Assembly: GCF_027622875.1 (NCBI RefSeq) | Contig: NZ_JAPZVP010000001.1 | Location: 239,142-303,141, forward strand | Direction of reading: 5' to 3' | Source: Glycomyces luteolus | Lineage (GTDB): Bacteria; Actinomycetota; Actinomycetes; Mycobacteriales; Micromonosporaceae | Length of the DNA: 64,000 nucleotides | Part shown: positions 1 through 64,000 of the stretch, piece by piece | Numbering within the stretch: position 1 is the stretch's first letter | Layout of the letters: each line of letters starts with the position of its first letter | The notes under the pieces: generated by a model | Seen by the model: the letters and a program-made list of their open reading frames with translations, nothing else | Databases searched by the model: none | Told to the model about the DNA's origin: nothing | Made by a program: the position numbers and the translations under genes

Positions 1-31
1 GCCCCCCGCCACTAGGCCCGGGCACGTCGAC

Positions 32-70
32 GGGCGGGGCCGCGCGCAATGCTCGCGGCCCCGCCCTTTT
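32..70 (+). terminator. Intrinsic terminator at left edge
   Basis: A perfect 13-bp inverted repeat (arms 32-44 and 54-66, GGGCGGGGCCGCG and its complement) with a 9-nt loop is followed on the + strand by TTTT (67-70). The U-tail orientation fits a rightward gene ending left of the window. The same stem lies 12 nt past the aceE stop, so it may act in both directions, although the minus-strand exit has no T-run. Confidence 0.75.
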
Positions 71-78
71 GCGTCGTA

Positions 79-2811
79 CTAGGAGTCGCCGCCCGCTTCG
101 CCGGCTTCGGCGGCGGTCGGGTCGGTGATCTGGTACTTGGCGGCCGCCTGGGCGGCCAGCTCCGGCTTGACCTCGCCGCGGGCGGCGAGCTGCTGGAGGG
201 CGGCCACGGTGATCGACTCGGCGTCGACGTTGAAGTGGCGGCGCAGGGCCCCGCGGGTGTCGGAGTGGCCGAAGCCGTCCGTGCCCAGCGAGGTGTAGTC
301 GCCCGGCACCCAGCGGCTGATGAGGTCCGGCACGGCCCGCATGTAGTCGCTGACGGCGATGAACGGGCCCTCGGCGCTCGCGAGCTTCCGCGTCACGTAC
401 GGGACCTGCTTCTCGGCCTCCGGGTGGCGGAGGTTGTGGCGGTCGGCGGCGATGCCGTCGCGGCTCAGCTCGGTCCACGAGGTGACCGACCAGACATCGG
501 CGGCCACGCCCCAGTCGGCGGCGAGCAGCTCCGCGGCCTTGACGGCCCAGGACATGCCCGAACCCGAGGTCAGCAGCTGTACTCGGGGGCCGGAGCCCTC
601 CGCGGTCTGGACCTTGTGGATGCCCCTGAGGATGCCCTCGACGTCCACGTCCTCCGGCTCGGCGGGCTGCACGATCGGCTCGTTGTAGACGGTCATGTAG
701 TAGAAGACGTGCTCGCCCTCGCCGTACATGCGGCGCAGGCCGTCCTGGACGATGTGCCCGATCTCGTAGCCGTACGCCGGGTCGTAGGAGACGACCGCCG
801 GGTTGGTGTGCGCGAGGAGCAGCGAGTGGCCGTCCTCGTGCTGCAGGCCCTCGCCGTTGAGCGTGGTGCGCCCGGCGGTGGCGCCGATGAGGAAGCCGTT
901 CGCGAGCTGGTCGGTGGCGGCCCAGATCGAGTCGGCGGTCCGCTGGAACCCGAACATCGAGTAGAAGATGTAGAACGGGATCATCGGCTCGCCGAGCGTG
1001 TCGCCGGCGGTGCCCGCGGCCGTGAACGCGGCCATCGAACCGGCCTCGTTGATGCCCACGTGCATGAGCTGGCCCTGCGCGGACTCCTTGTAGGAGAGGA
1101 ACAGGTCGCGGTCCACCGACAGGTACTGCTGGCCGTGCGTCGACCAGATCTTCGCTGTCGGGAACATCGCGTCCATGCCGAACGTGCGCGCCTCGTCGGG
1201 GATGATCGGGACCCAGCGCTTGCCGGTCTCCTTGTCCCGCATGAGGTCCTTGAGCAGGCGCACCAGCGCCATGGTCGTGGCGGCCTTCTGCTTGCCCGAG
1301 CCGCGGCGGGTCGACTTGTACGCCTCCTCGCCGGGCAGGCTCAGCGGGATGACCGTGTTGCGGCGCTTGGGGATCGAACCGCCGAGGGCGGCGCGGCGGG
1401 CCTGCAGGTACTCGTCCTCGGGCGAACCGGCCTCGGGCTTGATGTACGGCGGCAGGTACGGGCTGGCCTCGAGCTGCGCGTCGGTGACGGGCATGTCGAG
1501 GGCGTCGCGGAAGCCCTTGAGGTCGTCGAGCGAGAGCTTCTTCATCTGGTGGGTCGCGTTGCGGCCCTCGAAGGTCGAGCCCAGCTTGTAGCCCTTGACG
1601 GTGTGCGCGAGGATCACCGTCGGCTGGCCCTCGTGGTCCATCGCGGCCTTGTACGCGGCGTAGATCTTGCGGTCGTCGTGGCCGCCCCGGCGAAGGTTCC
1701 AGATGTCGTCGTCCGACAGGGGCTGCGCGAGCGCCTTCGTGCGCGTGTCGCGGCCGAAGAAGTGCTCGCGGATGAACGCGCCCGACTCGGCCTTGAAGGT
1801 CTGGAAGTCGCCGTCGGGGGTGGTGTTCATGAGGTTCACCAGCGCTCCGTCGGCGTCCGCGGCGAGCAGCGGGTCCCACTCGCGGCCCCACATGACCTTG
1901 ATGACGTTCCAGCCCGCGCCGCGGAAGTACGACTCGAGCTCCTGCACGATCTTGCCGTTGCCGCGCACCGGGCCGTCAAGGCGCTGGAGGTTGCAGTTGA
2001 CGACGAACGTGAGGTTGTCGAGCTCGGCGCCGGCCGCGAACTGCAGCGCGCCGCGCGACTCGACCTCGTCCATCTCGCCGTCGCCGAGGAACGCCCACAC
2101 CTGCTGCTTCTTGGTGTCCTTGATGCCGCGGTCGTCCATGTAGCGGTTGAAGAGCGCCTGGTAGATCGCGTTGATCGGGCCCAGGCCCATGGACACCGTG
2201 GGGAACTGCCAGTAGTCCGGCATGAGGCGCGGGTGCGGATAGGAGGGGAGCCCGCCCTGCGGCCGCGAGACCTCCTGGCGGAAGCCGTCGAGGTCGTCCT
2301 CGGTGAGCCGGCCCTCGACGAACGAGCGGGCGTACATGCCGGGGGAGGCGTGGCCCTGGAAGAAGATCTGGTCGCCGCCGCCCTCGTGGTCGCGGCCGCG
2401 GAAGAAGTGGTTGTAGCCGACCTCGTAGAGGTTCGCCGCGGAGGCGTACGTCGAGATGTGGCCGCCCACGCCGATACCGGGTCGCTGCGCGCGGTGGACC
2501 GTCATCGCCGCGTTCCAGCGCACGTACGAGCGGATGCGGTGCTCGATGGCCTCGTCGCCGGGGTAGTGCGGCTCGGCCTCGACGGGAATGGTGTTCACAT
2601 AGTCGGTGCTCGTGGACGCCGGTACGCCGATCTGGCGCTTGCGGGCGTGCTCGAGCAGCCGCTGCATGACGTAGCGGGCACGGGTGCGCCCGCCGCCGTC
2701 GAGGAGGCCGTCCAGGGATTCCAGCCACTCGCTGGTCTCCCCAGGGTCAGTGTCCGGTCCTTGGGTCGGCAATCCGTCACTGATGGGCGGCCGGTTCTGT
2801 TCCGTGGTCAC
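79..2811 (-). CDS. aceE: Pyruvate dehydrogenase E1, homodimeric
   Basis: Thiamine-diphosphate E1 component of the pyruvate dehydrogenase complex. It decarboxylates pyruvate and passes the acetyl group to the E2 lipoyl domain, linking glycolysis to the TCA cycle in the cytoplasm. The 910-residue length matches single-chain E1 enzymes. The ThDP/Mg signature is visible as GDGEMDE (residues 243-249) with NCN about 27 residues later. The transketolase-like middle and C-terminal domains follow ([20 protein letters not shown]). The start is GTG at 2811 with GAGGGA upstream. The DUF3052 and peroxiredoxin genes lie divergently next to it, the same neighbourhood as in mycobacteria (Rv2238c-Rv2241). Family assignment is very secure. 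Confidence 0.98.
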
Positions 2812-3188
2812 GGGCGATCCCTCGTTCTAAGACTGCGGCTTTGCAGGGTTGCTCTTCAGGCAGCAGAGTGTCATCGTTTTCTACCATCCTCCCTTGAATC
2901 TACCGCGAGCATCGTCGACCCACCCGCCTTGATGCGACCGCGCCCACACTCCCCGCAACTATGAAACGCGCTCACCTGCAGCGTCGTGAAAGCCGTCTCG
3001 GAAAGCGAGATCACCGCCGTGTGAACGTGTCCGCACGAAGTCCTTGGACGGCTTTGCGGAAGCGCCGGGCGGACCTCTTTCCGCGCGCGTGCGCGAGCGC
3101 TGGATATGCCGCGGCGCCTATGGTCTACTTCATATGCTGTGCAGAGCAGAGCGGACGCTCTGGCAGCCCGACCAATGGAGGGGACGCA
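2812..3188. promoter_or_regulatory. Divergent intergenic region, aceE / DUF3052
   Basis: There is no gene in these 377 bases. They must hold the leftward aceE promoter; TAGATT on the minus strand (2897-2902) is a possible -10. They must also hold the rightward promoter of the DUF3052 gene; TATGCT at 3133-3138 fits TANNNT. No convincing -35 or operator palindrome was seen. Confidence 0.4.
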
Positions 3189-3605
3189 GTGAACGCTCCG
3201 AGCAGCCCGGTGGACTCATCGAGCGTGGTGCAGCGACTCGGACTCGAAGGCGTCGAGTCCGTCATGGAGATCGGCTTCGACACCGACGTCGACGCCGCCT
3301 TGCGCAGCGCCGTCATCGAGGCGGTCGGGGAACTCCTCGACGAGGACTCCGACGAGATCGTGGGGGCGGTGCTCCTGTGGTGCCGCGAAGAGGACGGCGA
3401 CCTCGTCGACCTCCTCCTCGACGCCCGCGACCCGCTCGCCGACGACGGCGTCGTGTGGCTCCTCACCCCCAAGGCGGGACGGCCCGGCCACATCGAGCCG
3501 GCCGACATCGAGGAGTCGACGACCCTCGCCGGCCTGAAATCGACGAAGACCCTGAACGCCTCCCCGGACTGGGTCGCGTCCCGCATGGTCGTCGCCCGCC
3601 GCTGA
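3189..3605 (+). CDS. DUF3052 family protein
   Basis: Small acidic protein of 138 residues, of the DUF3052 family found across Actinobacteria; function unknown. Conserved features seen are VMEIGFDTDVD near residue 25, an Asp/Glu-rich central stretch, and the C-terminal WLLTPKAGRPGHIEPADIEE region ending in KTLNASPDWVASRMV. The start is GTG 3189, preceded by GGAGGGG (3177-3183) at 5 nt. The open frame extends upstream to 2961, but those codons have no ribosome site and do not resemble the family. The gene sits 125 bp before the AhpE-type peroxiredoxin and divergent from aceE, a conserved actinobacterial arrangement. This hints at a redox or metabolic role but proves none. Confidence 0.88.
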   Translation: MNAPSSPVDSSSVVQRLGLEGVESVMEIGFDTDVDAALRSAVIEAVGELLDEDSDEIVGAVLLWCREEDGDLVDLLLDARDPLADDGVVWLLTPKAGRPGHIEPADIEESTTLAGLKSTKTLNASPDWVASRMVVARR

Positions 3606-3730
3606 GTCCCGGAATGTCGCGAGGGCCCGCTTTCCGGCGGGCCCGATCGCCGGTCCGGGCGCCTGCCGCTAACGTTCAGCTCGTCAGGATTCAAAGGCCC
3701 TCCGCGAGGGCCGCACCGCGAGGAGCGCGC

Positions 3731-4195
3731 ATGACGATCGAACCCGGAACCAAGGCCCCCGGCTTCACCCTGAAGGACCAGAACAACCAGGAAGTGAGCC
3801 TCGACGACTTCCTCGGCGAGAAGAACGTCCTGCTGGTGTTCTACCCGTTCGCGTTCACGGGCGTGTGCGAGGGCGAGCTGTGCGGCATCCGCGACAACCT
3901 CGACGCCTACCAGAGCGACGACGTCCAGGTCCTCAGCGTCTCCATCGACTCCCCGTACGCCCACAAGGTCTGGGCGAACCAGCAGGGCTTCGAGTTCCCG
4001 CTGCTCAGCGACTTCTGGCCGCACGGCGCGGTCGCCCAGGCCTACGGCGTCTTCAACGACGAGAACGGCATGGCGAACCGCGGCACCTTCGTCATCGACA
4101 AGCAGGGCGTCGTCCGCTTCGCCGAGATGAACATGCCGGGCGAGGCCCGCGACCAGGGCGCGTGGCAGAAGGCCCTGTCCGAACTGGCCGCTTAG
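3731..4195 (+). CDS. ahpE: AhpE-type peroxiredoxin
   Basis: Thiol peroxidase of the AhpC/TSA superfamily that reduces hydroperoxides and peroxynitrite in the cytoplasm. The protein has 154 residues. The peroxidatic cysteine lies in the canonical PxxxTxxC motif (PFAFTGVC, Cys46), followed by EGELC with a second Cys at 51; AhpE enzymes are one-cysteine types. The ATG at 3731 follows a GAGGAGCG-like ribosome site. A hairpin terminator closes the unit just downstream. The order DUF3052-peroxiredoxin opposite aceE matches the mycobacterial ahpE locus, which supports this subgroup over other peroxiredoxins. Confidence 0.93.
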   Translation: MTIEPGTKAPGFTLKDQNNQEVSLDDFLGEKNVLLVFYPFAFTGVCEGELCGIRDNLDAYQSDDVQVLSVSIDSPYAHKVWANQQGFEFPLLSDFWPHGAVAQAYGVFNDENGMANRGTFVIDKQGVVRFAEMNMPGEARDQGAWQKALSELAA

Positions 4196-4205
4196 GACCA
4201 TCCGA

Positions 4206-4235
4206 AAGGGCCGCCGGGGTATCCCGGCGGCCCTT
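4206..4235 (+). terminator. Hairpin terminator after peroxiredoxin
   Basis: A perfect 13-bp stem (4206-4218 with 4223-4235, AAGGGCCGCCGGG and its complement) around a 4-nt GTAT loop begins 10 nt after the peroxiredoxin stop. The exit side has only TT, so it is a strong hairpin with a weak U-tract. Confidence 0.7.
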
Positions 4236-4269
4236 CGCCATGTCCGGCGATATTGACATAGGCGAATGC

Positions 4270-4327
4270 TTGACATGGGGTTTCGGTTGGGCCAAGCTAA
4301 GGCAACCGGTTTCTTGCAACCGGTTGC
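4270..4327 (+). promoter_or_regulatory. Pectate lyase promoter with LacI-type operators
   Basis: TTGACA at 4270-4275 is followed about 18 nt on by a loose -10 (AAGCTA). Two CAACCGGTT boxes then follow: GCAACCGGTTT at 4302-4312 and a perfect 12-bp palindrome, GCAACCGGTTGC, at 4316-4327. AACCGGTT-type palindromes with a central CG are typical LacI-family operators, and the position at the expected transcription start implies repression. This palindrome differs from the TGCGTGA operators of the locus at 34-43 kb, so another regulator is expected. No candidate gene for it lies nearby. Confidence 0.65.
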
Positions 4328-4380
4328 GCTCGGTGGTGCGAGCCGAGTCGCCACCCTCACCCCCGAAAGGACCTTCGACG

Positions 4381-5667
4381 ATGAACAGTCCTGCCAGACG
4401 AGTACTCGCCGCGGCCGCGATCGCGGTCCTGGCCGCCACCGCCGTGCCCGGCGCCGCCGACGCCCACGGCCGCTTCGACCTCGGCCGGCAGGCGATCGCC
4501 GCCGACGACGGCTGGGCCGCGTACGACGGCGGCACCACCGGCGGCTCCGACGCCGCCCGCGACCACGTGTACACCGTGGACACCTGGGCCGAGCTCAAAG
4601 CGGCGGTGGCGGGCGACGAGCCCAAGATCGTCAAGGTCAAGGGCGACATCGACGCCTGGACCGACGCCGAAGGCAATGCCCTCACCTGCGAGGACTGGAA
4701 CGACCCCGGCTACACGTGGGAGTCCTACCTCGAGACCTACGACCCCGAGGTCTGGGGCTGGAACGCCCCCTCCGGGCCGGTCGAGCAGGCCCGGGTCCGC
4801 TCCTACAACGCCTACCGCCAGCACGTGCTGCTCTCCATCGGCGCCAACACCACCATCGTCGGCGCGGGCGACGCCTCGGTCACCCACGGCGCGTTCTTCA
4901 TCAGCAACACCGAGAACGTGATCGTCCGCAACCTCGGCGTCCACGACTCGTACGACTGCTTCCCCGCCTGGGAGGGCACCGCCTGGGACGGCGAGTTCGA
5001 CAACTTCGAGGTCTCCGGCTCCACCCACGTGTGGCTCGACCACCTCACGGTCACCGACGGCACCACCCACGACTACCAGGCGCCCGTCATCTGGGGCGCC
5101 CGCGTCGAGTACCTCGACGGTGCCATCGACATCGTGCGCGCCTCCGACCTGGTCACCGTGTCCTGGAACCACATCCAGAACCACGACAAGACCATGCTCA
5201 TCGGCAACACCGACTCCGACCGCTACGGCGAAGACGACAAGCTGCGCGTCACCGTGCACCACAACTGGTTCGAGAACGCCGCCCAGCGCGCTCCGCGCCT
5301 GCGCTGGGGCCAGAACCACGTCTACAACAACTACTACACGTACGACCCGGACTCGGGCTACCCGTACTTCTACTCGATCGGCGCGGGCAGGTACTCGCAG
5401 ATCTACGCCGAGAACAACGCCTGGGACGTCGAAGGCGTCGACGCCTCCGCCGCGATCTACAACTGGGGCGGCGACGCCATGCACGTCGAGGGCAGCCTCT
5501 TCAACGGGCAGCGCACCGACCTGCTCGCCGCCTGGAACGAGGCCAACCCGGAGGCGCCCATGAGCGACACCGTCACCGAACTGCCGGTCCTCCACGGCAA
5601 GATCCACGCCGTCCGGCTCGTCCCGATCCTGGTGCCGGCCTGGGCCGGAGCGGGCAGGCTCGGCTAG
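4381..5667 (+). CDS. Secreted pectate lyase (PL1)
   Basis: Extracellular polysaccharide lyase family 1 enzyme that cleaves polygalacturonate by beta-elimination, using Ca2+. A Sec signal peptide covers residues 1-28 (cleavage near ADA|HGRF), leaving about 400 residues of right-handed beta-helix. Family motifs are present: VWLDHLTVTDG with substrate/Ca-site acids, SWNHIQNHDKTMLIG, and the catalytic-arginine region AQRAPRLRWGQNHVYNN near residues 300-315. The ATG at 4381 follows GAAAGGA. A TTGACA promoter and two operator boxes lie upstream. The gene is monocistronic and convergent with the cation transporter. It is probably induced by plant cell-wall fragments. Confidence in the family is high; exact substrate is inferred. 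Confidence 0.95.
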   Translation: MNSPARRVLAAAAIAVLAATAVPGAADAHGRFDLGRQAIAADDGWAAYDGGTTGGSDAARDHVYTVDTWAELKAAVAGDEPKIVKVKGDIDAWTDAEGNALTCEDWNDPGYTWESYLETYDPEVWGWNAPSGPVEQARVRSYNAYRQHVLLSIGANTTIVGAGDASVTHGAFFISNTENVIVRNLGVHDSYDCFPAWEGTAWDGEFDNFEVSGSTHVWLDHLTVTDGTTHDYQAPVIWGARVEYLDGAIDIVRASDLVTVSWNHIQNHDKTMLIGNTDSDRYGEDDKLRVTVHHNWFENAAQRAPRLRWGQNHVYNNYYTYDPDSGYPYFYSIGAGRYSQIYAENNAWDVEGVDASAAIYNWGGDAMHVEGSLFNGQRTDLLAAWNEANPEAPMSDTVTELPVLHGKIHAVRLVPILVPAWAGAGRLG

Positions 5668-5688
5668 CGCGCCCGGCACTCGCCCGGC

Positions 5689-6621
5689 TCACGGGGCGTC
5701 GCCCCAAGGGCTCAGGAACACGTACCGCACCATCGGGTAGCGCTCGCGCAGCCGGGCCTCGACCGCGCGGCTCGAGCGCTCGATGGCCTCGCCGCTCGCG
5801 CTGTCGCGGAAGTCGATCTTGGCCGCGACCAGCACCGAGGCGGGTCCGAGCTGGAGCGTCAAGAGGTCCTGCACGGCCGCGATGTCCTCGCCCGCTTCGA
5901 GTTCGGTGCGCACCGCGTCGCGGAACCGGGGCGGCAGGCTCAGTCCGATGAGGAACGCGATGTTGGCGCGGCCGAGCAGGACGGCCACCGTGAGCAGCAG
6001 CGCGCCGATGAGGATCGAGGCGACCCCGTCCCACACCGGGTCGCCGGTGATCTGGGCGAGTGCGAGGCCCGCGGCGGCCAGCAGCAACCCGATGAGCGCG
6101 GCGAAGTCCTCCAGGAACACCGCCTTCACGGTCGTGTCGGGCGTCCGCCGCAGGAACCGGACCGGGCTCACCTTCCAGTACCGCGACTCGCGCCGCACCT
6201 GCGTGATCGTCCGAATGAACGAGACGCCTTCGAGCACGAACGAGATCGCAAGGACCACGTAGGAGAGGACGTAGTCGCTCTCGGCGCCGCCGCGCAGCGA
6301 GTGGAAACCGTGCGTGATGGAGAACAGGCCGCCCGCCACGAACGTGAACGCCGCCGCGAGTGCCGCCCACAGGTAGGCCGTGCTGCCGTAGCCGAAGGGG
6401 TGCGCCTCGTCGGCGGGCTTCGCGCTGCTGCGCAGGGCGATGTACAGCATGGCCTGGGTGACGGTGTCGGCCGCCGAGTGCGCGGCCTCTGAGACCATCG
6501 CCGCCGAGCCGCCCAGGATCCCGGCGACGAGCTTCGCCAGGGCGATGCCGAGGTTCATCAGCGCGGCGACGAGCACCGTGATCACGCTCTCGGACTTGAC
6601 CTCCGCCGCCGCATCGCTCAC
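5689..6621 (-). CDS. Cation diffusion facilitator transporter
   Basis: Inner-membrane CDF-family proton-coupled exporter of divalent metals (Zn, Co, Fe or Mn), 310 residues. Six membrane segments can be traced at about residues 14-38, 42-63, 82-108, 116-138, 170-192 and 197-219, followed by a cytoplasmic ferredoxin-like C-terminal domain. The HSAAD pair in TM2 is the usual HxxxD metal site. TM5 carries LEDFAALIG and lacks the second His of Zn-specific members, so specificity may be Fe/Mn-like. The start is GTG 6621. It is convergent with the pectate lyase (21 nt gap) and followed upstream by the orphan binding-protein gene. Confidence 0.93.
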   Translation of the reverse strand: MSDAAAEVKSESVITVLVAALMNLGIALAKLVAGILGGSAAMVSEAAHSAADTVTQAMLYIALRSSAKPADEAHPFGYGSTAYLWAALAAAFTFVAGGLFSITHGFHSLRGGAESDYVLSYVVLAISFVLEGVSFIRTITQVRRESRYWKVSPVRFLRRTPDTTVKAVFLEDFAALIGLLLAAAGLALAQITGDPVWDGVASILIGALLLTVAVLLGRANIAFLIGLSLPPRFRDAVRTELEAGEDIAAVQDLLTLQLGPASVLVAAKIDFRDSASGEAIERSSRAVEARLRERYPMVRYVFLSPWGDAP

Positions 6622-6640
6622 GGCTCCGAGCCTAGGCGAG

Positions 6641-8398
6641 TCATTCCTGGGCGAAACCCCATTCCCCCACGTTGTAGAAGACCCGCATCGTGGTCGCCCA
6701 GTTGTCGCGCACGTTCACGACGTCCCGGTCGACCATGACCAGCTGCGGGGTCCACGCCAGCGGCAGCTGCACGGACTCGTCGATGGAGATCTGCGCGGCC
6801 TCGTTGTTGAGTTCGGCGGCGCGGTCGCGGTCGAGGGTGGCGGCGAGCTCGGCGACGATGGCGTCCACCCGGTCGTCCTGGAACCCGGTGTGGTTGCCCT
6901 CGCCCCAGTAGTCGGCCGCGGAGGAGGCGAACAGCGGGGTCTCGATCCAGGAGAACAGGATCAGGTCCCAGTCGCGCTCCTCGAGCACCGAGTTCAGGTC
7001 GCCCCCGGGGATCGGGTCGGTGGTGAGGTCGATGCCGAGGTCGCCCAGGTACGTGATGACGAGGTCCTGGATGATCGGCGTGAACGCCTCGCCCTCGATG
7101 CCGGTGCGGAAGCGCAGCGACACCGGCTCGCCTTCAGGAGTGAGCAGCGCGTCGCCCTCCCACGTGTACCCGGCCTCCTCGAGGATCGCGCGGGCCGCGG
7201 CCTGGTCGCCCGAGCCGAGGCCGGAGTCGCCGATCTGGTCGGTGTGGTACTCCGAGCCGGGGCGGAACAGCACGTTCGTCATCGTCTCGGTGTCCTCGAA
7301 GGCGGTGCCGTACGCGCGGGCGTTGATCTCGTCCGCGTCGATCGCGGTGAAGATCGCGCGGCGCAGCGGTTCGGCGGCCAGGAACGGGTTGTCGAAGTTC
7401 GCGTCGATGTGGGACCAGCCGGACTGGGGCGCGACGCTGTACTTCAGCCCGGACTCGGCGGCGAGCTGGTCGAGGATCTCGGGGTCGAAGCTGGAGGGCG
7501 CGGCCCCGTGGATGGTGCCCTGCCGCAGCTCGGTGGCCATGGCGTCGGCGCCCTCGATGTATTTGAGCGTCAAGGAGTCGAGCGTGGACTGCTGGGATCC
7601 GGTCCACTCCGGGTTCGGCACGTACTTCGCGTAGTCGCCGAGCACGCCCTCGACCATCCGGAACGGCCCGGCGCTGTAGTCGAGGGGCGGGTTCTCGGAG
7701 AAGTCGGCGACGGACGCGGCCATCACGGCGGGGTCGGTGCGCCAGTCGGCGTGGCCGCGGGCCTCGGCGATGTGCGCGGGGTGGGTGATGACCTGCGCGG
7801 CGTACCACTCGGCGTCGAGGTAGCCGCCCTTGTAGGTGACGACGATCGTGCTGCCCTCGCCCTGTTCGATGGAGGCCACATTGGAGCCGTAGTCGGTGGC
7901 GGGGGTGCACCCGGCGCACTGGGCCTCGTCGGTGGAGGTGGCCTTCCAGTGCCAGAGGAAGTCGTCGAGGCCGATCGGGGTGCCCTCGCCCCAGGTCGCC
8001 TCCGGCTTGAGGTGGTAGGCGACGGTGAGCGGTGATTCCGAGAGCAGTTCGGGGCCCTCGGTGTAGATGCCGTCGTTGTAGTGGATCTCGCCCGCCTGGT
8101 CGTACGTGAACACGCTGGGGCGCAGCGGCTGGTTGATGATCGAAGTGGACAGGCTGGAGCCGTAGAGGTCGGCCTGGCCCCAGGCCTCCCATTGGCCGCC
8201 CACCGCCCAGACGAGATCGCCGCCGTCGGCGCGGGGACCGGAGTTGCAGGTAGTGGGTTCGGTCAGGCAGTCCTCGAAGCCGACGCCGGTCTCGGCGGGC
8301 TCCTCGCCGCCGCAGGCGGTCAAGGTCAGGGCGAGAGCGGCGGCCGCGGCGGCGAGGCTGGTGGCCCGGAGCTCGCGGCGGGGTGATGTCGGGGGCAT
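6641..8398 (-). CDS. Peptide-type ABC binding lipoprotein (SBP family 5)
   Basis: Solute-binding lipoprotein of the oligopeptide/nickel ABC importer class, 585 residues from ATG 8398. A lipoprotein signal ends in LTLTAC with the lipidated Cys at 29. The mature part has the family-5 layout: an N-terminal stretch with DGIYTEGPELLSESPLTVAYHLKPEATWG, then LTPEGEPVSLRFRT and a C-terminal WDLILFSW region. No oppB/C/D/F-like permease or ATPase lies beside it, so it is an orphan that must borrow a membrane complex encoded elsewhere. The open frame continues 42 codons upstream of the chosen start, but the signal peptide fixes ATG 8398. It is divergent from the sugar operon. Confidence 0.92.
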   Translation of the reverse strand: MPPTSPRRELRATSLAAAAAALALTLTACGGEEPAETGVGFEDCLTEPTTCNSGPRADGGDLVWAVGGQWEAWGQADLYGSSLSTSIINQPLRPSVFTYDQAGEIHYNDGIYTEGPELLSESPLTVAYHLKPEATWGEGTPIGLDDFLWHWKATSTDEAQCAGCTPATDYGSNVASIEQGEGSTIVVTYKGGYLDAEWYAAQVITHPAHIAEARGHADWRTDPAVMAASVADFSENPPLDYSAGPFRMVEGVLGDYAKYVPNPEWTGSQQSTLDSLTLKYIEGADAMATELRQGTIHGAAPSSFDPEILDQLAAESGLKYSVAPQSGWSHIDANFDNPFLAAEPLRRAIFTAIDADEINARAYGTAFEDTETMTNVLFRPGSEYHTDQIGDSGLGSGDQAAARAILEEAGYTWEGDALLTPEGEPVSLRFRTGIEGEAFTPIIQDLVITYLGDLGIDLTTDPIPGGDLNSVLEERDWDLILFSWIETPLFASSAADYWGEGNHTGFQDDRVDAIVAELAATLDRDRAAELNNEAAQISIDESVQLPLAWTPQLVMVDRDVVNVRDNWATTMRVFYNVGEWGFAQE

Positions 8399-8671
8399 AG
8401 CAGGCTCTTTCACGTTATTCCGGGGGAAAGACTCACAGACATGCATCACACCATAATGCCGTCCGAAATGGAAGTCTATTAAAACGATAGGAATACTAGC
8501 GTACGCCCCCGCGGGCCGAGGCACGGTCCGGTCATCCGATGTTCACCGCGTCGAAATCGTTACCCAACACGTCTATCCAACCCTTTATCTATGGGTTAGA
8601 TTTTGCCTTGTCTTAACTCGCGCCGGCGGCCCGCCGGCGTCCGAACCCCCGACCGCAAGGAGGCGGAAGAC

Positions 8672-9943
8672 ATGGTGGACAAGGCTCAATGGCGCAGAGG
8701 CGCCGGGCTCGCCGCGACGGTATTGCTCGGTGCGGCGGCCCTCGCCGCCTGCGGCGGAGGCGAGGCCGAGGACGACGGCACCCTCAAGATGGTGGTCTGG
8801 GGCGGCGACCTCGACAAGGAGACCTACCAGGCCCGCATCGACCTCTACGAGGCCGCGAACCCCGACACCAAGATCGAACTCCAGCTGATCCCCTCGGACC
8901 AGTACGCGCAGAAGGTCCAGACGATGATCGCGGGCGGCGACGGCCCCGACATCATGCAGGTGGCCGAGAACGTCAACTCGTACTCCTCCAAGAGCCAGCT
9001 GCTGCCGCTCGACGAGTACATCGAGTCCGCCGGCCTCGACATGGACGCGCGCTTCGGCCCCGCGGGCGAGCTCTACACCTATGAGGACCAGACCTACGCG
9101 ATCCCCGACCGCTCGGGCGCGATGATCCTCTACTACAACAAGGACCTCTTCGACGCCGCCGGCGTCGAGTACCCGACCGCCGCCTGGACCCAGGAAGACG
9201 CCCAGGCCGCCATGGAGAAGCTGACCATCCCCGGCGAGCAGTGGGGCTTCTCCGGCGCGGGCTGGTGGGCCCAGTGGTGGAGCTTCGCCTACCAGAACGG
9301 CGGCCAGATCATCGACGACAGCGGCAAGCCCGCCGTCAACTCCCCTGAGGTCGTCGACGCGCTCCAGTGGGCCAACGACCTGCAGTACAAGTACCACTAC
9401 GCGCCGACCGCGGCCGAGTACGCCGACATGGGCCCGGACATGGGCGGCGACCCCGCCTTCGCCGCGGGCACCGTCGCGATGAACGCCACCGGTTTCTGGG
9501 GCATCGGCGGACTCCTCGAGTCCGACATCAACTGGGGCATCGCGCCGCTGTGGGGCGGCAAGGAGCAGGCGGTCTCCGCCTTCGGTTCCGGCCTGTCCAT
9601 CACCCGCGACAGCGACAACCCCGAGAAGGCCTTCGAGGCGATCGACTTCCTCACCGACACCGAGGCCCAGACGGTCATCATCGACAAGGCCCAGGACGTG
9701 CCCGCCAACATCCAGGTGCAGCAGTCCGACGCGTTCCTCAAGCCCGCGTGGGCTCCCGAAGGCCTGAACATGGGCGCGTTCGGCGAGTCCTCCGAGTTCA
9801 TCTTCCGCGCTCCCTTCATCCCCGAGTGGGAGGAGATGCAGGCGACGTTCAACGACAACCTCGGCACCTTCTGGAACGAGGGCGGCGACGCCAAGACCGA
9901 ACTGGACAAGATCCAGACGCAGCTCGAGTCGGTCATCGAGTAG
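8672..9943 (+). CDS. Sugar ABC transporter binding lipoprotein
   Basis: Extracellular binding protein of a carbohydrate ABC importer (SBP family 1), 423 residues. The start is ATG 8672 with a consensus AAGGAGG (8657-8663). A lipoprotein signal ends in LAAC with Cys27. The mature region shows WGGDLDKETYQARIDLYEAANPDTKIEL at the first lobe, GPDIMQVAENVN, and YAIPDRSGAMILYYNKDLFDAAG, all typical of the family. It heads an operon with two permeases, a GH35 beta-galactosidase and a ROK regulator, so a galactoside is the likely cargo. Confidence 0.94.
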   Translation: MVDKAQWRRGAGLAATVLLGAAALAACGGGEAEDDGTLKMVVWGGDLDKETYQARIDLYEAANPDTKIELQLIPSDQYAQKVQTMIAGGDGPDIMQVAENVNSYSSKSQLLPLDEYIESAGLDMDARFGPAGELYTYEDQTYAIPDRSGAMILYYNKDLFDAAGVEYPTAAWTQEDAQAAMEKLTIPGEQWGFSGAGWWAQWWSFAYQNGGQIIDDSGKPAVNSPEVVDALQWANDLQYKYHYAPTAAEYADMGPDMGGDPAFAAGTVAMNATGFWGIGGLLESDINWGIAPLWGGKEQAVSAFGSGLSITRDSDNPEKAFEAIDFLTDTEAQTVIIDKAQDVPANIQVQQSDAFLKPAWAPEGLNMGAFGESSEFIFRAPFIPEWEEMQATFNDNLGTFWNEGGDAKTELDKIQTQLESVIE

Positions 9944-9953
9944 GAACGCTCCG

Positions 9954-10919
9954 ATGTCGAACCTCGTCGTTGCCGACGAAGCCCCCGGCGCCGCGCGCGA
10001 GTCGCGCGGCGCCGGGAGGCGTCGCCACAAGATGTCCTCGCGGCGCAAGAAGGAGGCCTTCTACTTCTGGCTCTTCATCTCGCCGTGGCTGATCGGATTC
10101 GTCGGGTTCCTGCTCGGCCCCATGATCGCCTCCGTCTACATCTCGCTGACGGAGTGGGACTCGTTCACGGCCCCCGAATGGGTCGGGCTGCAGAACTACA
10201 CCGAAGCGCTCACCGAGGACCCGGTCTTCTGGAAGGCGCTGTGGAACACCTTCTACTACGCGGCGGTCTCCGTCCCGCTCGGCCTGGTCATCGGCGTGTG
10301 GCTGGCGAACCTGCTCAACAAGCGGGTGCGCGGACGCAAGCTCTTCCGCACCTTCATCTACCTGCCCACGCTCGTCCCGCTCGTCGCGACCGCGATGGTC
10401 TTCAAGATGGTGCTCGCGCCCTCGGGGCCGCTCAACGACATGCTCGGCTGGTTCGGCATCGACGGCCCCAGCTGGCTCATCGACGAGACCTGGGTCAAGC
10501 CCGCCCTGATCGTCCTCTCCGCCTGGGGCGCGGGCGGCGCCACGGTGCTCCTGCTCTCGGCGATGAACGGCATCCCGCGCGAGCTCTACGAGGCCGCCGA
10601 GATCGACGGCGCCACTCCCTGGCGCCAGTTCTGGTCCGTCACGTTCCCGCAGATCACCCCGGTGATCTTCTTCAACCTCATCATGGGGCTGATCGGGGCG
10701 TTCCAGATCTTCTCGCAGGTCTACATCCTCACCGCCGGCGGTCCGAACAACGCCAGCAAGACGATGGTGCCGCTCCTGTTCGACGAGGCGTTCCGCTTCT
10801 ACCACTTCGGTTACGCCTCGGCGGTCGCCTGGCTGCTCTTCATCGTGATCATGGCGTTCACCCTGATCGCCTTCCGCACGTCCCGCAAATGGGTCTTCTA
10901 CGAGACGGAGGTGCGCTGA
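9954..10919 (+). CDS. Sugar ABC permease, MalF/UgpA-like
   Basis: Integral membrane subunit of the sugar importer, 321 residues with about six helices after a basic N-terminus. The ATPase-contact EAA loop is clear: EAAEIDGATPWRQFWSVTFP near residues 215-235. The segment FYFWLFISPWLIGFVGFLLGP marks the first helix of MalF-type subunits. It starts 10 nt after the binding-protein stop, and its TGA overlaps the ATG of the next permease (TGATG), indicating translational coupling. Confidence 0.94.
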   Translation: MSNLVVADEAPGAARESRGAGRRRHKMSSRRKKEAFYFWLFISPWLIGFVGFLLGPMIASVYISLTEWDSFTAPEWVGLQNYTEALTEDPVFWKALWNTFYYAAVSVPLGLVIGVWLANLLNKRVRGRKLFRTFIYLPTLVPLVATAMVFKMVLAPSGPLNDMLGWFGIDGPSWLIDETWVKPALIVLSAWGAGGATVLLLSAMNGIPRELYEAAEIDGATPWRQFWSVTFPQITPVIFFNLIMGLIGAFQIFSQVYILTAGGPNNASKTMVPLLFDEAFRFYHFGYASAVAWLLFIVIMAFTLIAFRTSRKWVFYETEVR

Positions 10920-11836
10920 TGGCCCTCGCCACCGAAACCGCGACGGGAGCCAAAGGCAAGTCCGAGAAGGACTTCGCCACACGCGGCCTCTCGGTCTTCA
11001 AAGCCTCGCCCGCCACGTACGCGGTGCTCCTGGTCGTCTCGGCGATCTTCTTCGTGCCGTTCATCCTCATGATCTCGATCGCGCTCTCGAGCGACCTGAC
11101 GAGCTCGCAGAACGCGTTCACCGTGATCCCGACCGAGTTCGAATGGCGCAACTTCACCGAGGTCTTCACCGCCACGGGCCTGCCGGTCGGGCGGTTCGTC
11201 GGCAACTCGGTCATCATCGCGACCCTCTCGGCCGTCGGCCAGGTGATCTCGTCCTCGCTCGTCGGGTACGCGTTCGCGCGGCTGCGGGCGCCGGGCAAGG
11301 GCGTCATGTTCATGATCGTGCTCGCCACGATGATGATCCCCGCGCAGATCACCATGATCCCGCAGTTCCTGCTGTTCAAGGAGCTCGGCTGGGTCAACAC
11401 CTACCTGCCGCTCATCATCCCGAACTTCTTCACCAACGCGTTCAACGTGTTCCTGGTGCGGCAGTTCGTCTCCCGCATCTCCGGGGAGCTCGACGAGGCG
11501 GCGCAGATGGACGGGCTCGGCTACTTCGGCGTCTACCGCAGGATCATCCTGCCGATGATGTGGCCGATCCTCACCGCGATCGCGATCTTCACGCTCACGC
11601 ACGCGTGGGGCGACTTCATGGGCCCGCTCATCTACCTCAACGCCGAGAACCAGATGCCGCTCGCGCTCGGCCTGCAGTACATGACGAGCACGAGCAACGA
11701 GATGCAGCTGCCGCCGTGGAACCTCGTCATGGTCGGGTCGATCATGCTGACCCTGCCGATGATCGTCATCTACTACCTCGGCCAGAAGTACCTGTACGAA
11801 ATGAACCTCCAAGGTGGAAGTGCTGGTGTGAAGTGA
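10919..11836 (+). CDS. Sugar ABC permease, MalG/UgpE-like
   Basis: Second membrane subunit, 305 residues. Six helices can be traced, starting with YAVLLVVSAIFFVPFILMIS. The EAA loop is EAAQMDGLGYFGVYRRIILP. The ATG overlaps the previous stop by one base, and its own TGA lies within the GTGA that starts the GH35 gene, so all three are coupled. No ATP-binding subunit gene is present in the window. A shared MsiK-like ATPase is inferred from what is known of actinobacterial sugar importers. Confidence 0.94.
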   Translation: MALATETATGAKGKSEKDFATRGLSVFKASPATYAVLLVVSAIFFVPFILMISIALSSDLTSSQNAFTVIPTEFEWRNFTEVFTATGLPVGRFVGNSVIIATLSAVGQVISSSLVGYAFARLRAPGKGVMFMIVLATMMIPAQITMIPQFLLFKELGWVNTYLPLIIPNFFTNAFNVFLVRQFVSRISGELDEAAQMDGLGYFGVYRRIILPMMWPILTAIAIFTLTHAWGDFMGPLIYLNAENQMPLALGLQYMTSTSNEMQLPPWNLVMVGSIMLTLPMIVIYYLGQKYLYEMNLQGGSAGVK

Positions 11837-14421
11837 CTGATCCGTCCACCGCGACCGTCCGGCTCGGACGCTCTGGGCTCGTCCTCGACGACCGCGAGGA
11901 AGCGCTGCTGTGCGCGTCGCTGTTCTACTTCCGGCTTCCCCGCGAGGTCTGGGAGGCGCGGCTCGCGCAGGTGCGCGCCACCGGCTACCGCGCGATCGAC
12001 GTCTACCTGCCGTGGAACTTCCACGAGACCGCCCCGGGCGTGTGGGACTTCGAGGGCCGCCGCGACGTCGGCGCGTTCCTCGACCTCGCGCACGAGGCCG
12101 GCCTCGCGGTCATCGCGCGGCCCGGCCCGTACATCTGCTCCGAATGGGACGGCGGCGCGCTGCCCTCGTGGCTCGCGCTCGAAGACGGACTGCAACTGCG
12201 CCAGGCGGAACCGAAGTTCCTCGCCCAAGTGGAGCGCTGGTTCGCGCAAGCGATGCCGATCCTCGCCGCGCGCCAGTGGGGCCGCGGCGGCAGCGTCGCG
12301 GCCGTGCAGCTGGAGAACGAGCTCGACTTCTTCGACACGCACGACCGCCACGCCTACATCAGCGCGCTGCGGGACATGGCGATCGGCCACGGCATCGACG
12401 TGCCGCTCGTCGCCTGCGCGGGCCAGGGCGACCTGAACGGCGCGACGGGCGGCGTCGACGGCGTCGCCCCGGCGTTCAACTTCTACCCCGACGACCGCTC
12501 GCCGTTCATCGAGGCCGAAGTGCGCCGCTACGCCGACCTGGTGGGCGCCGAGGGGCTCCCGCTGCTCGTCACCGAGACCAACCGGGCGCACACCACCCTG
12601 CGGCGGCTCATGGCGAGCGGCGCGACCCTGCTCGCGCCCTACCTCCAGGCCTCCGGCTACGACTTCGGGTACACGCCCTCGGTCGGCAACTGGGGCGACC
12701 CCGGCGGGTTCATGACCCACGACTACGACTTCGGCGGGTATCTGTCCCCTGTGGGCGAATCCCGCGCGGAGACGGCCGAGGCCCGCGTGCTCGCGGCCCT
12801 CAGCCGCACCCTCGGCCCGGCGCTCGCGAACGCGCGGACCACCGAAGCCGAAGGCGTGCTCAGCGTCGACGTCCCCACCAGCGCCTCCGGATCGGCGCTG
12901 GTCCTCGACGGCGGAGGCACGCTCACCGGCGTCCCGAACCTCGGCGAGGAGCCGGGCACGGCGGTCTTCGCGGCCGAGGGCGGCCTGCCCGAGCTCGCGA
13001 TCGCCTTGGCGCCCTTCTCGTGCGCGCTGGTCGTCCGGGGCCTGCCGCTCGGAGGCTTCGACCTGCCCGGCACGCTGAAGTTCGCTTCGGCGGACCTCGT
13101 GCGAGCGGACGGCGAGGGCCTGGAATTCGCCTCCCGCGTGCCGAGCGTGATCGCGCTCGAAGGCGCGGGCGGCGTCCAGACCGTGGAGATCGAGGCGCCC
13201 GCACGCGGCGGCTCGGTGCTCACCGAGGTCGTCTCCGGCGGGGACCGGTGGACCGTCGTGGTCCACCACCCCGAGGACGTGCCGACCCCGGACGGCACCG
13301 AGGGCGTCATCTCCCCGGCGCTGCCCGAACCCGAGAGCCTCACCGGCGCAACGCGTCTCGAACTCGAGACCCGTACCGGCGAGACCTCGGCGCACGACCT
13401 GCCCCCGGCTTCGGAGGAGGTCGGCGTCTACCGCGGCCGCACCCACTACGCCGCTTCGGTGGCGGGTGCGGGCGAGCTCCTGATCGAGGGCGCCGGCGAC
13501 ATCGTTGACCTCGCGCTCGACGGCACCGCGCTGCCGAGCTTCGCGACGTTCGGGGCGACGGTTCGCCTCCCGGTCGAAGGCGCTTCGCGGCTCGAGGCGA
13601 CGGTGGAGACCTGGGGCCACGCGAACTTCGACGACTCGCGCCTGCCCGGCCTCGCGATCGGGTCGCTGCGCGGCCTCGGCCGCGTGTGGGCGATCGCATC
13701 GAGCGAGGACGTCGCCTCACTGTGGACCGTGGACGGCGGTGAGCAGTGGGCCGGGGAACCGGCTCCGGTGCGCACCCTAGCGGGCTGGAGCAGCACCCGG
13801 ATCGGACGCCCGGTCACGTACCGGCGCGGCCTGCCCGTGGACGGCACCAGCCACTACGCGCTGCACCTCGACGGACTCCAGACCCCGTGCGAGATCACCG
13901 TCGACGGCGAGTCGGCCGTAGTGAGCCCGAACGACCCGTGGGTCCACTTCGCGCCCGGTCAGGGCCGCGAGATCGCGATCACCATGCCGCACTGGCCGGT
14001 CGACGGCGGCGGTGCAACCCTGCTGCGGCTGGAGGCTGTGCGAGACTGGCAGGTCGAGGCGCAGGCCGACCACGACCTGCTCGCGCTGTCCCAGAAGGAC
14101 GGCACCGGGACCGAGATCGCGCTGCCGCTCGAACTCGCTCCGGGAGAGGAAGTCTGGCTCGACGTGCCCGTCCCGTCCGGCGGCCGCTCCCTGCGGTTCG
14201 AGGGCGAGCAGGTGCGCGTCAGCGCGTTCGCGGGCGGTGAACTGCTGGGGCGCGTGTGGCTCGACGACGCGGCCCGGCCGAACTTCACCGGCGGTGACCC
14301 CGGTCGACTGTGGATTCCGGGATCATGGAACACCGGCGCGGTGCGCCTGCTGGTCCACGGCACCGCGGGCGGCGACCGGCCGCGCCTCGCGCGCGTCACC
14401 GCCGCCGCGTCGCCGGAATGA
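11833..14421 (+). CDS. GH35 family beta-galactosidase
   Basis: Glycoside hydrolase family 35 enzyme removing terminal beta-galactose, 862 residues and without a signal peptide, hence cytoplasmic. The (beta/alpha)8 barrel lies at about residues 10-310. FYFRLPREVWEARL and RPGPYICSEWDGGALPSWL are GH35 hallmarks. ENE at 161-163 carries the acid/base Glu, and VTETN (Glu248) fits the nucleophile. Beta-sandwich domains follow. The start is GTG 11833, overlapping the permease stop as GTGA, with AAGGTGGAAG upstream. The barrel is close to the usual size, and the long C-terminal part makes the whole protein larger than many bacterial GH35s. It acts on sugar brought in by the upstream importer. Confidence 0.92.
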   Translation: MTDPSTATVRLGRSGLVLDDREEALLCASLFYFRLPREVWEARLAQVRATGYRAIDVYLPWNFHETAPGVWDFEGRRDVGAFLDLAHEAGLAVIARPGPYICSEWDGGALPSWLALEDGLQLRQAEPKFLAQVERWFAQAMPILAARQWGRGGSVAAVQLENELDFFDTHDRHAYISALRDMAIGHGIDVPLVACAGQGDLNGATGGVDGVAPAFNFYPDDRSPFIEAEVRRYADLVGAEGLPLLVTETNRAHTTLRRLMASGATLLAPYLQASGYDFGYTPSVGNWGDPGGFMTHDYDFGGYLSPVGESRAETAEARVLAALSRTLGPALANARTTEAEGVLSVDVPTSASGSALVLDGGGTLTGVPNLGEEPGTAVFAAEGGLPELAIALAPFSCALVVRGLPLGGFDLPGTLKFASADLVRADGEGLEFASRVPSVIALEGAGGVQTVEIEAPARGGSVLTEVVSGGDRWTVVVHHPEDVPTPDGTEGVISPALPEPESLTGATRLELETRTGETSAHDLPPASEEVGVYRGRTHYAASVAGAGELLIEGAGDIVDLALDGTALPSFATFGATVRLPVEGASRLEATVETWGHANFDDSRLPGLAIGSLRGLGRVWAIASSEDVASLWTVDGGEQWAGEPAPVRTLAGWSSTRIGRPVTYRRGLPVDGTSHYALHLDGLQTPCEITVDGESAVVSPNDPWVHFAPGQGREIAITMPHWPVDGGGATLLRLEAVRDWQVEAQADHDLLALSQKDGTGTEIALPLELAPGEEVWLDVPVPSGGRSLRFEGEQVRVSAFAGGELLGRVWLDDAARPNFTGGDPGRLWIPGSWNTGAVRLLVHGTAGGDRPRLARVTAAASPE

Positions 14422-14446
14422 TCCAGTAGCTGCACAGGAGATCCAC

Positions 14447-15685
14447 ATGGCCGTCACCAGGCGCACCTCGCGCGACATCCGCAGCGAGTCGCGGCTCGAC
14501 GTGCTGCACGCGCTGCTGGCCGCGGGCGAGGCGAGCCGGGGCGACCTGGCCGCCGTGACGGGCCTGAGCAACGCGACCGTGGCCACGGTGGTGAGCGACC
14601 TGCTCGAAGGCGGCATCGTCACCGAGGCCCGCCGCACCGGCGGGCGCATCGGACGGCCGACGACCACGTTGCGGCTCAACGGGAACCGCGGCCGCATCGT
14701 GGGCGTCGACGTCGCGGAGACGTACGTGCGGGCGACCGTGTTCGACTCCGCGCTCGACGAGCTGGCCTCCGCCGAGATCGCCACCGACGAGCACCACGAC
14801 GAGCACGACTACGTGGCCGACGCGATCGCGCGCGCCCTCGACGACGCTCTCGAGCAGAGCGCCGTCGAGGGCGCGCCCGCCACCCGCGACGACGTGCTCG
14901 GCGTGGGCATCTCGCTCCCCGGCGGGATGCAGCGGCGCTCGGAGGTCGCCGTGGTGGTGCCGAACGCGCCGTGGCTCCACGTGGACCTGCTGCGCGAGCG
15001 CATCGGCCTGCCGATGGTCGTCGACAACCCGCTCAAGGCGATCGCCACCGCCGAGCTCTGGTTCGGCGCGGGGAGGCGCCACAAGAGCATGATCACCGTC
15101 AACCTCGGCACCGGCGTCGGCGCCGGGATCGTCCTCGAGGGCACGATCCTGCGCGGCGCCCAGAACGGGGCGGGGGAGTGGGGCCACAGCCTCCTCGCCC
15201 TCGACGGCCGCAAGTGCCGCTGCGGCCGCCTGGGATGCGTCGAGGCGTATGTGGGCGCGGCGGGCATCCAGCAGACCCTCGCCGCGATCGCCCCCGAGCA
15301 CCCGCTCGCGGCCGTGCCGATGCAGCGCGAGTTCATCGGGGCCCTCGCCGCCGCTCTCGAACCCCCCGCGCACCCCGCGCTCACCGAGACCCTCGAACTC
15401 ACCGCCCGGTACCTCGGGTCCGCGATCGCCGACCTGTGCGCGATCGTCAACCCCGAGATGATCACCCTGACCGGCTGGACCGCTTGGGCTTTGGGCGACC
15501 ACCTCGTCCCGGCCGTGCGCCGCCGGGTGCTCGAGGAGGCGCCCGGCCACTCCGCCTCGGACCTCGCGATCGAGGTCTCCACGGTGCGCGGCAACTCCGT
15601 CGCGACCGGGATAGCGACCATCGCGCTCGAGCGCTTCCTCGGCGACGTGGGCCTCGTGACCACCCGGGTGCCGACCGCCATCTGA
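14447..15685 (+). CDS. ROK family transcriptional regulator
   Basis: 412-residue ROK-family repressor (NagC/XylR type). Residues 10-70 form a winged helix-turn-helix (LDVLHALLAAGEASRGDLAAVTGLSNATVATVV). The rest is a sugar-kinase fold with MITVNLGTGVGAGIVLEG and the zinc motif CRCGRLGCVE. Such proteins sense a sugar or sugar phosphate and release DNA. It is the last gene of the galactoside operon, 25 nt after GH35, with AGGAG before ATG 14447. It is probably an autoregulator of this operon. A hexokinase activity cannot be excluded, but the DNA-binding domain argues for regulation. Confidence 0.92.
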   Translation: MAVTRRTSRDIRSESRLDVLHALLAAGEASRGDLAAVTGLSNATVATVVSDLLEGGIVTEARRTGGRIGRPTTTLRLNGNRGRIVGVDVAETYVRATVFDSALDELASAEIATDEHHDEHDYVADAIARALDDALEQSAVEGAPATRDDVLGVGISLPGGMQRRSEVAVVVPNAPWLHVDLLRERIGLPMVVDNPLKAIATAELWFGAGRRHKSMITVNLGTGVGAGIVLEGTILRGAQNGAGEWGHSLLALDGRKCRCGRLGCVEAYVGAAGIQQTLAAIAPEHPLAAVPMQREFIGALAAALEPPAHPALTETLELTARYLGSAIADLCAIVNPEMITLTGWTAWALGDHLVPAVRRRVLEEAPGHSASDLAIEVSTVRGNSVATGIATIALERFLGDVGLVTTRVPTAI

Positions 15686-15741
15686 GGCCGCCCCTCTGTT
15701 GTAGAGGCGCCGTTGTCACAGCGGGATGCGACACTGCGGGC

Positions 15742-16362
15742 ATGGAGAAGTACGACGTCAAAAAGGCCCACAAGCAGCTGTACTCGCCGCCGCGCGACGC
15801 GTTCGCCCTCGTGGAGGTGCCCGAGTTCCGGTACCTGGCCGTCGACGGCAAGGGCGACCCGAACACCGCCGACGCGTACGCCGAGGCCGTCGCGGCCCTC
15901 TACGGCACCGCGTACACGCTGAAGTTCGCCAGCAAGCGGACCCTCGGCCGGGACTTCGTGGTCGCCCCGATGGAAGGCCTGTGGCGGGCCGACGACCCCG
16001 CCGTGTTCCTCACCCGCGAAAAGGGCGCGTGGGAGTGGACCATGATGATCGGCCAGCCCGAGTGGATCACCGAGGAGATGGTCACGGTCGCCGCCGGGGA
16101 GGCCGCCGCGAAGCACCCGAACCCGGCGTTCGAGCAGCTCCGGTTCGTCAGGTTCACGGAGGGACTCTGCGTCCAGACCCTGCACATCGGCTCATACGAC
16201 GACGAGACGCCCGTCCTGCAGCGCCTGCACGAGCACTACCTGCCGTACAACAAGCTCACCTTCAACGGCGACCACCACGAGATCTACCTCAGCGACGCCA
16301 GACGCACCGCCCCCGCCAAGCTCAGGACGATCCTGCGCCAGCCCGTCAAGCCCGTGGAGTGA
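15742..16362 (+). CDS. GyrI-like small-molecule-binding protein
   Basis: 206-residue cytoplasmic protein resembling the GyrI-like effector-binding domain without a DNA-binding part. The N-terminal YSPPRDAFALVEVPEFRYLAVDGKGDP and the C-terminal DHHEIYLSDARRTAPAKLRTILRQP are typical. Members of this fold bind small amphipathic or drug-like molecules; the ligand here is unknown. There is no recognisable ribosome site, and the ATG lies 6 nt after GACACT, so transcription may start at or near the first codon. It is 28 nt upstream of the FAD/Rieske gene, perhaps in one unit with it. Confidence 0.8.
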   Translation: MEKYDVKKAHKQLYSPPRDAFALVEVPEFRYLAVDGKGDPNTADAYAEAVAALYGTAYTLKFASKRTLGRDFVVAPMEGLWRADDPAVFLTREKGAWEWTMMIGQPEWITEEMVTVAAGEAAAKHPNPAFEQLRFVRFTEGLCVQTLHIGSYDDETPVLQRLHEHYLPYNKLTFNGDHHEIYLSDARRTAPAKLRTILRQPVKPVE

Positions 16363-16390
16363 CACGCGGCTCCATGGGTACCCGGGCGGT

Positions 16391-17911
16391 ATGAAACCGC
16401 TGTTCCAGCCGGAGTCCTACTGGATCGCCTCGACCGAGGCAACCGCGTATCCGCCCGTCGAAGGCGAGGTCGCCGCCGAAGTCGCCGTCGTCGGCGGCGG
16501 CATCGCCGGGCTCTGCACGGCCTGGGAGCTGGCCCGCGCGGGCCGGTCGGTGGCCGTGGTCGAGGCCGAGCGGATCGTCACGGGCACCACCGGCAACACC
16601 ACCGCGAAGCTCAGCGCGCAGCACGGCGCGATCTACGCGCACCTGCGCCACGCCTTCGGCGACGACTCGGCCCGCGGCTACGCGGACGCGCAGACCGACG
16701 CGATCGAGCACGTGGCCGCCCTCGCCGACGAGCTCGGGATCGACTGCGACTTCGAGCGGTCCCCGTCGTTCGTCTACGCCGAATCCGAGGACGGCGTCGA
16801 AGCGCTGCGCGAGGAGGCCGAGGCCGCGCGCGAGGCCGGCCTGGATGCCGCGTTCACCACCGACACCGGGCTGCCGTTCCCGGTGGCGGGCGCCGTGCGG
16901 GTCGAGGGCCAGGCGCAGTTCCATCCGCGCCGGTTCCTGCTCGCGCTCGCCGCCGACTTCATCGCCCACGGCGGCAAGATCTTCGAGCGCTCGCGCGTGA
17001 CCGGCCTCGAATCCGTCGACGGCGGGCACGTCCTCGCCGTCGACGGCGGCGGCAGCGTCCGCTGCGACGAGGTCGTGATGGCGACCCAGTTCCCGGTCAT
17101 TGTCGACACGATCAAGCTGTACGCGCGCCTCATGCCCCGCCGCGAAATGGTGGTCGCCGCGCCGATCCCGGTCTCGGCCGACCCCGGCGGCATGTACCTC
17201 ACCCGCGAGGATCACCTGCGCTCGGTGCGCACCGCTCCGTACGGCGAGGGGCGGCGGCTCCTCATCGTCACCGGGGAGGCGGCCACGCCCGGCGAACTCG
17301 ACGCGAGCCTCCGGCTGGAGCGCCTGACCGCCTGGGCGAGCGGCCGGTTCGACACGGGGCCGATCGCCTACCGCTGGGCCGCCCAGGACTACACGACCAC
17401 CGACCGCGTCCCGTTCGTCGGCGAACTGTCCGGAAAGGACGGCGTGTACGTCGCGTGCGGCTTCGGCGGGTGGGGGATGAGCAACGGCGTCGCGGCCGCG
17501 CGCATCATCGCGGGCGCCATGGGCGGGGAGCCCCGGCCGTGGGCCGAGCTGTTCGGCCCCGGCCGGTTCCACCTGCTCAAGGAGGCGGGCCGCCTCGCCG
17601 CCAACCAGGCCAACGTGGTGCGCCACTACATCGGGGACCGCATGCGCACGGTCCCCGTCGAACCGGACGAGCTCGCGCCCGGCGAGGGCGCGGTGATGCG
17701 CCTCGACGGCGCGCTCCGGGCCGTCTACCGCGACGAGGACGGCGGCCTGCGCGTCCTCTCGTCCACGTGCACCCACCTCGGCTGCGTGGTCGGCTTCAAC
17801 GACGCCGAGCACACCTGGGAGTGCCCGTGCCACGGCTCGCGGTTCTCCACCGGCGGCGCCGTCCTCCAAGGCCCCGCGGCGGCCCCGCTCGAACGGCACC
17901 CGCACCACTAG
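16391..17911 (+). CDS. FAD-dependent oxidoreductase with Rieske domain
   Basis: 506-residue fusion of a DAO-type FAD oxidoreductase and a Rieske [2Fe-2S] domain. The FAD-binding Rossmann motif is VAVVGGGIAGLCTAWELARAG near residue 31. Catalytic-domain features such as YRWAAQDYTTTDRVPFVGE follow near 320. The C-terminal Rieske box is CTHLGC then CPCHGSRF (about residues 460-485), giving the required two Cys and two His. This architecture is widespread in Actinobacteria and Proteobacteria, but its substrate is not established. Electron transfer between flavin and cluster is inferred. Confidence 0.9.
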   Translation: MKPLFQPESYWIASTEATAYPPVEGEVAAEVAVVGGGIAGLCTAWELARAGRSVAVVEAERIVTGTTGNTTAKLSAQHGAIYAHLRHAFGDDSARGYADAQTDAIEHVAALADELGIDCDFERSPSFVYAESEDGVEALREEAEAAREAGLDAAFTTDTGLPFPVAGAVRVEGQAQFHPRRFLLALAADFIAHGGKIFERSRVTGLESVDGGHVLAVDGGGSVRCDEVVMATQFPVIVDTIKLYARLMPRREMVVAAPIPVSADPGGMYLTREDHLRSVRTAPYGEGRRLLIVTGEAATPGELDASLRLERLTAWASGRFDTGPIAYRWAAQDYTTTDRVPFVGELSGKDGVYVACGFGGWGMSNGVAAARIIAGAMGGEPRPWAELFGPGRFHLLKEAGRLAANQANVVRHYIGDRMRTVPVEPDELAPGEGAVMRLDGALRAVYRDEDGGLRVLSSTCTHLGCVVGFNDAEHTWECPCHGSRFSTGGAVLQGPAAAPLERHPHH

Positions 17912-17933
17912 CGGCCGGGTGACGAGCCTCATT

Positions 17934-17977
17934 TTGCGGTCCGCCCGCCTTCGGGATAGTTTCGGAAATTAGCGAAA
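17934..17977 (+). promoter_or_regulatory. ArsR-luciferase-like operon promoter and operator
   Basis: TTGCGG (17934-17939), a 17-nt spacer and TAGTTT (17957-17962) form a good promoter. An inverted repeat, TTTCG (17960-17964) and CGAAA (17973-17977), overlaps the -10 and expected start point. It lies 13 nt before the ArsR start codon and is the likely autoregulatory site of that repressor. Confidence 0.6.
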
Positions 17978-17989
17978 TGCCGAAGGGCG

Positions 17990-18283
17990 GTGGACGTGCT
18001 CGACCAGTGCAAGGCCCTCTCCAATGAGACGCGCCTGCGAATCCTCCACTGGCTCAAGGAACCCGAAGCGAACTTCCCGTGCGGGGACACGGCGGAGCTG
18101 GGCGTGTGCGCCGGGCTCATCCAGCAGAAGTCGGGCGCCTCCGCCTCCACGGTCTCCGCGCACCTCGCGATCCTCCAGCGCGCCGGGTTCCTGCAGGCCA
18201 CCAGGCGCGGCCAGTGGATCTACTACCGCCGCGACGAGGAGCGCATCCGCGCGTTCACCGACGACCTCCACCGCAACCTATAA
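17990..18283 (+). CDS. ArsR family regulator
   Basis: 97-residue winged-helix repressor. The HTH spans about residues 35-70 ([24 protein letters not shown]), with the wing at [12 protein letters not shown]. The N-terminal [18 protein letters not shown] is the ArsR family start. Two cysteines ([10 protein letters not shown]) sit just before the recognition helix and could bind metal or sense thiol state, but the classical ELCVCDL metal box is absent. The start is GTG 17990. The next gene follows after 11 nt, its ribosome site overlapping this stop (TAAGGAG). It is likely the local repressor of the monooxygenase-like gene. Confidence 0.88.
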
Positions 18284-18294
18284 GGAGCGCACCC

Positions 18295-19284
18295 ATGCCC
18301 GTAGCCCTGTCGATCCTCGACCTGGCGCCGATCGCCCCGGGACGGTCCGCCCGCGAGAGCCTCGCGGCGAGCGTCGAACTCGCCCGCGCCGCCGAACGCA
18401 GCGGCTACCGGCGGGTCTGGTACGCCGAGCACCACAACATGCCGACCATCGCCTCCAGCGCCACGAGCGTCGTCATCGGCCACGTCGCCGAGCACACCGA
18501 CACCATCCGCCTCGGCGCCGGCGGCATCATGCTGCCCAACCACTCCCCGCTGGTGATCGCCGAGCAGTTCGGCACCCTCGAGACCCTGTTCCCCGGCCGC
18601 ATCGACCTCGGCCTCGGCCGCGCCCCGGGCACCGACCGCCAGACCATGCGCGCCATCCGCCGCGACGCCACCTCCGCCGACACCTTCCCGCAGGACGTGC
18701 TCGAACTCCAGGGCTACCTCAGCGGCCGCTCGCGCGTCCCGGGCGTGCAGTCCGTGCCCGTCCCCGAAGGCGAAGTGCCCCTGTACCTCCTGGGGTCCTC
18801 CCTCTTCGGCGCGCAGCTCGCCGCGAAGCTCGGCCTGCCGTACGCGTTCGCCTCCCACTTCGCGCCCGACGCCCTGTTCGAGGCGGTGGCCGCCTACCGC
18901 GAGGAGTTCCAGCCCTCCGAGCAGCTCGAGCGGCCGTACGTGATCGCGGGCGTCAACGTCTTCGCCGCCGAGGACCGCGACGAAGCCGAGGCCCAGCGCG
19001 TGATCGCCTTCCGCAACCGGGCCCGCGCCTTCATCGCCCGCGGCGACAAGCGCGAGTACACCGACGCCGAGATCGACGCGTTCCTGGCATCCGCCGGCGG
19101 CCATCAGCTCTCGGCCATGGCCAAGTACACCGCCACCGGCGGCCCTGAGGACGTGCGCGCCTACCTGGAGGAGTTCGCCGCCGCCGTCCGCGCCGACGAG
19201 CTCATCACCGCCCACTACGCCGAAGCGGTCCCCGACCGCATCCGCTCGGTCGAGCTCACCGCGAAGGCCATGGCGCATAAGTAA
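18295..19284 (+). CDS. Luciferase-like (LLM) flavin oxidoreductase
   Basis: 329-residue member of the bacterial-luciferase-like F420/FMN oxidoreductase superfamily (TIM barrel). Hallmarks seen are [54 protein letters not shown] (described in parts: the AEHHN motif near residue 43 and the [13 protein letters not shown] motif near 77) and [16 protein letters not shown] near 100. These define the one-domain subgroup. Substrate is unknown; relatives oxidise small organic molecules or reduced F420. It lies 11 nt after the ArsR gene, so expression probably responds to the ligand or redox signal sensed by that repressor. Confidence 0.9.
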
Positions 19285-19301
19285 ACAAACTAGACAGATC
19301 T

Positions 19302-19340
19302 GGGGCCCGGGCGTCGGCAACGCTCGGGCCCCCCTGTTTT
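19302..19340 (+). terminator. Intrinsic terminator after LLM gene
   Basis: A 12-bp stem with one G-T pair (19302-19313 with 19321-19332) and a 7-nt loop is followed by CCTGTTTT, a U-tail at 19337-19340. It begins 17 nt past the stop. Confidence 0.8.
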
Positions 19341-19501
19341 GATGCACTCTGTGATCAATACGGCGACGCAACGTGGATGCAACCCGCCGGACTCTTGGGA
19401 GCGTGTGAAGTCCGAAGGGGATTCAGAACGATGTTCGAACACCGGTCATCTTCTGATCACCTCCGAGCCAATCCCCCTACATGACCGTGGAGTAGTCCGC
19501 C

Positions 19502-21007
19502 ATGTCAAAGCTCGTCAAACAGATGCAGCGCAAGCTCATCAAGCTCGTTCCGCCGCAGCGGCGCCTGCTCCTGACCCAAGCGGTCGCGAAGTTCATCCCG
19601 GCCCCCGCCATGCCCGCGGGGATGCTCCCGCACCGGCACAAGGAGCGGGCGCTCACCGCGGTCAGGGGTGCGCTCGAAGGGGCGGGCGTCGACTACTTCA
19701 GGGTCCCGGCCCGCCGCCCGTTCGCCACGCAGATCGGCGTCACCGACGCCGACGCCGTCGCCGGGCTCATGCGCCGCATCAAGGCCGAAGGCCTGGCGAT
19801 CGAGCGCCGGGCGGGCGCCTCATGGAACGTCTGGAGCGGCTCGCCCGAATTCGGCTGCACCGTGAACGTATGGCGGCCTTCGGGAAGCGAGCTCGTCACC
19901 GACCTCCCGAACGCCATGACCCAGCGCGTGCGCGCCGACCACCCGCTCACCGAGCGGGCCGAGTCGACCTTCGGGCCCTTCGCGGACTTCGACGACGCCT
20001 CGGTCTGGCCGACCCGGCCCGAATTCACCGAGACCCCCGCGCAGCGCGTCGACTTCCCGATCGACGTGGTCTACACCTGGGTCGACGGCGGCGACCCGGC
20101 CTGGCGCGCGCGCCGCGACGCCGCACTGGCCGAACGCGGCTTCGAGCACCACGCCCTGGCCTCCAACGAGTCCCGCTACACCGACCACGGCGAACTGCGG
20201 TACTCGATGCGCTCGCTCTGGTCCTACGCGCCCTGGTTCCGCCGCGTCTACCTCGTCACCGACGACCAGGTGCCCGACTGGCTCGACACCGAGCACCCGC
20301 GGCTGCGCGTCGTGTCGCACAAGGAGCTCTTCGGCGACCGCGGCGTCCTGCCGACCTTCAACTCGCACGCGATCGAATCGCAGCTGCACCGGCTCCCGGG
20401 CCTCAGCGACCAGTTCCTGTACGTCAACGACGACGTCATGTTCGCCCGGCCCCTCGGCCCCGAGACGTTCTTCGACCCCGTGGGCCGCAGCCACTTCTTC
20501 CGCTCGCCCGCCACTGTGGACACCGCGGGGCCCGGACCGCGCGACACCCCGGTCGAGCACGCCGCCAGGAACAACCGGCGCCTCCTCCAAGAGCGGTTCG
20601 GGCGCATCAACGTCAACAAGATGAAGCACGCCGCCCACGCCCTGCAGCGGGAGGTCCTGGCCGAGATCGCCGAGGCGAACCCCGAGCAGGTCGAGGCGAC
20701 GGCCAGCCACCAGTTCCGCCACCCCGAGGACCTCTCGATGACCTCCTCCCTCCACCACTACTGGGCCTACCTCAGCGGCCGCGCCGCACCCTGGCCGCTG
20801 GCGCTGTTCTACGCCGACCTGACGATGCCCTCGACGCCGATCCGGCTCCGCGAGCTGCTGCGGAGCCGGGACCGGGACATGCTGTGCCTCAACGACACCG
20901 ATGGCACCGAAGCGGAACGCGAGCTGCGGGGCGAGGTCTGCCGCCGCTTCTTCGAGGCGTACTTCCCCGTCGCTTCGCCGTTCGAACTGCCTGAGGCCGG
21001 GCGATGA
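19502..21007 (+). CDS. Stealth family sugar-phosphotransferase
   Basis: 501-residue Stealth protein. Known members transfer hexose-1-phosphate from nucleotide sugars to build phosphodiester-linked capsule or cell-wall polymers. All four conserved regions are visible: CR1 IDVVYTWVDGGDP (about 184-197), CR2 LRYSMRSLWSYAPWFRRVYLVTDDQVPDWL in pieces (about 237-265), CR3 FNSHAIESQLHRLPGL with VNDDV (about 285-315), and CR4 EDLSMTSSLHHYW (about 410-425). The N-terminal 180 residues match the pre-Stealth region of the fusion protein two genes on. The start is ATG 19502. Its stop overlaps the next start (ATGA), so it is first in a coupled operon. Confidence 0.93.
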   Translation: MSKLVKQMQRKLIKLVPPQRRLLLTQAVAKFIPAPAMPAGMLPHRHKERALTAVRGALEGAGVDYFRVPARRPFATQIGVTDADAVAGLMRRIKAEGLAIERRAGASWNVWSGSPEFGCTVNVWRPSGSELVTDLPNAMTQRVRADHPLTERAESTFGPFADFDDASVWPTRPEFTETPAQRVDFPIDVVYTWVDGGDPAWRARRDAALAERGFEHHALASNESRYTDHGELRYSMRSLWSYAPWFRRVYLVTDDQVPDWLDTEHPRLRVVSHKELFGDRGVLPTFNSHAIESQLHRLPGLSDQFLYVNDDVMFARPLGPETFFDPVGRSHFFRSPATVDTAGPGPRDTPVEHAARNNRRLLQERFGRINVNKMKHAAHALQREVLAEIAEANPEQVEATASHQFRHPEDLSMTSSLHHYWAYLSGRAAPWPLALFYADLTMPSTPIRLRELLRSRDRDMLCLNDTDGTEAERELRGEVCRRFFEAYFPVASPFELPEAGR

Positions 21008-21966
21008 TCGTCACGGCCCGGCGCCTGGCGCGGCGGGGCCTGGGCGCCGCACGCCGCGCGCGCGGCGCCGCGGCGGTGGCCGCGCGCTCCGGGGCGGACC
21101 TGGTGGCGCTGGCACCCGGGCGCGGCTGGAGCGGCTATGCGGTGCCGCGCTGCCTCGGGGCGTTCGACGGTGCGACGCTCAATATCGATGTGCCGGTGCC
21201 GATCGACGCTCCCGCAGCGGCCGAGCTCCTGTTCGTCCCGAAGTGGAGCCGCCGCCCGAGGGCCGCGATCGAACTCGAGCTCCGACCCGACCGGGGCGGC
21301 TGGTCGGCCTCCGCGAGCCGCCGCATCGCCCTCCGCGGCGACGGCTCGGGCGCGCGGCCGCTGCCCGCCGGGGACTACCGGCTGCTGCTGCGCTGCCGCT
21401 CGGGAAGCGAGCAGGGGACGTGGGCGCTGCGCCCGCCCCGGGGGACCGCCGGCGAGCCGACCCGCTCCTCCTTCTCTCGGCCCGACCTCGGGATGAGCCT
21501 GGCGCTCAAGCACCTCGGGGCCGCCGGAGTCCGCCTCGAGGTCCGCGCCGCCCGGCCGTCGGTCGAAGTGGACGACGCGCGGCTCGGGTGCACCGCCGTC
21601 GAGATCGACGGCCGCGCCTTCTTCCGCGTCGGCGACTGCGAACTCGTCGCCACCGGCGCCGGCCGGCGCTCGGAGCCGGTCGCGACGCCGGTGCGGATCG
21701 AGGACGGCCGCTTCAGCGCCCGGCTGCCGATCGAGCTGATCGAGCACGCCGAGGCCGACACCGACTGGCGGCTGAGCCTGCGCGCCGGCCGCACCGAACT
21801 CCCCGTCGGCCGATGGACCACCGACCTGGTCAACCCGGCCCGCCAGTTGCGCGGGCAGCGCCTCTCCTATATCGACGCCCAAGGGGCCATGCGGCAGACG
21901 CGGCTCCGGTACGACAAGACGGGCGCGCTCGTGCTGAGCCTGTCCGGAAAGGTCCAGGCCCAGTGA
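21004..21966 (+). CDS. Uncharacterised protein in Stealth operon
   Basis: 320-residue protein without a signal peptide or obvious membrane segment; I do not recognise the family. The N-terminus is Arg/Ala-rich (about residues 1-35). The rest is predicted mostly beta: short alternating stretches such as AAIELELRP, GDYRLLLRCRSGS, VEIDGRAFFRVGDCELVATG and LSLRAGRTELPVGRWTTDL look like two related beta-sandwich modules (about 50-150 and 195-275). It is translationally coupled on both sides (ATGA with the Stealth gene, GTGA with the fusion gene). This implies stoichiometric production with the two transferases, perhaps as an acceptor-binding or scaffolding partner. That role is inference only. Confidence 0.85.
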   Translation: MIVTARRLARRGLGAARRARGAAAVAARSGADLVALAPGRGWSGYAVPRCLGAFDGATLNIDVPVPIDAPAAAELLFVPKWSRRPRAAIELELRPDRGGWSASASRRIALRGDGSGARPLPAGDYRLLLRCRSGSEQGTWALRPPRGTAGEPTRSSFSRPDLGMSLALKHLGAAGVRLEVRAARPSVEVDDARLGCTAVEIDGRAFFRVGDCELVATGAGRRSEPVATPVRIEDGRFSARLPIELIEHAEADTDWRLSLRAGRTELPVGRWTTDLVNPARQLRGQRLSYIDAQGAMRQTRLRYDKTGALVLSLSGKVQAQ

Positions 21967-24755
21967 AGGTCACCTTCGTCCTGCGCAACGCCGACGAGCT
22001 CGGCGGCACCGAGCTCGCGACGTTCACGCTCGCGTCCCAGCTCGCCGACCACTACGAGGTCGAGGTGCTCAGCGTCTTCCGCACCCGCGACGAGCCGTTC
22101 TTCCCGATCGGCTCGCGGATCCGCGTGGACTACCTCGTCGACTCGCGCGGCCCCACCCCGCGTCCCCTGTGGACTTCCACGTTGGACGACGTCGCCGCCG
22201 CGCTCGGCACGGTGCCGAGCGAGCTCGTGCGCGAGGAGTGGGAGTACGGCTGGAGCCGCCTCACCGACCTCGCGTTCGAGGCCGCGCTGCCCGGCCGCGA
22301 CAGCGACGTCGTCATCAGCACCTCGCCGCCGATCATGGCCCTCATCGCCCGCCACGCCGCGTCGCGAGCGGTCACGCTCCACGCCGAGCACCGGCCCTCG
22401 CAGCTGCGCGGGCCCACCGGGATGCCGCTGCTGCGGTACGCGTCCCGGCTCGACGGCCTCGTGGTCCTCACCGACCGCACCAAGGACTGGTTCGCCGAAT
22501 CCCTCGGCGAGGCCGCCCCGGTCCTCGCCGCCATCCCGAATGCGGCCCCCGAAGGGTTCGTCCCGCAGTCCGGCCTCGACACGAGGACGATCGTGACCGC
22601 GCGGCGGCTCGTGCCCGACAAGCGGGTGGCCGACGTGATCGAGGCGTTCGCGCTGCTGCGCGAGGACTTCCCCGACTGGCGCCTGCGCATCCTCGGCGAC
22701 GGCCCCGAGCGCCGCAAGCTCGGACGGCTCGTGACCGAGCGCGGCCTCGAATCCTCGGTCGAACTCCTCGGCGCGACCCGCGACATGGCGGCGCAGTGGG
22801 CGCGCGCGTCCCTGAACGTCCTGACCTCCGAGCACGGCGAGGCGTTCCCGCTGGTGTTCCTGGAGGCGGCCGCGGCGGGCGTACCGTCGGTGTCCTACGA
22901 CATCCTCACCGGACCGGCCGAGATCATCCGCCACGACGTGGACGGCCTCCTCGTCGCCAAGGACGACATCGAGGGGCTCGCCGCCGCGATGGCCGACCTC
23001 ATGGGCGACCCCGAGCGGCTCGCCCGCTTCGGCGCCGCCGCGAAGGAGGGCCTGGACCGGTTCAGCGCCGCGAAGGTCGTCGAGCAGTGGCGGGCCCTGC
23101 TGGAGCCGCTGGTCGCGGCCGCCGACTCGCCCGAGCGGTCCGCCGCCCGACAGCGCCGCATGGCTGCGCAGGCGCGTGACTCCGGCCTCGTCTTCAGCCG
23201 CGCCGCGCCCGCCAACCTCGGCACCCTCGGGGCGGTCGACCGGGACCTCGAAGCGGCGCTGGAGCAGCGGCGCGCCGACCTCGTGCGCGTCGACGGCACG
23301 CTCATGCGCATCGAGGACGTCATGCCCGAGACGCTCACGGGCCGCGTCGTGTCCTGGGCGGACCGGGCGCTGCGCGAGGCGGGCGTTCCGTTCGTGGGGC
23401 TGCGCCACGACGGCACCCACGCGCGGCTCGCCGTGGACCGGCGGTTGCGCCGCGAAGCGATCGAGGCGGTCGCGGCGGCGGCCGCGGGGGAGCCGGTGTA
23501 CGCCGAGGTCTTCAGCACCGCTGCGCGCGAGAGGGACGGGATCCTTTTGGCGCGCCAGCTCACCGGCGACGAGCAGCTCGCGGCCGTCCGGGTCTTCACG
23601 CCGACGGCGACCCGCTCGGGAACGGTCCGCTTCGGCGCGTCGTTCGGGTGCGACATCGAGTTCTGGCCCGAGAGCCAGGACGGCCCCGGCTTCACCACGC
23701 CACGGCAGCCGACCGCGTACGGGCGGCTCCTGCCGATCCTGGAGCCGGACGACGCGATGGAGCTCTTCGGCGTGCGGGTGCCGACGCTCGCGATGTTCAA
23801 CCGGCGCTTGGCCGACGACGTCGACGTCCCGGTCGACGTGGTCTACACCTGGGTCGACGGCGCCGATCCGGCCTGGCGCGAGCGCCGCGACCGGTACGCT
23901 CCCGGCTCGTCCGATCAGGTCGACGGGGCGGAGACGCGCTACCGCAGCCGCGACGAGCTGCGGTATTCGCTGCGGTCGCTGGAGATGTTCCTGCCGTGGG
24001 TCCGCCATGTCCATCTCGTGACCGACGGCCAGGTCCCGGACTGGCTCGACGCCTCGGCGGGCGGTCTCACGGTGGTCGACCACCGCGAGCTGTTCGCCGA
24101 TCCGTCCGTGCTGCCGGTGTTCAACTCGCACGCGATCGAGACGCAGCTGCACCGCGTCCCGGGCCTGTCCGAGCACTTCCTCTACTTCAACGACGACGTG
24201 TTCATCGGCAAGCGCCTGTCGCCCAAGCGGTTCTTCGACGAGGCGGGCCGCACCCGGTTCTTCCCCAGCCCGACGCGGGTGCCGTTCCCCGGCGAGGAGC
24301 CCGACGACCCGTACTTCGGCGCGAGCCGCAACAACCAGCGTCTGCTCGCCGACCGGTTCGGCGTCACCGTGACGCACGGGTTCCTCCACACCCCGCACGC
24401 GCTGCGGCGCTCGGTGCTCGAGGAGCTGGCCGGGGAGTTTCCCGCGGAGTTCGCGAAGACCATGGGCTCGCGGTTCCGCAGCATGGAGGACCTCTCGGTG
24501 GCCGCTTCGCTGGCGCACCACTACGGGCGCGCCCGCGGGTACGCGGTGGCGAGCACCATGGGCTGCGAGTACGTCAATAGCGCCGAGCCGGCGCACCACC
24601 AGCTCCTGACCCGCCTGCTCCAGCTGCGCCACCGCGACGCCTTCTGCATCGCCGACGGCGAGGGCGAGGTCCCGCCCGCCGAGCAGCAGCGGGTGGTCCG
24701 CACCTTCCTGGAGGCGTACTTCCCGATCCCCAGCCGCTGGGAACGCCGCGGATAG
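21963..24755 (+). CDS. GT4 glycosyltransferase-Stealth fusion
   Basis: 930-residue bifunctional protein. Residues 1-380 are a GT-B (GT4) glycosyltransferase. It opens with LRNADELGGTELATF and carries the donor-site EAFPLVFLE (E-x7-E, about 292-300) and the RILGDGPERRKLGRLV loop. Residues 400-610 repeat the pre-Stealth domain. Residues 620-930 are a complete Stealth domain with VDVVYTWVDG (about 624), LRYSLRSLEMFLPWVRHVHLVTDGQ, FNSHAIETQLHRVPGL and FNDDV, and EDLSVAASLAHHYG. The start is GTG 21963 in a GTGA overlap. Coupling sugar transfer and sugar-phosphate transfer on one chain suits synthesis of a polymer with alternating glycosidic and phosphodiester bonds. That product is inferred. Confidence 0.92.
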   Translation: MKVTFVLRNADELGGTELATFTLASQLADHYEVEVLSVFRTRDEPFFPIGSRIRVDYLVDSRGPTPRPLWTSTLDDVAAALGTVPSELVREEWEYGWSRLTDLAFEAALPGRDSDVVISTSPPIMALIARHAASRAVTLHAEHRPSQLRGPTGMPLLRYASRLDGLVVLTDRTKDWFAESLGEAAPVLAAIPNAAPEGFVPQSGLDTRTIVTARRLVPDKRVADVIEAFALLREDFPDWRLRILGDGPERRKLGRLVTERGLESSVELLGATRDMAAQWARASLNVLTSEHGEAFPLVFLEAAAAGVPSVSYDILTGPAEIIRHDVDGLLVAKDDIEGLAAAMADLMGDPERLARFGAAAKEGLDRFSAAKVVEQWRALLEPLVAAADSPERSAARQRRMAAQARDSGLVFSRAAPANLGTLGAVDRDLEAALEQRRADLVRVDGTLMRIEDVMPETLTGRVVSWADRALREAGVPFVGLRHDGTHARLAVDRRLRREAIEAVAAAAAGEPVYAEVFSTAARERDGILLARQLTGDEQLAAVRVFTPTATRSGTVRFGASFGCDIEFWPESQDGPGFTTPRQPTAYGRLLPILEPDDAMELFGVRVPTLAMFNRRLADDVDVPVDVVYTWVDGADPAWRERRDRYAPGSSDQVDGAETRYRSRDELRYSLRSLEMFLPWVRHVHLVTDGQVPDWLDASAGGLTVVDHRELFADPSVLPVFNSHAIETQLHRVPGLSEHFLYFNDDVFIGKRLSPKRFFDEAGRTRFFPSPTRVPFPGEEPDDPYFGASRNNQRLLADRFGVTVTHGFLHTPHALRRSVLEELAGEFPAEFAKTMGSRFRSMEDLSVAASLAHHYGRARGYAVASTMGCEYVNSAEPAHHQLLTRLLQLRHRDAFCIADGEGEVPPAEQQRVVRTFLEAYFPIPSRWERRG

Positions 24756-24759
24756 GGGA

Positions 24760-24791
24760 AAGGGGCCCGGCGGACGACCGCCGGGCCCCTT
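24760..24791 (+). terminator. Terminator of the Stealth operon
   Basis: A perfect 14-bp stem (24760-24773 with 24778-24791, AAGGGGCCCGGCGG and its complement) and an ACGA tetraloop begin 5 nt after the stop. Only a short T-run follows. Confidence 0.75.
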
Positions 24792-24846
24792 CTGCCATGC
24801 GACGGGCACGCGATGCGGTTGCCCGCCCGAATTACCCTGCCCTCCC

Positions 24847-25395
24847 ATGACCGACATCTTCACCGTGCTCATCCAACCGCCGCAAGGCGATTCGTTCTGC
24901 TGGAGCGTGGACTCCCTGGCCGGCGACATCGGGCGGGTCAACGAGAGCCCCGCGTTCGCCCTCCAGATCCTCATGGACGCGTGGCGGGAGGAGGCGCGCA
25001 CGGGCCGGGACCTGGTCTCGCCCGAGACCGCGGCCGAGTTCGAAGCGCTGTTCGAGATCTTCCTGGGCCCGGAGGTGCCGACCGACCCGGACGGCTTCCT
25101 GCTCGCTGAAGACGGGAGCGTGAGCGAGCCGCGGATCTCGGCGAAGGAGTGCTACGGGGACCGCATCGTCGGCCGCGGCATGTCCCGAGGCCGGCACTAC
25201 GTCTCGCTCAAGGGCGACGCCGCCGCGTTCAAACGCCGCACCGCCGCGATCATCACCGACCACAAGGTGCTCGACAACGGGCCTGAATCGGCCTTCTTCG
25301 AGTCCACGGTGGCCGACGCCCGATACCTCGCGCACCTCGCAGGCTCGGTCTATTTCCGCACTGCCTTCACCGGCCACCTGCCCTACGACTACTGA
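24847..25395 (+). CDS. Hypothetical protein
   Basis: 182-residue soluble protein, mixed alpha/beta, of no family I recognise. Visible traits are an N-terminal beta-hairpin-like MTDIFTVLIQPPQGDSFCWSVDS, an Asp/Glu-rich centre, and an FFESTVADARYLAHLAGSVYFRTAF helix near the C-terminus. There is no Shine-Dalgarno sequence. TACCCT (24833-24838) lies 8 nt before ATG 24847, which fits a leaderless transcript. It stands alone between the Stealth operon terminator and the accessory region. Codon usage is like the surrounding core genes, so it is probably real. Confidence 0.7.
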   Translation: MTDIFTVLIQPPQGDSFCWSVDSLAGDIGRVNESPAFALQILMDAWREEARTGRDLVSPETAAEFEALFEIFLGPEVPTDPDGFLLAEDGSVSEPRISAKECYGDRIVGRGMSRGRHYVSLKGDAAAFKRRTAAIITDHKVLDNGPESAFFESTVADARYLAHLAGSVYFRTAFTGHLPYDY

Positions 25396-25772
25396 CCGCG
25401 CCGGCCGTCGTGTTCACAACCTTCCAAGGCCGATCGACGTCATCACCCGAGAAGCCTCGCGCAATCCGGGATCGCTTCGCCCCGGAGGAGTACGAGCGCC
25501 TGGTCGAGGCGGCACGGGCCGGGGCGAGTCACCCCGAGGAGGACCTCAATACTGAGGCCGGCACCAGGAGGTCTTCCCCAATCGGGCCTGGTAACCGCAT
25601 GTCAGGTCTGTCTGGCCAGCGCGTGTGGGTTCGTAACGCTTCACTGTCACTGAACTGGGTTTATTGGCCGTGGGCATCGCCGAAGTCGCCGCCCTTCACT
25701 TCGCCCTGCGCTTCGAGGTGCGCATGGTTGGAGCGGTCTGGGTATTATGCAGGTCCCCCCCTCGGAGGCAAC
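25396..25772. other. Intergenic stretch before DUF6338 gene
   Basis: There is no convincing gene in 377 bases. One frame (about 25440-25560) reads as a plausible helical peptide, FAPEEYERLVEAARAG, and could be decayed coding DNA; it has no start signal. The last 100 bases have lower G+C and contain TATTAT (25743-25748), a candidate -10 for the DUF6338 gene. Confidence 0.4.
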
Positions 25773-26465
25773 GTGAACGAAGTCCTCGCCTCGATCGCGG
25801 TAGCCGTGGTTTCGAGCCTCGCGGTGCCGGTCCTGTTCACGGTTCCCGGATTCCTGCTGTACTCGGCTTACACACGCGGCCTGCGATCCCCCGAACCTCA
25901 CGACCGACTATTTCTGGCCCGCACGGTGGTCGGGTCGCTCATCGTCCACTCGCTCGCCCTGCCGTGGACGTTCCGGCTCATCGAAGGGCTCAGAGAGGGC
26001 ACCTCGAGCGCGTGGGAGTTCGCAGTGTGGGCGCTGGTGGTGCTCATTGCGGCACCGGTACTCGCCGGGTCGATCGCGGCCACGGCAGTGCGGCTGCGCC
26101 GTCCGCGCTGGGTGGCGGCTGCGCTCGACTACACCGCGCTGGCCCATCACATTCGTACCCCCGATGCATGGCAATGGCATTTCAGCCGGCGCCGCCCCGA
26201 TTTCGTCCGGGTGCACCTCAAGGACCACCGGGTCGTGCTGGGGTACCTGGGTTCGCGGTCGTTCGCGGCCTCGGATCCGTCCCGGCGGGACCTGTTCCTC
26301 GAACGGCAGTTCATGCCCGGAACGGGCAAGGTCTACGGGCCTCCCGTCCCGTCAAGCGACGGGGTGTGGATCAACGGCGACGAGATCGCTTTCGTGGAGT
26401 TTCACGGGGCCGGGAGACAGGATCGTGGCGACGCCGGCGACAAGGAGGTACCAGGCCATGAGTGA
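25773..26465 (+). CDS. DUF6338 family membrane protein
   Basis: 230-residue protein matching the DUF6338 family. Three membrane helices (about residues 5-28, 48-65 and 83-106) precede a cytoplasmic C-terminal part. That part has the family pattern: DAWQWHF, VHLKDHRVVLGYLGSRSFAASDPSRRDLFLER, then GVWINGDEIAFVEFHG. The start is GTG 25773 with CGGAGG 4-5 nt before it; an upstream open stretch lacks a start signal. The gene overlaps the next small gene by 8 nt and faces the CHAT gene. The family occurs in accessory regions of many bacteria, and its function is unknown. Confidence 0.82.
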   Translation: MNEVLASIAVAVVSSLAVPVLFTVPGFLLYSAYTRGLRSPEPHDRLFLARTVVGSLIVHSLALPWTFRLIEGLREGTSSAWEFAVWALVVLIAAPVLAGSIAATAVRLRRPRWVAAALDYTALAHHIRTPDAWQWHFSRRRPDFVRVHLKDHRVVLGYLGSRSFAASDPSRRDLFLERQFMPGTGKVYGPPVPSSDGVWINGDEIAFVEFHGAGRQDRGDAGDKEVPGHE

Positions 26466-26931
26466 ACGCGACCGCGAGTCTGCGCCACAGGATGAGGCAC
26501 CGGACTCGGCAGTGGATCCGTTCCGCGGCGACCACGGCGGCTGGGATGACACCGACTTCGTTGGCTTCCAGCCCAAGGGCGACCTCGACGGGGGTCCTCC
26601 CGACATCGAGGATTACGGAGGCACAGGCGCTGACGCATCCGCCCAGCGCCGGTTATCCGAAGTGGATGTATCCTGCCCAGGTTCGGGGGTCCTTCGGTGT
26701 GCGCGATCGGATCTCGCGGAGCGCCAGATGCAGTGCCTCGGCCGAGGTCTGCGGCTGCGCAGGATCGAAGTGCCCGTAGAACGCGTCCGCCACCGCCACC
26801 GCCTGTCGGTCCCGGACGGGCCAGAGGGTTCCGATGACGCTGCGGTAGCCGGCGAGCTTGAAAGCACCGGCGATGTGCAGCGACTCGTCGACCATCTCGA
26901 TCGCCGGTTGCGAAGTACGGCAGGCCGATAG
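26458..26931 (+). CDS. Small acidic partner gene, 3' end disrupted
   Basis: The start is convincing: a perfect AAGGAGGT (26442-26449) lies 8 nt before ATG 26458, which overlaps the DUF6338 stop. The first ~65 residues are acidic and Gly/Asp-rich (DFVGFQPKGDLDGGPPDIEDYGG), like small tail genes that follow DUF6338 genes. From 26653 on, the frame runs 279 nt antisense through the CHAT gene, where the peptide becomes Arg/Cys-rich and unnatural. The most likely reading is a small gene whose original 3' end was replaced when the CHAT block arrived, leaving a 157-residue run-on. Confidence 0.5.
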   Translation: MSERDRESAPQDEAPDSAVDPFRGDHGGWDDTDFVGFQPKGDLDGGPPDIEDYGGTGADASAQRRLSEVDVSCPGSGVLRCARSDLAERQMQCLGRGLRLRRIEVPVERVRHRHRLSVPDGPEGSDDAAVAGELESTGDVQRLVDHLDRRLRSTAGR

Positions 26932-29229
26932 GAACGCCAGCGCTGCGGTCTCGGAGACCGGTACGTCGCCTGGTGCCAACCGCTCGCTGCCGTGCAGCAT
27001 GAGTCCGCCCGAGCCGGGGTCGGCGCGGTCGGGTGCCGCTGCGTGACAGCTGAAGTGCGCCAGATCCGCGTTGTTCAGGGCCTCACTCACTGCCGCGGCA
27101 GTGGCCGCTTCGTCCTTCAGGATCCTGGTGCCCGGCACATGCCCCGCGACGATGGCGGCCTCCTTCCCGGCAGCCCTGAGCCGGGCCAGTCCGGAGTGCG
27201 ACGCAACCGCCACCGCTACTGCCCGCACTCGACGGTCGGGGCGCACCGTCCCCCGCTCGCGCCGACTCATCGCGGTGGGGGCGTAGGTCGAGACCACTCG
27301 GTCGATGACGGCCTCGTCGCCCTTTCCTGCGGCGTGGAGTGGCAACTGCGTCGCCAGTCCGGTCGGAATCCAGCACACGGTCGGGTAGCGCCCATCGGTC
27401 GGCGGTCCGTCGATGCCCAAGCGACTCAGGATCGGGGCGGTGATGTGCGTCCAGGTCCACTCCAGGACGGCTTCGGTCTCGCGAGCTTGTTCGGGTCCTC
27501 CGGTCGCCGCGCGTTGCAGGTTGACGACGGCTGACTTGACGGTCCGCTCGTCCACGCCCTGCAATTCGACGACTTCGAATCCGTTGTCGGCGATGATCGC
27601 GTGCGAGCCGAGCCGGGCCACGTTGACCCACACGAGCGGAACGCGATCGGCGAACTGCTGAGGTTCGAAGTCAAGGTCGAAGAAATCCTCGTAGCCGCCG
27701 AGCGCCCTGACCTCGCTGATGATCGCGCCGAAGGCGCGGGCGAGTTGCTCACGCTCATTGGGGCCGTTCGGCCGCCGGGTGTTGAGCTGGTCCCGGATCT
27801 TCTCGAATGCCGCAGCGCGATCCGGGTGGTCGCGCTTGAGCCGCAGCAGCGGACGGTTAACGCCGAGTTGACGAGTGAGCACAACGCCGCGCCCCCGCTC
27901 TAGCAGCGCAGCGGCCCTGTCGGGATGCCCGGCCATGACCGCGCAGGCCGCGGCGTTCCCGGCGAGTCCACGGAAGTCGGCGAGCAGCTGGATTTCGTCG
28001 AGGCTCACGGCCCTCCTGGGCCGCAGCATGGCCAGCCGCTCGACGGCCTGCTCGAAGCGGGGCAGCGCCTCGCGCGGGGACCGGCGGAGCGCGAGGTGGG
28101 CCCACTCCTCCAACACAGCGGTCTGAAGGTCGGCCGGCAGCCGCCATCGCCGCGCGAACTTGCCGAGGCGCCGCTCAGCCGCAGCGAACTGGCGACCCGA
28201 TGCGAACTCGCTTCCCACCCGCAGCGCCTTGGCCTCCAGTAGGGCCGCCTGAGCGATCACCGATTCGCTGTTTCGCGGAAGCCGCCGGATACGGCGGGTG
28301 AGCCAGACTTGCCGGTCGAGGTAGAGCGGGTGAGGATCGTGGCGCAGGCGCGCGTCGAGTATTCGTGCGAGGCAGAGGTGTCGGATGGGGGCGGCGGCAT
28401 CGCCGGGGCGAGTGGCGGCCACCGCTGCTTCGGAAGCGAGGTAGGCGGCCCGCAACTCGTCGAGATCACTGGTCTGCTCGTAGCGGCGCAGCCGCACCTG
28501 CGAGAGGTTCGACAAGAATCGCGCGTGCAGGCGGTGCCGCTCGGGAACTCCGGCTACCGCCGTCTCGGCGTGCTGCAACGCCGTGTCGAGCTGCCCTCGG
28601 GGGATCGCGGCCTGTCCGGTGACGAGCACGAGCGCGAGGTTCGAGTGCATGCCGGCCGCCATGGCGACGTCATAGGAGGAGGCAGTCAGGCCGAACAGGC
28701 TCGCGGAAGGCGCATCAGAGGCCGACAGTGCGTGCTCGTAGCACTGAGCGGCGGCGTGGAGGTCGGAGCGGTCGCCGAAGACGAGGTAGCGGGCCTCCAG
28801 CAGACTGGCTTTCTTGACCTCACGTCCCGGGTAGTTCTGGTCGGACCGCTCGGTGACGTCGAGCGCCTTCCCGATGCATTCGAGCCCGTTCTCGATGTCC
28901 TCAGCCTCGCCGTGGGTCTCCCAGCGCAGCCGCGCCAGTGCCGCCAATTCGGCAAGCGCTGAGGCCCAGGCGTCGACATCGAAGTCCGCGAGGATGACCG
29001 ACCGCTCGAAGCAGGCGATGGCCTCCTGCAAGTCCGCAGGTTTGCGGGCATGCTCGAACCTGGTCCAGAGCACGGTGCCGCGCATGGCGACCGCCCGCGC
29101 TTGCAGATGCCGCGGCGCTTCAGCCTCGAGATTCCGGCTGAGCTTCTCGGCCCTGGAGATGAAGCCGCCGATGCCGGTTGCTTCGTAACTGGCGATGAGC
29201 TGGGCGATTTGCAGCAGTCGGGTTTGCAA
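26653..29229 (-). CDS. TPR-CHAT domain (caspase-like) protein
   Basis: 858-residue cytoplasmic protein. About 570 residues of helical TPR-like repeats (AIACFERSVILADFDVDAW, AAQCYEHALS, ALQHAETAVAGVPERH) precede a C-terminal CHAT peptidase domain. The CHAT catalytic pair is intact: His in LAHFSCHAAA and Cys in AFLSACRTSQ, followed by GAFKLAGYRSVIGTLWPV. CHAT proteases of this layout act as regulated effectors in known bacterial conflict systems such as TPR-CHAT of type III-E CRISPR. Whether this one does is unknown. TTG at 29229 is chosen because GAGGAG lies 7 nt upstream; the frame is open to 29424, but those 65 codons are low-complexity. Codon use is less GC-skewed than in neighbours, suggesting transfer. 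Confidence 0.85.
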   Translation of the reverse strand: MQTRLLQIAQLIASYEATGIGGFISRAEKLSRNLEAEAPRHLQARAVAMRGTVLWTRFEHARKPADLQEAIACFERSVILADFDVDAWASALAELAALARLRWETHGEAEDIENGLECIGKALDVTERSDQNYPGREVKKASLLEARYLVFGDRSDLHAAAQCYEHALSASDAPSASLFGLTASSYDVAMAAGMHSNLALVLVTGQAAIPRGQLDTALQHAETAVAGVPERHRLHARFLSNLSQVRLRRYEQTSDLDELRAAYLASEAAVAATRPGDAAAPIRHLCLARILDARLRHDPHPLYLDRQVWLTRRIRRLPRNSESVIAQAALLEAKALRVGSEFASGRQFAAAERRLGKFARRWRLPADLQTAVLEEWAHLALRRSPREALPRFEQAVERLAMLRPRRAVSLDEIQLLADFRGLAGNAAACAVMAGHPDRAAALLERGRGVVLTRQLGVNRPLLRLKRDHPDRAAAFEKIRDQLNTRRPNGPNEREQLARAFGAIISEVRALGGYEDFFDLDFEPQQFADRVPLVWVNVARLGSHAIIADNGFEVVELQGVDERTVKSAVVNLQRAATGGPEQARETEAVLEWTWTHITAPILSRLGIDGPPTDGRYPTVCWIPTGLATQLPLHAAGKGDEAVIDRVVSTYAPTAMSRRERGTVRPDRRVRAVAVAVASHSGLARLRAAGKEAAIVAGHVPGTRILKDEAATAAAVSEALNNADLAHFSCHAAAPDRADPGSGGLMLHGSERLAPGDVPVSETAALAFLSACRTSQPAIEMVDESLHIAGAFKLAGYRSVIGTLWPVRDRQAVAVADAFYGHFDPAQPQTSAEALHLALREIRSRTPKDPRTWAGYIHFG

Positions 29230-29494
29230 GGCATCGCTCCTCAGAGGCCCAGAGCCGGACCCGGTCGTAGGAGAAGATGGAACCAGAAAAGATGTCACCG
29301 GCCCTCTCAGCAAGACCCGGCTTACCCTACGGATTCTATGTCCGCCAAGCAATCCCCGCTGGCCACCCGACGCGGGCTGACGACCGACACGTGGCCAATT
29401 GGACCAACAGTGAGCCTGCTTCAAAATGGCTGAGTTCTGTTGCGGTGCAGCGCATCCGGCGTAAGCTCAACGATCCCTGATGGCGAGCAGCAAA

Positions 29495-29546
29495 GAAGCT
29501 CCTGGTAGAACGCAGGTGCTGAAATCCGCTGTCCGCCAGGAGCTTC
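29495..29546. repeat. 11-bp inverted repeat at IS relic
   Basis: GAAGCTCCTGG (29495-29505) and its exact complement (29536-29546) flank 30 nt just before the transposase relic. It may be a terminal or sub-terminal repeat of the lost insertion sequence, or a hairpin shielding the transposase start. Confidence 0.5.
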
Positions 29547-29549
29547 CCC

Positions 29550-29803
29550 TTGCTGTTCTACCCTGCCGCACCGCTGTCCACCGCGACCCTCGACCGAGTC
29601 GCCCGGCTCATCCGCAAGACCATCGGCTCTCGTTGGCGGGCCCTGGACCCCGGCACCCAGGCCCTGCTCACCCTCGCCCACCTGCGCAAAGGCGAATCAA
29701 GACCTGGGCCGTCCTCGACCTGGTCCGCTGCACGCCAGAACGGGTCACCCAGATCGCCAAGGCGATCCAAGTCCTCAACGACTACGAACACCGATCACGA
29801 TGA
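29550..29803 (+). pseudogene. Transposase relic, internally deleted
   Basis: The N-terminus is LFYPAAPLSTATLDRVARLI then GSRWRALDPGTQALLTLAHLRKGE (29550-29698), the opening HTH-like region of a common actinobacterial transposase family of IS5-like DDE enzymes. At about 29700 the frame shifts, and the last ~34 residues (IKTWAVLDLVRCTPERVTQIAKAIQVL) read like the C-terminal end of the same transposase class. The whole catalytic core is missing. TTG 29550 has CAGGAG upstream. This is a dead element, but it marks past mobile-DNA activity between the CHAT block and the sugar locus. Confidence 0.72.
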
Positions 29804-29902
29804 AACAAGCTCACTGTCAGCGGCGCCGACGGCGGATACCTCTACACGTTCGAGGCCCTCGCCGGAGGCACCCGCCAATCGAACGGCCGATGACCCGCTG
29901 AG

Positions 29903-29941
29903 AGCGATGATGGAGGGCCCGGGCGGCCCTCCATCATCGCT
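29903..29941 (-). terminator. Hairpin terminator of GH42 operon
   Basis: A perfect 16-bp stem (29903-29918 with 29926-29941, arm AGCGATGATGGAGGGC) and a 7-nt loop overlap the last bases of the GH42 stop codon. It has no T-run, but the stem is unusually long. Confidence 0.7.
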
Positions 29942-31964
29942 ACCGGGGCGGGTCGAGCGCTATCAGCTCGGCGTCCCACGCCGCGAGGGTGAAACCGCCC
30001 TCGTGGCGCTCGCCGCTGAGCACGCCGGAGCCGCTGCGGGGCAAGGCGATCGGCTTCGGCTCCCGGTCGAGGTTCAGGTAGAGCACGTGCTCGTCGGTGA
30101 CGGCGCGGGCCATGACGCCTTTGGGGACCTGCGGCCCGGGGCGGACGCCGAGGCGTTCGATCTCGCCGTCCAGCACCAAGTCGAGCACTTCCTGGCGGGC
30201 GGGCAGTGCCACATAGATCGCGGTGCCCCCGCCGTACCGGTGCGTCGTGACGACGGGGTATTCGCGGTCCAGCTCGATGGTGGCCGCCACCGCCGCGCCG
30301 CGCGGCTCGACCAGGTCGAACCGCGGCGCACTGGTGCGCACCGCACGGTCGCCGCACCGCACTTCGACCTCGTCGTCTCCCCTGCGCCCCTTCGCGAGTT
30401 CATTGAGCAGCGCGGTCTCCTCGTTCGGGCCGGCGCGGACGCCGAAGACGTCGGCGAGACGACCGGGCCGGGTGGAGCGGAAGACCTGGCCGTCGGCGTC
30501 GAGCATCGCCGAATACGAGGTCATGACCACCGTCCCGCCCCGCTCGACGAAACCGCGGATCGCCTGGGCGGCCGCTTCGTCGAGGACGAGCACGCCCGGG
30601 ACGATGAGGAGCTTGTAGTCCAGTTCGGAGTGCGCGAAGTCGACGATGCGCACGTCCAGATTGCGGTCCAGGACGGTGCGGAACGCCGTCAGCGCCTGGT
30701 CGTCGTGGCGTTCAGGGAAGGCGGCGCTGGCGATCTGACTCGGGAAGTCCATCGCGATCGCGATCTCCGCGTCCACCGCATAGGGGAAACCGTGGGGTTC
30801 GAGCTTGCGGAATTCGGCGGCGATCTGGCGGTACTCGTCGAGTTTGCGGGTCGGCTCGCCGTCCCAGTCGACCATGCCCTGGAGGAACTGCTCTTCGCCG
30901 GCGTGCATCGTCTGCCAGGTCCAGCCGCATACGAGCTGGTTCCCGAGCATCAGTGAGGCGTACGCGGAGCGGCGGATGGAGCCGGGGGCAGCGGTCATGG
31001 TCGTGAACTCGGTGCACCAGAACGGTTCCGGACGCTCGTAGCGGATGCGCGCGATGCCGAACAAGGCGTCCCGGATGCTCTCGGTATCGAAAAGGGAGAG
31101 ACTGGGGTAGAGGCCGTTCCCCGGGCGGGTCAGGCGTCCGGCGTAGGCGCCCGGTGCCCAGTCGAAGTGCTTGCTCGCGGTGTAGTACCACATGTTGGAG
31201 GTGGTGAGCGCGCCCGGCGCGTTCGCTTCAACCGTGTCGAACAGCGCGTCGAGGTAGCCATTCATCTCGTCGGAGACGAAGCGGCGGAAGTCCAGGACGC
31301 GTTCGGGCGCGCCGCCCGCGACCCCGGGACGGGGCAGGCCGATCTCCTCGAAGTCACTGACCTGGCGGGACCAGCGTTGTCCTGCCCAGGCGCGGTTCAG
31401 GGCCACCACCGTGCCGTACTTCGCCTTGAGCCAGTCGATGAAGCGGGCGCGGACGGTGGGGGAGAACGAAATCGGGCCGTCACCGGGCTCGTTGTCGATC
31501 CCGAAGGCCGCCAGTGCGGGATGGCCCGCGTAGCGGCGGGTGAGGCGGTCGGTGAAGTGCACGGCGTGTTCGCGGAAGTGGGGGTCGCCGGCGTCCACTG
31601 TGTAGCGGTGGTTGGGGTAGCGGCGGGTGCCGTCGGGGTCGATGACATCGATGGTGGGGTGCTTGCGGTGCAGCCATAGCGGTGCAGGGCGCGCGGCGAT
31701 GTCGAGGATGACACCGATGCCGTGGTCATGCATCAGGTCCATGACGTCGTCGAACCAGTCGAAGCGAAAGTCGCCGTCGGCGGGTTCGAAGGTGTCCCAG
31801 GCGAGGTGGCCGAGCCGGACGATCTGGAGTCCTGCGTCGCGCATCATCGCCGCGTCGCGCCGCCAGGTCGCGGGATCCGAGTCGTGCGGATGGTAGTTGG
31901 CGCCGACGAGGAGCCGCCCTGGGCCGGTGAGGTCGCGGGCATTCGGGCGTTCGGAGTTGCGCAT
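29940..31964 (-). CDS. GH42 family beta-galactosidase (first copy)
   Basis: 674-residue glycoside hydrolase family 42 enzyme without a signal peptide, so cytoplasmic. The barrel opens with GANYHPHDSDPATWRRDAAMMRDAGLQIVRLG in the usual place. The acid/base Glu is in GIDNEPGD and the nucleophile region is FWCTEFTTM. The trimerisation domain and a C-terminal beta domain follow. It starts 37 nt after the stop of the second GH42 gene, in the same leftward unit. The two GH42s share layout but diverge in sequence (about the same length, different acid/base contexts), so they probably split linkage or aglycon preference. Its substrate is inferred to be galactosides from arabinogalactan or galactan. 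Confidence 0.92.
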   Translation of the reverse strand: MRNSERPNARDLTGPGRLLVGANYHPHDSDPATWRRDAAMMRDAGLQIVRLGHLAWDTFEPADGDFRFDWFDDVMDLMHDHGIGVILDIAARPAPLWLHRKHPTIDVIDPDGTRRYPNHRYTVDAGDPHFREHAVHFTDRLTRRYAGHPALAAFGIDNEPGDGPISFSPTVRARFIDWLKAKYGTVVALNRAWAGQRWSRQVSDFEEIGLPRPGVAGGAPERVLDFRRFVSDEMNGYLDALFDTVEANAPGALTTSNMWYYTASKHFDWAPGAYAGRLTRPGNGLYPSLSLFDTESIRDALFGIARIRYERPEPFWCTEFTTMTAAPGSIRRSAYASLMLGNQLVCGWTWQTMHAGEEQFLQGMVDWDGEPTRKLDEYRQIAAEFRKLEPHGFPYAVDAEIAIAMDFPSQIASAAFPERHDDQALTAFRTVLDRNLDVRIVDFAHSELDYKLLIVPGVLVLDEAAAQAIRGFVERGGTVVMTSYSAMLDADGQVFRSTRPGRLADVFGVRAGPNEETALLNELAKGRRGDDEVEVRCGDRAVRTSAPRFDLVEPRGAAVAATIELDREYPVVTTHRYGGGTAIYVALPARQEVLDLVLDGEIERLGVRPGPQVPKGVMARAVTDEHVLYLNLDREPKPIALPRSGSGVLSGERHEGGFTLAAWDAELIALDPPR

Positions 31965-32001
31965 GGCGGGTTTCCGGTCTGTGGGTTGGCTTGATCGCGG
32001 G

Positions 32002-33906
32002 TCACTGGGACAGGTGGCGGACTTCGAACGGGGCCATAGTGAAGGCGTCGTTCTCGTTCTTGACCGCGACAGGGTTCGCGGACTGGTTGATCAGCGTGAC
32101 CCCGTGGACGGTGGCGACGGCTTCGACCGCGGGGTCGAGTCCGTCGACGATCGACGTCACGGCAGCGGTTTCGAGGGCATGGTCCAATGCGAGTCCGGTG
32201 CCCGCCCTGTCGGTGAAGCAGGCCAGGTGCAGTGAGGTGCCGGAGCCGAAGCGGTTGCGGATCAGGACGGGTTCGCCTTCGCGGGTGCGCGCGAGGACGT
32301 CGCCGCCGTCGAGGTCGAAGTCCTCGATCATCGTCGTGACGGCGAAGTCCGCGCCGCTCGCGCTGGCGATGCGGCCTTCCTCGGGGAGGACGCCGAAGAA
32401 GTCGACGGGCCGACCGCCGAGGACCTCGCCGAGCTGGGTGCCGTAGCCGCCGGGGCGGAAACGGTCGTGCTCGTCGACGATATCGGTGAAGGCGGTGGTG
32501 ACGAGTGTGCCGCCGGTCTCGACGAACCGCTCGAGCGAGGCGGCCCCGTCCTCGGCGAGCAGGTACAGGGCGGGGGCGACGACCAGGCGGAATCCGGAGA
32601 GGTCGGCTTCGGCGCGCACGAAGCTCACCTGGACGTGGCGGGCGTGCAGCGCCTCGTACCAGGCGAAGACCTCGGCCTGGTAGTCGATGTCAGCGGGGAG
32701 GTCGGGCTGGGTGAGCGCCCACCGGTTCTCCCAGTCGAAGACGATGGCGACGTCGCCGGGCGGCGGCGATGCCGGTTCACGGTCCTCCAGGGCGGCGCCG
32801 AGCTGGGCGATCTCCTTCCAGGTCCGTGAGCGCTTCCTCGAATGGGGAAGCATCGCGGAATGGAACTTCTCTGCACCGCTTCGGGATTGGCGCCATTGGA
32901 AGAAGAGGACGCCGTCGGCGCCGCGGGCGACGGCCTGCTCGCTCCAGGCGGCCATCTGCCCCGGTGCTTTGGCGGCGTTGTTGGGCCGCCATTGGACGGC
33001 GTTCGGGGCCTGCTCCATGAGCAGCCACGGCCGGTCGGGCTTCAGGGACCGCATGAGGTCGGCGGCGAACGCGGCGTGGCGGTGCGCGTCGGGCTCGCGC
33101 GGATCGGGGTAGCCGTCGTGGGATACGACGTCCACTTCGGCGGCCCAGTCCCAGTAGTTCATCGCGGGGAAGGCTCCCATGAAGTTCGTCGTGATCGGCT
33201 GCTCGGCTCCGGCGGCGCGGAGCGCGTCGCGCTCCATCCGGTAGAGGTCGAGCACCGAGTCGGAGGTGAAGCGGCGCCAGTCGAGCACGAGCGAGGGGTT
33301 CTGGGTGGTCGGTGAGGCCCGCGGGGGCCGGATCTCGTCGAAGCCGCTGTAGTGCTGGGACCAGAAGGCCGTCCCCCACGCAGCGTTGAGCGCGTCGATG
33401 TCGCCGTAGCGGTCGGTGAGCCAGGTGCGGAAGGCCAGGGCGGCGTGCTCGGAGTAGTCGGCGTGCACATGGCAGGCGTACTCGTTGTTGATGTGCCACA
33501 TGGCGACCGCGGGGTGGTCGGCGTAGCGGCGTCCGAGCTCCGTGACGAGGTCGGCGGCGAGGCGCCGGTAGTCCGGGGAGGTGGGGGCGTAGTGCTGGCG
33601 GCTGCCGGGGCCGAGGACGGTGCCGGTCTCGGTGACCGGCAGGACGTCGGGGTAGCGGCGCACGAGCCAGTTGGGCGGGGAGGCGGTGGCGGTCGCGAGG
33701 TCGACGCTGATACCGCCGTCATGGAGCTTGTCGAGGAGCCGGTCGAGCCAGGCGAAGTCGAACTCGCCCTCGTCCGGTTGCAGGCGCGCCCAGGCGAAGA
33801 TGCCGACGCTGACGAGGTTGACGCGCGCCTCGCGCATGAGGCGGACGTCCTCGTCCCATACCTCCTCGGGCCATTGCTCGGGGTTGTAGTCGCCGCCGAA
33901 GTACAT
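32002..33906 (-). CDS. GH42 family beta-galactosidase (second copy)
   Basis: 634-residue GH42 enzyme. The start is ATG 33906 with AGGAG upstream, giving the canonical N-terminus MYFGGDYNPEQWPEEVWDED; the frame is open further upstream but lacks signals. The acid/base Glu is in WHINNEYACH and the nucleophile in WLLMEQAPNAVQW, both textbook GH42. The C-terminal part (about residues 385-634) holds the trimerisation and small beta domains. It is first in a two-gene leftward operon behind an operator that sits between -35 and -10, thus likely under the local LacI regulator. It is cytoplasmic. Confidence 0.95.
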   Translation of the reverse strand: MYFGGDYNPEQWPEEVWDEDVRLMREARVNLVSVGIFAWARLQPDEGEFDFAWLDRLLDKLHDGGISVDLATATASPPNWLVRRYPDVLPVTETGTVLGPGSRQHYAPTSPDYRRLAADLVTELGRRYADHPAVAMWHINNEYACHVHADYSEHAALAFRTWLTDRYGDIDALNAAWGTAFWSQHYSGFDEIRPPRASPTTQNPSLVLDWRRFTSDSVLDLYRMERDALRAAGAEQPITTNFMGAFPAMNYWDWAAEVDVVSHDGYPDPREPDAHRHAAFAADLMRSLKPDRPWLLMEQAPNAVQWRPNNAAKAPGQMAAWSEQAVARGADGVLFFQWRQSRSGAEKFHSAMLPHSRKRSRTWKEIAQLGAALEDREPASPPPGDVAIVFDWENRWALTQPDLPADIDYQAEVFAWYEALHARHVQVSFVRAEADLSGFRLVVAPALYLLAEDGAASLERFVETGGTLVTTAFTDIVDEHDRFRPGGYGTQLGEVLGGRPVDFFGVLPEEGRIASASGADFAVTTMIEDFDLDGGDVLARTREGEPVLIRNRFGSGTSLHLACFTDRAGTGLALDHALETAAVTSIVDGLDPAVEAVATVHGVTLINQSANPVAVKNENDAFTMAPFEVRHLSQ

Positions 33907-33959
33907 TGCCGCTGCTCCTGTTCGTCGATGTGGCGCCGGTGCCGGGGTGTCATCGTAGC

Positions 33960-33983
33960 GTTTGCGTGATCGCTCACGCAAAC
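33960..33983. promoter_or_regulatory. LacI-type operator 1 (GH42 promoter)
   Basis: 10-bp arms GTTTGCGTGA (33960-33969) and TCACGCAAAC (33974-33983) flank TCGC. It sits inside the spacer of the leftward GH42 promoter, so a bound repressor would block RNA polymerase directly. Confidence 0.82.
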
Positions 33984-34118
33984 GGCGTCGCGCGCTCATG
34001 TCCGCGACATGGTTGCCACTCCAGTGATGGTCCGGTTGGGCGGGTCGGCGCGGATCGCCGCCGCCCGCACTTCGGCCACCCGCGGCGCCGGGGGTTGACA
34101 ACGGTGATACGTTCAGGG

Positions 34119-34136
34119 TGCGTGAGCGCTCACGCA
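34119..34136. promoter_or_regulatory. LacI-type operator 2 (ABC importer promoter)
   Basis: TGCGTGA (34119-34125), GCGC, TCACGCA (34130-34136) form a perfect 18-bp palindrome just after the rightward TTGACA/TACGTT elements and ahead of the sugar-binding protein gene. Confidence 0.82.
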
Positions 34137-34310
34137 AATGGGCTCGCTGGTCCGCTCGCGGACCCCGATCGGCTCGAACCGAGCGAGCGCTCGCTCGACG
34201 CGGAAATGCAATCCAGGATGACGCCAGCGGCGATTCGGCCCCGGCGCGGCGTCCCGAGGTGCGGCAGCAGTGCCCGCCTCTCCGACCCCTACTGAACGAG
34301 GAAAAGCGCA

Positions 34311-35558
34311 ATGAAGCCTTCAATCGCACCCCGGCTCACCCGCCGGTCCCTCGGGCGGATCGCGGCCGCCGCCACGGTCGCCGTCCCCGCCGCCGGAACC
34401 CTGGTCGCCTGCTCCGGCGAGTCCGACCTGAACGCGATCACGTTCCTGTCCTGGGACAACGCCGAGGTGATGGGTCCGGTGATCGAGCAGTTCGAGAAGG
34501 AGAACCCCGACTACCACGTCGAGGCGCAGTATGCGCCGCCCGTGGCCGGTTACATCCAGAAGCTCCAGACGCAGTTGGGCTCGAACAGTGCCCCTGACGT
34601 CTTCATCATCACCGCCGAGAACAAGCACCAGCTCATGGACGGCGGCTTCGTCCAGGACCTCTCCGGCGAGTCCTGGGCCGCCAACCTCAACGAAACGGCC
34701 GCCGCGACCTACACCCAGGACGGCAAGCTCTACGGCTCGGCGATCTCGGCCTGGGCCGGCGGCATGGTCGTCAACCGCGATCTCGTGCCCGGCGACTTCC
34801 CGACCGACTGGGAGGGCTTCATCGAGCTGTGCAAGCAGCTCAAGGCCGACGGCACCGTGGCGTACATGGAGGCCGTCGGCGGCATGACCGACACCTTCTG
34901 CGCCTTCGTCGGCATGCAGAACCTCGCCTACGGCGGGACCATGGACCAGCAGATCTGGGACGGCGACCTCACCTTCGAGGAGGCCTGGACCCCCGCGGCC
35001 CAGGCCTGGTACCGGCTCTTCGAAGAGGGCATCCTCGACTCCTCCGCGGCCGGCATCACCGGCGACCTGGTGCTCCCGGAGTTCCAGCAGAGCCGCCTCG
35101 CCGTCATGACCACCGGCTCGTGGGGGATCAGCGGGATCACCGGCGGCGCACCCGACCTGAACTTCGAGTTCAAGGCCGTGCCCGGATTCGAAGGCCAGCC
35201 CTACTGGTCCGGCGCCGTCTCGCCCGGACTCGCCCTCAACGTGAAGGCGAAGAACCCCGATGCCGCCAAAGTCTTCCTGGAGTGGATGTCCACCGAACCC
35301 GGGGTCAGCTTCTACCAGCGGGCCAACCAGTTTATCTCCACCACAAAGGACTACGAGCCCGAACTGCCCGCCCAGCTCGGCGACCTCGTCCCTGCCGTGC
35401 AGGACGGCCAGTACTACCTGCCCGCGACCAGTTGGATCGACAACAACGACGCCCTCTCCGGCGAGGCGAACGCGCTGGTCCAGCAGCTCGCTACCGGCGA
35501 GATCGAGCCCGTGGACGTCGGGAGGGGACTGGACGCCAAGCTCGCTTCCCTGCAGTGA
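34311..35558 (+). CDS. Sugar ABC transporter binding lipoprotein
   Basis: 415-residue extracellular sugar-binding protein (SBP family 1). The signal sequence has a twin arginine (TRRSLGR, residues 10-16) and a lipobox TLVAC with Cys34, so Tat export of a folded lipoprotein is possible. Mature motifs are ITFLSWDNAEVMGPVIEQFEKENP, SAPDVFIITAENKHQLMDGG and AVSPGLALNVKAKNPDAAKVFLEWMS. GAGGAAA lies 6 nt before ATG 34311. It heads the importer operon, is flanked by arabinofuranosidases and galactosidases, and is behind operator 2. Cargo is probably arabino- or galacto-oligosaccharides. Confidence 0.93.
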   Translation: MKPSIAPRLTRRSLGRIAAAATVAVPAAGTLVACSGESDLNAITFLSWDNAEVMGPVIEQFEKENPDYHVEAQYAPPVAGYIQKLQTQLGSNSAPDVFIITAENKHQLMDGGFVQDLSGESWAANLNETAAATYTQDGKLYGSAISAWAGGMVVNRDLVPGDFPTDWEGFIELCKQLKADGTVAYMEAVGGMTDTFCAFVGMQNLAYGGTMDQQIWDGDLTFEEAWTPAAQAWYRLFEEGILDSSAAGITGDLVLPEFQQSRLAVMTTGSWGISGITGGAPDLNFEFKAVPGFEGQPYWSGAVSPGLALNVKAKNPDAAKVFLEWMSTEPGVSFYQRANQFISTTKDYEPELPAQLGDLVPAVQDGQYYLPATSWIDNNDALSGEANALVQQLATGEIEPVDVGRGLDAKLASLQ

Positions 35559-35628
35559 CAGTCGTGCCGGGGCGGGAACCGCGCACTCGCCCCGGCGCCC
35601 CGCCCCGTCTCAGAGAGGAGACCCCGAC

Positions 35629-36579
35629 ATGGGCAGCACCCTCGCCCCACCCCGGCCCGCGCCGCACCTCCAAAGCGCGCCCCGGCCCACACGCCTTCAG
35701 CGCCTGCGCCGGCGCGGCGTCGAGTCGTACCTGTTCACGCTTCCGGTCATCGTCGTGTTCGTGGTGCTGTTCGCGATCCCGCTGGCGCAGTCGTTCTACT
35801 ACAGCCTCACTGACTTCAACGGCTACTCCACGGAAGCGAACTTCGTCGGCTTCGAGAACTACACCACGATCTGGCGGGACACATCGATGCTCTCCGCGCT
35901 CGGCTTCACCCTGGTCTTCACCGTGGGGACCACCGTGGCCATCACCGTGCTCGCGATCCCGCTCGCCCTCGTGCTCAACCGGAAGTTCTTCGGCCGCAAC
36001 CTCGTCCGCTCGGTGTTCTTCTTCCCATCGGTGGTCAGTGTCGCGATCCTCGGCCTGGTCTGGGGCTTCATCTTCGCCCCGCTCGGCACCGGCGTCATCA
36101 ACTCGATCATCGGCTGGTTCGGCGCCCAGCCGATCGCCTGGCTCGCCGAACCGGACCTCGCCCGGATCAGCGTCGTCGTCGTCGCCGTGTGGGGCGGCAC
36201 CGGCTGGCACGCAGTCCTTTACCTCGCCTACCTCCAGGCGATCCCCTCCGAGTTCTACGAGGCCGCGAGCATTGACGGCGCCTCGCGCCGGCAGCAGTTC
36301 AGGTACGTGACGCTGCCGCTGCTCACCCCCGCGATCACGGTGAGCCAGCTGCTGCTGATCACCGGCGGGCTGAAGGTCTACGACCTGCCGTACACGCTCA
36401 CCGGCGGCGGCCCCGGCTTCGCGACGCGGACGCTGACGCAGTCGATCATCGAGAACGGCATCGCTCAAGGTGAGGCCGGCAAGGCCTCCGCGCTCAGCGT
36501 CGTCTTCTTCGTCGCGGTCGGGCTCATCATCGTCGCCCAGTTGGCTCTCTCCCGCCGAATGGAGGCCCGGTTCTCATGA
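35629..36579 (+). CDS. Sugar ABC permease, MalF-like
   Basis: 316-residue membrane subunit with six helices, the first at VESYLFTLPVIVVFVVLFAIPLAQSF (in parts, about residues 31-56). The EAA loop is EAASIDGASRRQQFRYVTLP. The start is ATG 35629 with AGAGGAG 8 nt upstream; the open frame before it is not protein-like. It ends in an ATGA overlap with the next permease. Confidence 0.94.
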   Translation: MGSTLAPPRPAPHLQSAPRPTRLQRLRRRGVESYLFTLPVIVVFVVLFAIPLAQSFYYSLTDFNGYSTEANFVGFENYTTIWRDTSMLSALGFTLVFTVGTTVAITVLAIPLALVLNRKFFGRNLVRSVFFFPSVVSVAILGLVWGFIFAPLGTGVINSIIGWFGAQPIAWLAEPDLARISVVVVAVWGGTGWHAVLYLAYLQAIPSEFYEAASIDGASRRQQFRYVTLPLLTPAITVSQLLLITGGLKVYDLPYTLTGGGPGFATRTLTQSIIENGIAQGEAGKASALSVVFFVAVGLIIVAQLALSRRMEARFS

Positions 36580-37394
36580 AGCAGCTGCGCAGCATCCTCC
36601 TGAGCGTCGTGATGCTCCCGCTCGCGGGCATCGTCGCGATCCCCTTCTACTACATCCTCGTCAACACGCTCAAGACACAGCCGGAGATCTCCGCGAGCCC
36701 GCTCGGCCTCCCGTCCGGCCTGGACTTCTCCAACTACACCGAGGTCTTCAAAGCGCTCCCGATCTGGCAGTCGTTCCTGAACACGCTGTACGTCGGCGTC
36801 GTCTCAATCGCCCTGATGCTGCTGATCGGCTCGATGGCCGCCTACGGGATGCTCATCGGCCAGGGACGGCTCACCAAGTTCATCGGCGTGATCTGCCTGA
36901 TCGCGTTCCTCGTGCCGGGCCAGACCACACTGATCCCGCTGTACCGCATGCTCTCCGGCATGTACCTCGTGGACACACTGGAGGGCCTGATCGTCCTCTA
37001 CCTGGCGGGCTCGATCTTCTGCTACTTCCTCATCATCGGGTACATGCGGACGATCCCGATGGAGTTGTTCGAGTCAGCCCGAATCGACGGGGCGAGCGCG
37101 TTCCGCATCTACCGGTCGATCGTGCTGCCCCTGATCCGCCCGATCCTGGTCACCGTCGGCGTCTTCCAGGCGATGTGGGTCTGGAACGACTTCATCACCC
37201 CGAACGTGTTCATCAACTCGCCCGACAAGCAGACCCTGGTCCTCCAGGTCTACAGCGCCGTCGGCCAGTTCTCCACCGACTGGCCCGCGTTCATGACGCT
37301 CAGCGTCATCGTGCTCGCGCCGCTGGTCGTCTTCTTCATCGTCGCGCAGCGCCACATCGTCTCCGGTCTCGTGACCGGCAGCGTCAAGGGCTGA
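36576..37394 (+). CDS. Sugar ABC permease, MalG-like
   Basis: 272-residue partner permease. Helix 1 is ILLSVVMLPLAGIVAIPFYYILVN (residues 7-30), and the EAA loop is ESARIDGASAFRIYRSIVLP. Translationally coupled to the upstream permease. The GH51 gene follows 49 nt later, so transport and hydrolysis are probably co-transcribed. As with the operon at 8.7 kb, no ATPase gene accompanies it. Confidence 0.94.
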   Translation: MKQLRSILLSVVMLPLAGIVAIPFYYILVNTLKTQPEISASPLGLPSGLDFSNYTEVFKALPIWQSFLNTLYVGVVSIALMLLIGSMAAYGMLIGQGRLTKFIGVICLIAFLVPGQTTLIPLYRMLSGMYLVDTLEGLIVLYLAGSIFCYFLIIGYMRTIPMELFESARIDGASAFRIYRSIVLPLIRPILVTVGVFQAMWVWNDFITPNVFINSPDKQTLVLQVYSAVGQFSTDWPAFMTLSVIVLAPLVVFFIVAQRHIVSGLVTGSVKG

Positions 37395-37443
37395 ACCCGC
37401 GCTGTCCGCATCTGCACCCACGAACGAACAGGAAACCCAAGGA

Positions 37444-38934
37444 ATGTTCCAGGCCTCCCTCAAACTGCATCCGGCCTTCACCGTCGGCCCGGTTTCCCGT
37501 CAGGTATTCGGCGGGTTCGTCGAGCACCTCGGCCGCCACATCTACGGCGGCATCTACGAGCCCGGCCACCCCACCGCCGGCCCGGACGGGTTCCGCCGCG
37601 ACGTGGTCGACCTCGTCCGCGAGCTCGGCATCTCGCACGTGCGCTACCCGGGCGGGAACTTCGTGTCCGCCTACGACTGGGAGGACGGCATCGGCCCGGT
37701 CGACCAGCGGCCCCGGCGCCTCGACCCGGCCTGGCACTCGATTGAGACCAACGAGGTCGGCCTCCACGAGTTCGCCGACTGGGCCGACCTCGTCGGCTCG
37801 GAGCTGATGCTGGGCACCAATCTCGGGACCGGGGGGACCCGCGAGACCCTGCACCTCCTCGAGTACGCCAACATCCCCTCCGGCACCACCCGCTCCGACG
37901 CGCGGCGTGAGAACGGCCGCGAGGAGCCCCTCGACGTGCGCTTGTGGTGCCTGGGCAACGAACTCGACGGCGACTGGCAGATCGGGTCGAAGACCGCCGA
38001 GGAGTACGGTCGGCTCGCCGCCGTCACCGCCCGCGCCATGCGCGCGATCGACCAGGACCTCAAGCTCGCCGCCTGCGGTTCCTCCTGGCGGGGCATGCCC
38101 ACCTTCGGAGTCTGGGAGCGGACGGTCCTGGAGCACGCCTTCGACCAGATCGACTACATCTCCTGCCACGCCTACTACCACGAAGTGGACGGCGACGTCG
38201 CGAGCTTCCTCGCCTCCGGTGCGGATATGGACGCCTTCATCGAAAGCGTCGTGCACACGATCGAGCACGTCCGCGCGGTCAAGCGGTCGGACCGCAGGAT
38301 CGACATCTCCTTCGACGAGTGGAACATCTGGTACCAGGCCGGGCAGACGCTCGAACTCGATTCGTGGCCGATCGCCCCCCGCCTGCTCGAGGACCAGTAC
38401 TCCGTCACCGACGCCGTGGTCCTCGGCGGGCTCCTCATCTCGCTGCTCAAACACGCCGACCGCGTCACGGCCGCGAACCTCGCGCAGCTGGTCAACGTGA
38501 TCGCGCCGATCATGACCGAGCCGGGCGGGCCCGCCTGGCGCCAGACCACGTTCTTCCCGTTCGCCACGACCTCACGTCTGGCGACGGGGACCGCGCTGCG
38601 CGGTGTCCTGGACGCACCGGAAGTCTCGACCGCGAAGTTCGGGGACGTGCCCTCCGTCGACGCCGTCGCCACCCTCGACGGCGACCGCGCCGCCGTGTTC
38701 GTCCTCAACCGCTCGATCGACGACACCGCGCAGTTCACGATCGACATCGCCTCCCTTGGCATCGACGGAACCATTCGCGCCCAAGGCATCTGGGACGAGG
38801 ACCGCCACGCGAAGAACACCCTCGACCAGCCCGAGCGCGTGACCCTGCGCGAGAACACCAAGATCAGCCGCGAGAACGGCACGATCACGATCGAGCTTCC
38901 GCCGGTCTCTTGGACCTGCATCACCATCGGCTGA
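37444..38934 (+). CDS. abfA: Alpha-L-arabinofuranosidase, GH51
   Basis: 496-residue intracellular GH51 enzyme releasing terminal alpha-L-arabinofuranose from arabinan, arabinoxylan or arabinogalactan oligosaccharides. The barrel covers about residues 15-380 and a beta-sandwich completes it. The acid/base is Glu173 in WCLGNELDG and the nucleophile is Glu292 in SFDEWNIWY, both canonical. The N-terminus FGGFVEHLGRHIYGGIYEPGH is the GH51 signature. There is no signal peptide. ATG 37444 has AGGAAA upstream. Length equals the usual bacterial AbfA, so this is one of the safest calls in the locus. Confidence 0.96.
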   Translation: MFQASLKLHPAFTVGPVSRQVFGGFVEHLGRHIYGGIYEPGHPTAGPDGFRRDVVDLVRELGISHVRYPGGNFVSAYDWEDGIGPVDQRPRRLDPAWHSIETNEVGLHEFADWADLVGSELMLGTNLGTGGTRETLHLLEYANIPSGTTRSDARRENGREEPLDVRLWCLGNELDGDWQIGSKTAEEYGRLAAVTARAMRAIDQDLKLAACGSSWRGMPTFGVWERTVLEHAFDQIDYISCHAYYHEVDGDVASFLASGADMDAFIESVVHTIEHVRAVKRSDRRIDISFDEWNIWYQAGQTLELDSWPIAPRLLEDQYSVTDAVVLGGLLISLLKHADRVTAANLAQLVNVIAPIMTEPGGPAWRQTTFFPFATTSRLATGTALRGVLDAPEVSTAKFGDVPSVDAVATLDGDRAAVFVLNRSIDDTAQFTIDIASLGIDGTIRAQGIWDEDRHAKNTLDQPERVTLRENTKISRENGTITIELPPVSWTCITIG

Positions 38935-38948
38935 GCGAAGAAGGGGAA

Positions 38949-39899
38949 ATGATGATGAGCGCTATTCCGAAACCGCTGTTCCGCGACCCGATCCACGACG
39001 GGGCCGCCGACCCCACCGTGATCTGGAACCGGGCCTTCGGCGAGTGGTGGATGTTCTACACCAACCGGCGGGTCTGGTCGCCGCCGTTCGACGATGTGTC
39101 CTGGGTGTTCGGCACCGACATCGGCATCGCCTCCTCTGAGGACGGCGGGGCGACGTGGGTCCACCGCGGCATCGCGGAAGGCCTGGAGACCGGCTGGGGC
39201 CGCAACACGTTCTGGGCGCCTGAGATCATCGACGACGGCGAGACCTACCACATGTACGCGAGCTGCATCGAGGGCGTCCATTCGCGGTGGGGGGCTGAAG
39301 GACTGATCCGCCACTACACCAGCGAGGACCTCGCACACTGGGAGTACCAGTCCACGCTGGACCTCGATTCGAGGCAGGTCATCGACGCGTGCGTCTTCCC
39401 GCTCTCCGAGGGCGGCTGGCGCATGTGGTTCAAGGACAGTTCACGCGGTTCGCACACCTACACCGCCGACAGCCCCGACCTCTACCAGTGGCGACCGACC
39501 GGGCCCGCCATCGAGAACCGCCCGCATGAAGGGCCGAACGTCTTCGCGCTCGGCGGCTCGTACTGGATGCTCACCGACGAGTGGGCCGGCCTGCGGGTCC
39601 ACCGTTCCGATGATCTGCGCGCCTGGGAGATCCAGGGCCGCATCCTCGCCGAGTCCGGCTCGGGTGCCGACGACGGCGGCAACGGGCTCCACGCCGATGT
39701 GGTCGTCGTCGGCGAGGACGCGTTCGTCTTCTACTTCACCCATCCCGGGCGCGTCCCCGGCGAGCGGATCCGCGACGACCTCTACGAACACCGGCGCACC
39801 TCGATCCAGGTGGCGCGGGCGCATGTAGTAGACGGGCGGCTGGTGTGCGATCGGGACAAGGTGCTGACTGCGCCCATCCTGCCGCCAGGCGGGCCGTGA
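38949..39899 (+). CDS. GH43-like beta-propeller glycosidase
   Basis: 316-residue protein with the five-bladed beta-propeller pattern of GH43/GH117-like enzymes. GAADPTVIW near residue 22 offers the general-base Asp, FWAPEII near 92 is the typical second-blade motif, and ENRPHEGPNVF near 200 offers the acid Glu. There is no signal peptide. ATG 38949 is the first of three consecutive ATG codons, with AAGGGG just upstream. It is in line with abfA (14 nt gap) and convergent with the LacI gene (11 nt). It probably acts on arabinose- or galactose-containing oligosaccharides; exact family number and substrate are uncertain. Confidence 0.78.
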   Translation: MMMSAIPKPLFRDPIHDGAADPTVIWNRAFGEWWMFYTNRRVWSPPFDDVSWVFGTDIGIASSEDGGATWVHRGIAEGLETGWGRNTFWAPEIIDDGETYHMYASCIEGVHSRWGAEGLIRHYTSEDLAHWEYQSTLDLDSRQVIDACVFPLSEGGWRMWFKDSSRGSHTYTADSPDLYQWRPTGPAIENRPHEGPNVFALGGSYWMLTDEWAGLRVHRSDDLRAWEIQGRILAESGSGADDGGNGLHADVVVVGEDAFVFYFTHPGRVPGERIRDDLYEHRRTSIQVARAHVVDGRLVCDRDKVLTAPILPPGGP

Positions 39900-39910
39900 A
39901 CCCTTGCCGC

Positions 39911-40912
39911 TCAGGCGGATTCGCGCCAGAGGATCGGCAGCGCCGTGCGTCGACGCTCGGCGCTGTCCCCGGCGCCGTCCAAAGCCTCCCCGATGACGTC
40001 GGCGATCTGCTCGGCGAATGCGGTACCCAGTATCGCCAGGGTGGTGAGCGCGGGGGAGGTGACGGCGCCGAGCGACAGCCCGTCGACGCCGACAAGTCGG
40101 ACCTGTCCTGGCACGTCGATGCCGCGGCGGTGGGCGGCCCTCAGTGCGCCCATCGCCATGAGGTCGCTGAAGGCGATTACGGTGTCGGTTTCGGGGAAGC
40201 GGTCCATGAGGTCGTTGAAGCCGAGTTCGCCGGCGTCCACGGACTGCGGCGGGGCCTCGCAGACGACCACCGCTTCGGCCGACACCGGGTCGACCGCGTC
40301 CTCATAGGCGATCCGGCGAGTGCTCGGCTTGTAGACCGTGCCGAGCGGCTGGCTCTCCAGCAACCCGAACCGCTTCGAACCGCGCTTCCGCAGCTCGTCC
40401 ACGAGGTGGGCGAAGGCGGGACCGAAGTCGAAGTCGACCGAGTGGAGACCTTCGCTGGTAGCAGTGCGGCCCAGAAGGACCAACGGGACACCGCGGGCAG
40501 CCGCGGCCAACGCCGCCTCGTCCGTCTCGCCGAGATAGCCGACGACCGCGTCGACCTGGTTCGCGAGGCGGCTGATCAGCTGGAGCTCCGGTTCGTCCTC
40601 GTGCGAGACGATCGTCATCTGCCAGCCGCGTGCCGACGCGGCGTCGAGCAGGTCGGCGGCGAGCTCGGAGTAGTAGGGGTTGCGGAACGAATCGACGACG
40701 AAAGCGATCGTCTTCGTCTTGCTCGTCCGGGCCAGGTTCGACGCAAAGCGGCTGGGGCGGTAGCCGAGCCGCTCGCTGATCTCAAGGATGCGGGCGCGCG
40801 TCGCTTCGCTGATCCGCGGCATCCCGTTCATCGCCCGGGTCACGGTCTGCCGGGAGACTCCAGCCTCGCGGGCGATGTCCTCGATCGTTACACGTCGCTG
40901 CATATTCCCCAT
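39911..40912 (-). CDS. LacI family repressor of the locus
   Basis: 333-residue LacI/GalR regulator. The HTH is VTIEDIAREAGVSRQTVTRAMN (in parts, residues 8-29), the hinge helix RPSRFASNLAR (about 52-62), and the effector domain starts TKTIAFVVDSFRNPYYSELAADLL. ATG 40912 is used; ATG 40903 three codons on is also possible. It sits inside the arabinose/galactose locus, convergent with the GH43-like gene and divergent from the long GH51 gene. It is the only LacI-family gene in the window, and three LacI-type palindromes of one sequence lie in this locus, so it is the natural candidate to bind them. Confidence 0.92.
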   Translation of the reverse strand: MGNMQRRVTIEDIAREAGVSRQTVTRAMNGMPRISEATRARILEISERLGYRPSRFASNLARTSKTKTIAFVVDSFRNPYYSELAADLLDAASARGWQMTIVSHEDEPELQLISRLANQVDAVVGYLGETDEAALAAAARGVPLVLLGRTATSEGLHSVDFDFGPAFAHLVDELRKRGSKRFGLLESQPLGTVYKPSTRRIAYEDAVDPVSAEAVVVCEAPPQSVDAGELGFNDLMDRFPETDTVIAFSDLMAMGALRAAHRRGIDVPGQVRLVGVDGLSLGAVTSPALTTLAILGTAFAEQIADVIGEALDGAGDSAERRRTALPILWRESA

Positions 40913-40927
40913 TATCCCCGTCGATGC

Positions 40928-40943
40928 CGTTCCGGTCGGAACG
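40928..40943. promoter_or_regulatory. Palindrome between LacI and GH51 genes
   Basis: CGTTCCG (40928-40934), GT, CGGAACG (40937-40943) form a perfect 7-2-7 palindrome 16 nt upstream of the LacI start. Its sequence differs from the TGCGTGA operators, so it may serve another regulator or an autoregulatory mode. Confidence 0.5.
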
Positions 40944-41013
40944 CGGTTTCACCCCACAGCCGGAAGCGGCGCCGCCGCAGACGGTCCTGTACCAACTGCC
41001 CAGGAAGGCAACC

Positions 41014-43287
41014 ATGAACGACCGAATCGCCGTCCGCGTCGGTGCCGCGACCGCCGACACCGCCCCCGACCTGTGGGGCCTGTTCATCGAAGACCTCAAC
41101 GACGCCCTTGACGGCGGGCTGAACGCCGAACTCATCCGCAACGGCGACTTCGAGTTCGACCCGTCCGAGCGGAACGACTTCCACCACCTCACCGGATGGG
41201 CCACGGAGGGCCCTGTCCAGGTGCGGACCGGATCCCCGCTGCACCCGAACAACCGCCACTACGCGTCACTCATCGGCCCGGCCGCCATCGCCAACAGCGG
41301 CTGGTACGGCATCAGCGTGACCAAAGGGAAGCGACTGCGGCTGTCCCTGTTCGCCCGCGTGACCGAGCAGACCCGCCTGGCCGTGACCCTTGGCAACGGC
41401 CTCGCGAGCACCGATCTCGACGTCGAGCCCGGCGGATGGCACTACCTGGAAGCCGACCTCGCTCCGACCGCGACGGGGTGCGGCGAACTGCGGATCGCCG
41501 TGCCCGCCGGAGCCGACGCCGACCTCGACGCCGTCACCCTGCGGCCCCTCGCCGACGACGGCTCGCCCCTGACCTTCCGGCCAGACCTGCTCCAAGCCTT
41601 GAAGGACCTGGCCCCGAGCTTCATCCGCTTCCCCGGCGGCTGCCTCGCCCACGGCTACGGCCTCGGCAACATCTACCACTGGAAGGACACCATCGGACCC
41701 CGATGGAGGCGAGCGCAGACGCGGAACATCTGGGCCTACCATCAGTCCCGGCAGATCGGCTACGGCGAGTATTTCGAGCTGTGCGAAGCCCTCGGCGCCA
41801 CCGCGATCCCCATCGTCGCCGCCGGCGTCTGCTGCCAGAACTCGCCCGGCGGCCAGCACGCGATCCCAGAATCGCAGATGAAGGACTACATCCAGGACGT
41901 GCTCGACCTGATCGAGTTCGCCAACGGCGGACCTGAAACGCGCTGGGGCGCGAAACGGGCCGAACACGGGCACCCCGAGCCATACGGGCTGCGGTACCTC
42001 GGCCTCGGCAACGAGGACGAGATCACCGACGCGTTCCGAAACCGGTACGCCCGCATCGAGGACGCCGTCCGCGAAGCCCACCCCGAGATCACCGTCATCG
42101 GCACCTCCGGACCGTGCACCACCGGCCCCGACTTCGAGGCCGGCTGGCAGTACGCGCGAGAGCGCGGCGTCGCGATGGTCGACGAGCACGGCTATCAGAA
42201 CCCCCGCTGGTTGCACCAGAACCTCGACCGCTACGCCGCCTACGACCCCGACGGGCCCAAGGTCTACCTCGGCGAATACGCGGGCTGCTCCAGCACGGTG
42301 CGTTCGGCGCTCGCCGAGGCGGCGTACATGATCGGCCTCGAACGCAACCCCGACGTCGTGCGCCTCGCCTCCTACGCCCCGCTCCTCGCCCGCGTCGGGC
42401 ACTCGCAATGGACCCCTGACCTCATCTACTTCACCGCCGACGAGGTGCGCCTCACCGCCTCCTACTACGTGCAGCGCGCGTTCGGCACCGAGCGAGGCGA
42501 GCGGGTTCGCGCAGTCGAACTCGAAGGCGTGGTGCCGTGGACCCGGCCCGTCGCGGGAACCGGCGAGGCGCACGTGCACTCGCCTCGGGCCACTGTGGCC
42601 TTCAGCGATGTCGTGTTCGACGGGCGACCGGTCCCCGACTACGCCACCGTCCCCGGAATCGACGGCGCGGTTCTCGCAGCGATCGGCCCCGACGCCGCCG
42701 ACATCGAGTTCACCGCGGTCCGACGGGACGGCAGCGATGGCTTCTCACTGCGACTGGGCCCAGACGACCCGTCGAGTTCCGTGAAGTTCAACTTCTGCAT
42801 GGGCGGCAACCGCAACACCGTGGTGTTCCGCCGCGATGACGGGATCGACAACTGGGAGGCGACCCGCCCGTGGCCCGAGTGGGGCGACGGCGTCCCCGTC
42901 CGAGTGCGGGTCCGCCTCGACGGGCCGCGCCTCCGGGTCTGGGTCGACGGCGAACTTCACCACGACCTCGAACTCGACACCCGGCCCGAACACCGCGTCG
43001 CCGCGGGGGCGCTCTCGCGCACCGCGGCAGACGGCGGGACTGAGTACGTGGTGAGGCTCGTCAACGCCGAGGATACCGAGAAGCCCGTCCGCGTCGACCT
43101 CGACGACGCGCCCGGCCCAGTCGCGGCCGACATCGAGCTCCTGGCCGGGGCCGGACCCGACGAGGGCGCACTCTTCGAGGCGTCCCCGATCCGACCGGTC
43201 ACCGAGAAAGCCAAGGGCGAGAACGGGATCGACCTGATCCTGCCGCCCTGGTCGTTCGCCTCGGCGATAGTTCGCCCCTCGGCTTAG
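41014..43287 (+). CDS. Large GH51 arabinofuranosidase with accessory domains
   Basis: 757-residue GH51-type enzyme, about 250 residues longer than abfA. Residues 1-180 include a carbohydrate-binding-like beta domain (LNAELIRNGDFEF, then WHYLEADLAPTATGCGELRIAV). The barrel follows with the acid/base Glu334 (GLGNEDEIT) and nucleophile Glu421 (VYLGEYAGCSS). From about 545 a laminin-G/DUF1080-like domain (SSVKFNFCMGGNRNTVVFRRD) is inserted before the C-terminal strand. There is no signal peptide. The start is ATG 41014 with AGGAAGG; the frame is open to 40924 without signals. It is divergent from LacI. It may act on larger or differently branched arabinosides than abfA. Confidence 0.9.
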   Translation: MNDRIAVRVGAATADTAPDLWGLFIEDLNDALDGGLNAELIRNGDFEFDPSERNDFHHLTGWATEGPVQVRTGSPLHPNNRHYASLIGPAAIANSGWYGISVTKGKRLRLSLFARVTEQTRLAVTLGNGLASTDLDVEPGGWHYLEADLAPTATGCGELRIAVPAGADADLDAVTLRPLADDGSPLTFRPDLLQALKDLAPSFIRFPGGCLAHGYGLGNIYHWKDTIGPRWRRAQTRNIWAYHQSRQIGYGEYFELCEALGATAIPIVAAGVCCQNSPGGQHAIPESQMKDYIQDVLDLIEFANGGPETRWGAKRAEHGHPEPYGLRYLGLGNEDEITDAFRNRYARIEDAVREAHPEITVIGTSGPCTTGPDFEAGWQYARERGVAMVDEHGYQNPRWLHQNLDRYAAYDPDGPKVYLGEYAGCSSTVRSALAEAAYMIGLERNPDVVRLASYAPLLARVGHSQWTPDLIYFTADEVRLTASYYVQRAFGTERGERVRAVELEGVVPWTRPVAGTGEAHVHSPRATVAFSDVVFDGRPVPDYATVPGIDGAVLAAIGPDAADIEFTAVRRDGSDGFSLRLGPDDPSSSVKFNFCMGGNRNTVVFRRDDGIDNWEATRPWPEWGDGVPVRVRVRLDGPRLRVWVDGELHHDLELDTRPEHRVAAGALSRTAADGGTEYVVRLVNAEDTEKPVRVDLDDAPGPVAADIELLAGAGPDEGALFEASPIRPVTEKAKGENGIDLILPPWSFASAIVRPSA

Positions 43288-43361
43288 TCCTCGATCCAGT
43301 GGAGGACTGCGTTCTATCGCCGTGCGCCACCGCGTATCCGCACATCAGACCCCTCGATGTA

Positions 43362-43418
43362 TTGACATGAATTCATAGAAAGCGCTATCGTACTCATGCT
43401 GCGTGAGCGATCACGCAG
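43362..43418 (+). promoter_or_regulatory. Lyase promoter with LacI-type operator 3
   Basis: A strong promoter, TTGACA (43362-43367), 18 nt, TATCGT (43386-43391), is followed by the third operator copy: CTGCGTGA (43399-43406), GCGA, TCACGCAG (43411-43418). The operator covers the expected transcription start, a classic repression geometry. It drives the two exported lyase-like genes. Confidence 0.85.
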
Positions 43419-43481
43419 ATCTCATCCGGTTCGCGGTGGCAATTCCCCGGCATCGCACACCGCATGGCGCAAAGGAGCACC

Positions 43482-45155
43482 ATGACACCATTCGACCTAG
43501 GCCGCCTCGCCCGGCGACCCCTCCTCAAAGGCGCCGCTGTCACTGGCGGCCTGGCTCTCGCCGGACTCGGCAGCCTCGCTTTCGACTCGGCGCAGAACGC
43601 CGAGGCCCAGACGGCCGGCATCCAGGCCGTCAGCCACCCGGCGATGCTGCACACCCAGCCCGACCTCGACTACATCGCGGCGAAAGTCGCCGCCGGCGCC
43701 GAGCCCTGGCTCGCCGGCTGGAACAAGCTGGCGGCCAGCTCGCACTCGCAGAGCACCCGGACCCCCAGCGCCACCTCCGTCATCACGCGCGGAGGCTCCG
43801 GCACCCAGAACTACCCGGTGCTCTACAGGGACGTCCACGCCGCCTATCAGAACGCGCTGCGCTGGCGCATCGCCGGCACGACCGCCAACCGCGACGCCGC
43901 CGTCGCGATCTGCAACGCGTGGTCGTCGACGTTGACCGAGATCAACGGCAGCACCGACGCGCTGCTGTGCGCCGGGCTCCAGGGCTACCAGTTCGCGAAC
44001 GCCGCCGAATTGCTGCGCGGCGCCCCGGGCTTCGACCTCGGCGCGTTCCAGAACATGATGATGGACGTCTTCCATCCTCTGACCACCGGTTTCCTGGGCA
44101 GCCACAACGGGACCTGCGCGACCCACTACTGGGCGAACTGGGACCTGGCCGCGATGAACGCTGTGCTCGCAACCGGCATTCTCTGCGACGACGACACGAT
44201 CATCGACCAGGCGATCGACTACTTCTGGAACGGCGTCGGCAACGGCTCCATCCGGGGCGCGATCCCCTTCACCCACGACGACGGCCTCGCGCAGTGGCAG
44301 GAGTCCGGCCGCGACCAGGCCCACACCATCCTCGGCATCGGGCTCATGGCCACGTTCATGGAGACGGCCTGGAACCAGGGGATCGACCTCTATTCGGCCG
44401 ACGACAACGCGTTCGCCAAGGTCGCCGAGTACGTCGCCTCCTACAACCTCGGCAACAACGTCCCCTACACGACCTACAGCTGGGGCTCGGGCAACAATTG
44501 CGCCTACAACGAGCAGACGGTCATCGGCAGCGGTGGGCGCGGCAGCGTGCGGCCGGTGTGGGCGATGGTCTACGGCCACTACCACTCCCGGCGCGGCATC
44601 GAGATGCCGAACACGGCCGCGATCGCCGCCTCGATCGATCCGGAAGGAGGCGGCGGCGATTACGGCTCGACCTCCGGCGGATACGACGCTCTCGGGTACG
44701 GCACACTCCTGTATTCCCGCGACCGGACCACGGTGCCCTACAACCGGATCCAGTCCTACAACTTCCAGACCCGGTATTGGCGCCACGTCGGCTTCGCCGC
44801 GGGCGTCGCGGAGAACGCGAGCCCCGCGGCGGACACCTGGTTTCAGGTGTCCTCAGGCCTGGCCGACCGCGCCGACGACTGCGTCTCGTTCGAGTCGGTC
44901 AACCTCCCCGGCTACTACCTGCGCGTGAACGACACGGTCCTCAAGCTGGAAGAGAACGACGGCTCGGCGCAGTTCGCCAAGGACGCCACATTCCGCACGG
45001 TCGCCGGCCTCGCGGACTCGGCCTGGACCTCGTTCCAGCTCTACGGCGATTCCAGCCTGCATGTGCGCCACGCGTACAACATCCTCCGGACCGCCGTGGT
45101 CCCTAGCGGCGACAGCGTCGGCAAGGCCGACGCCACCTTCCGGATCACGAGCTGA
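43482..45155 (+). CDS. Tat-exported toroid lyase with CBM42
   Basis: 557-residue exported protein. The Tat signal is RRPLLKGAAVTGGLALAGLG (residues 11-30). Residues 50-370 are an alginate-lyase-like (alpha/alpha) toroid: Asn-Trp near 219 in HYWANWDL and GRDQAH at about 276-281 mark the family active-site region. Residues ~462-557 are an AbfB-type (CBM42) arabinofuranose-binding module (SFESVNLPGYYLRVND, FAKDATFRTVAGL). The start is ATG 43482 with AAAGGAG (43471-43477) 4 nt before it; ATG 43464 is an alternative without a ribosome site. Binding to arabinofuranose side chains while cleaving a uronate-containing backbone is inferred. Which polysaccharide lyase family it belongs to is not certain. 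Confidence 0.82.
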   Translation: MTPFDLGRLARRPLLKGAAVTGGLALAGLGSLAFDSAQNAEAQTAGIQAVSHPAMLHTQPDLDYIAAKVAAGAEPWLAGWNKLAASSHSQSTRTPSATSVITRGGSGTQNYPVLYRDVHAAYQNALRWRIAGTTANRDAAVAICNAWSSTLTEINGSTDALLCAGLQGYQFANAAELLRGAPGFDLGAFQNMMMDVFHPLTTGFLGSHNGTCATHYWANWDLAAMNAVLATGILCDDDTIIDQAIDYFWNGVGNGSIRGAIPFTHDDGLAQWQESGRDQAHTILGIGLMATFMETAWNQGIDLYSADDNAFAKVAEYVASYNLGNNVPYTTYSWGSGNNCAYNEQTVIGSGGRGSVRPVWAMVYGHYHSRRGIEMPNTAAIAASIDPEGGGGDYGSTSGGYDALGYGTLLYSRDRTTVPYNRIQSYNFQTRYWRHVGFAAGVAENASPAADTWFQVSSGLADRADDCVSFESVNLPGYYLRVNDTVLKLEENDGSAQFAKDATFRTVAGLADSAWTSFQLYGDSSLHVRHAYNILRTAVVPSGDSVGKADATFRITS

Positions 45156-45222
45156 CCCGCGATTACGGTCGGGCCCGTGATCGCGGGCCCGACCGCCCGC
45201 CCTGCAATGAAAGGAACCTCTC

Positions 45223-48200
45223 TTGAGAACCAAAGTCGCGGTACCGCGGCCGAGTCGCCTGCCGGCACTCGCCGCTGCGGCCGCCATAGCCGCGGGGATG
45301 CTCGCCGCACCCCCGCAGGCGGTGCAGGCCGCCGAGTACGAGGACCTCATCACCGACAACGTCGTGGTGATCAACGAGACCGTGTCCGACGCCGGGTTCG
45401 TCCACCCCGGTGTGGGCCTGTCGGCGGAGGATCTGCGCAACGCGCAGGAGATGGTCCGCTCGAACCAGGAGCCGTGGGCCTCCTACTTCGATGCCATGAC
45501 CGCCACCGGTTTCGCGTCGACGACCTACCGGGCCTCGAACTCGAAGTCGGCCGCTGAACCCGACAAGGCGCTCACCGACACCTACGTGCAGGGCGGCATG
45601 CGCACCCGCCAGCGGAACGACTCGTTCGGTTCGCTGACCCAGTCGCTGATGTGGGTCATGACCGGCGACGAGGTGTACCGGCGCAACGCGGTCCAGTCCC
45701 TGCGGGCTTGGGCCGACATGAACCCCGAGGGGTACGCGTACTTCCCTGACGCGCACATCCACACCGGGCACCCGCTCTACCAGCACCTCATGGCCGCCGA
45801 GATCATTCGCGCCACCGAGCCGCTCGCCGACGACACGCCGGGGACCTACAACGGCTATGACGTGGTGTGGAGCGATCAGGACGATGCGAACCTGCTCGGC
45901 AACTATGCGAATCCGGTCGTCGATGTCTTCAACTTCTCCAACAAGAAGTGGATGAACCAGCACAACTTCGGGTTGTTCGGGCGCATCGCGACCGCGATCT
46001 ACGCGGACGACGCCGAGGGCTACGCCAAGGGCGTCGAGTGGACCACGGTGAACTCGACGTATGACGGCTACGACAACGGCGCGATCGCCCCGCAGATCCC
46101 GCTCATTGAAGCCGATGACCCGGCGAACCCCTACGGGTACGACTTCGTGCAGGTCCGCGAGATGGGCCGCGACCAGGCCCACGGCGAGTGCAACATCGAC
46201 AACTTCACCGCCCTGGCGCGGATGCTCGAAGTCCAGGGCACCAAAGTCGACCCCGACGCCGGGACGGTCTCGACCGCCTCGGACGCGGTGAGCGCCTATG
46301 ACTTCCTCGACCAGCGGCTCCTCGATGGTGCGAACCAGTTCTTCGGGTTCATGCTGGGATCGCGGATCCCCTGGGCCGACGAGCGCGGCGAGGGCTGGGA
46401 CGGCAGTGTCTCCGAGGCGTACCGGGGCCGGATGTTCAACCCGGTCAACGAGCTGTATTACGAGTACCGGTACGAGCGCGGCGTCGACGTCGAGACCGAA
46501 GCGCCCTGGGTGGCCGAGCTGTCGAACCGTATGGACGGCCCGTACTTCTACGGGGGGACCGCCGTCGCGAACTTCTGGGCCGCGGGCGACAAGAACCCCG
46601 AGTACTGGGTCGCGTTCCCCGAGGAGCTGGCCGGGACCACCCCGAAGCCGCTGCCCGGGAATGCGGCGCTGACCTTTGAGAAGGCCGGGCTGCTGCTCGA
46701 CGACAGCACCGAGATGGTGACCGAGGACGGCGCCACGTTCGCGCGCGCCTCGCTCTCCGAGACCGGCACGACCAGCGTCGTCAGCCGCGTGATGTGGGGC
46801 GGGCAGACCTTGCTGGGCCTGAAGTACCGCAGTGACGGGCCTGCGAGTCTCGAAGTGCTGCAGAAGGAGGACCCCTCGGGGATCAACCCGGACGAGTACG
46901 ACTTCGATCCGATCGTGCCGTCGATGGAGCTGCCGGACACGGGCGGCGAATGGCGTTACGTGGCCTACCCGGCGGGCGGTCAGAACGTACACTTCTATCG
47001 CCTCAAGGGCGCCGAAGGCACCACCGTGGACCTGCACAGCGTGATCCTCACCGCCGCGAAGGACCTGACCGCACCGCAGTTCACGCAGGCCGACGACCGC
47101 TTCTACTTCACGGAGCGGAACGAGAAGTCGATCGACCTGTCCGCCGTCGACACCGGGGGAAACGTGGCTTACAGGGCCGCCGGTCTGCCCGAAGGAGCGT
47201 CGCTCGGCGCCGCGACCGGCGAACTGACCTGGAAACCCGCTGACGGCCAGTCCGGCCGCTACGAGGTCCAGGTCATCGCCGACGACGGCCAGACGGTTGC
47301 CGCCCGCACCTTCACGTTGGCGGCCTCCAAGAACCGCGCGAAGACCATCGATGCCGTCCTCGCGGACGGCACCTTGAGCTTCGCGGTCTACACGACGGTC
47401 ACGCACGAGCCGTTCCTCGCGGCGCTCCACGAGGCCAAGAACGTGCCCGAGGGAGCTTCGCAGGAGGAGTTCGAGGCGGCGCTCACCAAGCTGCTCGCCG
47501 CTGTCGACGCCCTGCGGCTGCTCAACCCGCATCTGGAGGACGGCACGCTGGACTTCGGCGACGGGGTGGTCACTCCGACCGTGATCTCGCCCGCGGCGGT
47601 GGACCTCCTCGCCAGCGAGGGCAGCGACGGAGGCATTCCGAACCTGCTCGTGGCATCCTTCGTGCTCGACTTCGGACCCCAGTACCGGGTCGCCGCCGAC
47701 TCCTTCGGTTTCCTGGCCAACTTCACGTTCGGGAACCGGATGGAGGGCACCAATGTGTACGGCTCGAACGACGGCATCACCTGGGACCTCCTGACCGAGC
47801 GGGACACCGAGAACACCAACAAGTGGGACACCATCGGCGTCGTCGAGGAGCATCGGGGAGAGCAATACCGCTACCTGAAGCTCCAGGTCGACAACCCCGG
47901 CATCGCGACCGACCCGGCCTATCCGGGCCTGTGGTGCTTCCAGCGGTTCCGCATCGACGGCATCCGCTCTGAGGTCAAGGGCGACATCGACACCGTGTCG
48001 GTGACCTCCCCGGACGCGCTCGCGCGCCGCGTCACCGAGGGCGACGACGTCACGGTCGCCTTCTCCAGCCCCACCGCGATCTCGGACGTCGAAGTGACCG
48101 TGGGCGGCCAGACGCTGCCAGCGACCAGCGAAGACGGCCTGTCATGGAGTGCGACCGGAGCGCTCGGAGCGCTCGAGGGCGGAGGACCGCTCGACATCGC

Positions 48201-49509
48201 GATCGATCACACCACCACGAAGGGCCAGATTGCCGAGACGATCCACGGAACGACCGACGGCACGTACCTCTACGGGGCCGATGAGTCGAACCTGATCGAC
48301 TTCGCCCATTTCCAGGTCGTAGGTGCCTCCGGTGAGGCCGATACGGCGAAGTCCGCTCAGGCCTCGCTCATGCTCGACGGCAGCGCCTCCACGCAGAGCA
48401 GCGTGCCCGCAGTGGACGGGCAGTTCCACCTGATCTGGGACTTCGGGGCCGGCTCGAGCGTCGCTCTGGACCGGATCGACTACCTTGCCGCGCAGAACAA
48501 CAACGGCATGGTCCGCATGCCCGATCTGGTCTTCCAGGGCTCTGACGACCTTGAGCACTGGACGACCATCGCCGAGCAGCCGTTCAAGACCATGTCGTGG
48601 CAGAACCTGGAGGCGACCGACACCGGAAACTACCGCTACCTGCGGGTCAGCAGCAGCACCTACATCGACATCGCCGAGTTGCGCGTCTTCGGCGACCTTC
48701 ACCTCGACCTCGACCCGGTCATCGCCCGCGCCGAAGCGGTCGACCTGACCGCTTACTCGCGGGCTTCGGCGATCCTGTTCACCCGTGAGCTGGGGGCCGT
48801 CAAGGCCGCTGCGGCCGAGGACGGTGCGGACGAGACCGTGCTCGCACTTCGGCTCCTGGACGCCTGGGACCTGCTCGAACCGTCGGCGACCCGGATCGCC
48901 GCGACCCTCGACCCGTCTTGGGTGACGGCCAGCTCGGTGTCCTGGGACGGCAAGCGGGACGCGGCCGCCAACGGCTGGGCCATGTTCGACGGGAACACCG
49001 GCACGTTCACGGACACCAAGACAGCGGCAGGCTGGGTCTCGGTCATCCCGACCGACGGCACTGCCTTCTCGGTCGAAGCCGTCAAGTACTACCCGCGTTC
49101 GGGGTTGACCGTCCGCGCCAGCAACGTTGACCTCCAGGGCTCCAACGACGGCGGCGCGACCTGGACGACCTTCGCCAGTACCGGCACCGCCGTTGCGGGC
49201 TGGAACACGGTGAACCTGGCCGAGGCGGTGCGGTACGAGGAGCTGCGCGTCAGCGGGGCCGACGGCTTCACCAACTTCGCCGAAGTCCAGTTCCTGGTCC
49301 ACGCGATCGACAAGACCGGCCTCGATCTCTACCTGTCAGAGAGCGAGGCGCTGAACCAGACCGACTGGACGTCCGACTCCTGGGCCGTATTCACCACCGC
49401 CCGCGACAACGCCCGAACCGTCTCCGACGACAAGGGCGCCACCCAGAAGGAGGTGGACACCGCCGCCGACGCGCTCGCCGACGCGCTCGACGCACTTGTC
49501 GAGTCCTGA
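45223..49509 (+). CDS. Giant secreted multidomain lyase
   Basis: 1428-residue secreted enzyme. A Sec signal peptide ends near residue 36 (AVQA|AEY). Residues 55-480 form a second alginate-lyase-like toroid with WMNQHNFG (about 243-250) and GRDQAH at 315-320, the same motif as the upstream protein. Then come a beta-sandwich (to ~610), a putative Ig domain (~618-700), a FIVAR-like helical repeat (~705-765), F5/8-type-C-like modules near 780-920, 1025-1165 and 1220-1360, and a second FIVAR-like end (~1365-1428). The modules suggest surface- or polymer-bound action. The start is TTG 45223 behind AAAGGAA, so translation is probably modest. It is co-transcribed with the previous lyase (67 nt gap). 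Confidence 0.85.
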   Translation: MRTKVAVPRPSRLPALAAAAAIAAGMLAAPPQAVQAAEYEDLITDNVVVINETVSDAGFVHPGVGLSAEDLRNAQEMVRSNQEPWASYFDAMTATGFASTTYRASNSKSAAEPDKALTDTYVQGGMRTRQRNDSFGSLTQSLMWVMTGDEVYRRNAVQSLRAWADMNPEGYAYFPDAHIHTGHPLYQHLMAAEIIRATEPLADDTPGTYNGYDVVWSDQDDANLLGNYANPVVDVFNFSNKKWMNQHNFGLFGRIATAIYADDAEGYAKGVEWTTVNSTYDGYDNGAIAPQIPLIEADDPANPYGYDFVQVREMGRDQAHGECNIDNFTALARMLEVQGTKVDPDAGTVSTASDAVSAYDFLDQRLLDGANQFFGFMLGSRIPWADERGEGWDGSVSEAYRGRMFNPVNELYYEYRYERGVDVETEAPWVAELSNRMDGPYFYGGTAVANFWAAGDKNPEYWVAFPEELAGTTPKPLPGNAALTFEKAGLLLDDSTEMVTEDGATFARASLSETGTTSVVSRVMWGGQTLLGLKYRSDGPASLEVLQKEDPSGINPDEYDFDPIVPSMELPDTGGEWRYVAYPAGGQNVHFYRLKGAEGTTVDLHSVILTAAKDLTAPQFTQADDRFYFTERNEKSIDLSAVDTGGNVAYRAAGLPEGASLGAATGELTWKPADGQSGRYEVQVIADDGQTVAARTFTLAASKNRAKTIDAVLADGTLSFAVYTTVTHEPFLAALHEAKNVPEGASQEEFEAALTKLLAAVDALRLLNPHLEDGTLDFGDGVVTPTVISPAAVDLLASEGSDGGIPNLLVASFVLDFGPQYRVAADSFGFLANFTFGNRMEGTNVYGSNDGITWDLLTERDTENTNKWDTIGVVEEHRGEQYRYLKLQVDNPGIATDPAYPGLWCFQRFRIDGIRSEVKGDIDTVSVTSPDALARRVTEGDDVTVAFSSPTAISDVEVTVGGQTLPATSEDGLSWSATGALGALEGGGPLDIAIDHTTTKGQIAETIHGTTDGTYLYGADESNLIDFAHFQVVGASGEADTAKSAQASLMLDGSASTQSSVPAVDGQFHLIWDFGAGSSVALDRIDYLAAQNNNGMVRMPDLVFQGSDDLEHWTTIAEQPFKTMSWQNLEATDTGNYRYLRVSSSTYIDIAELRVFGDLHLDLDPVIARAEAVDLTAYSRASAILFTRELGAVKAAAAEDGADETVLALRLLDAWDLLEPSATRIAATLDPSWVTASSVSWDGKRDAAANGWAMFDGNTGTFTDTKTAAGWVSVIPTDGTAFSVEAVKYYPRSGLTVRASNVDLQGSNDGGATWTTFASTGTAVAGWNTVNLAEAVRYEELRVSGADGFTNFAEVQFLVHAIDKTGLDLYLSESEALNQTDWTSDSWAVFTTARDNARTVSDDKGATQKEVDTAADALADALDALVES

Positions 49510-49524
49510 CCACCCTGGAAATGA

Positions 49525-49552
49525 GAGCCCGGGCGCTGCGGCGCCCGGGCTC
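49525..49552 (+). terminator. Terminator of the lyase operon
   Basis: A perfect 12-bp stem (49525-49536 with 49541-49552, GAGCCCGGGCGC and its complement) and a TGCG loop begin 15 nt after the stop. The T-run is weak (TCCTAC). Confidence 0.72.
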
Positions 49553-49642
49553 CTACATGATCTGAAAGCGAACCCTTTCACGACTCGTTCGAGACGCGAT
49601 CTGGCTCGAGCGCGGCCTACTCAGGCGGCGGAAGGTGGCCGA

Positions 49643-49885
49643 TCACTTCTGCCCTACTGCTGCGGACGTCCGAAGCGCCTTGTACCCGTAGTCGCGCATG
49701 GCCTGTTCGTAGGCGCCGATACCGTCCAGCAGTTCCTTTCCTCCCCAGGCGACGGCGAGCAGTTCCCCTCTGAGAACGTGCGCGTCGCGCAGCGCCGTGT
49801 TGGCGCCGATGCCCAAGGCCGGGCTCATGGCATGGATCGCGTCGGTCTCATTCATGATGAGGTGAGATGTGTTGGGACACAACAA
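49643..49885 (-). pseudogene. C-terminal relic of FAD monooxygenase
   Basis: An 80-codon frame whose last ~65 residues match the conserved tail of aromatic-ring FAD monooxygenases (FAD_binding_3). DAIHAMSPALGIGANTALRDAHVL is the GD-type FAD-contact motif near the end of these ~400-residue enzymes. The N-terminal 300 or more residues, including the GxGxxG site, are absent, and no ribosome site precedes the first ATG. It lies 34 nt from tRNA-Val and beyond the end of the sugar locus, so it is probably debris from a deletion or an integration next to the tRNA. Confidence 0.72.
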
Positions 49886-49918
49886 ATATGAACGAGATTC
49901 AAGAATAGGAATATGTTG

Positions 49919-49990
49919 TGGGTGCTACAGGGATCGAACCTGTGACCACCTCGTTGTAAGCGAGGTGCTCTACCGCTGAGCTAAGCACCC
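49919..49990 (-). tRNA. tRNA-Val (anticodon TAC)
   Basis: 72-nt cloverleaf on the minus strand with acceptor arm GGGTGCT/AGCACCC, D-arm GCTC...GAGC, anticodon stem CCTCG/CGAGG around loop CTTACAA (anticodon TAC, reads GUA), and T-arm ACAGG/CCTGT with loop TTCGATC. Discriminator A; the CCA end is not encoded. Confidence 0.97.
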
Positions 49991-50147
49991 GGAGGGCGCG
50001 CGGGAGCGCGCCGAGCCTGAGAAAGGGTACCTGAACGGAGGCTTGGGCGCGAATGGCGGGTATACCGGCCGTTCCGCATCGTGGACGCCGGGGGAGGCGT
50101 GCGGCACAGCCCGGAATTCGGTGGAAGCTTCAAGTGTTGTTGGGTTC

Positions 50148-50864
50148 GTGGAAAAGCTACGTGTGGACATCTGGTCCGACATCGCCTGCCCGTGGTGCTA
50201 CGTCGGAAAGGCCCGGTTCGACAAGGCCGTGCAGCAGCTCGACGGGAAGGTCGACGTCGAGATCCGGCACCGCTCCTTCGAACTCGACCCGCACCGCGAA
50301 CCGGGCGACACCGCCCCTGTCGTCGACATGCTCGTCAAGAAGTACGGCATGAGCCCGGCCCAGGCGCAGGCCGGGGAGTACCGGCTCCAAGACCTGGCGA
50401 AGGCCGAAGGCCTCGACTACCAGGCGGAGGGCCGCGACCACGGCAACACCTTCGACCTGCACCGGCTCCTGCACCTCGCCTCCGAGCGGGGCCTGGAGGC
50501 CGAGGTCTGGCAGGCGTTCTACAGCGCGAACTTCGCCGACGAGGCCTCGATCTTCGAACGCGAGCGGGTGATCGAGGTGTCGGTCGCCGCCGGGCTCGAC
50601 AAGGCCGAGGTCGTCGCCGTGCTCGACGACCCCGAGGCCTACCGCGAGGCCGTGCGCGCCGACGAGGCCGAAGCCGCCGCCCTCGGCGCGACCGGCGTGC
50701 CGTTCTTCGTCGTCGACGAGAAGTACGGCGTCTCCGGCGCCCAGCCCACCGCGCTCTTCGCCGAGGTCCTGGAAAAGGCGTGGAGCGAAAAGCGTCCGGC
50801 GCTGACCACGATCGGCGGCGCCGAGGACGCCGAGGCGTGCGGCCCCGACGGATGCCCCATCTGA
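50148..50864 (+). CDS. DsbA family oxidoreductase, FrnE-like
   Basis: 238-residue thioredoxin-fold protein of the DsbA/FrnE/HCCA-isomerase group. The redox site is CPWC in IWSDIACPWCYVGKARF (about residues 8-24). A helical insert follows, then the cis-Pro loop GATGVPFFVVDEKYGVSGAQP (described in parts, about 180-200). There is no signal peptide, so it is cytoplasmic and probably acts in thiol-disulfide or thiol-conjugate chemistry. GTG 50148 is chosen because the family starts here; GTG 50160 is also possible and no clear ribosome site distinguishes them. A Cys pair at the very C-terminus (CGPDGCPI) is common in these proteins. Confidence 0.9.
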   Translation: MEKLRVDIWSDIACPWCYVGKARFDKAVQQLDGKVDVEIRHRSFELDPHREPGDTAPVVDMLVKKYGMSPAQAQAGEYRLQDLAKAEGLDYQAEGRDHGNTFDLHRLLHLASERGLEAEVWQAFYSANFADEASIFERERVIEVSVAAGLDKAEVVAVLDDPEAYREAVRADEAEAAALGATGVPFFVVDEKYGVSGAQPTALFAEVLEKAWSEKRPALTTIGGAEDAEACGPDGCPI

Positions 50865-50957
50865 AACGGGTCCGGGCCTAACTTGCGAAACCTTCACGAA
50901 CGGGCAGCTGCGGGAATATCCTGAGGCGAATTCCGCTCGATCGAGGAGGCGATAGCC

Positions 50958-52124
50958 ATGCCGATGGACCGCGAGACGCAACTCAGGCTGGTGAAACTGC
51001 GCGACGACACCGGCGTGCTCTCGCTCTACGTCAACGCCGACCCCCGGCAGGAAGGTTCCCAGCCGCCCTGGAAGACCCGGCTCGACCAGGGCCTGAAGCA
51101 ACTGCTCGAATCCGTCGACAACGGCACGCGCTCCGCGCTCGGCCGCCGCCTCGAGGAGATGAAGCTCGACATCGAGCAGCTCGTCCGACCCGGCGCACCC
51201 GGGATCGGCCGCGCGCTGTTCGTCGGCCTCGCCAGCGGCCAGACCTACAGCGTCGAGATGCAGACGCCGCTGACCGACCGGGTCGCCCTCGCCCCCCGCT
51301 CCCACATCGCCCCGATGTTCGCCGCCTGGGCCGAGGGCTCCCCGACCGGCATCGCCGTCGTCGACGGCAAGGGCATGCGCCTCTTCGACAGCCGCTTCGG
51401 CAGGTGCGAGGAGGTCTCCGGGCTCCACTTCGCGCTCGACACCGCCGAATGGCGGGTCATGAAGGGCCCCGGCGCCTCCCACAGCGCCTGGGGCGGTCGG
51501 GACGGCTACGTCTCCTCCAACCAGCAGGACCTGTTCGACTACCGCATCGCCGAGCACCTCCAGAAGTTCCTCGCCGCCGCGCACTCCACGCTGGAGGAGC
51601 ACGTGGCGACCTTCGGCTGGGAGCAGCTCGTCATCTCGGGCGAACCCGAGCTCGTGGAGGCCTCCTCCAAATCGCTGCGCAACGGGTTCAAGGCCGAGGT
51701 CGTGCCCTCGCAACTGGTGCTCAGCCAGTCCACGCCCGCGCAGATCCAGCAGGCCCTCGCGCCTGAGATCGCCGCCGCACGGGCGGCCCGCGACAAGCGC
51801 CTCACCGAGGACTTCGCCGAGTCCCCGCGCAAGACCGTCGCAGGCTCCGAAGCCGTGCTCGACGCGCTCCAGGACGGCCGGGTCGACCGGCTCGTCATCG
51901 AGCGCGACTCGGTGTGGAGCGGCCGCCGCATCCCGGACGGCACGGTCCTGGCCGACTCGATCGCACCGGGCGAGCCCGAGCTCGCCACCGCGATCGCGGA
52001 CGCCCAGCTCGGCGAGGCGATGATCGAGATGGCGCTGGCCTCGGACGCGAGGGTGTCGATCCTCAACGACGGCGTGCAGCTCGACGAGAAGGCGGGAGGG
52101 GTCGGCGCGTTCCTGCGCTGGTGA
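50958..52124 (+). CDS. aeRF1/VLRF1-type release-factor-like protein
   Basis: 388-residue protein of the bacterial aeRF1 (eRF1-like) superfamily, in the actinobacterial VLRF1-type group. The N-terminal domain opens VKLRDDTGVLSLYVNADPRQEG. The central domain includes SPTGIAVVDGKGMRLFDSRFGRCEEV, and the C-terminal domain is eRF1/L7Ae-like (VDRLVIERDSV, ending in VSILNDGVQLDEKAGGVGAFLRW). It lacks the eukaryotic GGQ in its normal place. Relatives such as Balon bind the ribosomal A site during dormancy or act in rescue. A ribosome-associated role is therefore plausible but not shown. GAGGAGG precedes ATG 50958. Confidence 0.82.
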   Translation: MPMDRETQLRLVKLRDDTGVLSLYVNADPRQEGSQPPWKTRLDQGLKQLLESVDNGTRSALGRRLEEMKLDIEQLVRPGAPGIGRALFVGLASGQTYSVEMQTPLTDRVALAPRSHIAPMFAAWAEGSPTGIAVVDGKGMRLFDSRFGRCEEVSGLHFALDTAEWRVMKGPGASHSAWGGRDGYVSSNQQDLFDYRIAEHLQKFLAAAHSTLEEHVATFGWEQLVISGEPELVEASSKSLRNGFKAEVVPSQLVLSQSTPAQIQQALAPEIAAARAARDKRLTEDFAESPRKTVAGSEAVLDALQDGRVDRLVIERDSVWSGRRIPDGTVLADSIAPGEPELATAIADAQLGEAMIEMALASDARVSILNDGVQLDEKAGGVGAFLRW

Positions 52125-52144
52125 CCACCGATTGATGCATCGAG

Positions 52145-52163
52145 TTAGGTTATGCTAACCTAT
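52145..52163. promoter_or_regulatory. IdeR/DtxR iron box
   Basis: TTAGGTTATGCTAACCTAT differs at two positions from the 19-bp IdeR/DtxR consensus. It contains TATGCT (52151-52156), a TANNNT -10, so iron-loaded repressor would cover the promoter core. The transcript would run rightward into the short unit ending at 52590. Confidence 0.85.
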
Positions 52164-52180
52164 CTTCGGCAGTACGATCC

Positions 52181-52212
52181 AGGGCCGCGGGTTTCTCACC
52201 TCCCGCGGCCCT
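52181..52212 (+). terminator. Hairpin downstream of the iron box
   Basis: Perfect 11-bp stem (52181-52191 with 52202-52212, arm AGGGCCGCGGG), loop of 10 nt, no T-run. It may end the aeRF1 transcript. If transcription starts at the iron box, it is also a 5' hairpin of the new RNA. Confidence 0.5.
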
Positions 52213-52226
52213 GAGCCGTTCCCGGG

Positions 52227-52475
52227 ATGATCACAGCGCCTCACCCCGCCTCATCACGCCCGGAGCCGCCCCTCGCCATGGCCACCGCTCCTGAACCCCC
52301 TGCTCCGCCGACCGATGCGGAGCTCTACGGCACCGAAGTTCGCTTCCCTGCCGCGGCCACCATCGCACTGGCGCTCGCAAACCCTCAACTGCGTTCTTTC
52401 AGAACCGTATTGATGCTCCATACGGGTGCCGTCGGTCTGTCCATGCTCGACGGCATCCGCACCCTGCCGCTCTAG
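52227..52475 (+). CDS. Small ORF under iron-box control
   Basis: 82 codons from ATG 52227 (or 65 from ATG 52278), Pro/Ala-rich at first, then ATIALALANPQLRSFRTVLMLHTGAVGLSML as a hydrophobic helix-like tail. No family recognised and the ribosome site is poor (CCGGG). The frame fits the short transcription unit between the IdeR box (52145-52163) and the terminator at 52565-52592. It may be a small iron-stress protein, or the unit may instead encode a regulatory RNA with the frame incidental. Confidence 0.4.
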   Translation: MITAPHPASSRPEPPLAMATAPEPPAPPTDAELYGTEVRFPAAATIALALANPQLRSFRTVLMLHTGAVGLSMLDGIRTLPL

Positions 52476-52564
52476 GAAACCGGCGCTCGGTCTGCGACGA
52501 AGTCGGGGACTCGGTGCTGTAGCAAGCCGGCGGGCCGTCCCCGATGGAGTCGCGGACCGGGCCG

Positions 52565-52592
52565 ACGCCCTCCCTGGAAGGGGAGGGCGTTT
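52565..52592 (+). terminator. Terminator of the iron-box unit
   Basis: Perfect 10-bp stem (52565-52574 with 52581-52590, ACGCCCTCCC and its complement), 6-nt loop, then TT. It gives the unit starting at the iron box a length of about 430 nt. The next ~110 bases up to 52704 hold only the leader of the following gene. Confidence 0.72.
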
Positions 52593-52704
52593 CGCATGGG
52601 GCCGAGGTGCATTCATCCCGAGTTCACCGGTTGCAGGTTGCCGGAAAGTGGCATTTGTCGTTCACTTACCCTCCACCCGGTTTCACCTGAGATATAGAGG
52701 TTCC

Positions 52705-53616
52705 ATGACCATCCTCAGTAGACGAAACGTCCTCGGCGCCGGCCTCGCGGTCGGCGCCTCCGCCGTCGCCTCCGGTGCCATTGCCGGTGCGGCCCAAGCC
52801 GAGGAGACCCTCACCGGCTCCCTCATCGGCGCGCCCGACGGCGAGCAGCTCCACCTCATCTCCTTCAACCTCCGCTACGAGGGCGGCGACCCCTCGCCCC
52901 GCACCTGGGACGAGCGCCGCCCGCTCGTCAAGACGGTCCTCAAACGCGAGCAGCCCACGATCCTGTTCACGCAGGAGGGTCTGTACGGCCAGAACCAGGA
53001 CGTCCTCGAGGACCTCAAGGACCACGACTGGATCCACCTCGGCCGTCTCGGCGGCTCCAAGAGCGAGGCCACCGCGGTCTTCTGGGACCGCAAGCGACTC
53101 AAGGCACTCGAGTACGACCACCTGTGGCTTTCGGACACGCCGCTGCTCATCGGCTCCAAGAGCTGGGGCAACAGCGTCGTCCGGATGCTCACCTGGGTCC
53201 GCTTCCAGGACCTGCTGAGCGGCAAGGACTTCTATGTGGTTAACAACCACTTCGACCACCAGTCCGAGCCGTCGCGCCAGAAGGGCGCGCAGATGAACCT
53301 CGACGTCATCGCCGCCTGGACCTCCCCGGTCGTCGTCGCCGGGGACTTCAACAACACCCCGGACACGCCGATCTACCAGATCCTCACCGACGGCGGCCTC
53401 GTCGACACCATGCTCGCCGCCGACGAGCAGGTCACCCCCGTCTACGGCACCTGGAACGGCTGGGACCCGGTCCCGACCGAGGAGGAGCGGCGCATCGACT
53501 GGATCCTCACCACCCCCGAGGTGCGGATCCTCAAGGCCGGCGTCAACACCTACTCCAAGGACGGGCGCACGCCCTCCGACCACTGGGCCGCGCAGGCGCT
53601 CATCGAGCTCCCGTAA
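52705..53616 (+). CDS. Tat-exported endonuclease/phosphatase-fold protein
   Basis: 303-residue member of the endonuclease/exonuclease/phosphatase (EEP) superfamily with a twin-arginine signal (SRRNVLGAGLAVGASAVASG, residues 5-24). Catalytic motifs are complete: ISFNLRYEGG, the Mg-binding Glu in FTQEG, NNHFDHQS, GDFNNTPDTP and the final SDHWA. Exported EEP proteins act on nucleic acids, phospholipids or sugar phosphates; substrate here is unknown. It is followed 41 nt later by a paralogue without a signal peptide. The start is ATG 52705 with a weak AGAGG. Confidence 0.9.
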   Translation: MTILSRRNVLGAGLAVGASAVASGAIAGAAQAEETLTGSLIGAPDGEQLHLISFNLRYEGGDPSPRTWDERRPLVKTVLKREQPTILFTQEGLYGQNQDVLEDLKDHDWIHLGRLGGSKSEATAVFWDRKRLKALEYDHLWLSDTPLLIGSKSWGNSVVRMLTWVRFQDLLSGKDFYVVNNHFDHQSEPSRQKGAQMNLDVIAAWTSPVVVAGDFNNTPDTPIYQILTDGGLVDTMLAADEQVTPVYGTWNGWDPVPTEEERRIDWILTTPEVRILKAGVNTYSKDGRTPSDHWAAQALIELP

Positions 53617-53657
53617 ACGGTCACCGGGGCGGCGATCGCGCGGATACCGTTGAAAAG

Positions 53658-54551
53658 GTGAACGACGCGCTGATCGCCGCCCCGCCCGGGCACCCGCTGC
53701 TGGGTCCCGTGGAACCGCCGTTCCTGCATGTCATGACCTACAACCTCAAGTCCGCCTCCGGCAGCGCCCCGCACTCCTGGTGGCGGCGGCGCCCCCTCGT
53801 CAAGGCGGTCCTCGACAACGAACTGCCCTCCGTGATCTGCACCCAGGAGGGCCGCTTCCGCCAGCTCCTCGAACTCCGCGAAGACCTCGACGGCTACGAC
53901 TGGGTCCACCTCGGCCGCGGCGGCGGCTCCCGCAGCGAGGCCACCGCGATCTTCTGGGACACCGCCCGGCTCCTCCCGCTCGAATACGACCACCTCTGGC
54001 TCTCCAAGCACCCCAACGTGATCGGCTCGCGCAACTGGGGGAGCGGCACCGTCCGGATGCTCACCTGGGTGCACTTGGAGGACCGCGTGACCGGACGCCG
54101 GTTCTACGTGGTCGACAACCACTTCGACCACCGCTCCGAGAAGGCCCGGCGCAAGGGCGCGGACCTGCTCCTGCGGACCATCGCTCCCTTCCTCGACCCG
54201 GTGATCGTGGCCGGAGACTTCAACTGCGGCCCCGATTCGGCGACCTACCGGGCGCTCACCGGCGGTGGCCTCGCGGACGCTTGGGAGAGCGCGGACGAGC
54301 ACATCACCCCGAACTGGGCCACGTTCAACCGCTGGCGGCCCGTGCCCGCCGAGGGCCCGACCCGCATGGACTGGATCCTCGCCCGGCCGAGCGCGGACTG
54401 CGCCGTCGAGGTCCACCGCGCCGGAGTCAACTCCTATGCCGAAGGGGGCCTGACCCCTTCGGACCACTGGCCGGTCCAGGCGGTGCTCAGTCTCGTGCCC
54501 CGGCGCGAGCCGCGCCCGGGCGCACGCCGAGGAACTCACGGATCTCGCTGA
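53658..54551 (+). CDS. Cytoplasmic EEP-family paralogue
   Basis: 297-residue EEP-superfamily enzyme closely related to the preceding gene, with the same motifs: MTYNLKSASG, CTQEGRF, DNHFDHRSEKARRKGA, GDFNCGPDSATYRAL, MDWILARP and SDHWP. It has no signal peptide. GTG 53658 has no Shine-Dalgarno sequence, and TACCGT (53645-53650) lies 7 nt upstream, so the mRNA is probably leaderless and separately transcribed from the Tat paralogue. The 3' end overlaps the convergent flavin monooxygenase by 65 nt. It looks like a duplication followed by compartment split. Confidence 0.9.
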   Translation: MNDALIAAPPGHPLLGPVEPPFLHVMTYNLKSASGSAPHSWWRRRPLVKAVLDNELPSVICTQEGRFRQLLELREDLDGYDWVHLGRGGGSRSEATAIFWDTARLLPLEYDHLWLSKHPNVIGSRNWGSGTVRMLTWVHLEDRVTGRRFYVVDNHFDHRSEKARRKGADLLLRTIAPFLDPVIVAGDFNCGPDSATYRALTGGGLADAWESADEHITPNWATFNRWRPVPAEGPTRMDWILARPSADCAVEVHRAGVNSYAEGGLTPSDHWPVQAVLSLVPRREPRPGARRGTHGSR

Positions 54552-55626
54552 CCGCTGCGCGACCCGCCCGGTTCGCGCCGATCGTGCTGGCCGAGGGGCC
54601 GTAGCCCACCAGGTGCACGCGCGCGTCGGCCGCCGCCCTGGTGCCGTCCATGACGATCCCGCCGCCGGACCCGCGCAGCTTCAACGGCGCGAGATGATCG
54701 AGCGCCGCCCGGAATCCGGTGGCCCACAGGATGGTGTCGACGGGGATGAACGTTCCGTCGTCCCAGCTCAGACCCTCGGGCGTGATCGAGTCGAACATCG
54801 GCAGCCGATCGAGGACGCCCGCGGCCCGCGCGGCCCGGATCTCGGACGTCAGCGGCACGCCGGTCACACTGATGACCGATTGCGGCCGCAGTCCCCGCCG
54901 CACCCGCTCCTCGACCATCGCGACCACCTCGCGGCCCCGGTCCGGGTTGAAGTCCCCTGAGCGCCATTGCGGTTCGCGCCGCGTGATCCAGTGCGTGGAC
55001 GCGGCGACCGGGTCGATCTCCAGCAGGTGCTGGATCCCGGAGATGCCGCCGCCGATCACGGCGACGCGACGGCCCGCGAACTCCTCGGGACCGCGGTACT
55101 GCGCGGTGTGCAGCTGCCTGCCGGCGAACGTCTCCTGCCCCGCGTACCGGGGCCAGAACGGGCGCTCCCAGGTGCCGGTGGCGTTGATGAGCGCGCGGGT
55201 GATCCAGGTGCCCCGATCGGTGACGACCTCGAGGCGCTTGTCGGGGAGCGGCCGCACCGATCCCACGGAGACGGGCCGCTGCACGCGCAGGTCGAATTCG
55301 CGCTCGTAGTCGGCGAAGTAGGAGGAGATGACCCCGGAGACGGGCGTGGTCGGCTCGGGTTCGGGCACGGCCATGCCCGGGAGCCGGTAGACGCCGTTGA
55401 CCGTCTCGAATGTGAGGGTCGGCCAGCGGAACTGCCAGGCGCCGCCCGCATGCGGCGCGTGGTCGAGCACTGCGAACTCGGTCTCGGGCTCGAAGTGCCG
55501 CCGCAGGAAGTAGGCGGCCGAGAGCCCGGCCTGCCCGGCCCCGATGACGACGACCTCGACCTCGCGAATCACCTCTAGTGGAACGACTTGGAGGAGGAGG
55601 TGATTCCGCGAGGTGAGCCCGTTCAC
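54487..55626 (-). CDS. FAD/NADPH-dependent monooxygenase
   Basis: 379-residue flavin-containing monooxygenase-like enzyme with two dinucleotide motifs: FAD GAGQAGLSAAYFLRR near residue 29 and NADPH VIGGGISGIQHLLEI near 191, plus ATGTWERPFWP between them and ILWATGFRAALDHL near 300. It probably oxygenates a small lipophilic or heteroatom substrate. GTG 55626 is chosen because it overlaps the upstream gene stop as GTGA, giving translational coupling; GTG 55572 is nearer the FAD motif but has no space for a ribosome site. It is second in a two-gene leftward unit with the DUF3291 gene. Confidence 0.88.
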   Translation of the reverse strand: MNGLTSRNHLLLQVVPLEVIREVEVVVIGAGQAGLSAAYFLRRHFEPETEFAVLDHAPHAGGAWQFRWPTLTFETVNGVYRLPGMAVPEPEPTTPVSGVISSYFADYEREFDLRVQRPVSVGSVRPLPDKRLEVVTDRGTWITRALINATGTWERPFWPRYAGQETFAGRQLHTAQYRGPEEFAGRRVAVIGGGISGIQHLLEIDPVAASTHWITRREPQWRSGDFNPDRGREVVAMVEERVRRGLRPQSVISVTGVPLTSEIRAARAAGVLDRLPMFDSITPEGLSWDDGTFIPVDTILWATGFRAALDHLAPLKLRGSGGGIVMDGTRAAADARVHLVGYGPSASTIGANRAGRAAVSEIREFLGVRPGAARAGARD

Positions 55627-56078
55627 TCAGGGCGGGGGAACAACTCCTTCATCGTGAACGCCTCGGCGGTCGGGCCCTTCTCGCGGAGGATCGTGAGCCG
55701 CTTCTCCGCCTCCGGCAGGGTCGGCCGGTGCCCGGCCGGGACCCACCACATCGCCGAGTACGCCTCGGTGAGGTGCGCGAACCATTCGCGGCGCCGCTTG
55801 AGCATCGCGCGGTGCTCGGGCCCGTACACATAGGCGTTCAGGGCCTCCGGCGAGGTCCACACCGACATGTTGACCGCGAGCCATTCGTCGTCGAACACCC
55901 GGAACGCGGTCGCGTCCGACCCCTGCTCGTCGATCAAGCGCCACACGAAACCCTCGGCGTGGTCGGCGACGGCGTTCACCTCCTGCAGCTTGGAAGTGAA
56001 CCCTTGCATCACCTCGCTGTCGAAGGGCGCCAGGATCCGCCCGATGTTCACCTGCGCCAGTTCATATCCCGCACTCAT
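55623..56078 (-). CDS. DUF3291 family protein
   Basis: 151-residue protein of the DUF3291 family, ABM-like ferredoxin fold. LAQVNIGRILAPFDSEVMQGF, VNMSVWTSPEALNAYVY and MWWVPAGHRPTLPEAEKRL are typical. Function unknown; such small dimeric barrels often assist oxygenases or bind heme. Translational coupling to the flavin monooxygenase (GTGA) supports a partnership. The start is ATG 56078. Confidence 0.85.
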   Translation of the reverse strand: MSAGYELAQVNIGRILAPFDSEVMQGFTSKLQEVNAVADHAEGFVWRLIDEQGSDATAFRVFDDEWLAVNMSVWTSPEALNAYVYGPEHRAMLKRRREWFAHLTEAYSAMWWVPAGHRPTLPEAEKRLTILREKGPTAEAFTMKELFPRPE

Positions 56079-56167
56079 GCCACGAGCCTGCCAGCGCTCC
56101 GCACCCGTCGTCAACGGCTGCATGCGAAACCCAGTCGCACCCCAGTCGACTGGGATTCGCCGGGGAC

Positions 56168-56314
56168 TCAGTCCTCAAAGGGCGTGAGGAACTCCAGGCG
56201 GTTGCCGAAGGGATCGCGGGTGTAGCAGCGCCGGTAGCCGATGACGTCCGCATCCCCGTCGACCCGGTGCCCGGCGGCTCCGCGCGGGTCCCGGTACCGG
56301 GCGGGGTCGGTCAC
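56168..56314 (-). pseudogene. VOC/glyoxalase C-terminal remnant
   Basis: A 48-codon frame ending in YRRCYTRDPFGNRLEFLTPFED, the well-conserved end of vicinal-oxygen-chelate (glyoxalase-type) proteins of ~120 residues; the N-terminal half is missing. GTG 56314 is preceded by GAGGAGGAAG, a near-ideal ribosome site. The start region therefore seems intact and an internal in-frame deletion probably removed the middle. A translated mini-protein cannot be excluded. Confidence 0.55.
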
Positions 56315-56336
56315 GGTCTTCCTCCTCGGGCGCAGG

Positions 56337-56365
56337 GAAAAGGGGCGGGCCACTGGCCCGCCCCT
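56337..56365 (-). terminator. Intrinsic terminator of acnA
   Basis: Perfect 11-bp stem (56341-56351 with 56355-56365, AGGGGCGGGCC and its complement), 3-nt loop, then a short U-tract on the minus strand (TTTT across 56338-56341). It lies 16 nt past the acnA stop. Confidence 0.8.
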
Positions 56366-56381
56366 CAGGACTCTTCAGCGG

Positions 56382-59105
<2,724 letters not shown>

Positions 59106-59491
59106 GAGAGCTCCTCGATTCAGGATTTGAAGATCGGCTTCAGTCTGCCCCAACCTGAAGGGCCGGGAACCGAGGTCGGGCAGAGCAGCCGCCTTTTAAA
59201 CAGTACGTCCGTCTTATTTAACGAGGCCAACTGTAGCACTCGGCGTTTCGAGGGCGTTGCTTAGCCGAGCCTAACGAGGTGCTGCGAGGCTGAGTCGTCT
59301 TGCAGGAGAGCGCATCCAGGCCCGGACAGGTTAAAGGCCGACGGCGGCCGGTGTGCGGTGATGTAGGCCGCCGTCGGCCCGGTGCGGTGGATATAAGTCT
59401 TAATTCGGACTATACGCTGCGGGCACGCCGGGCATGCACCGCCCCTGTGATGCCCGTCGCCGCATGGTCTGCACAGCTAGGCTCCGCAGAT
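59106..59491. promoter_or_regulatory. acnA upstream region
   Basis: 386 bases without a gene. On the minus strand it contains, in order, the pepP terminator (59336-59379), an IdeR-like imperfect palindrome at 59256-59274 (14 of 19 consensus positions; inner TTAG and CTAA at 59261-59264 and 59271-59274), a TACAGT -10 candidate (59230-59235) and an A/T-rich patch (about 59194-59221). Confidence 0.55.
59336..59379 (-). terminator. Hairpin terminator of pepP
   Basis: Perfect 14-bp stem (59336-59349 with 59366-59379, GGCCGACGGCGGCC and its complement), 16-nt loop, followed on the minus strand by TTTAA. It lies 113 nt past the pepP stop. Confidence 0.65.
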
Positions 59492-60976
59492 TCATGCCTC
59501 GAGCGTCGGCAAGCGAGGACCCGCCGCGCGCTGCGATTCGAGCCAGGACTCCACGTCGTCCGCGGTGCGCGGCAGCCCGGCCGAGAGGTTCTCGCAGCCC
59601 TCGGCGGTGACCCGCACGTCGTCCTCGATGCGGATGCCGACCCCGCGCAGCTCCTCGGGCACCAGCTCGTCATTGGCCTGGAAGTACAGGCCCGGTTCGA
59701 CGGTGAGCACGAAGTCCTCCTGGACGGCGCCCTTGTAGTAGTGCTCGGGGCGCGAGTTCGCGCAGTCGTGCACGTCGAGTCCGAGCATGTGGCCGAAGCC
59801 GTGCAACGTCCAGCGGCGGTAGATCAGCGAGTCCTTGTCGAGCGCCTCGTCGACCGAACCCGGCAGGACCCCGAGGTCCTTGAGGCCCTCGGCCAGCACC
59901 CGCATGCAGGTCTGGTGGATCTCCTGGAACTCGGTGCCGGGCTTGATGACGTCCATGCCGGCCTGCTGCGAGGCGTGCACGATGTCGTAGACCTCGCGCT
60001 GCAGCGGCGTGAACCGCCCGCTCACCGGCAGTGTGCGGGTGACGTCGGCGGTGTAGAGGTGGTTGTTCTCCACGCCCATGTCCATGAGGATCAGCTCGCC
60101 CGGCGTGGTCCGGCCGTCGTTGGTGATCCAGTGCAGCGTGGTGGCGTGCGAACCGGCGCCCACGATGGAGTCGTACCCGAGGCCGTTGCCCTCGAGGCGC
60201 GAACGCAGGCCGAACACCCCTTCGAGGGCCCGCTCCGGGATCGAGCCGTTCGAGGGCAGCACCCGCGCCACGTCCTCGAAGCCGCGCACGGTGATGTCGA
60301 TGGCCTCCTGCAACTGCTCGAGCTCCCAGGCGTCCTTGACCAGGCGGAGTTCGGAGAGCACCGCGGCCAGTTCGCCGTCGCGGGTCAGCTGCGGCCGGCC
60401 TTCGAAGTCCTTTGTCGGCTCCTCGGCCGCGAAGTGCGCGTCGACCCCGGCGTCGAAGCCGCGCAGCACGCGGACCTTGCCGCGCTCCACGCCCGCCAGC
60501 TCGCTCTCGAGCCGTTCGACATCGCGGACCTCGATGCCCAGCTCCAGGCTGGTCTCCTGCAGCGACCGCTTGCGGCCGATCCACAGCTCGCCGTACTTCG
60601 CTGACCGGAAGAACTCGTCGGAGTCGTAGCCCTTGCGCGGGCGCCGGTACAGCACCGCGTCGTGGCCGGAGCCGTTCGGGTGCAGGACCAGCACGCCCTC
60701 GGGGTCGAGGTCGCCGGTGAGCCAGGCGAAGTCCGAGCCCGCGCGGAAGCGGAAGAAGGTGTCGTTCGAGCGGGTCTTCTCGGCGCCCGTGGGGACGACG
60801 ACCGTCTCGCCGGGGAAGGCCGATGAGACCGCATCGCGGCGGCGGGCCGTGTAGGCCGCCTGCGCCGACTCGGCCACGTCGAGTTCCGTCGCACCCCAGC
60901 CGGTGCGCATGAAGTTCAGGAACTTCTCGGGGAACTTGGGGTCGTGGGGCCGCTCGCCGGACTTCTTCTCAGCCAT
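59492..60976 (-). CDS. pepP: Xaa-Pro aminopeptidase (aminopeptidase P)
   Basis: 494-residue metallopeptidase removing N-terminal residues before proline, cytoplasmic. The N-terminal AMP_N domain (about 30-190) is followed by the M24 pita-bread domain. All five metal ligands can be placed: Asp in LILMDMGVE, Asp in YTADVTRT, His in HGFGHMLGLDVHD, Glu in TVEPGLYF and Glu in GIRIEDDV. ATG 60976 with AAAGGA is chosen; the frame runs open to 61447 but that part lies antisense to the toxin-antitoxin-like genes. It is divergent from the antitoxin-like gene. Confidence 0.95.
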   Translation of the reverse strand: MAEKKSGERPHDPKFPEKFLNFMRTGWGATELDVAESAQAAYTARRRDAVSSAFPGETVVVPTGAEKTRSNDTFFRFRAGSDFAWLTGDLDPEGVLVLHPNGSGHDAVLYRRPRKGYDSDEFFRSAKYGELWIGRKRSLQETSLELGIEVRDVERLESELAGVERGKVRVLRGFDAGVDAHFAAEEPTKDFEGRPQLTRDGELAAVLSELRLVKDAWELEQLQEAIDITVRGFEDVARVLPSNGSIPERALEGVFGLRSRLEGNGLGYDSIVGAGSHATTLHWITNDGRTTPGELILMDMGVENNHLYTADVTRTLPVSGRFTPLQREVYDIVHASQQAGMDVIKPGTEFQEIHQTCMRVLAEGLKDLGVLPGSVDEALDKDSLIYRRWTLHGFGHMLGLDVHDCANSRPEHYYKGAVQEDFVLTVEPGLYFQANDELVPEELRGVGIRIEDDVRVTAEGCENLSAGLPRTADDVESWLESQRAAGPRLPTLEA

Positions 60977-61018
60977 GACAGGTCCTTTCCCAACCATCGA
61001 TGCCGCGCCAATGCTCGG

Positions 61019-61098
61019 CTCGCAAGCTTCGCCGAAGTGAGGTGGATGTGCCTCACCACGACGGTACCGCAGTACAAATTCATGACTCGCAAGCTTCG
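61019..61098. repeat. 13-bp direct repeats upstream of pepP
   Basis: CTCGCAAGCTTCG occurs at 61019-61031 and again at 61086-61098, 67 bp apart start to start, in the divergent pepP/antitoxin region. A 6-bp inverted repeat (GTGAGG 61037-61042, CCTCAC 61051-61056) lies between them. They are candidate protein-binding sites. Confidence 0.55.
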
Positions 61099-61163
61099 TC
61101 AAGGGGCGTGAGACGGCGATGGCGGCTCGTGCGAACGCCCGAGCCACCGCTACCCTGGAAATC

Positions 61164-61469
61164 GTGACCGATCGCGCCAACTCGTCGCTCAATCCTCCCG
61201 CCGGCGCGGGGGCGGGGCCCTCGCGTTCAGGCGTCACGCTCTCCGGCTCCCAGCTCGAGCAGATCCGCCGCCTCGTCGCGGTCGGACGGGCCTCCTCGGT
61301 CGACGAGTACGTCGCCGCGGCCGTCGCCGAACGCCTCGAACGGGACCGCTCGCTCGCCGAGCTCCAGGACCTCTTCGAGCGCAAGGGCCACGCGCCCAGC
61401 GCCGAGCACCTCGCCTGGGCCCGTGAGAAGCTCGGCGTCGACGACAAAGAAGGAGAGGCCGATAAGTGA
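61164..61469 (+). CDS. Antitoxin-like small protein
   Basis: 101 residues. A disordered Pro/Gly-rich start precedes a region resembling ribbon-helix-helix antitoxins: GVTLSGSQLEQIRRLVAVGRASSVDEYVAAAVAERLERDR (in parts, about 30-70), then an acidic helix tail. GTG 61164 lies 7 nt after TACCCT (61151-61156) with no ribosome site, so it is probably leaderless. It overlaps the PIN-domain gene as GTGA, the usual antitoxin-first order of VapBC-type modules. Confidence 0.75.
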   Translation: MTDRANSSLNPPAGAGAGPSRSGVTLSGSQLEQIRRLVAVGRASSVDEYVAAAVAERLERDRSLAELQDLFERKGHAPSAEHLAWAREKLGVDDKEGEADK

Positions 61470-61861
61470 TCGGCGGCCGCATCCTGGACGTGTCCGCCAT
61501 CGTCGGTTTCGCCACCTCCATGCCCTACCCGCAGGCAGTCGTCTTCACCGCGCTCGAGCAGAACGTGGTCCTCGCGATCCCCTCAGGGGCCCTCGCCGAG
61601 GCCTGGTCGCAGGCCCGCCGCCGCGACCGCGACGCCCTGCTCGTGCTGCTCGGCCTGCCCGTCACCGTCGTGATGGACCTCGACCAGAAGTCCGCCCGCG
61701 ATGTCGGCCTCATGCTGTCGCGCTCGCGCCAGCACGGGAACATCGCCGCCGGACACGTCGCGTGGTGTGGCCTGAACCGCCCCGGCTGGCCCATCGTGAC
61801 AGGCGAACCCAAGACGCTGCTTGCATTCGACTCGAGCCTCGAGATCGACCAATTGCCTTGA
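61466..61861 (+). CDS. PIN-domain toxin-like protein
   Basis: 131-residue PIN-like fold. LDVSAIVGFA supplies the first active-site Asp (residue 8), ALAEAW the conserved Glu (about 45), and MDLDQKSARDVGLMLSR the central acids. In the last motif, usually VTxD, this protein reads IVTGEPKTL, so the final Asp is replaced by Gly-Glu. The RNase centre may be altered or weak. It is coupled to the upstream antitoxin-like gene by GTGA. VapC-like RNase toxin is the likeliest origin; present activity is uncertain. Confidence 0.75.
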   Translation: MIGGRILDVSAIVGFATSMPYPQAVVFTALEQNVVLAIPSGALAEAWSQARRRDRDALLVLLGLPVTVVMDLDQKSARDVGLMLSRSRQHGNIAAGHVAWCGLNRPGWPIVTGEPKTLLAFDSSLEIDQLP

Positions 61862-61893
61862 ACCGGGGACAGCAGGACAATGGAGGAGTGGGC

Positions 61894-62361
61894 GTGACCG
61901 CCGTACAGGAGCAGACCATGACCGATCTCGGGCAACTCGACTACCGGCCCCGCAAGTCCCGCATCGGGGCCTGGATCGGCGCGGTCATCGCATTCGGCGG
62001 GTTCACCGCCCTGTCCTTCACCCTCGGCAACCGGACCTACGAGGGCGGCACCATCACCTGGGTCGACCAGATCGCCATGATCGGCCTCGGCGTCATCGGC
62101 GCCGGCATCGCCCTCGCCTTCCTGCGCCTGCGCGTCCGCGCCGACGAGAAGGGCATCGAGGTGACCAACGTCGCCTCGAAGCGCTACTTCCCGTGGCAGG
62201 TCGTGACCGCCATCAACTTCACGGACAAGATGACTTGGGCCACCGTGGAACTCGCGGACGACGACGAGATGTCGATCATGGCCGTCCAGGTCAGCGACAA
62301 GGAGCGCGCTGTGGCGGCGATCAAACACCTGCGAGCACTCATGGAGCGGTCCCGCAGCTAG
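61894..62361 (+). CDS. PH-domain membrane protein
   Basis: 155-residue actinobacterial PH-domain-containing membrane protein. Two helices (about residues 35-57 and 72-92) precede a bacterial PH-like domain, ADEKGIEVTNVASKRYFPWQVVTAINF, ending in an Arg-rich tail. Function unknown. GTG 61894 is preceded by GGAGGAG at 5 nt; ATG 61918 with AGGAG is nearly as good. It is 32 nt after the PIN gene but has different-looking function; it ends before the infC leader. Confidence 0.78.
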   Translation: MTAVQEQTMTDLGQLDYRPRKSRIGAWIGAVIAFGGFTALSFTLGNRTYEGGTITWVDQIAMIGLGVIGAGIALAFLRLRVRADEKGIEVTNVASKRYFPWQVVTAINFTDKMTWATVELADDDEMSIMAVQVSDKERAVAAIKHLRALMERSRS

Positions 62362-62685
62362 GTGCTAGTATTGCGTGTCGATCGCACCGTGCCGTCTCGT
62401 ATGGCCAGCGGTGCCGCAAGCGGAGTCCAGCTCCCACCCGCAGCCGGGACCCTCTCACGGGGAGTCCGACAGGCGAACGGGTCACGTACGGCGACATGAT
62501 CGCCGTGCCCTTGGAGTGGACCCTGGCTGACGCCGGGGTCTTTTCTTTTGGGGACCTCACCCGCGTGAGGCCTGTGCTGGGTCACGCTTGCAACGACAAG
62601 CCGCCGGGGCTCCCGCCCCGACGACCGGAACAGCCACAGGGGCGCTGACGTTATGTCAGCGAGAATCGCGAACCAAGGAGGCCCC
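62362..62685 (+). ncRNA. infC operon leader, candidate attenuator
   Basis: 324-base gene-free leader. TAGTAT (62366-62371) is a candidate -10, giving a transcript leader of about 300 nt. Several stems can be drawn, e.g. ACGGCGA (62489-62495) with TCGCCGT (62501-62507). The terminator at 62519-62549 lies within it. Ribosomal-protein leaders that attenuate infC-rpmI-rplT through L20 are known in Firmicutes; this one is only a candidate by position and structure. Confidence 0.5.
62519..62549 (+). terminator. Intrinsic terminator inside infC leader
   Basis: A 9-bp stem with one T-G pair (62519-62527 with 62532-62540, GACCCTGGC / GCCGGGGTC) and TGAC loop is followed by TTTTCTTTT (62541-62549), the best U-tract in the window. 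It sits about 137 nt before the infC start codon. Confidence 0.85.
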
Positions 62686-63345
62686 ATCAGCGATCTGCGC
62701 ATTAACGACCAGATTCGGACCAAGGAAGTGCGCCTGGTCGGCCCGGCAGGAGAACAGGTCGGCATCGTGTCGATCGACAAAGCCCTGCAACTGGCCGCCG
62801 ACGTCGACCTGGACCTGGTCGAAGTCGCACCCACCGCCCGTCCGCCGGTCTGCAAGCTCATGGACTACGGCAAGTACAAGTACGAGTCCGCTCAGAAGGC
62901 CCGTGCCTCGCGCCGCAACCAGCAGCAGACCGTCATCAAAGAGATGAAGCTCCGGCCGAAGATCGACAAGCACGACTACGAGACCAAAAAGGGTCACATC
63001 GTGCGGTTCCTCACGGCCGGCGACAAGGTCAAGATCACGATCATGTTCCGCGGCCGCGAGCAGTCGCGCCCCGAGCTCGGCCGGCGCCTGCTGGACAAGC
63101 TCGCGGAAGAGCTCAAGGACCTCGCGGTCATCGAGTCCGCCGCGAAGCAGGACGGCCGCAACATGATCATGGTCGTCGCCCCGATCCGCCCCAAGGGCGA
63201 GATCGTCAAGGGCGGCGGCGGTGGCGGACGCAAGAGCGGACGCGGCGGCGACGCCGAACAGGCCGAAGCGGCCCCGGAAGCGGCACCTGCGGAGGCTCCT
63301 TCGGAAGCCGCCGACGAGGCGTCCACCGAGACGCCCGAGGCCTGA
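62686..63345 (+). CDS. infC: Translation initiation factor IF-3
   Basis: IF-3 binds the 30S subunit, checks the start codon and prevents premature 50S joining. From ATC 62686 the protein has 219 residues. The N-domain begins [25 protein letters not shown], the linker runs [21 protein letters not shown], and the C-domain holds [17 protein letters not shown]; an Ala/Glu/Pro-rich tail follows. ATC 62686 is preferred because AAGGAGG (62675-62681) lies 4 nt upstream; ATG 62653 gives 11 more residues but has no ribosome site. Use of a rare start codon is known for infC and allows IF-3 to limit its own synthesis. Confidence 0.93.
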
Positions 63346-63428
63346 CCCCGAGCACCTACTCACCGGCCGGAAGCGGGCGCCCTCGCGCGCCCGCCCCCGA
63401 CCGGCATTGAACACAGAGGAGAAGCACG

Positions 63429-63623
63429 ATGCCGAAGATGAAGACCCACAGCGGTGCCAAGAAGCGGTTCAAGGTGACCGGCTCCGGCAAGCTGATGCGC
63501 CGCAAGGCCGGCAAGAACCACCTCATGGAGCACAAGAGCGGTCGGTTCAAGCGCGAGCAGCAGGGCCGCGGCGAGGTTTCCCCCGCCGACCAGAAGCAGG
63601 TCCGGAAGCTGCTGGGCCGCTAA
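63429..63623 (+). CDS. rpmI: 50S ribosomal protein L35
   Basis: 64 residues, full length for L35: [20 protein letters not shown] at the N-terminus and a basic [12 protein letters not shown] centre. GAGGAGAAG precedes ATG 63429. Second gene of infC-rpmI-rplT. Confidence 0.98.
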
Positions 63624-63675
63624 GCCCGCACTCCGTTTGACTACCCATCCGCTTTAAACGCAAGGAGACTGAACT

Positions 63676-64000
63676 GTGGCACGCGTCAAGCGTTCGGTGA
63701 ACGCCAAGAAGAAGCGCCGCGTCGTACTCGAAGAGGCCAAGGGCTACCGCGGGCAGCGCTCGCGCCTGTACCGCAAGGCCAAGGAGCAGCTGCTCCACTC
63801 GTACACGTACTCGTACCGCGACCGCAAGAACCGCAAGCGCGAGTTCCGCAAGCTGTGGATCACCCGCATCAACGCCGCCGCGCGCGCGAACGGCATCACC
63901 TACAACCGCTTCATGCAGGGCCTGTCCCTCGCCGAGGTCGAGGTGGACCGCAAGATCCTCGCCGAGCTGGCCGTCAACGACGCGGCGGCGTTCACCGCCC
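63676..64000 (+). CDS. rplT: 50S ribosomal protein L20 (partial)
   Basis: First 108 codons of L20, cut by the window edge; the full protein is about 120-130 residues. [24 protein letters not shown] and [29 protein letters not shown] are diagnostic. GTG 63676 follows AAGGAGAC. In Firmicutes L20 represses this operon by binding its leader. Confidence 0.98.

What the first reader, a model, noticed from the sequence alone, without database searches (positions are those of the whole stretch)
43482..49509. Paired exported toroid lyases inside an arabinose/galactose locus
Two adjacent exported proteins share a GRDQAH-containing alginate-lyase-like toroid. One has a C-terminal CBM42 arabinofuranose-binding module; the other is 1428 residues with FIVAR-like and F5/8-C-like modules. 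They travel with GH42, GH51 and GH43-like enzymes rather than alginate genes. A lyase acting on glucuronate-capped arabinogalactan or another arabinose-decorated acidic glycan would explain the set. I know of no description of this exact pair.
Basis: partly seen in the sequence, partly recalled or inferred. Interest (0 to 1): 0.72.

Follow-up and report, generated by a model that had tools for sequence, protein, structure and literature searches.

The report
Paired lyase-fold enzymes for plant arabinogalactan
A soil bacterium exports two related ring-shaped enzymes, built like known acid-sugar lyases but with altered catalytic residues, beside genes for taking up and digesting arabinose- and galactose-rich plant material; what they cut is not yet proven.

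Summary

Both belong to branches that differ from PL5 and PL38. PL38-type proteins keep NNH and ExxR..HY (120 of 120). P1 relatives have NWD and ExxRDQxH (120 of 120); P2 relatives have NQH (48 of 51) and ExxRDQxH (50 of 51). The Tyr motif is absent in both; P1 also has Asp where the His aligns.

Of 79 P2 loci, 36 hold a D-2-hydroxyacid dehydrogenase-type gene, 35 a GH36 resembling a beta-L-arabinopyranosidase of arabinogalactan side chains, and 4 of 5 Kribbella loci a mannonate dehydratase. The own genome lacks GH88/GH105.

Best reading: P2 is an exported lyase-like enzyme for uronate-bearing arabinogalactan-type side chains, and P1 its arabinofuranose-tethered partner. Activity is untested. 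Another P2-P1 pair in this genome sits with xyloglucanase-type genes, so the glycan may vary.

The parts
29940..31964 (-). GH42 beta-galactosidase-type protein
   Evidence: PF02449 8.4e-72
32002..34329 (-). second GH42 (ORF start probably too early)
   Evidence: PF02449 2.6e-156
34311..35558 (+). ABC sugar-binding protein
   Evidence: PF01547 1.6e-25
35566..36579 (+). ABC permease 1
   Evidence: PF00528 4.4e-19
36576..37394 (+). ABC permease 2
   Evidence: PF00528 5.7e-16
37444..38934 (+). GH51 ArfA-type alpha-L-arabinofuranosidase
   Evidence: NF051901 660.9 bits, over cut-off 625
38934..39899 (+). GH43-like protein (start uncertain)
   Evidence: PF04616 3.1e-9, 37.1 bits, cut-off 32.2
39911..40912 (-). 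LacI-type regulator
   Evidence: PF00356 5.5e-16
40924..43287 (+). second, 787-aa GH51-type arabinofuranosidase
   Evidence: PF22848 2e-80
43482..45155 (+). P1: exported 557-aa protein, toroid plus CBM42
43629..44726 (+). P1 toroid domain (residues 50-415)
44103..44108 (+). P1 His208-Asn209, ten residues before NWD; possible stand-in for the lyase His
   Evidence: 62 and 60 of 63 rows; HN there in 116 of 120 hits
44136..44144 (+). P1 Asn219-Trp220-Asp221, aligned with NQH of P2
   Evidence: 63 of 63 in A3; NWD in 120 of 120 hits; alignment
44301..44324 (+). P1 E274-SG-R277-D278-Q279-A-H281 (ExxRDQxH)
   Evidence: 63 of 63 at E, R, D, Q, H; 120 of 120 hits
44745..45146 (+). P1 CBM42 (AbfB) module, residues 422-555
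45167..45194 (.). perfect 11-bp inverted repeat between P1 and P2 (6-base loop), no T run; role unknown
   Evidence: read from the sequence; not in the terminator scan
45223..49509 (+). P2: exported 1428-aa multimodular toroid protein
45370..46647 (+). P2 toroid domain (residues 50-475)
45955..45963 (+). P2 Asn245-Gln246-His247 (NQH)
   Evidence: N and Q 39 of 39, H 38 of 39; NQH in 48 of 51 hits
46159..46182 (+). P2 E313-MG-R316-D317-Q318-A-H320 (ExxRDQxH)
   Evidence: 39 of 39 at E, R, D, Q, H; 50 of 51 hits
46660..47061 (+). P2 beta-sandwich resembling CBM35 (residues 480-613)
47119..47319 (+). P2 He_PIG (Ig-like) module
   Evidence: PF05345 2.5e-9
48925..49263 (+). P2 F5/8 type C module, best of two stretches
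   Evidence: PF00754 2.7e-13
49303..49503 (+). P2 C-terminal FIVAR-like module
   Evidence: PF07554 25.2 bits, cut-off 29.2; NF047897 local match at residues 1361-1427
49525..49552 (.). 12-bp inverted repeat just after P2, no T run; possible transcript end
   Evidence: read from the sequence; not in the terminator scan

Best explanation
The window holds a plant-glycan locus of a Glycomyces. P2 is an exported enzyme with a polysaccharide-lyase toroid and several carbohydrate-binding-type modules. I think it cleaves at a uronate, most likely glucuronate, in the side chains of arabinogalactan-type polysaccharide, by beta-elimination with His247 as base, a Gln/Asn neutraliser and a non-canonical acid (His320 or another invariant residue) instead of the PL5/PL38 Tyr. 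P1 is a second toroid enzyme, held on arabinofuranosyl decorations by CBM42, working on the same material. The ABC importer takes in the oligosaccharides; GH42, GH51 and the GH43-like enzyme finish them under the LacI regulator. Shown: genes, modules, predicted folds, motif differences, recurring partners. Inferred: beta-elimination, the uronate, the arabinogalactan substrate, the division of labour, the regulation.
Against: No activity data. The Tyr motif is absent from both, and P1 has Asp where P2 has the His, though a nearly invariant His208 lies ten residues before. The own genome has no PF07470 match, and 13 of 18 genomes tested have none over cut-off. The window has no 2-hydroxyacid dehydrogenase of that cluster, and some cluster members are only 24-37% identical to the own-genome copy. 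The GH36s stay below the NCBIfam cut-off of 1100, and two of this type lie elsewhere in the genome, outside the fetched P2 regions (L130, L131). Another P2-P1 pair in this genome sits with BNR (GH74-like), GH12, GH5-CBM46 and GH29 genes, which suggests xyloglucan. 28 of 79 loci carry no GH or PL1 gene that I labelled. The CBM35 resemblance is a common sandwich fold.
Confidence: 0.45

Rival explanations
1. P1 is not a lyase but an Asp-based hydrolase of the same fold that works on what P2 releases, replacing the missing GH88/GH105.
For: Asp221 and Asp278 are invariant in 63 of 63 rows; Asp221 aligns with the P2 His and Asp278 lies at or near the Tyr position. No PF07470 match in this genome. 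P1 and P2 neighbours in four genera.
Against: No sequence link to GH88/105; the register of the two Asp to PL38 is uncertain; His208 is nearly invariant and could still serve as base. In two of three Streptomyces regions no sugar genes were seen by eye beside P1. 72 of 79 P2 loci show no P1 in the fetched flanks.
Confidence: 0.1
2. Same enzymes, different glycan: xyloglucan (acidic or fucosylated), RG-I/RG-II or another fucose/arabinose-rich acidic polysaccharide.
For: Own C1:440 kb pair with BNR (GH74-like), GH12, GH5-CBM46 and GH29; GH95 in 3, GH28 in 6 and PL1 in 5 of 79 loci; GH29 in L027; P1 copies beside GH29 and GH2 on C3 and near GH127 on C9.
Against: The window locus and the P2-linked GH36 fit arabinogalactan better. 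Paralogues may differ in substrate, so both can be true.
Confidence: 0.27
3. Ordinary alginate or glucuronan lyases (PL5/PL38 members).
For: PF05426 match of P1 and the fold.
Against: NNH and ExxR..HY, each in 120 of 120 PL38-type hits, are replaced; the PL38 and PL5 profiles align with P1 at about 1% and 0.1% only; no alginate genes among the neighbours scanned.
Confidence: 0.06
4. A non-eliminating toroid function such as C5-epimerase, or a binding protein without catalysis.
Against: Charged motif residues are invariant; sugar-degradation loci and dehydrogenase partner.
Confidence: 0.1

Closest known systems
PL38 (BoPL38, 8BDQ; PF05426)
   Different: His297-Tyr298 motif replaced by RDQxH; NNH replaced by NQH (P2) or NWD (P1); extra modules; no alginate setting seen.
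PL5 (A1-III, Smlt1473)
   Different: No HY motif; no full-length sequence match.
PL17/PL39 alginate lyases
   Different: About 11% identity; different C-terminal part; no Tyr near RDQxH.
PL27 and PL42 rhamnose-glucuronate lyases of gum arabic
   Same: Proposed kind of substrate: glucuronate in arabinogalactan.
   Different: PL27 has an N-terminal beta-sandwich and C-terminal barrel, the reverse order (PMC8377490, passages); PL42 has a His-His-Asp site (PMC13169297, passages).
Bifidobacterium GH39/GH36 AGP side-chain clusters (AAfase, BAD_1528)
   Same: GH36 of the BAD_1528 type beside an exported enzyme and an ABC importer (PMC10688797, passages).
   Different: The exported enzyme is a GH39 hydrolase there, a lyase-fold protein here; no 2-hydroxyacid dehydrogenase in the passages seen.

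Membership tests
PL38 | NNH (neutraliser Asn and base His243) | tested here: not met
   120 of 120 PL38-type hits have NNH; P2 hits NQH in 48 of 51, P1 hits NWD in 120 of 120. NNH occurs in 13 of 120 P1 hits, 11 of them 12 residues before ANWD, so a shifted register cannot be fully excluded for P1. Role of H243 from PMC13169297 passages.
PL38 | E-x-x-R followed by HY (Tyr298) | tested here: not met
   120 of 120 PL38-type; 0 of 120 P1; 0 of 51 P2. Y298F is seen as HY to HF.
PL38 | (alpha/alpha) toroid fold | tested here: met
PL38 | Activity on alginate or glucuronan | not testable with these tools
   needs assay
PL5 | HY with catalytic Tyr (Y246 in A1-III) | tested here: not met
   at most 2 Tyr in any column from R-3 to R+15 in A3 (63 rows) and A4 (39 rows)
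PL5 | Curated model NF001469 cut-off | tested here: not met
   P1 16.4 bits, cut-off 366; P2 not listed at E <= 0.1
PL27 | N-terminal beta-sandwich then toroid | tested here: not met
   P2 has the toroid first; PL27 order from PMC8377490 passages
CBM42 | AbfB domain over gathering cut-off | tested here: met
CBM42 | Binding of arabinofuranose | not testable with these tools
   not assayed
BAD_1528-type GH36 (partner gene in P2 loci) | NF053652 equivalog cut-off | tested here: not met
   7 of 7 P2-linked GH36 scanned at 520-587 bits, cut-off 1100; canonical GH36 87 bits
Any existing CAZy PL family | Membership by CAZy HMM | not testable with these tools
   CAZy models not on hand

The most novel reading that the evidence does not exclude
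P1 and P2 found two new toroid families that form a two-step, GH88-free route. P2 eliminates at a uronate in arabinogalactan without the Tyr catalyst. P1, with Asp where P2 has the lyase His and another Asp at or next to the Tyr site, is a lyase-derived hydrolase that removes the unsaturated sugar. The D-2-hydroxyacid dehydrogenase reduces the resulting 5-keto-4-deoxyuronate, a 2-oxo acid, inside the cell in place of KduI.
Probability: 0.07. Interest if true: 0.85.

Novelty: new variant of a known kind. Interest (0 to 1): 0.54.

Why it matters
PF05426 labels thousands of proteins 'alginate lyase' (3806 P1 relatives at E <= 0.001 among 7999 scored candidates), yet every one of the 120 P1 relatives inspected, and 50 of 51 P2 relatives, carries a different motif where PL38-type proteins have the catalytic His-Tyr. 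The label is probably wrong for them. If P2 cuts arabinogalactan at uronates it would add a lyase route outside PL27/PL42 for glycans such as gum arabic, and the dehydrogenase link would point to an unknown way of using the product. Both are directly testable with recombinant proteins.

Tried and rejected
Alginate/glucuronan lyase membership: rejected on motifs. PL27: rejected on domain order. PDB sequence search: no lyase at E <= 1 with single P1 or P2; the full P2 alignment and the P2 domain alignment gave only a 30- to 31-residue stretch of PL38 at E 0.033 and 0.15; P1 alignments gave no lyase. GH88/GH105: no PF07470 match in this genome. KduI (PF04962): one match in this genome, which may be the related IolB (recalled), so not used. 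Streptomyces P1 neighbourhoods: read by eye, no sugar genes in two of three; gave no substrate clue. Promoter/terminator scan: 1 and 2 sites against 0.6 and 2.9 in shuffles. Papers: searches for CBM42 with alginate lyase, Glycomyces with polysaccharide lyase (no paper), gum arabic/arabinogalactan lyases, PF05426, PL38, and 2-hydroxyacid dehydrogenase with polysaccharide lyase listed no paper that, by title or abstract start, describes these two branches; only open-licence PMC text is held, and most listed papers were not opened. Passages only were seen of PMC8377490, PMC11381880, PMC10688797, PMC8424115 and PMC13169297; passages and one section of PMC12088678.

Corrections: I took cluster c2 for permeases and one search counts it under 'perm'; one search shows D-2-hydroxyacid dehydrogenases, so use. 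Cluster labels rest on one or a few Pfam-scanned members, or on BLAST to window genes. The register of P1/P2 to PL38 is uncertain: single-sequence phmmer puts Asp on the Tyr, hhalign puts Arg on Arg and shifts NQH by two, and P1 aligns with PL38 at only 1.1%. Both leave no Tyr there. On checking I found that P1 keeps His-Asn ten residues before NWD (116 of 120 hits), so I lowered the hydrolase rival from 0.12 to 0.10 and the novel case from 0.08 to 0.07. The 79 loci are the best 80 kept of 285, so counts lean to close relatives and to Glycomyces (21) and Microbacterium (18); genera were assigned by me from record titles. The P1 hits counted are the best 120 of 3806.
Full report
WHAT IS THERE. 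Two exported genes lie 67 bp apart on the + strand: P1 (43482-45155, 557 aa, ATG behind AAAGGAG, an RR in the signal region) and P2 (45223-49509, 1428 aa, TTG behind AAAGGAA). P1 has PF05426 (1.9e-12) and AbfB/CBM42 (1.6e-32). In P2 PF05426 is only 14.9 bits (cut-off 22.2); F5/8C (2.7e-13, two stretches) and He_PIG (2.5e-9) pass, and FIVAR is just below cut-off. Upstream lie two GH42, a sugar-binding protein, two permeases, a GH51 of ArfA type (660.9 bits, cut-off 625), a weak GH43-like protein, a LacI regulator and a second GH51. Perfect inverted repeats without T runs follow each gene (45167-45194, 49525-49552; read). The closest named P1 relatives are Glycomyces proteins (81-84%). In G. dulcitolivorans (L009) GH42, SBP, both permeases, ArfA, the GH43-like gene, LacI, P1 and P2 follow in the same order at 80-94% identity; the second GH51 gives no hit, and the contig stretch begins at the GH42.

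CATALYTIC MOTIFS. Rows: the best 120 P1 hits (of 3806 with E <= 0.001 among 7999 scored), all 51 P2 hits and the best 120 hits (of 1554) of a Streptacidiphilus PL38-type protein, L108, itself matching 3nfv at 6.4e-69 and BoPL38 at 2.2e-55. PL38-type: NNH 120 of 120; E-x-x-R-x(4-6)-HY 120 of 120. P1: NWD 120 of 120; ExxRDQxH 120 of 120; ExxR..HY 0. P2: NQH 48 of 51; ExxRDQxH 50 of 51; ExxR..HY 0. In alignments A3 (63 rows) and A4 (39 rows) no column from R-3 to R+15 holds more than 2 Tyr. BoPL38 uses Tyr298 and His243 to abstract H5 (PMC13169297, passages); mutant chains show the Tyr and His motifs of PL38 and PL5. So P2 keeps a His in N-x-H but lacks the Tyr; P1 lacks the Tyr and has Asp221 where P2 has the His. 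P1 does keep a nearly invariant His208-Asn209 ten residues before NWD (62 and 60 of 63 rows; 116 of 120 hits), which might act as base. The register to PL38 is uncertain: phmmer of a paralogue puts Asp/Thr on Tyr246, while hhalign aligns R316 of P2 with the Arg of PL38 (79.9%, E 1.4e-5) and P1 not usefully (1.1%). P1 and P2 are related to each other (99.9%, E 1.2e-31). All 8 PF05426 matches of the own genome are P1-type, 7 with NWD and RDQxH, one (L001, 1523-aa frame) with NWD and ESGRTQAY. The own genome has four P2-type copies (100, 71, 65 and 38% identity).

SPREAD. P2-type full-length matches (E below 1e-200) were found in 6 of 101 genomes drawn from the same family, five of the window's genus counting itself; 25 others have weak, partial matches. 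The P1 domain matched in 8 of 197 genomes drawn from the phylum, three genera.

GENOMIC CONTEXT. A scan of genome contigs gave 285 relatives of P2; the best 80 were kept, 79 loci. Neighbours within 10 kb, by BLAST cluster: D-2-hydroxyacid dehydrogenase-type in 36 of 79 (31 within 2 kb), in ten genera; GH36 in 35 of 79, in seven genera; GH43 (two clusters) in 26 of 79. Of the 39 dehydrogenase genes 6 were scanned, all PF02826; identity to the own-genome copy runs from 24 to 88%, and the 24-37% ones may be other subfamilies. I first took this cluster for permeases. The own genome has 6 strong PF02826 matches in 5.74 Mb, G111 8 in 4.0 Mb, so about 0.03-0.05 are expected in a 25-kb stretch; loci of one genus are not independent. 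One of the six lies beside the P2 copy on C10 (L125); none of this cluster is in the window; one lies beside a P1-type pair in a Streptomyces (L126). Seven of seven P2-linked GH36 scanned (of 38 in the cluster) score 520-587 bits to the BAD_1528 beta-L-arabinopyranosidase model (cut-off 1100), a canonical GH36 of the own genome 87, and two other own-genome GH36s, outside the fetched P2 regions, 597 and 545. PMC10688797 (passages) reports BAD_1528 as a GH36 beta-L-arabinopyranosidase and links its group to beta-L-Arap-(1->3)-L-Ara released from gum arabic and larch AGP. Four of 5 Kribbella loci have a gene of the mannonate dehydratase cluster (one scanned: 665 bits, cut-off 550), and L074 a fructuronate-reductase-like gene (303 bits, cut-off 603). 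GH95 is in 3, GH28 in 6 and PL1 in 5 of 79; 28 of 79 show no labelled GH or PL1 gene.

P1-P2 PAIRING. P1-like genes lie within the fetched flanks in 7 of 79 P2 loci, in Glycomyces (4), Promicromonospora, Myceligenerans and Pseudoduganella; some loci are cut by contig ends. The own genome has a second pair at C1:440 kb, next to BNR/sortilin-type (GH74-like, recalled), GH12, GH5 with CBM2, X2 and CBM46, and GH29 genes, a xyloglucan-type set. So the pair is not tied to one glycan.

UNSATURATED URONATES. PF07470 (GH88/105): no match in the own genome; 9 of 18 genomes with a match, 5 of 18 over cut-off, 2 of these 5 Duganella/Pseudoduganella. UxaC: 13 of 18, own included. PF04962: 17 of 18, unclear because the family also holds IolB (recalled). 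The classic lyase clean-up enzymes are thus missing in this genome, where toroid proteins are abundant. This argues against an ordinary oligouronide pathway, or for another one; the D-2-hydroxyacid dehydrogenase is a candidate because 5-keto-4-deoxyuronate is a 2-oxo acid (established chemistry; the link is inference).

JUDGEMENT. The families differ from PL5 and PL38 in tested catalytic features, so I do not file them there. I saw no description in the searches named under Tried and rejected; CAZy could not be consulted.

Noticed in passing
own genome G000:C1:430000-449492 (L123): Second P2-P1 pair in a locus with BNR (GH74-like), GH12, GH5-CBM2-X2-CBM46, GH29, esterase-ricin and LacI genes: a xyloglucan-type set.
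   Followed up: partly
own genome G000:C2:107739-112862 (L120:9740-14863): Three P1-type genes in tandem; no sugar genes recognised by eye around them.
   Followed up: no
own genome C3 (L121:9221-15840) and Streptomyces L126:5537-10697: A very large divergent P1-type protein (ESGRTQAY in the own genome) next to an ordinary P1; the arrangement recurs in a Streptomyces.
   Followed up: partly
L081:12936-13505, L086:13071-13664: A short, probably exported protein family (cluster c19, 6 loci) directly after P2 in Duganella and Pseudoduganella.
   Followed up: no
window 50958-52124: Protein resembling MSMEG_1130-family ribosome hibernation factors (182 bits, cut-off 480).
   Followed up: no
window 26653-29424 (-): 923-aa ORF with a C-terminal CHAT domain (PF12770 1.1e-35).
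   Followed up: no
window 52426-53616 and 53658-54551: An endonuclease/exonuclease/phosphatase-family protein (PF03372 2.1e-13) followed by a neighbour that looks similar by eye.
   Followed up: no
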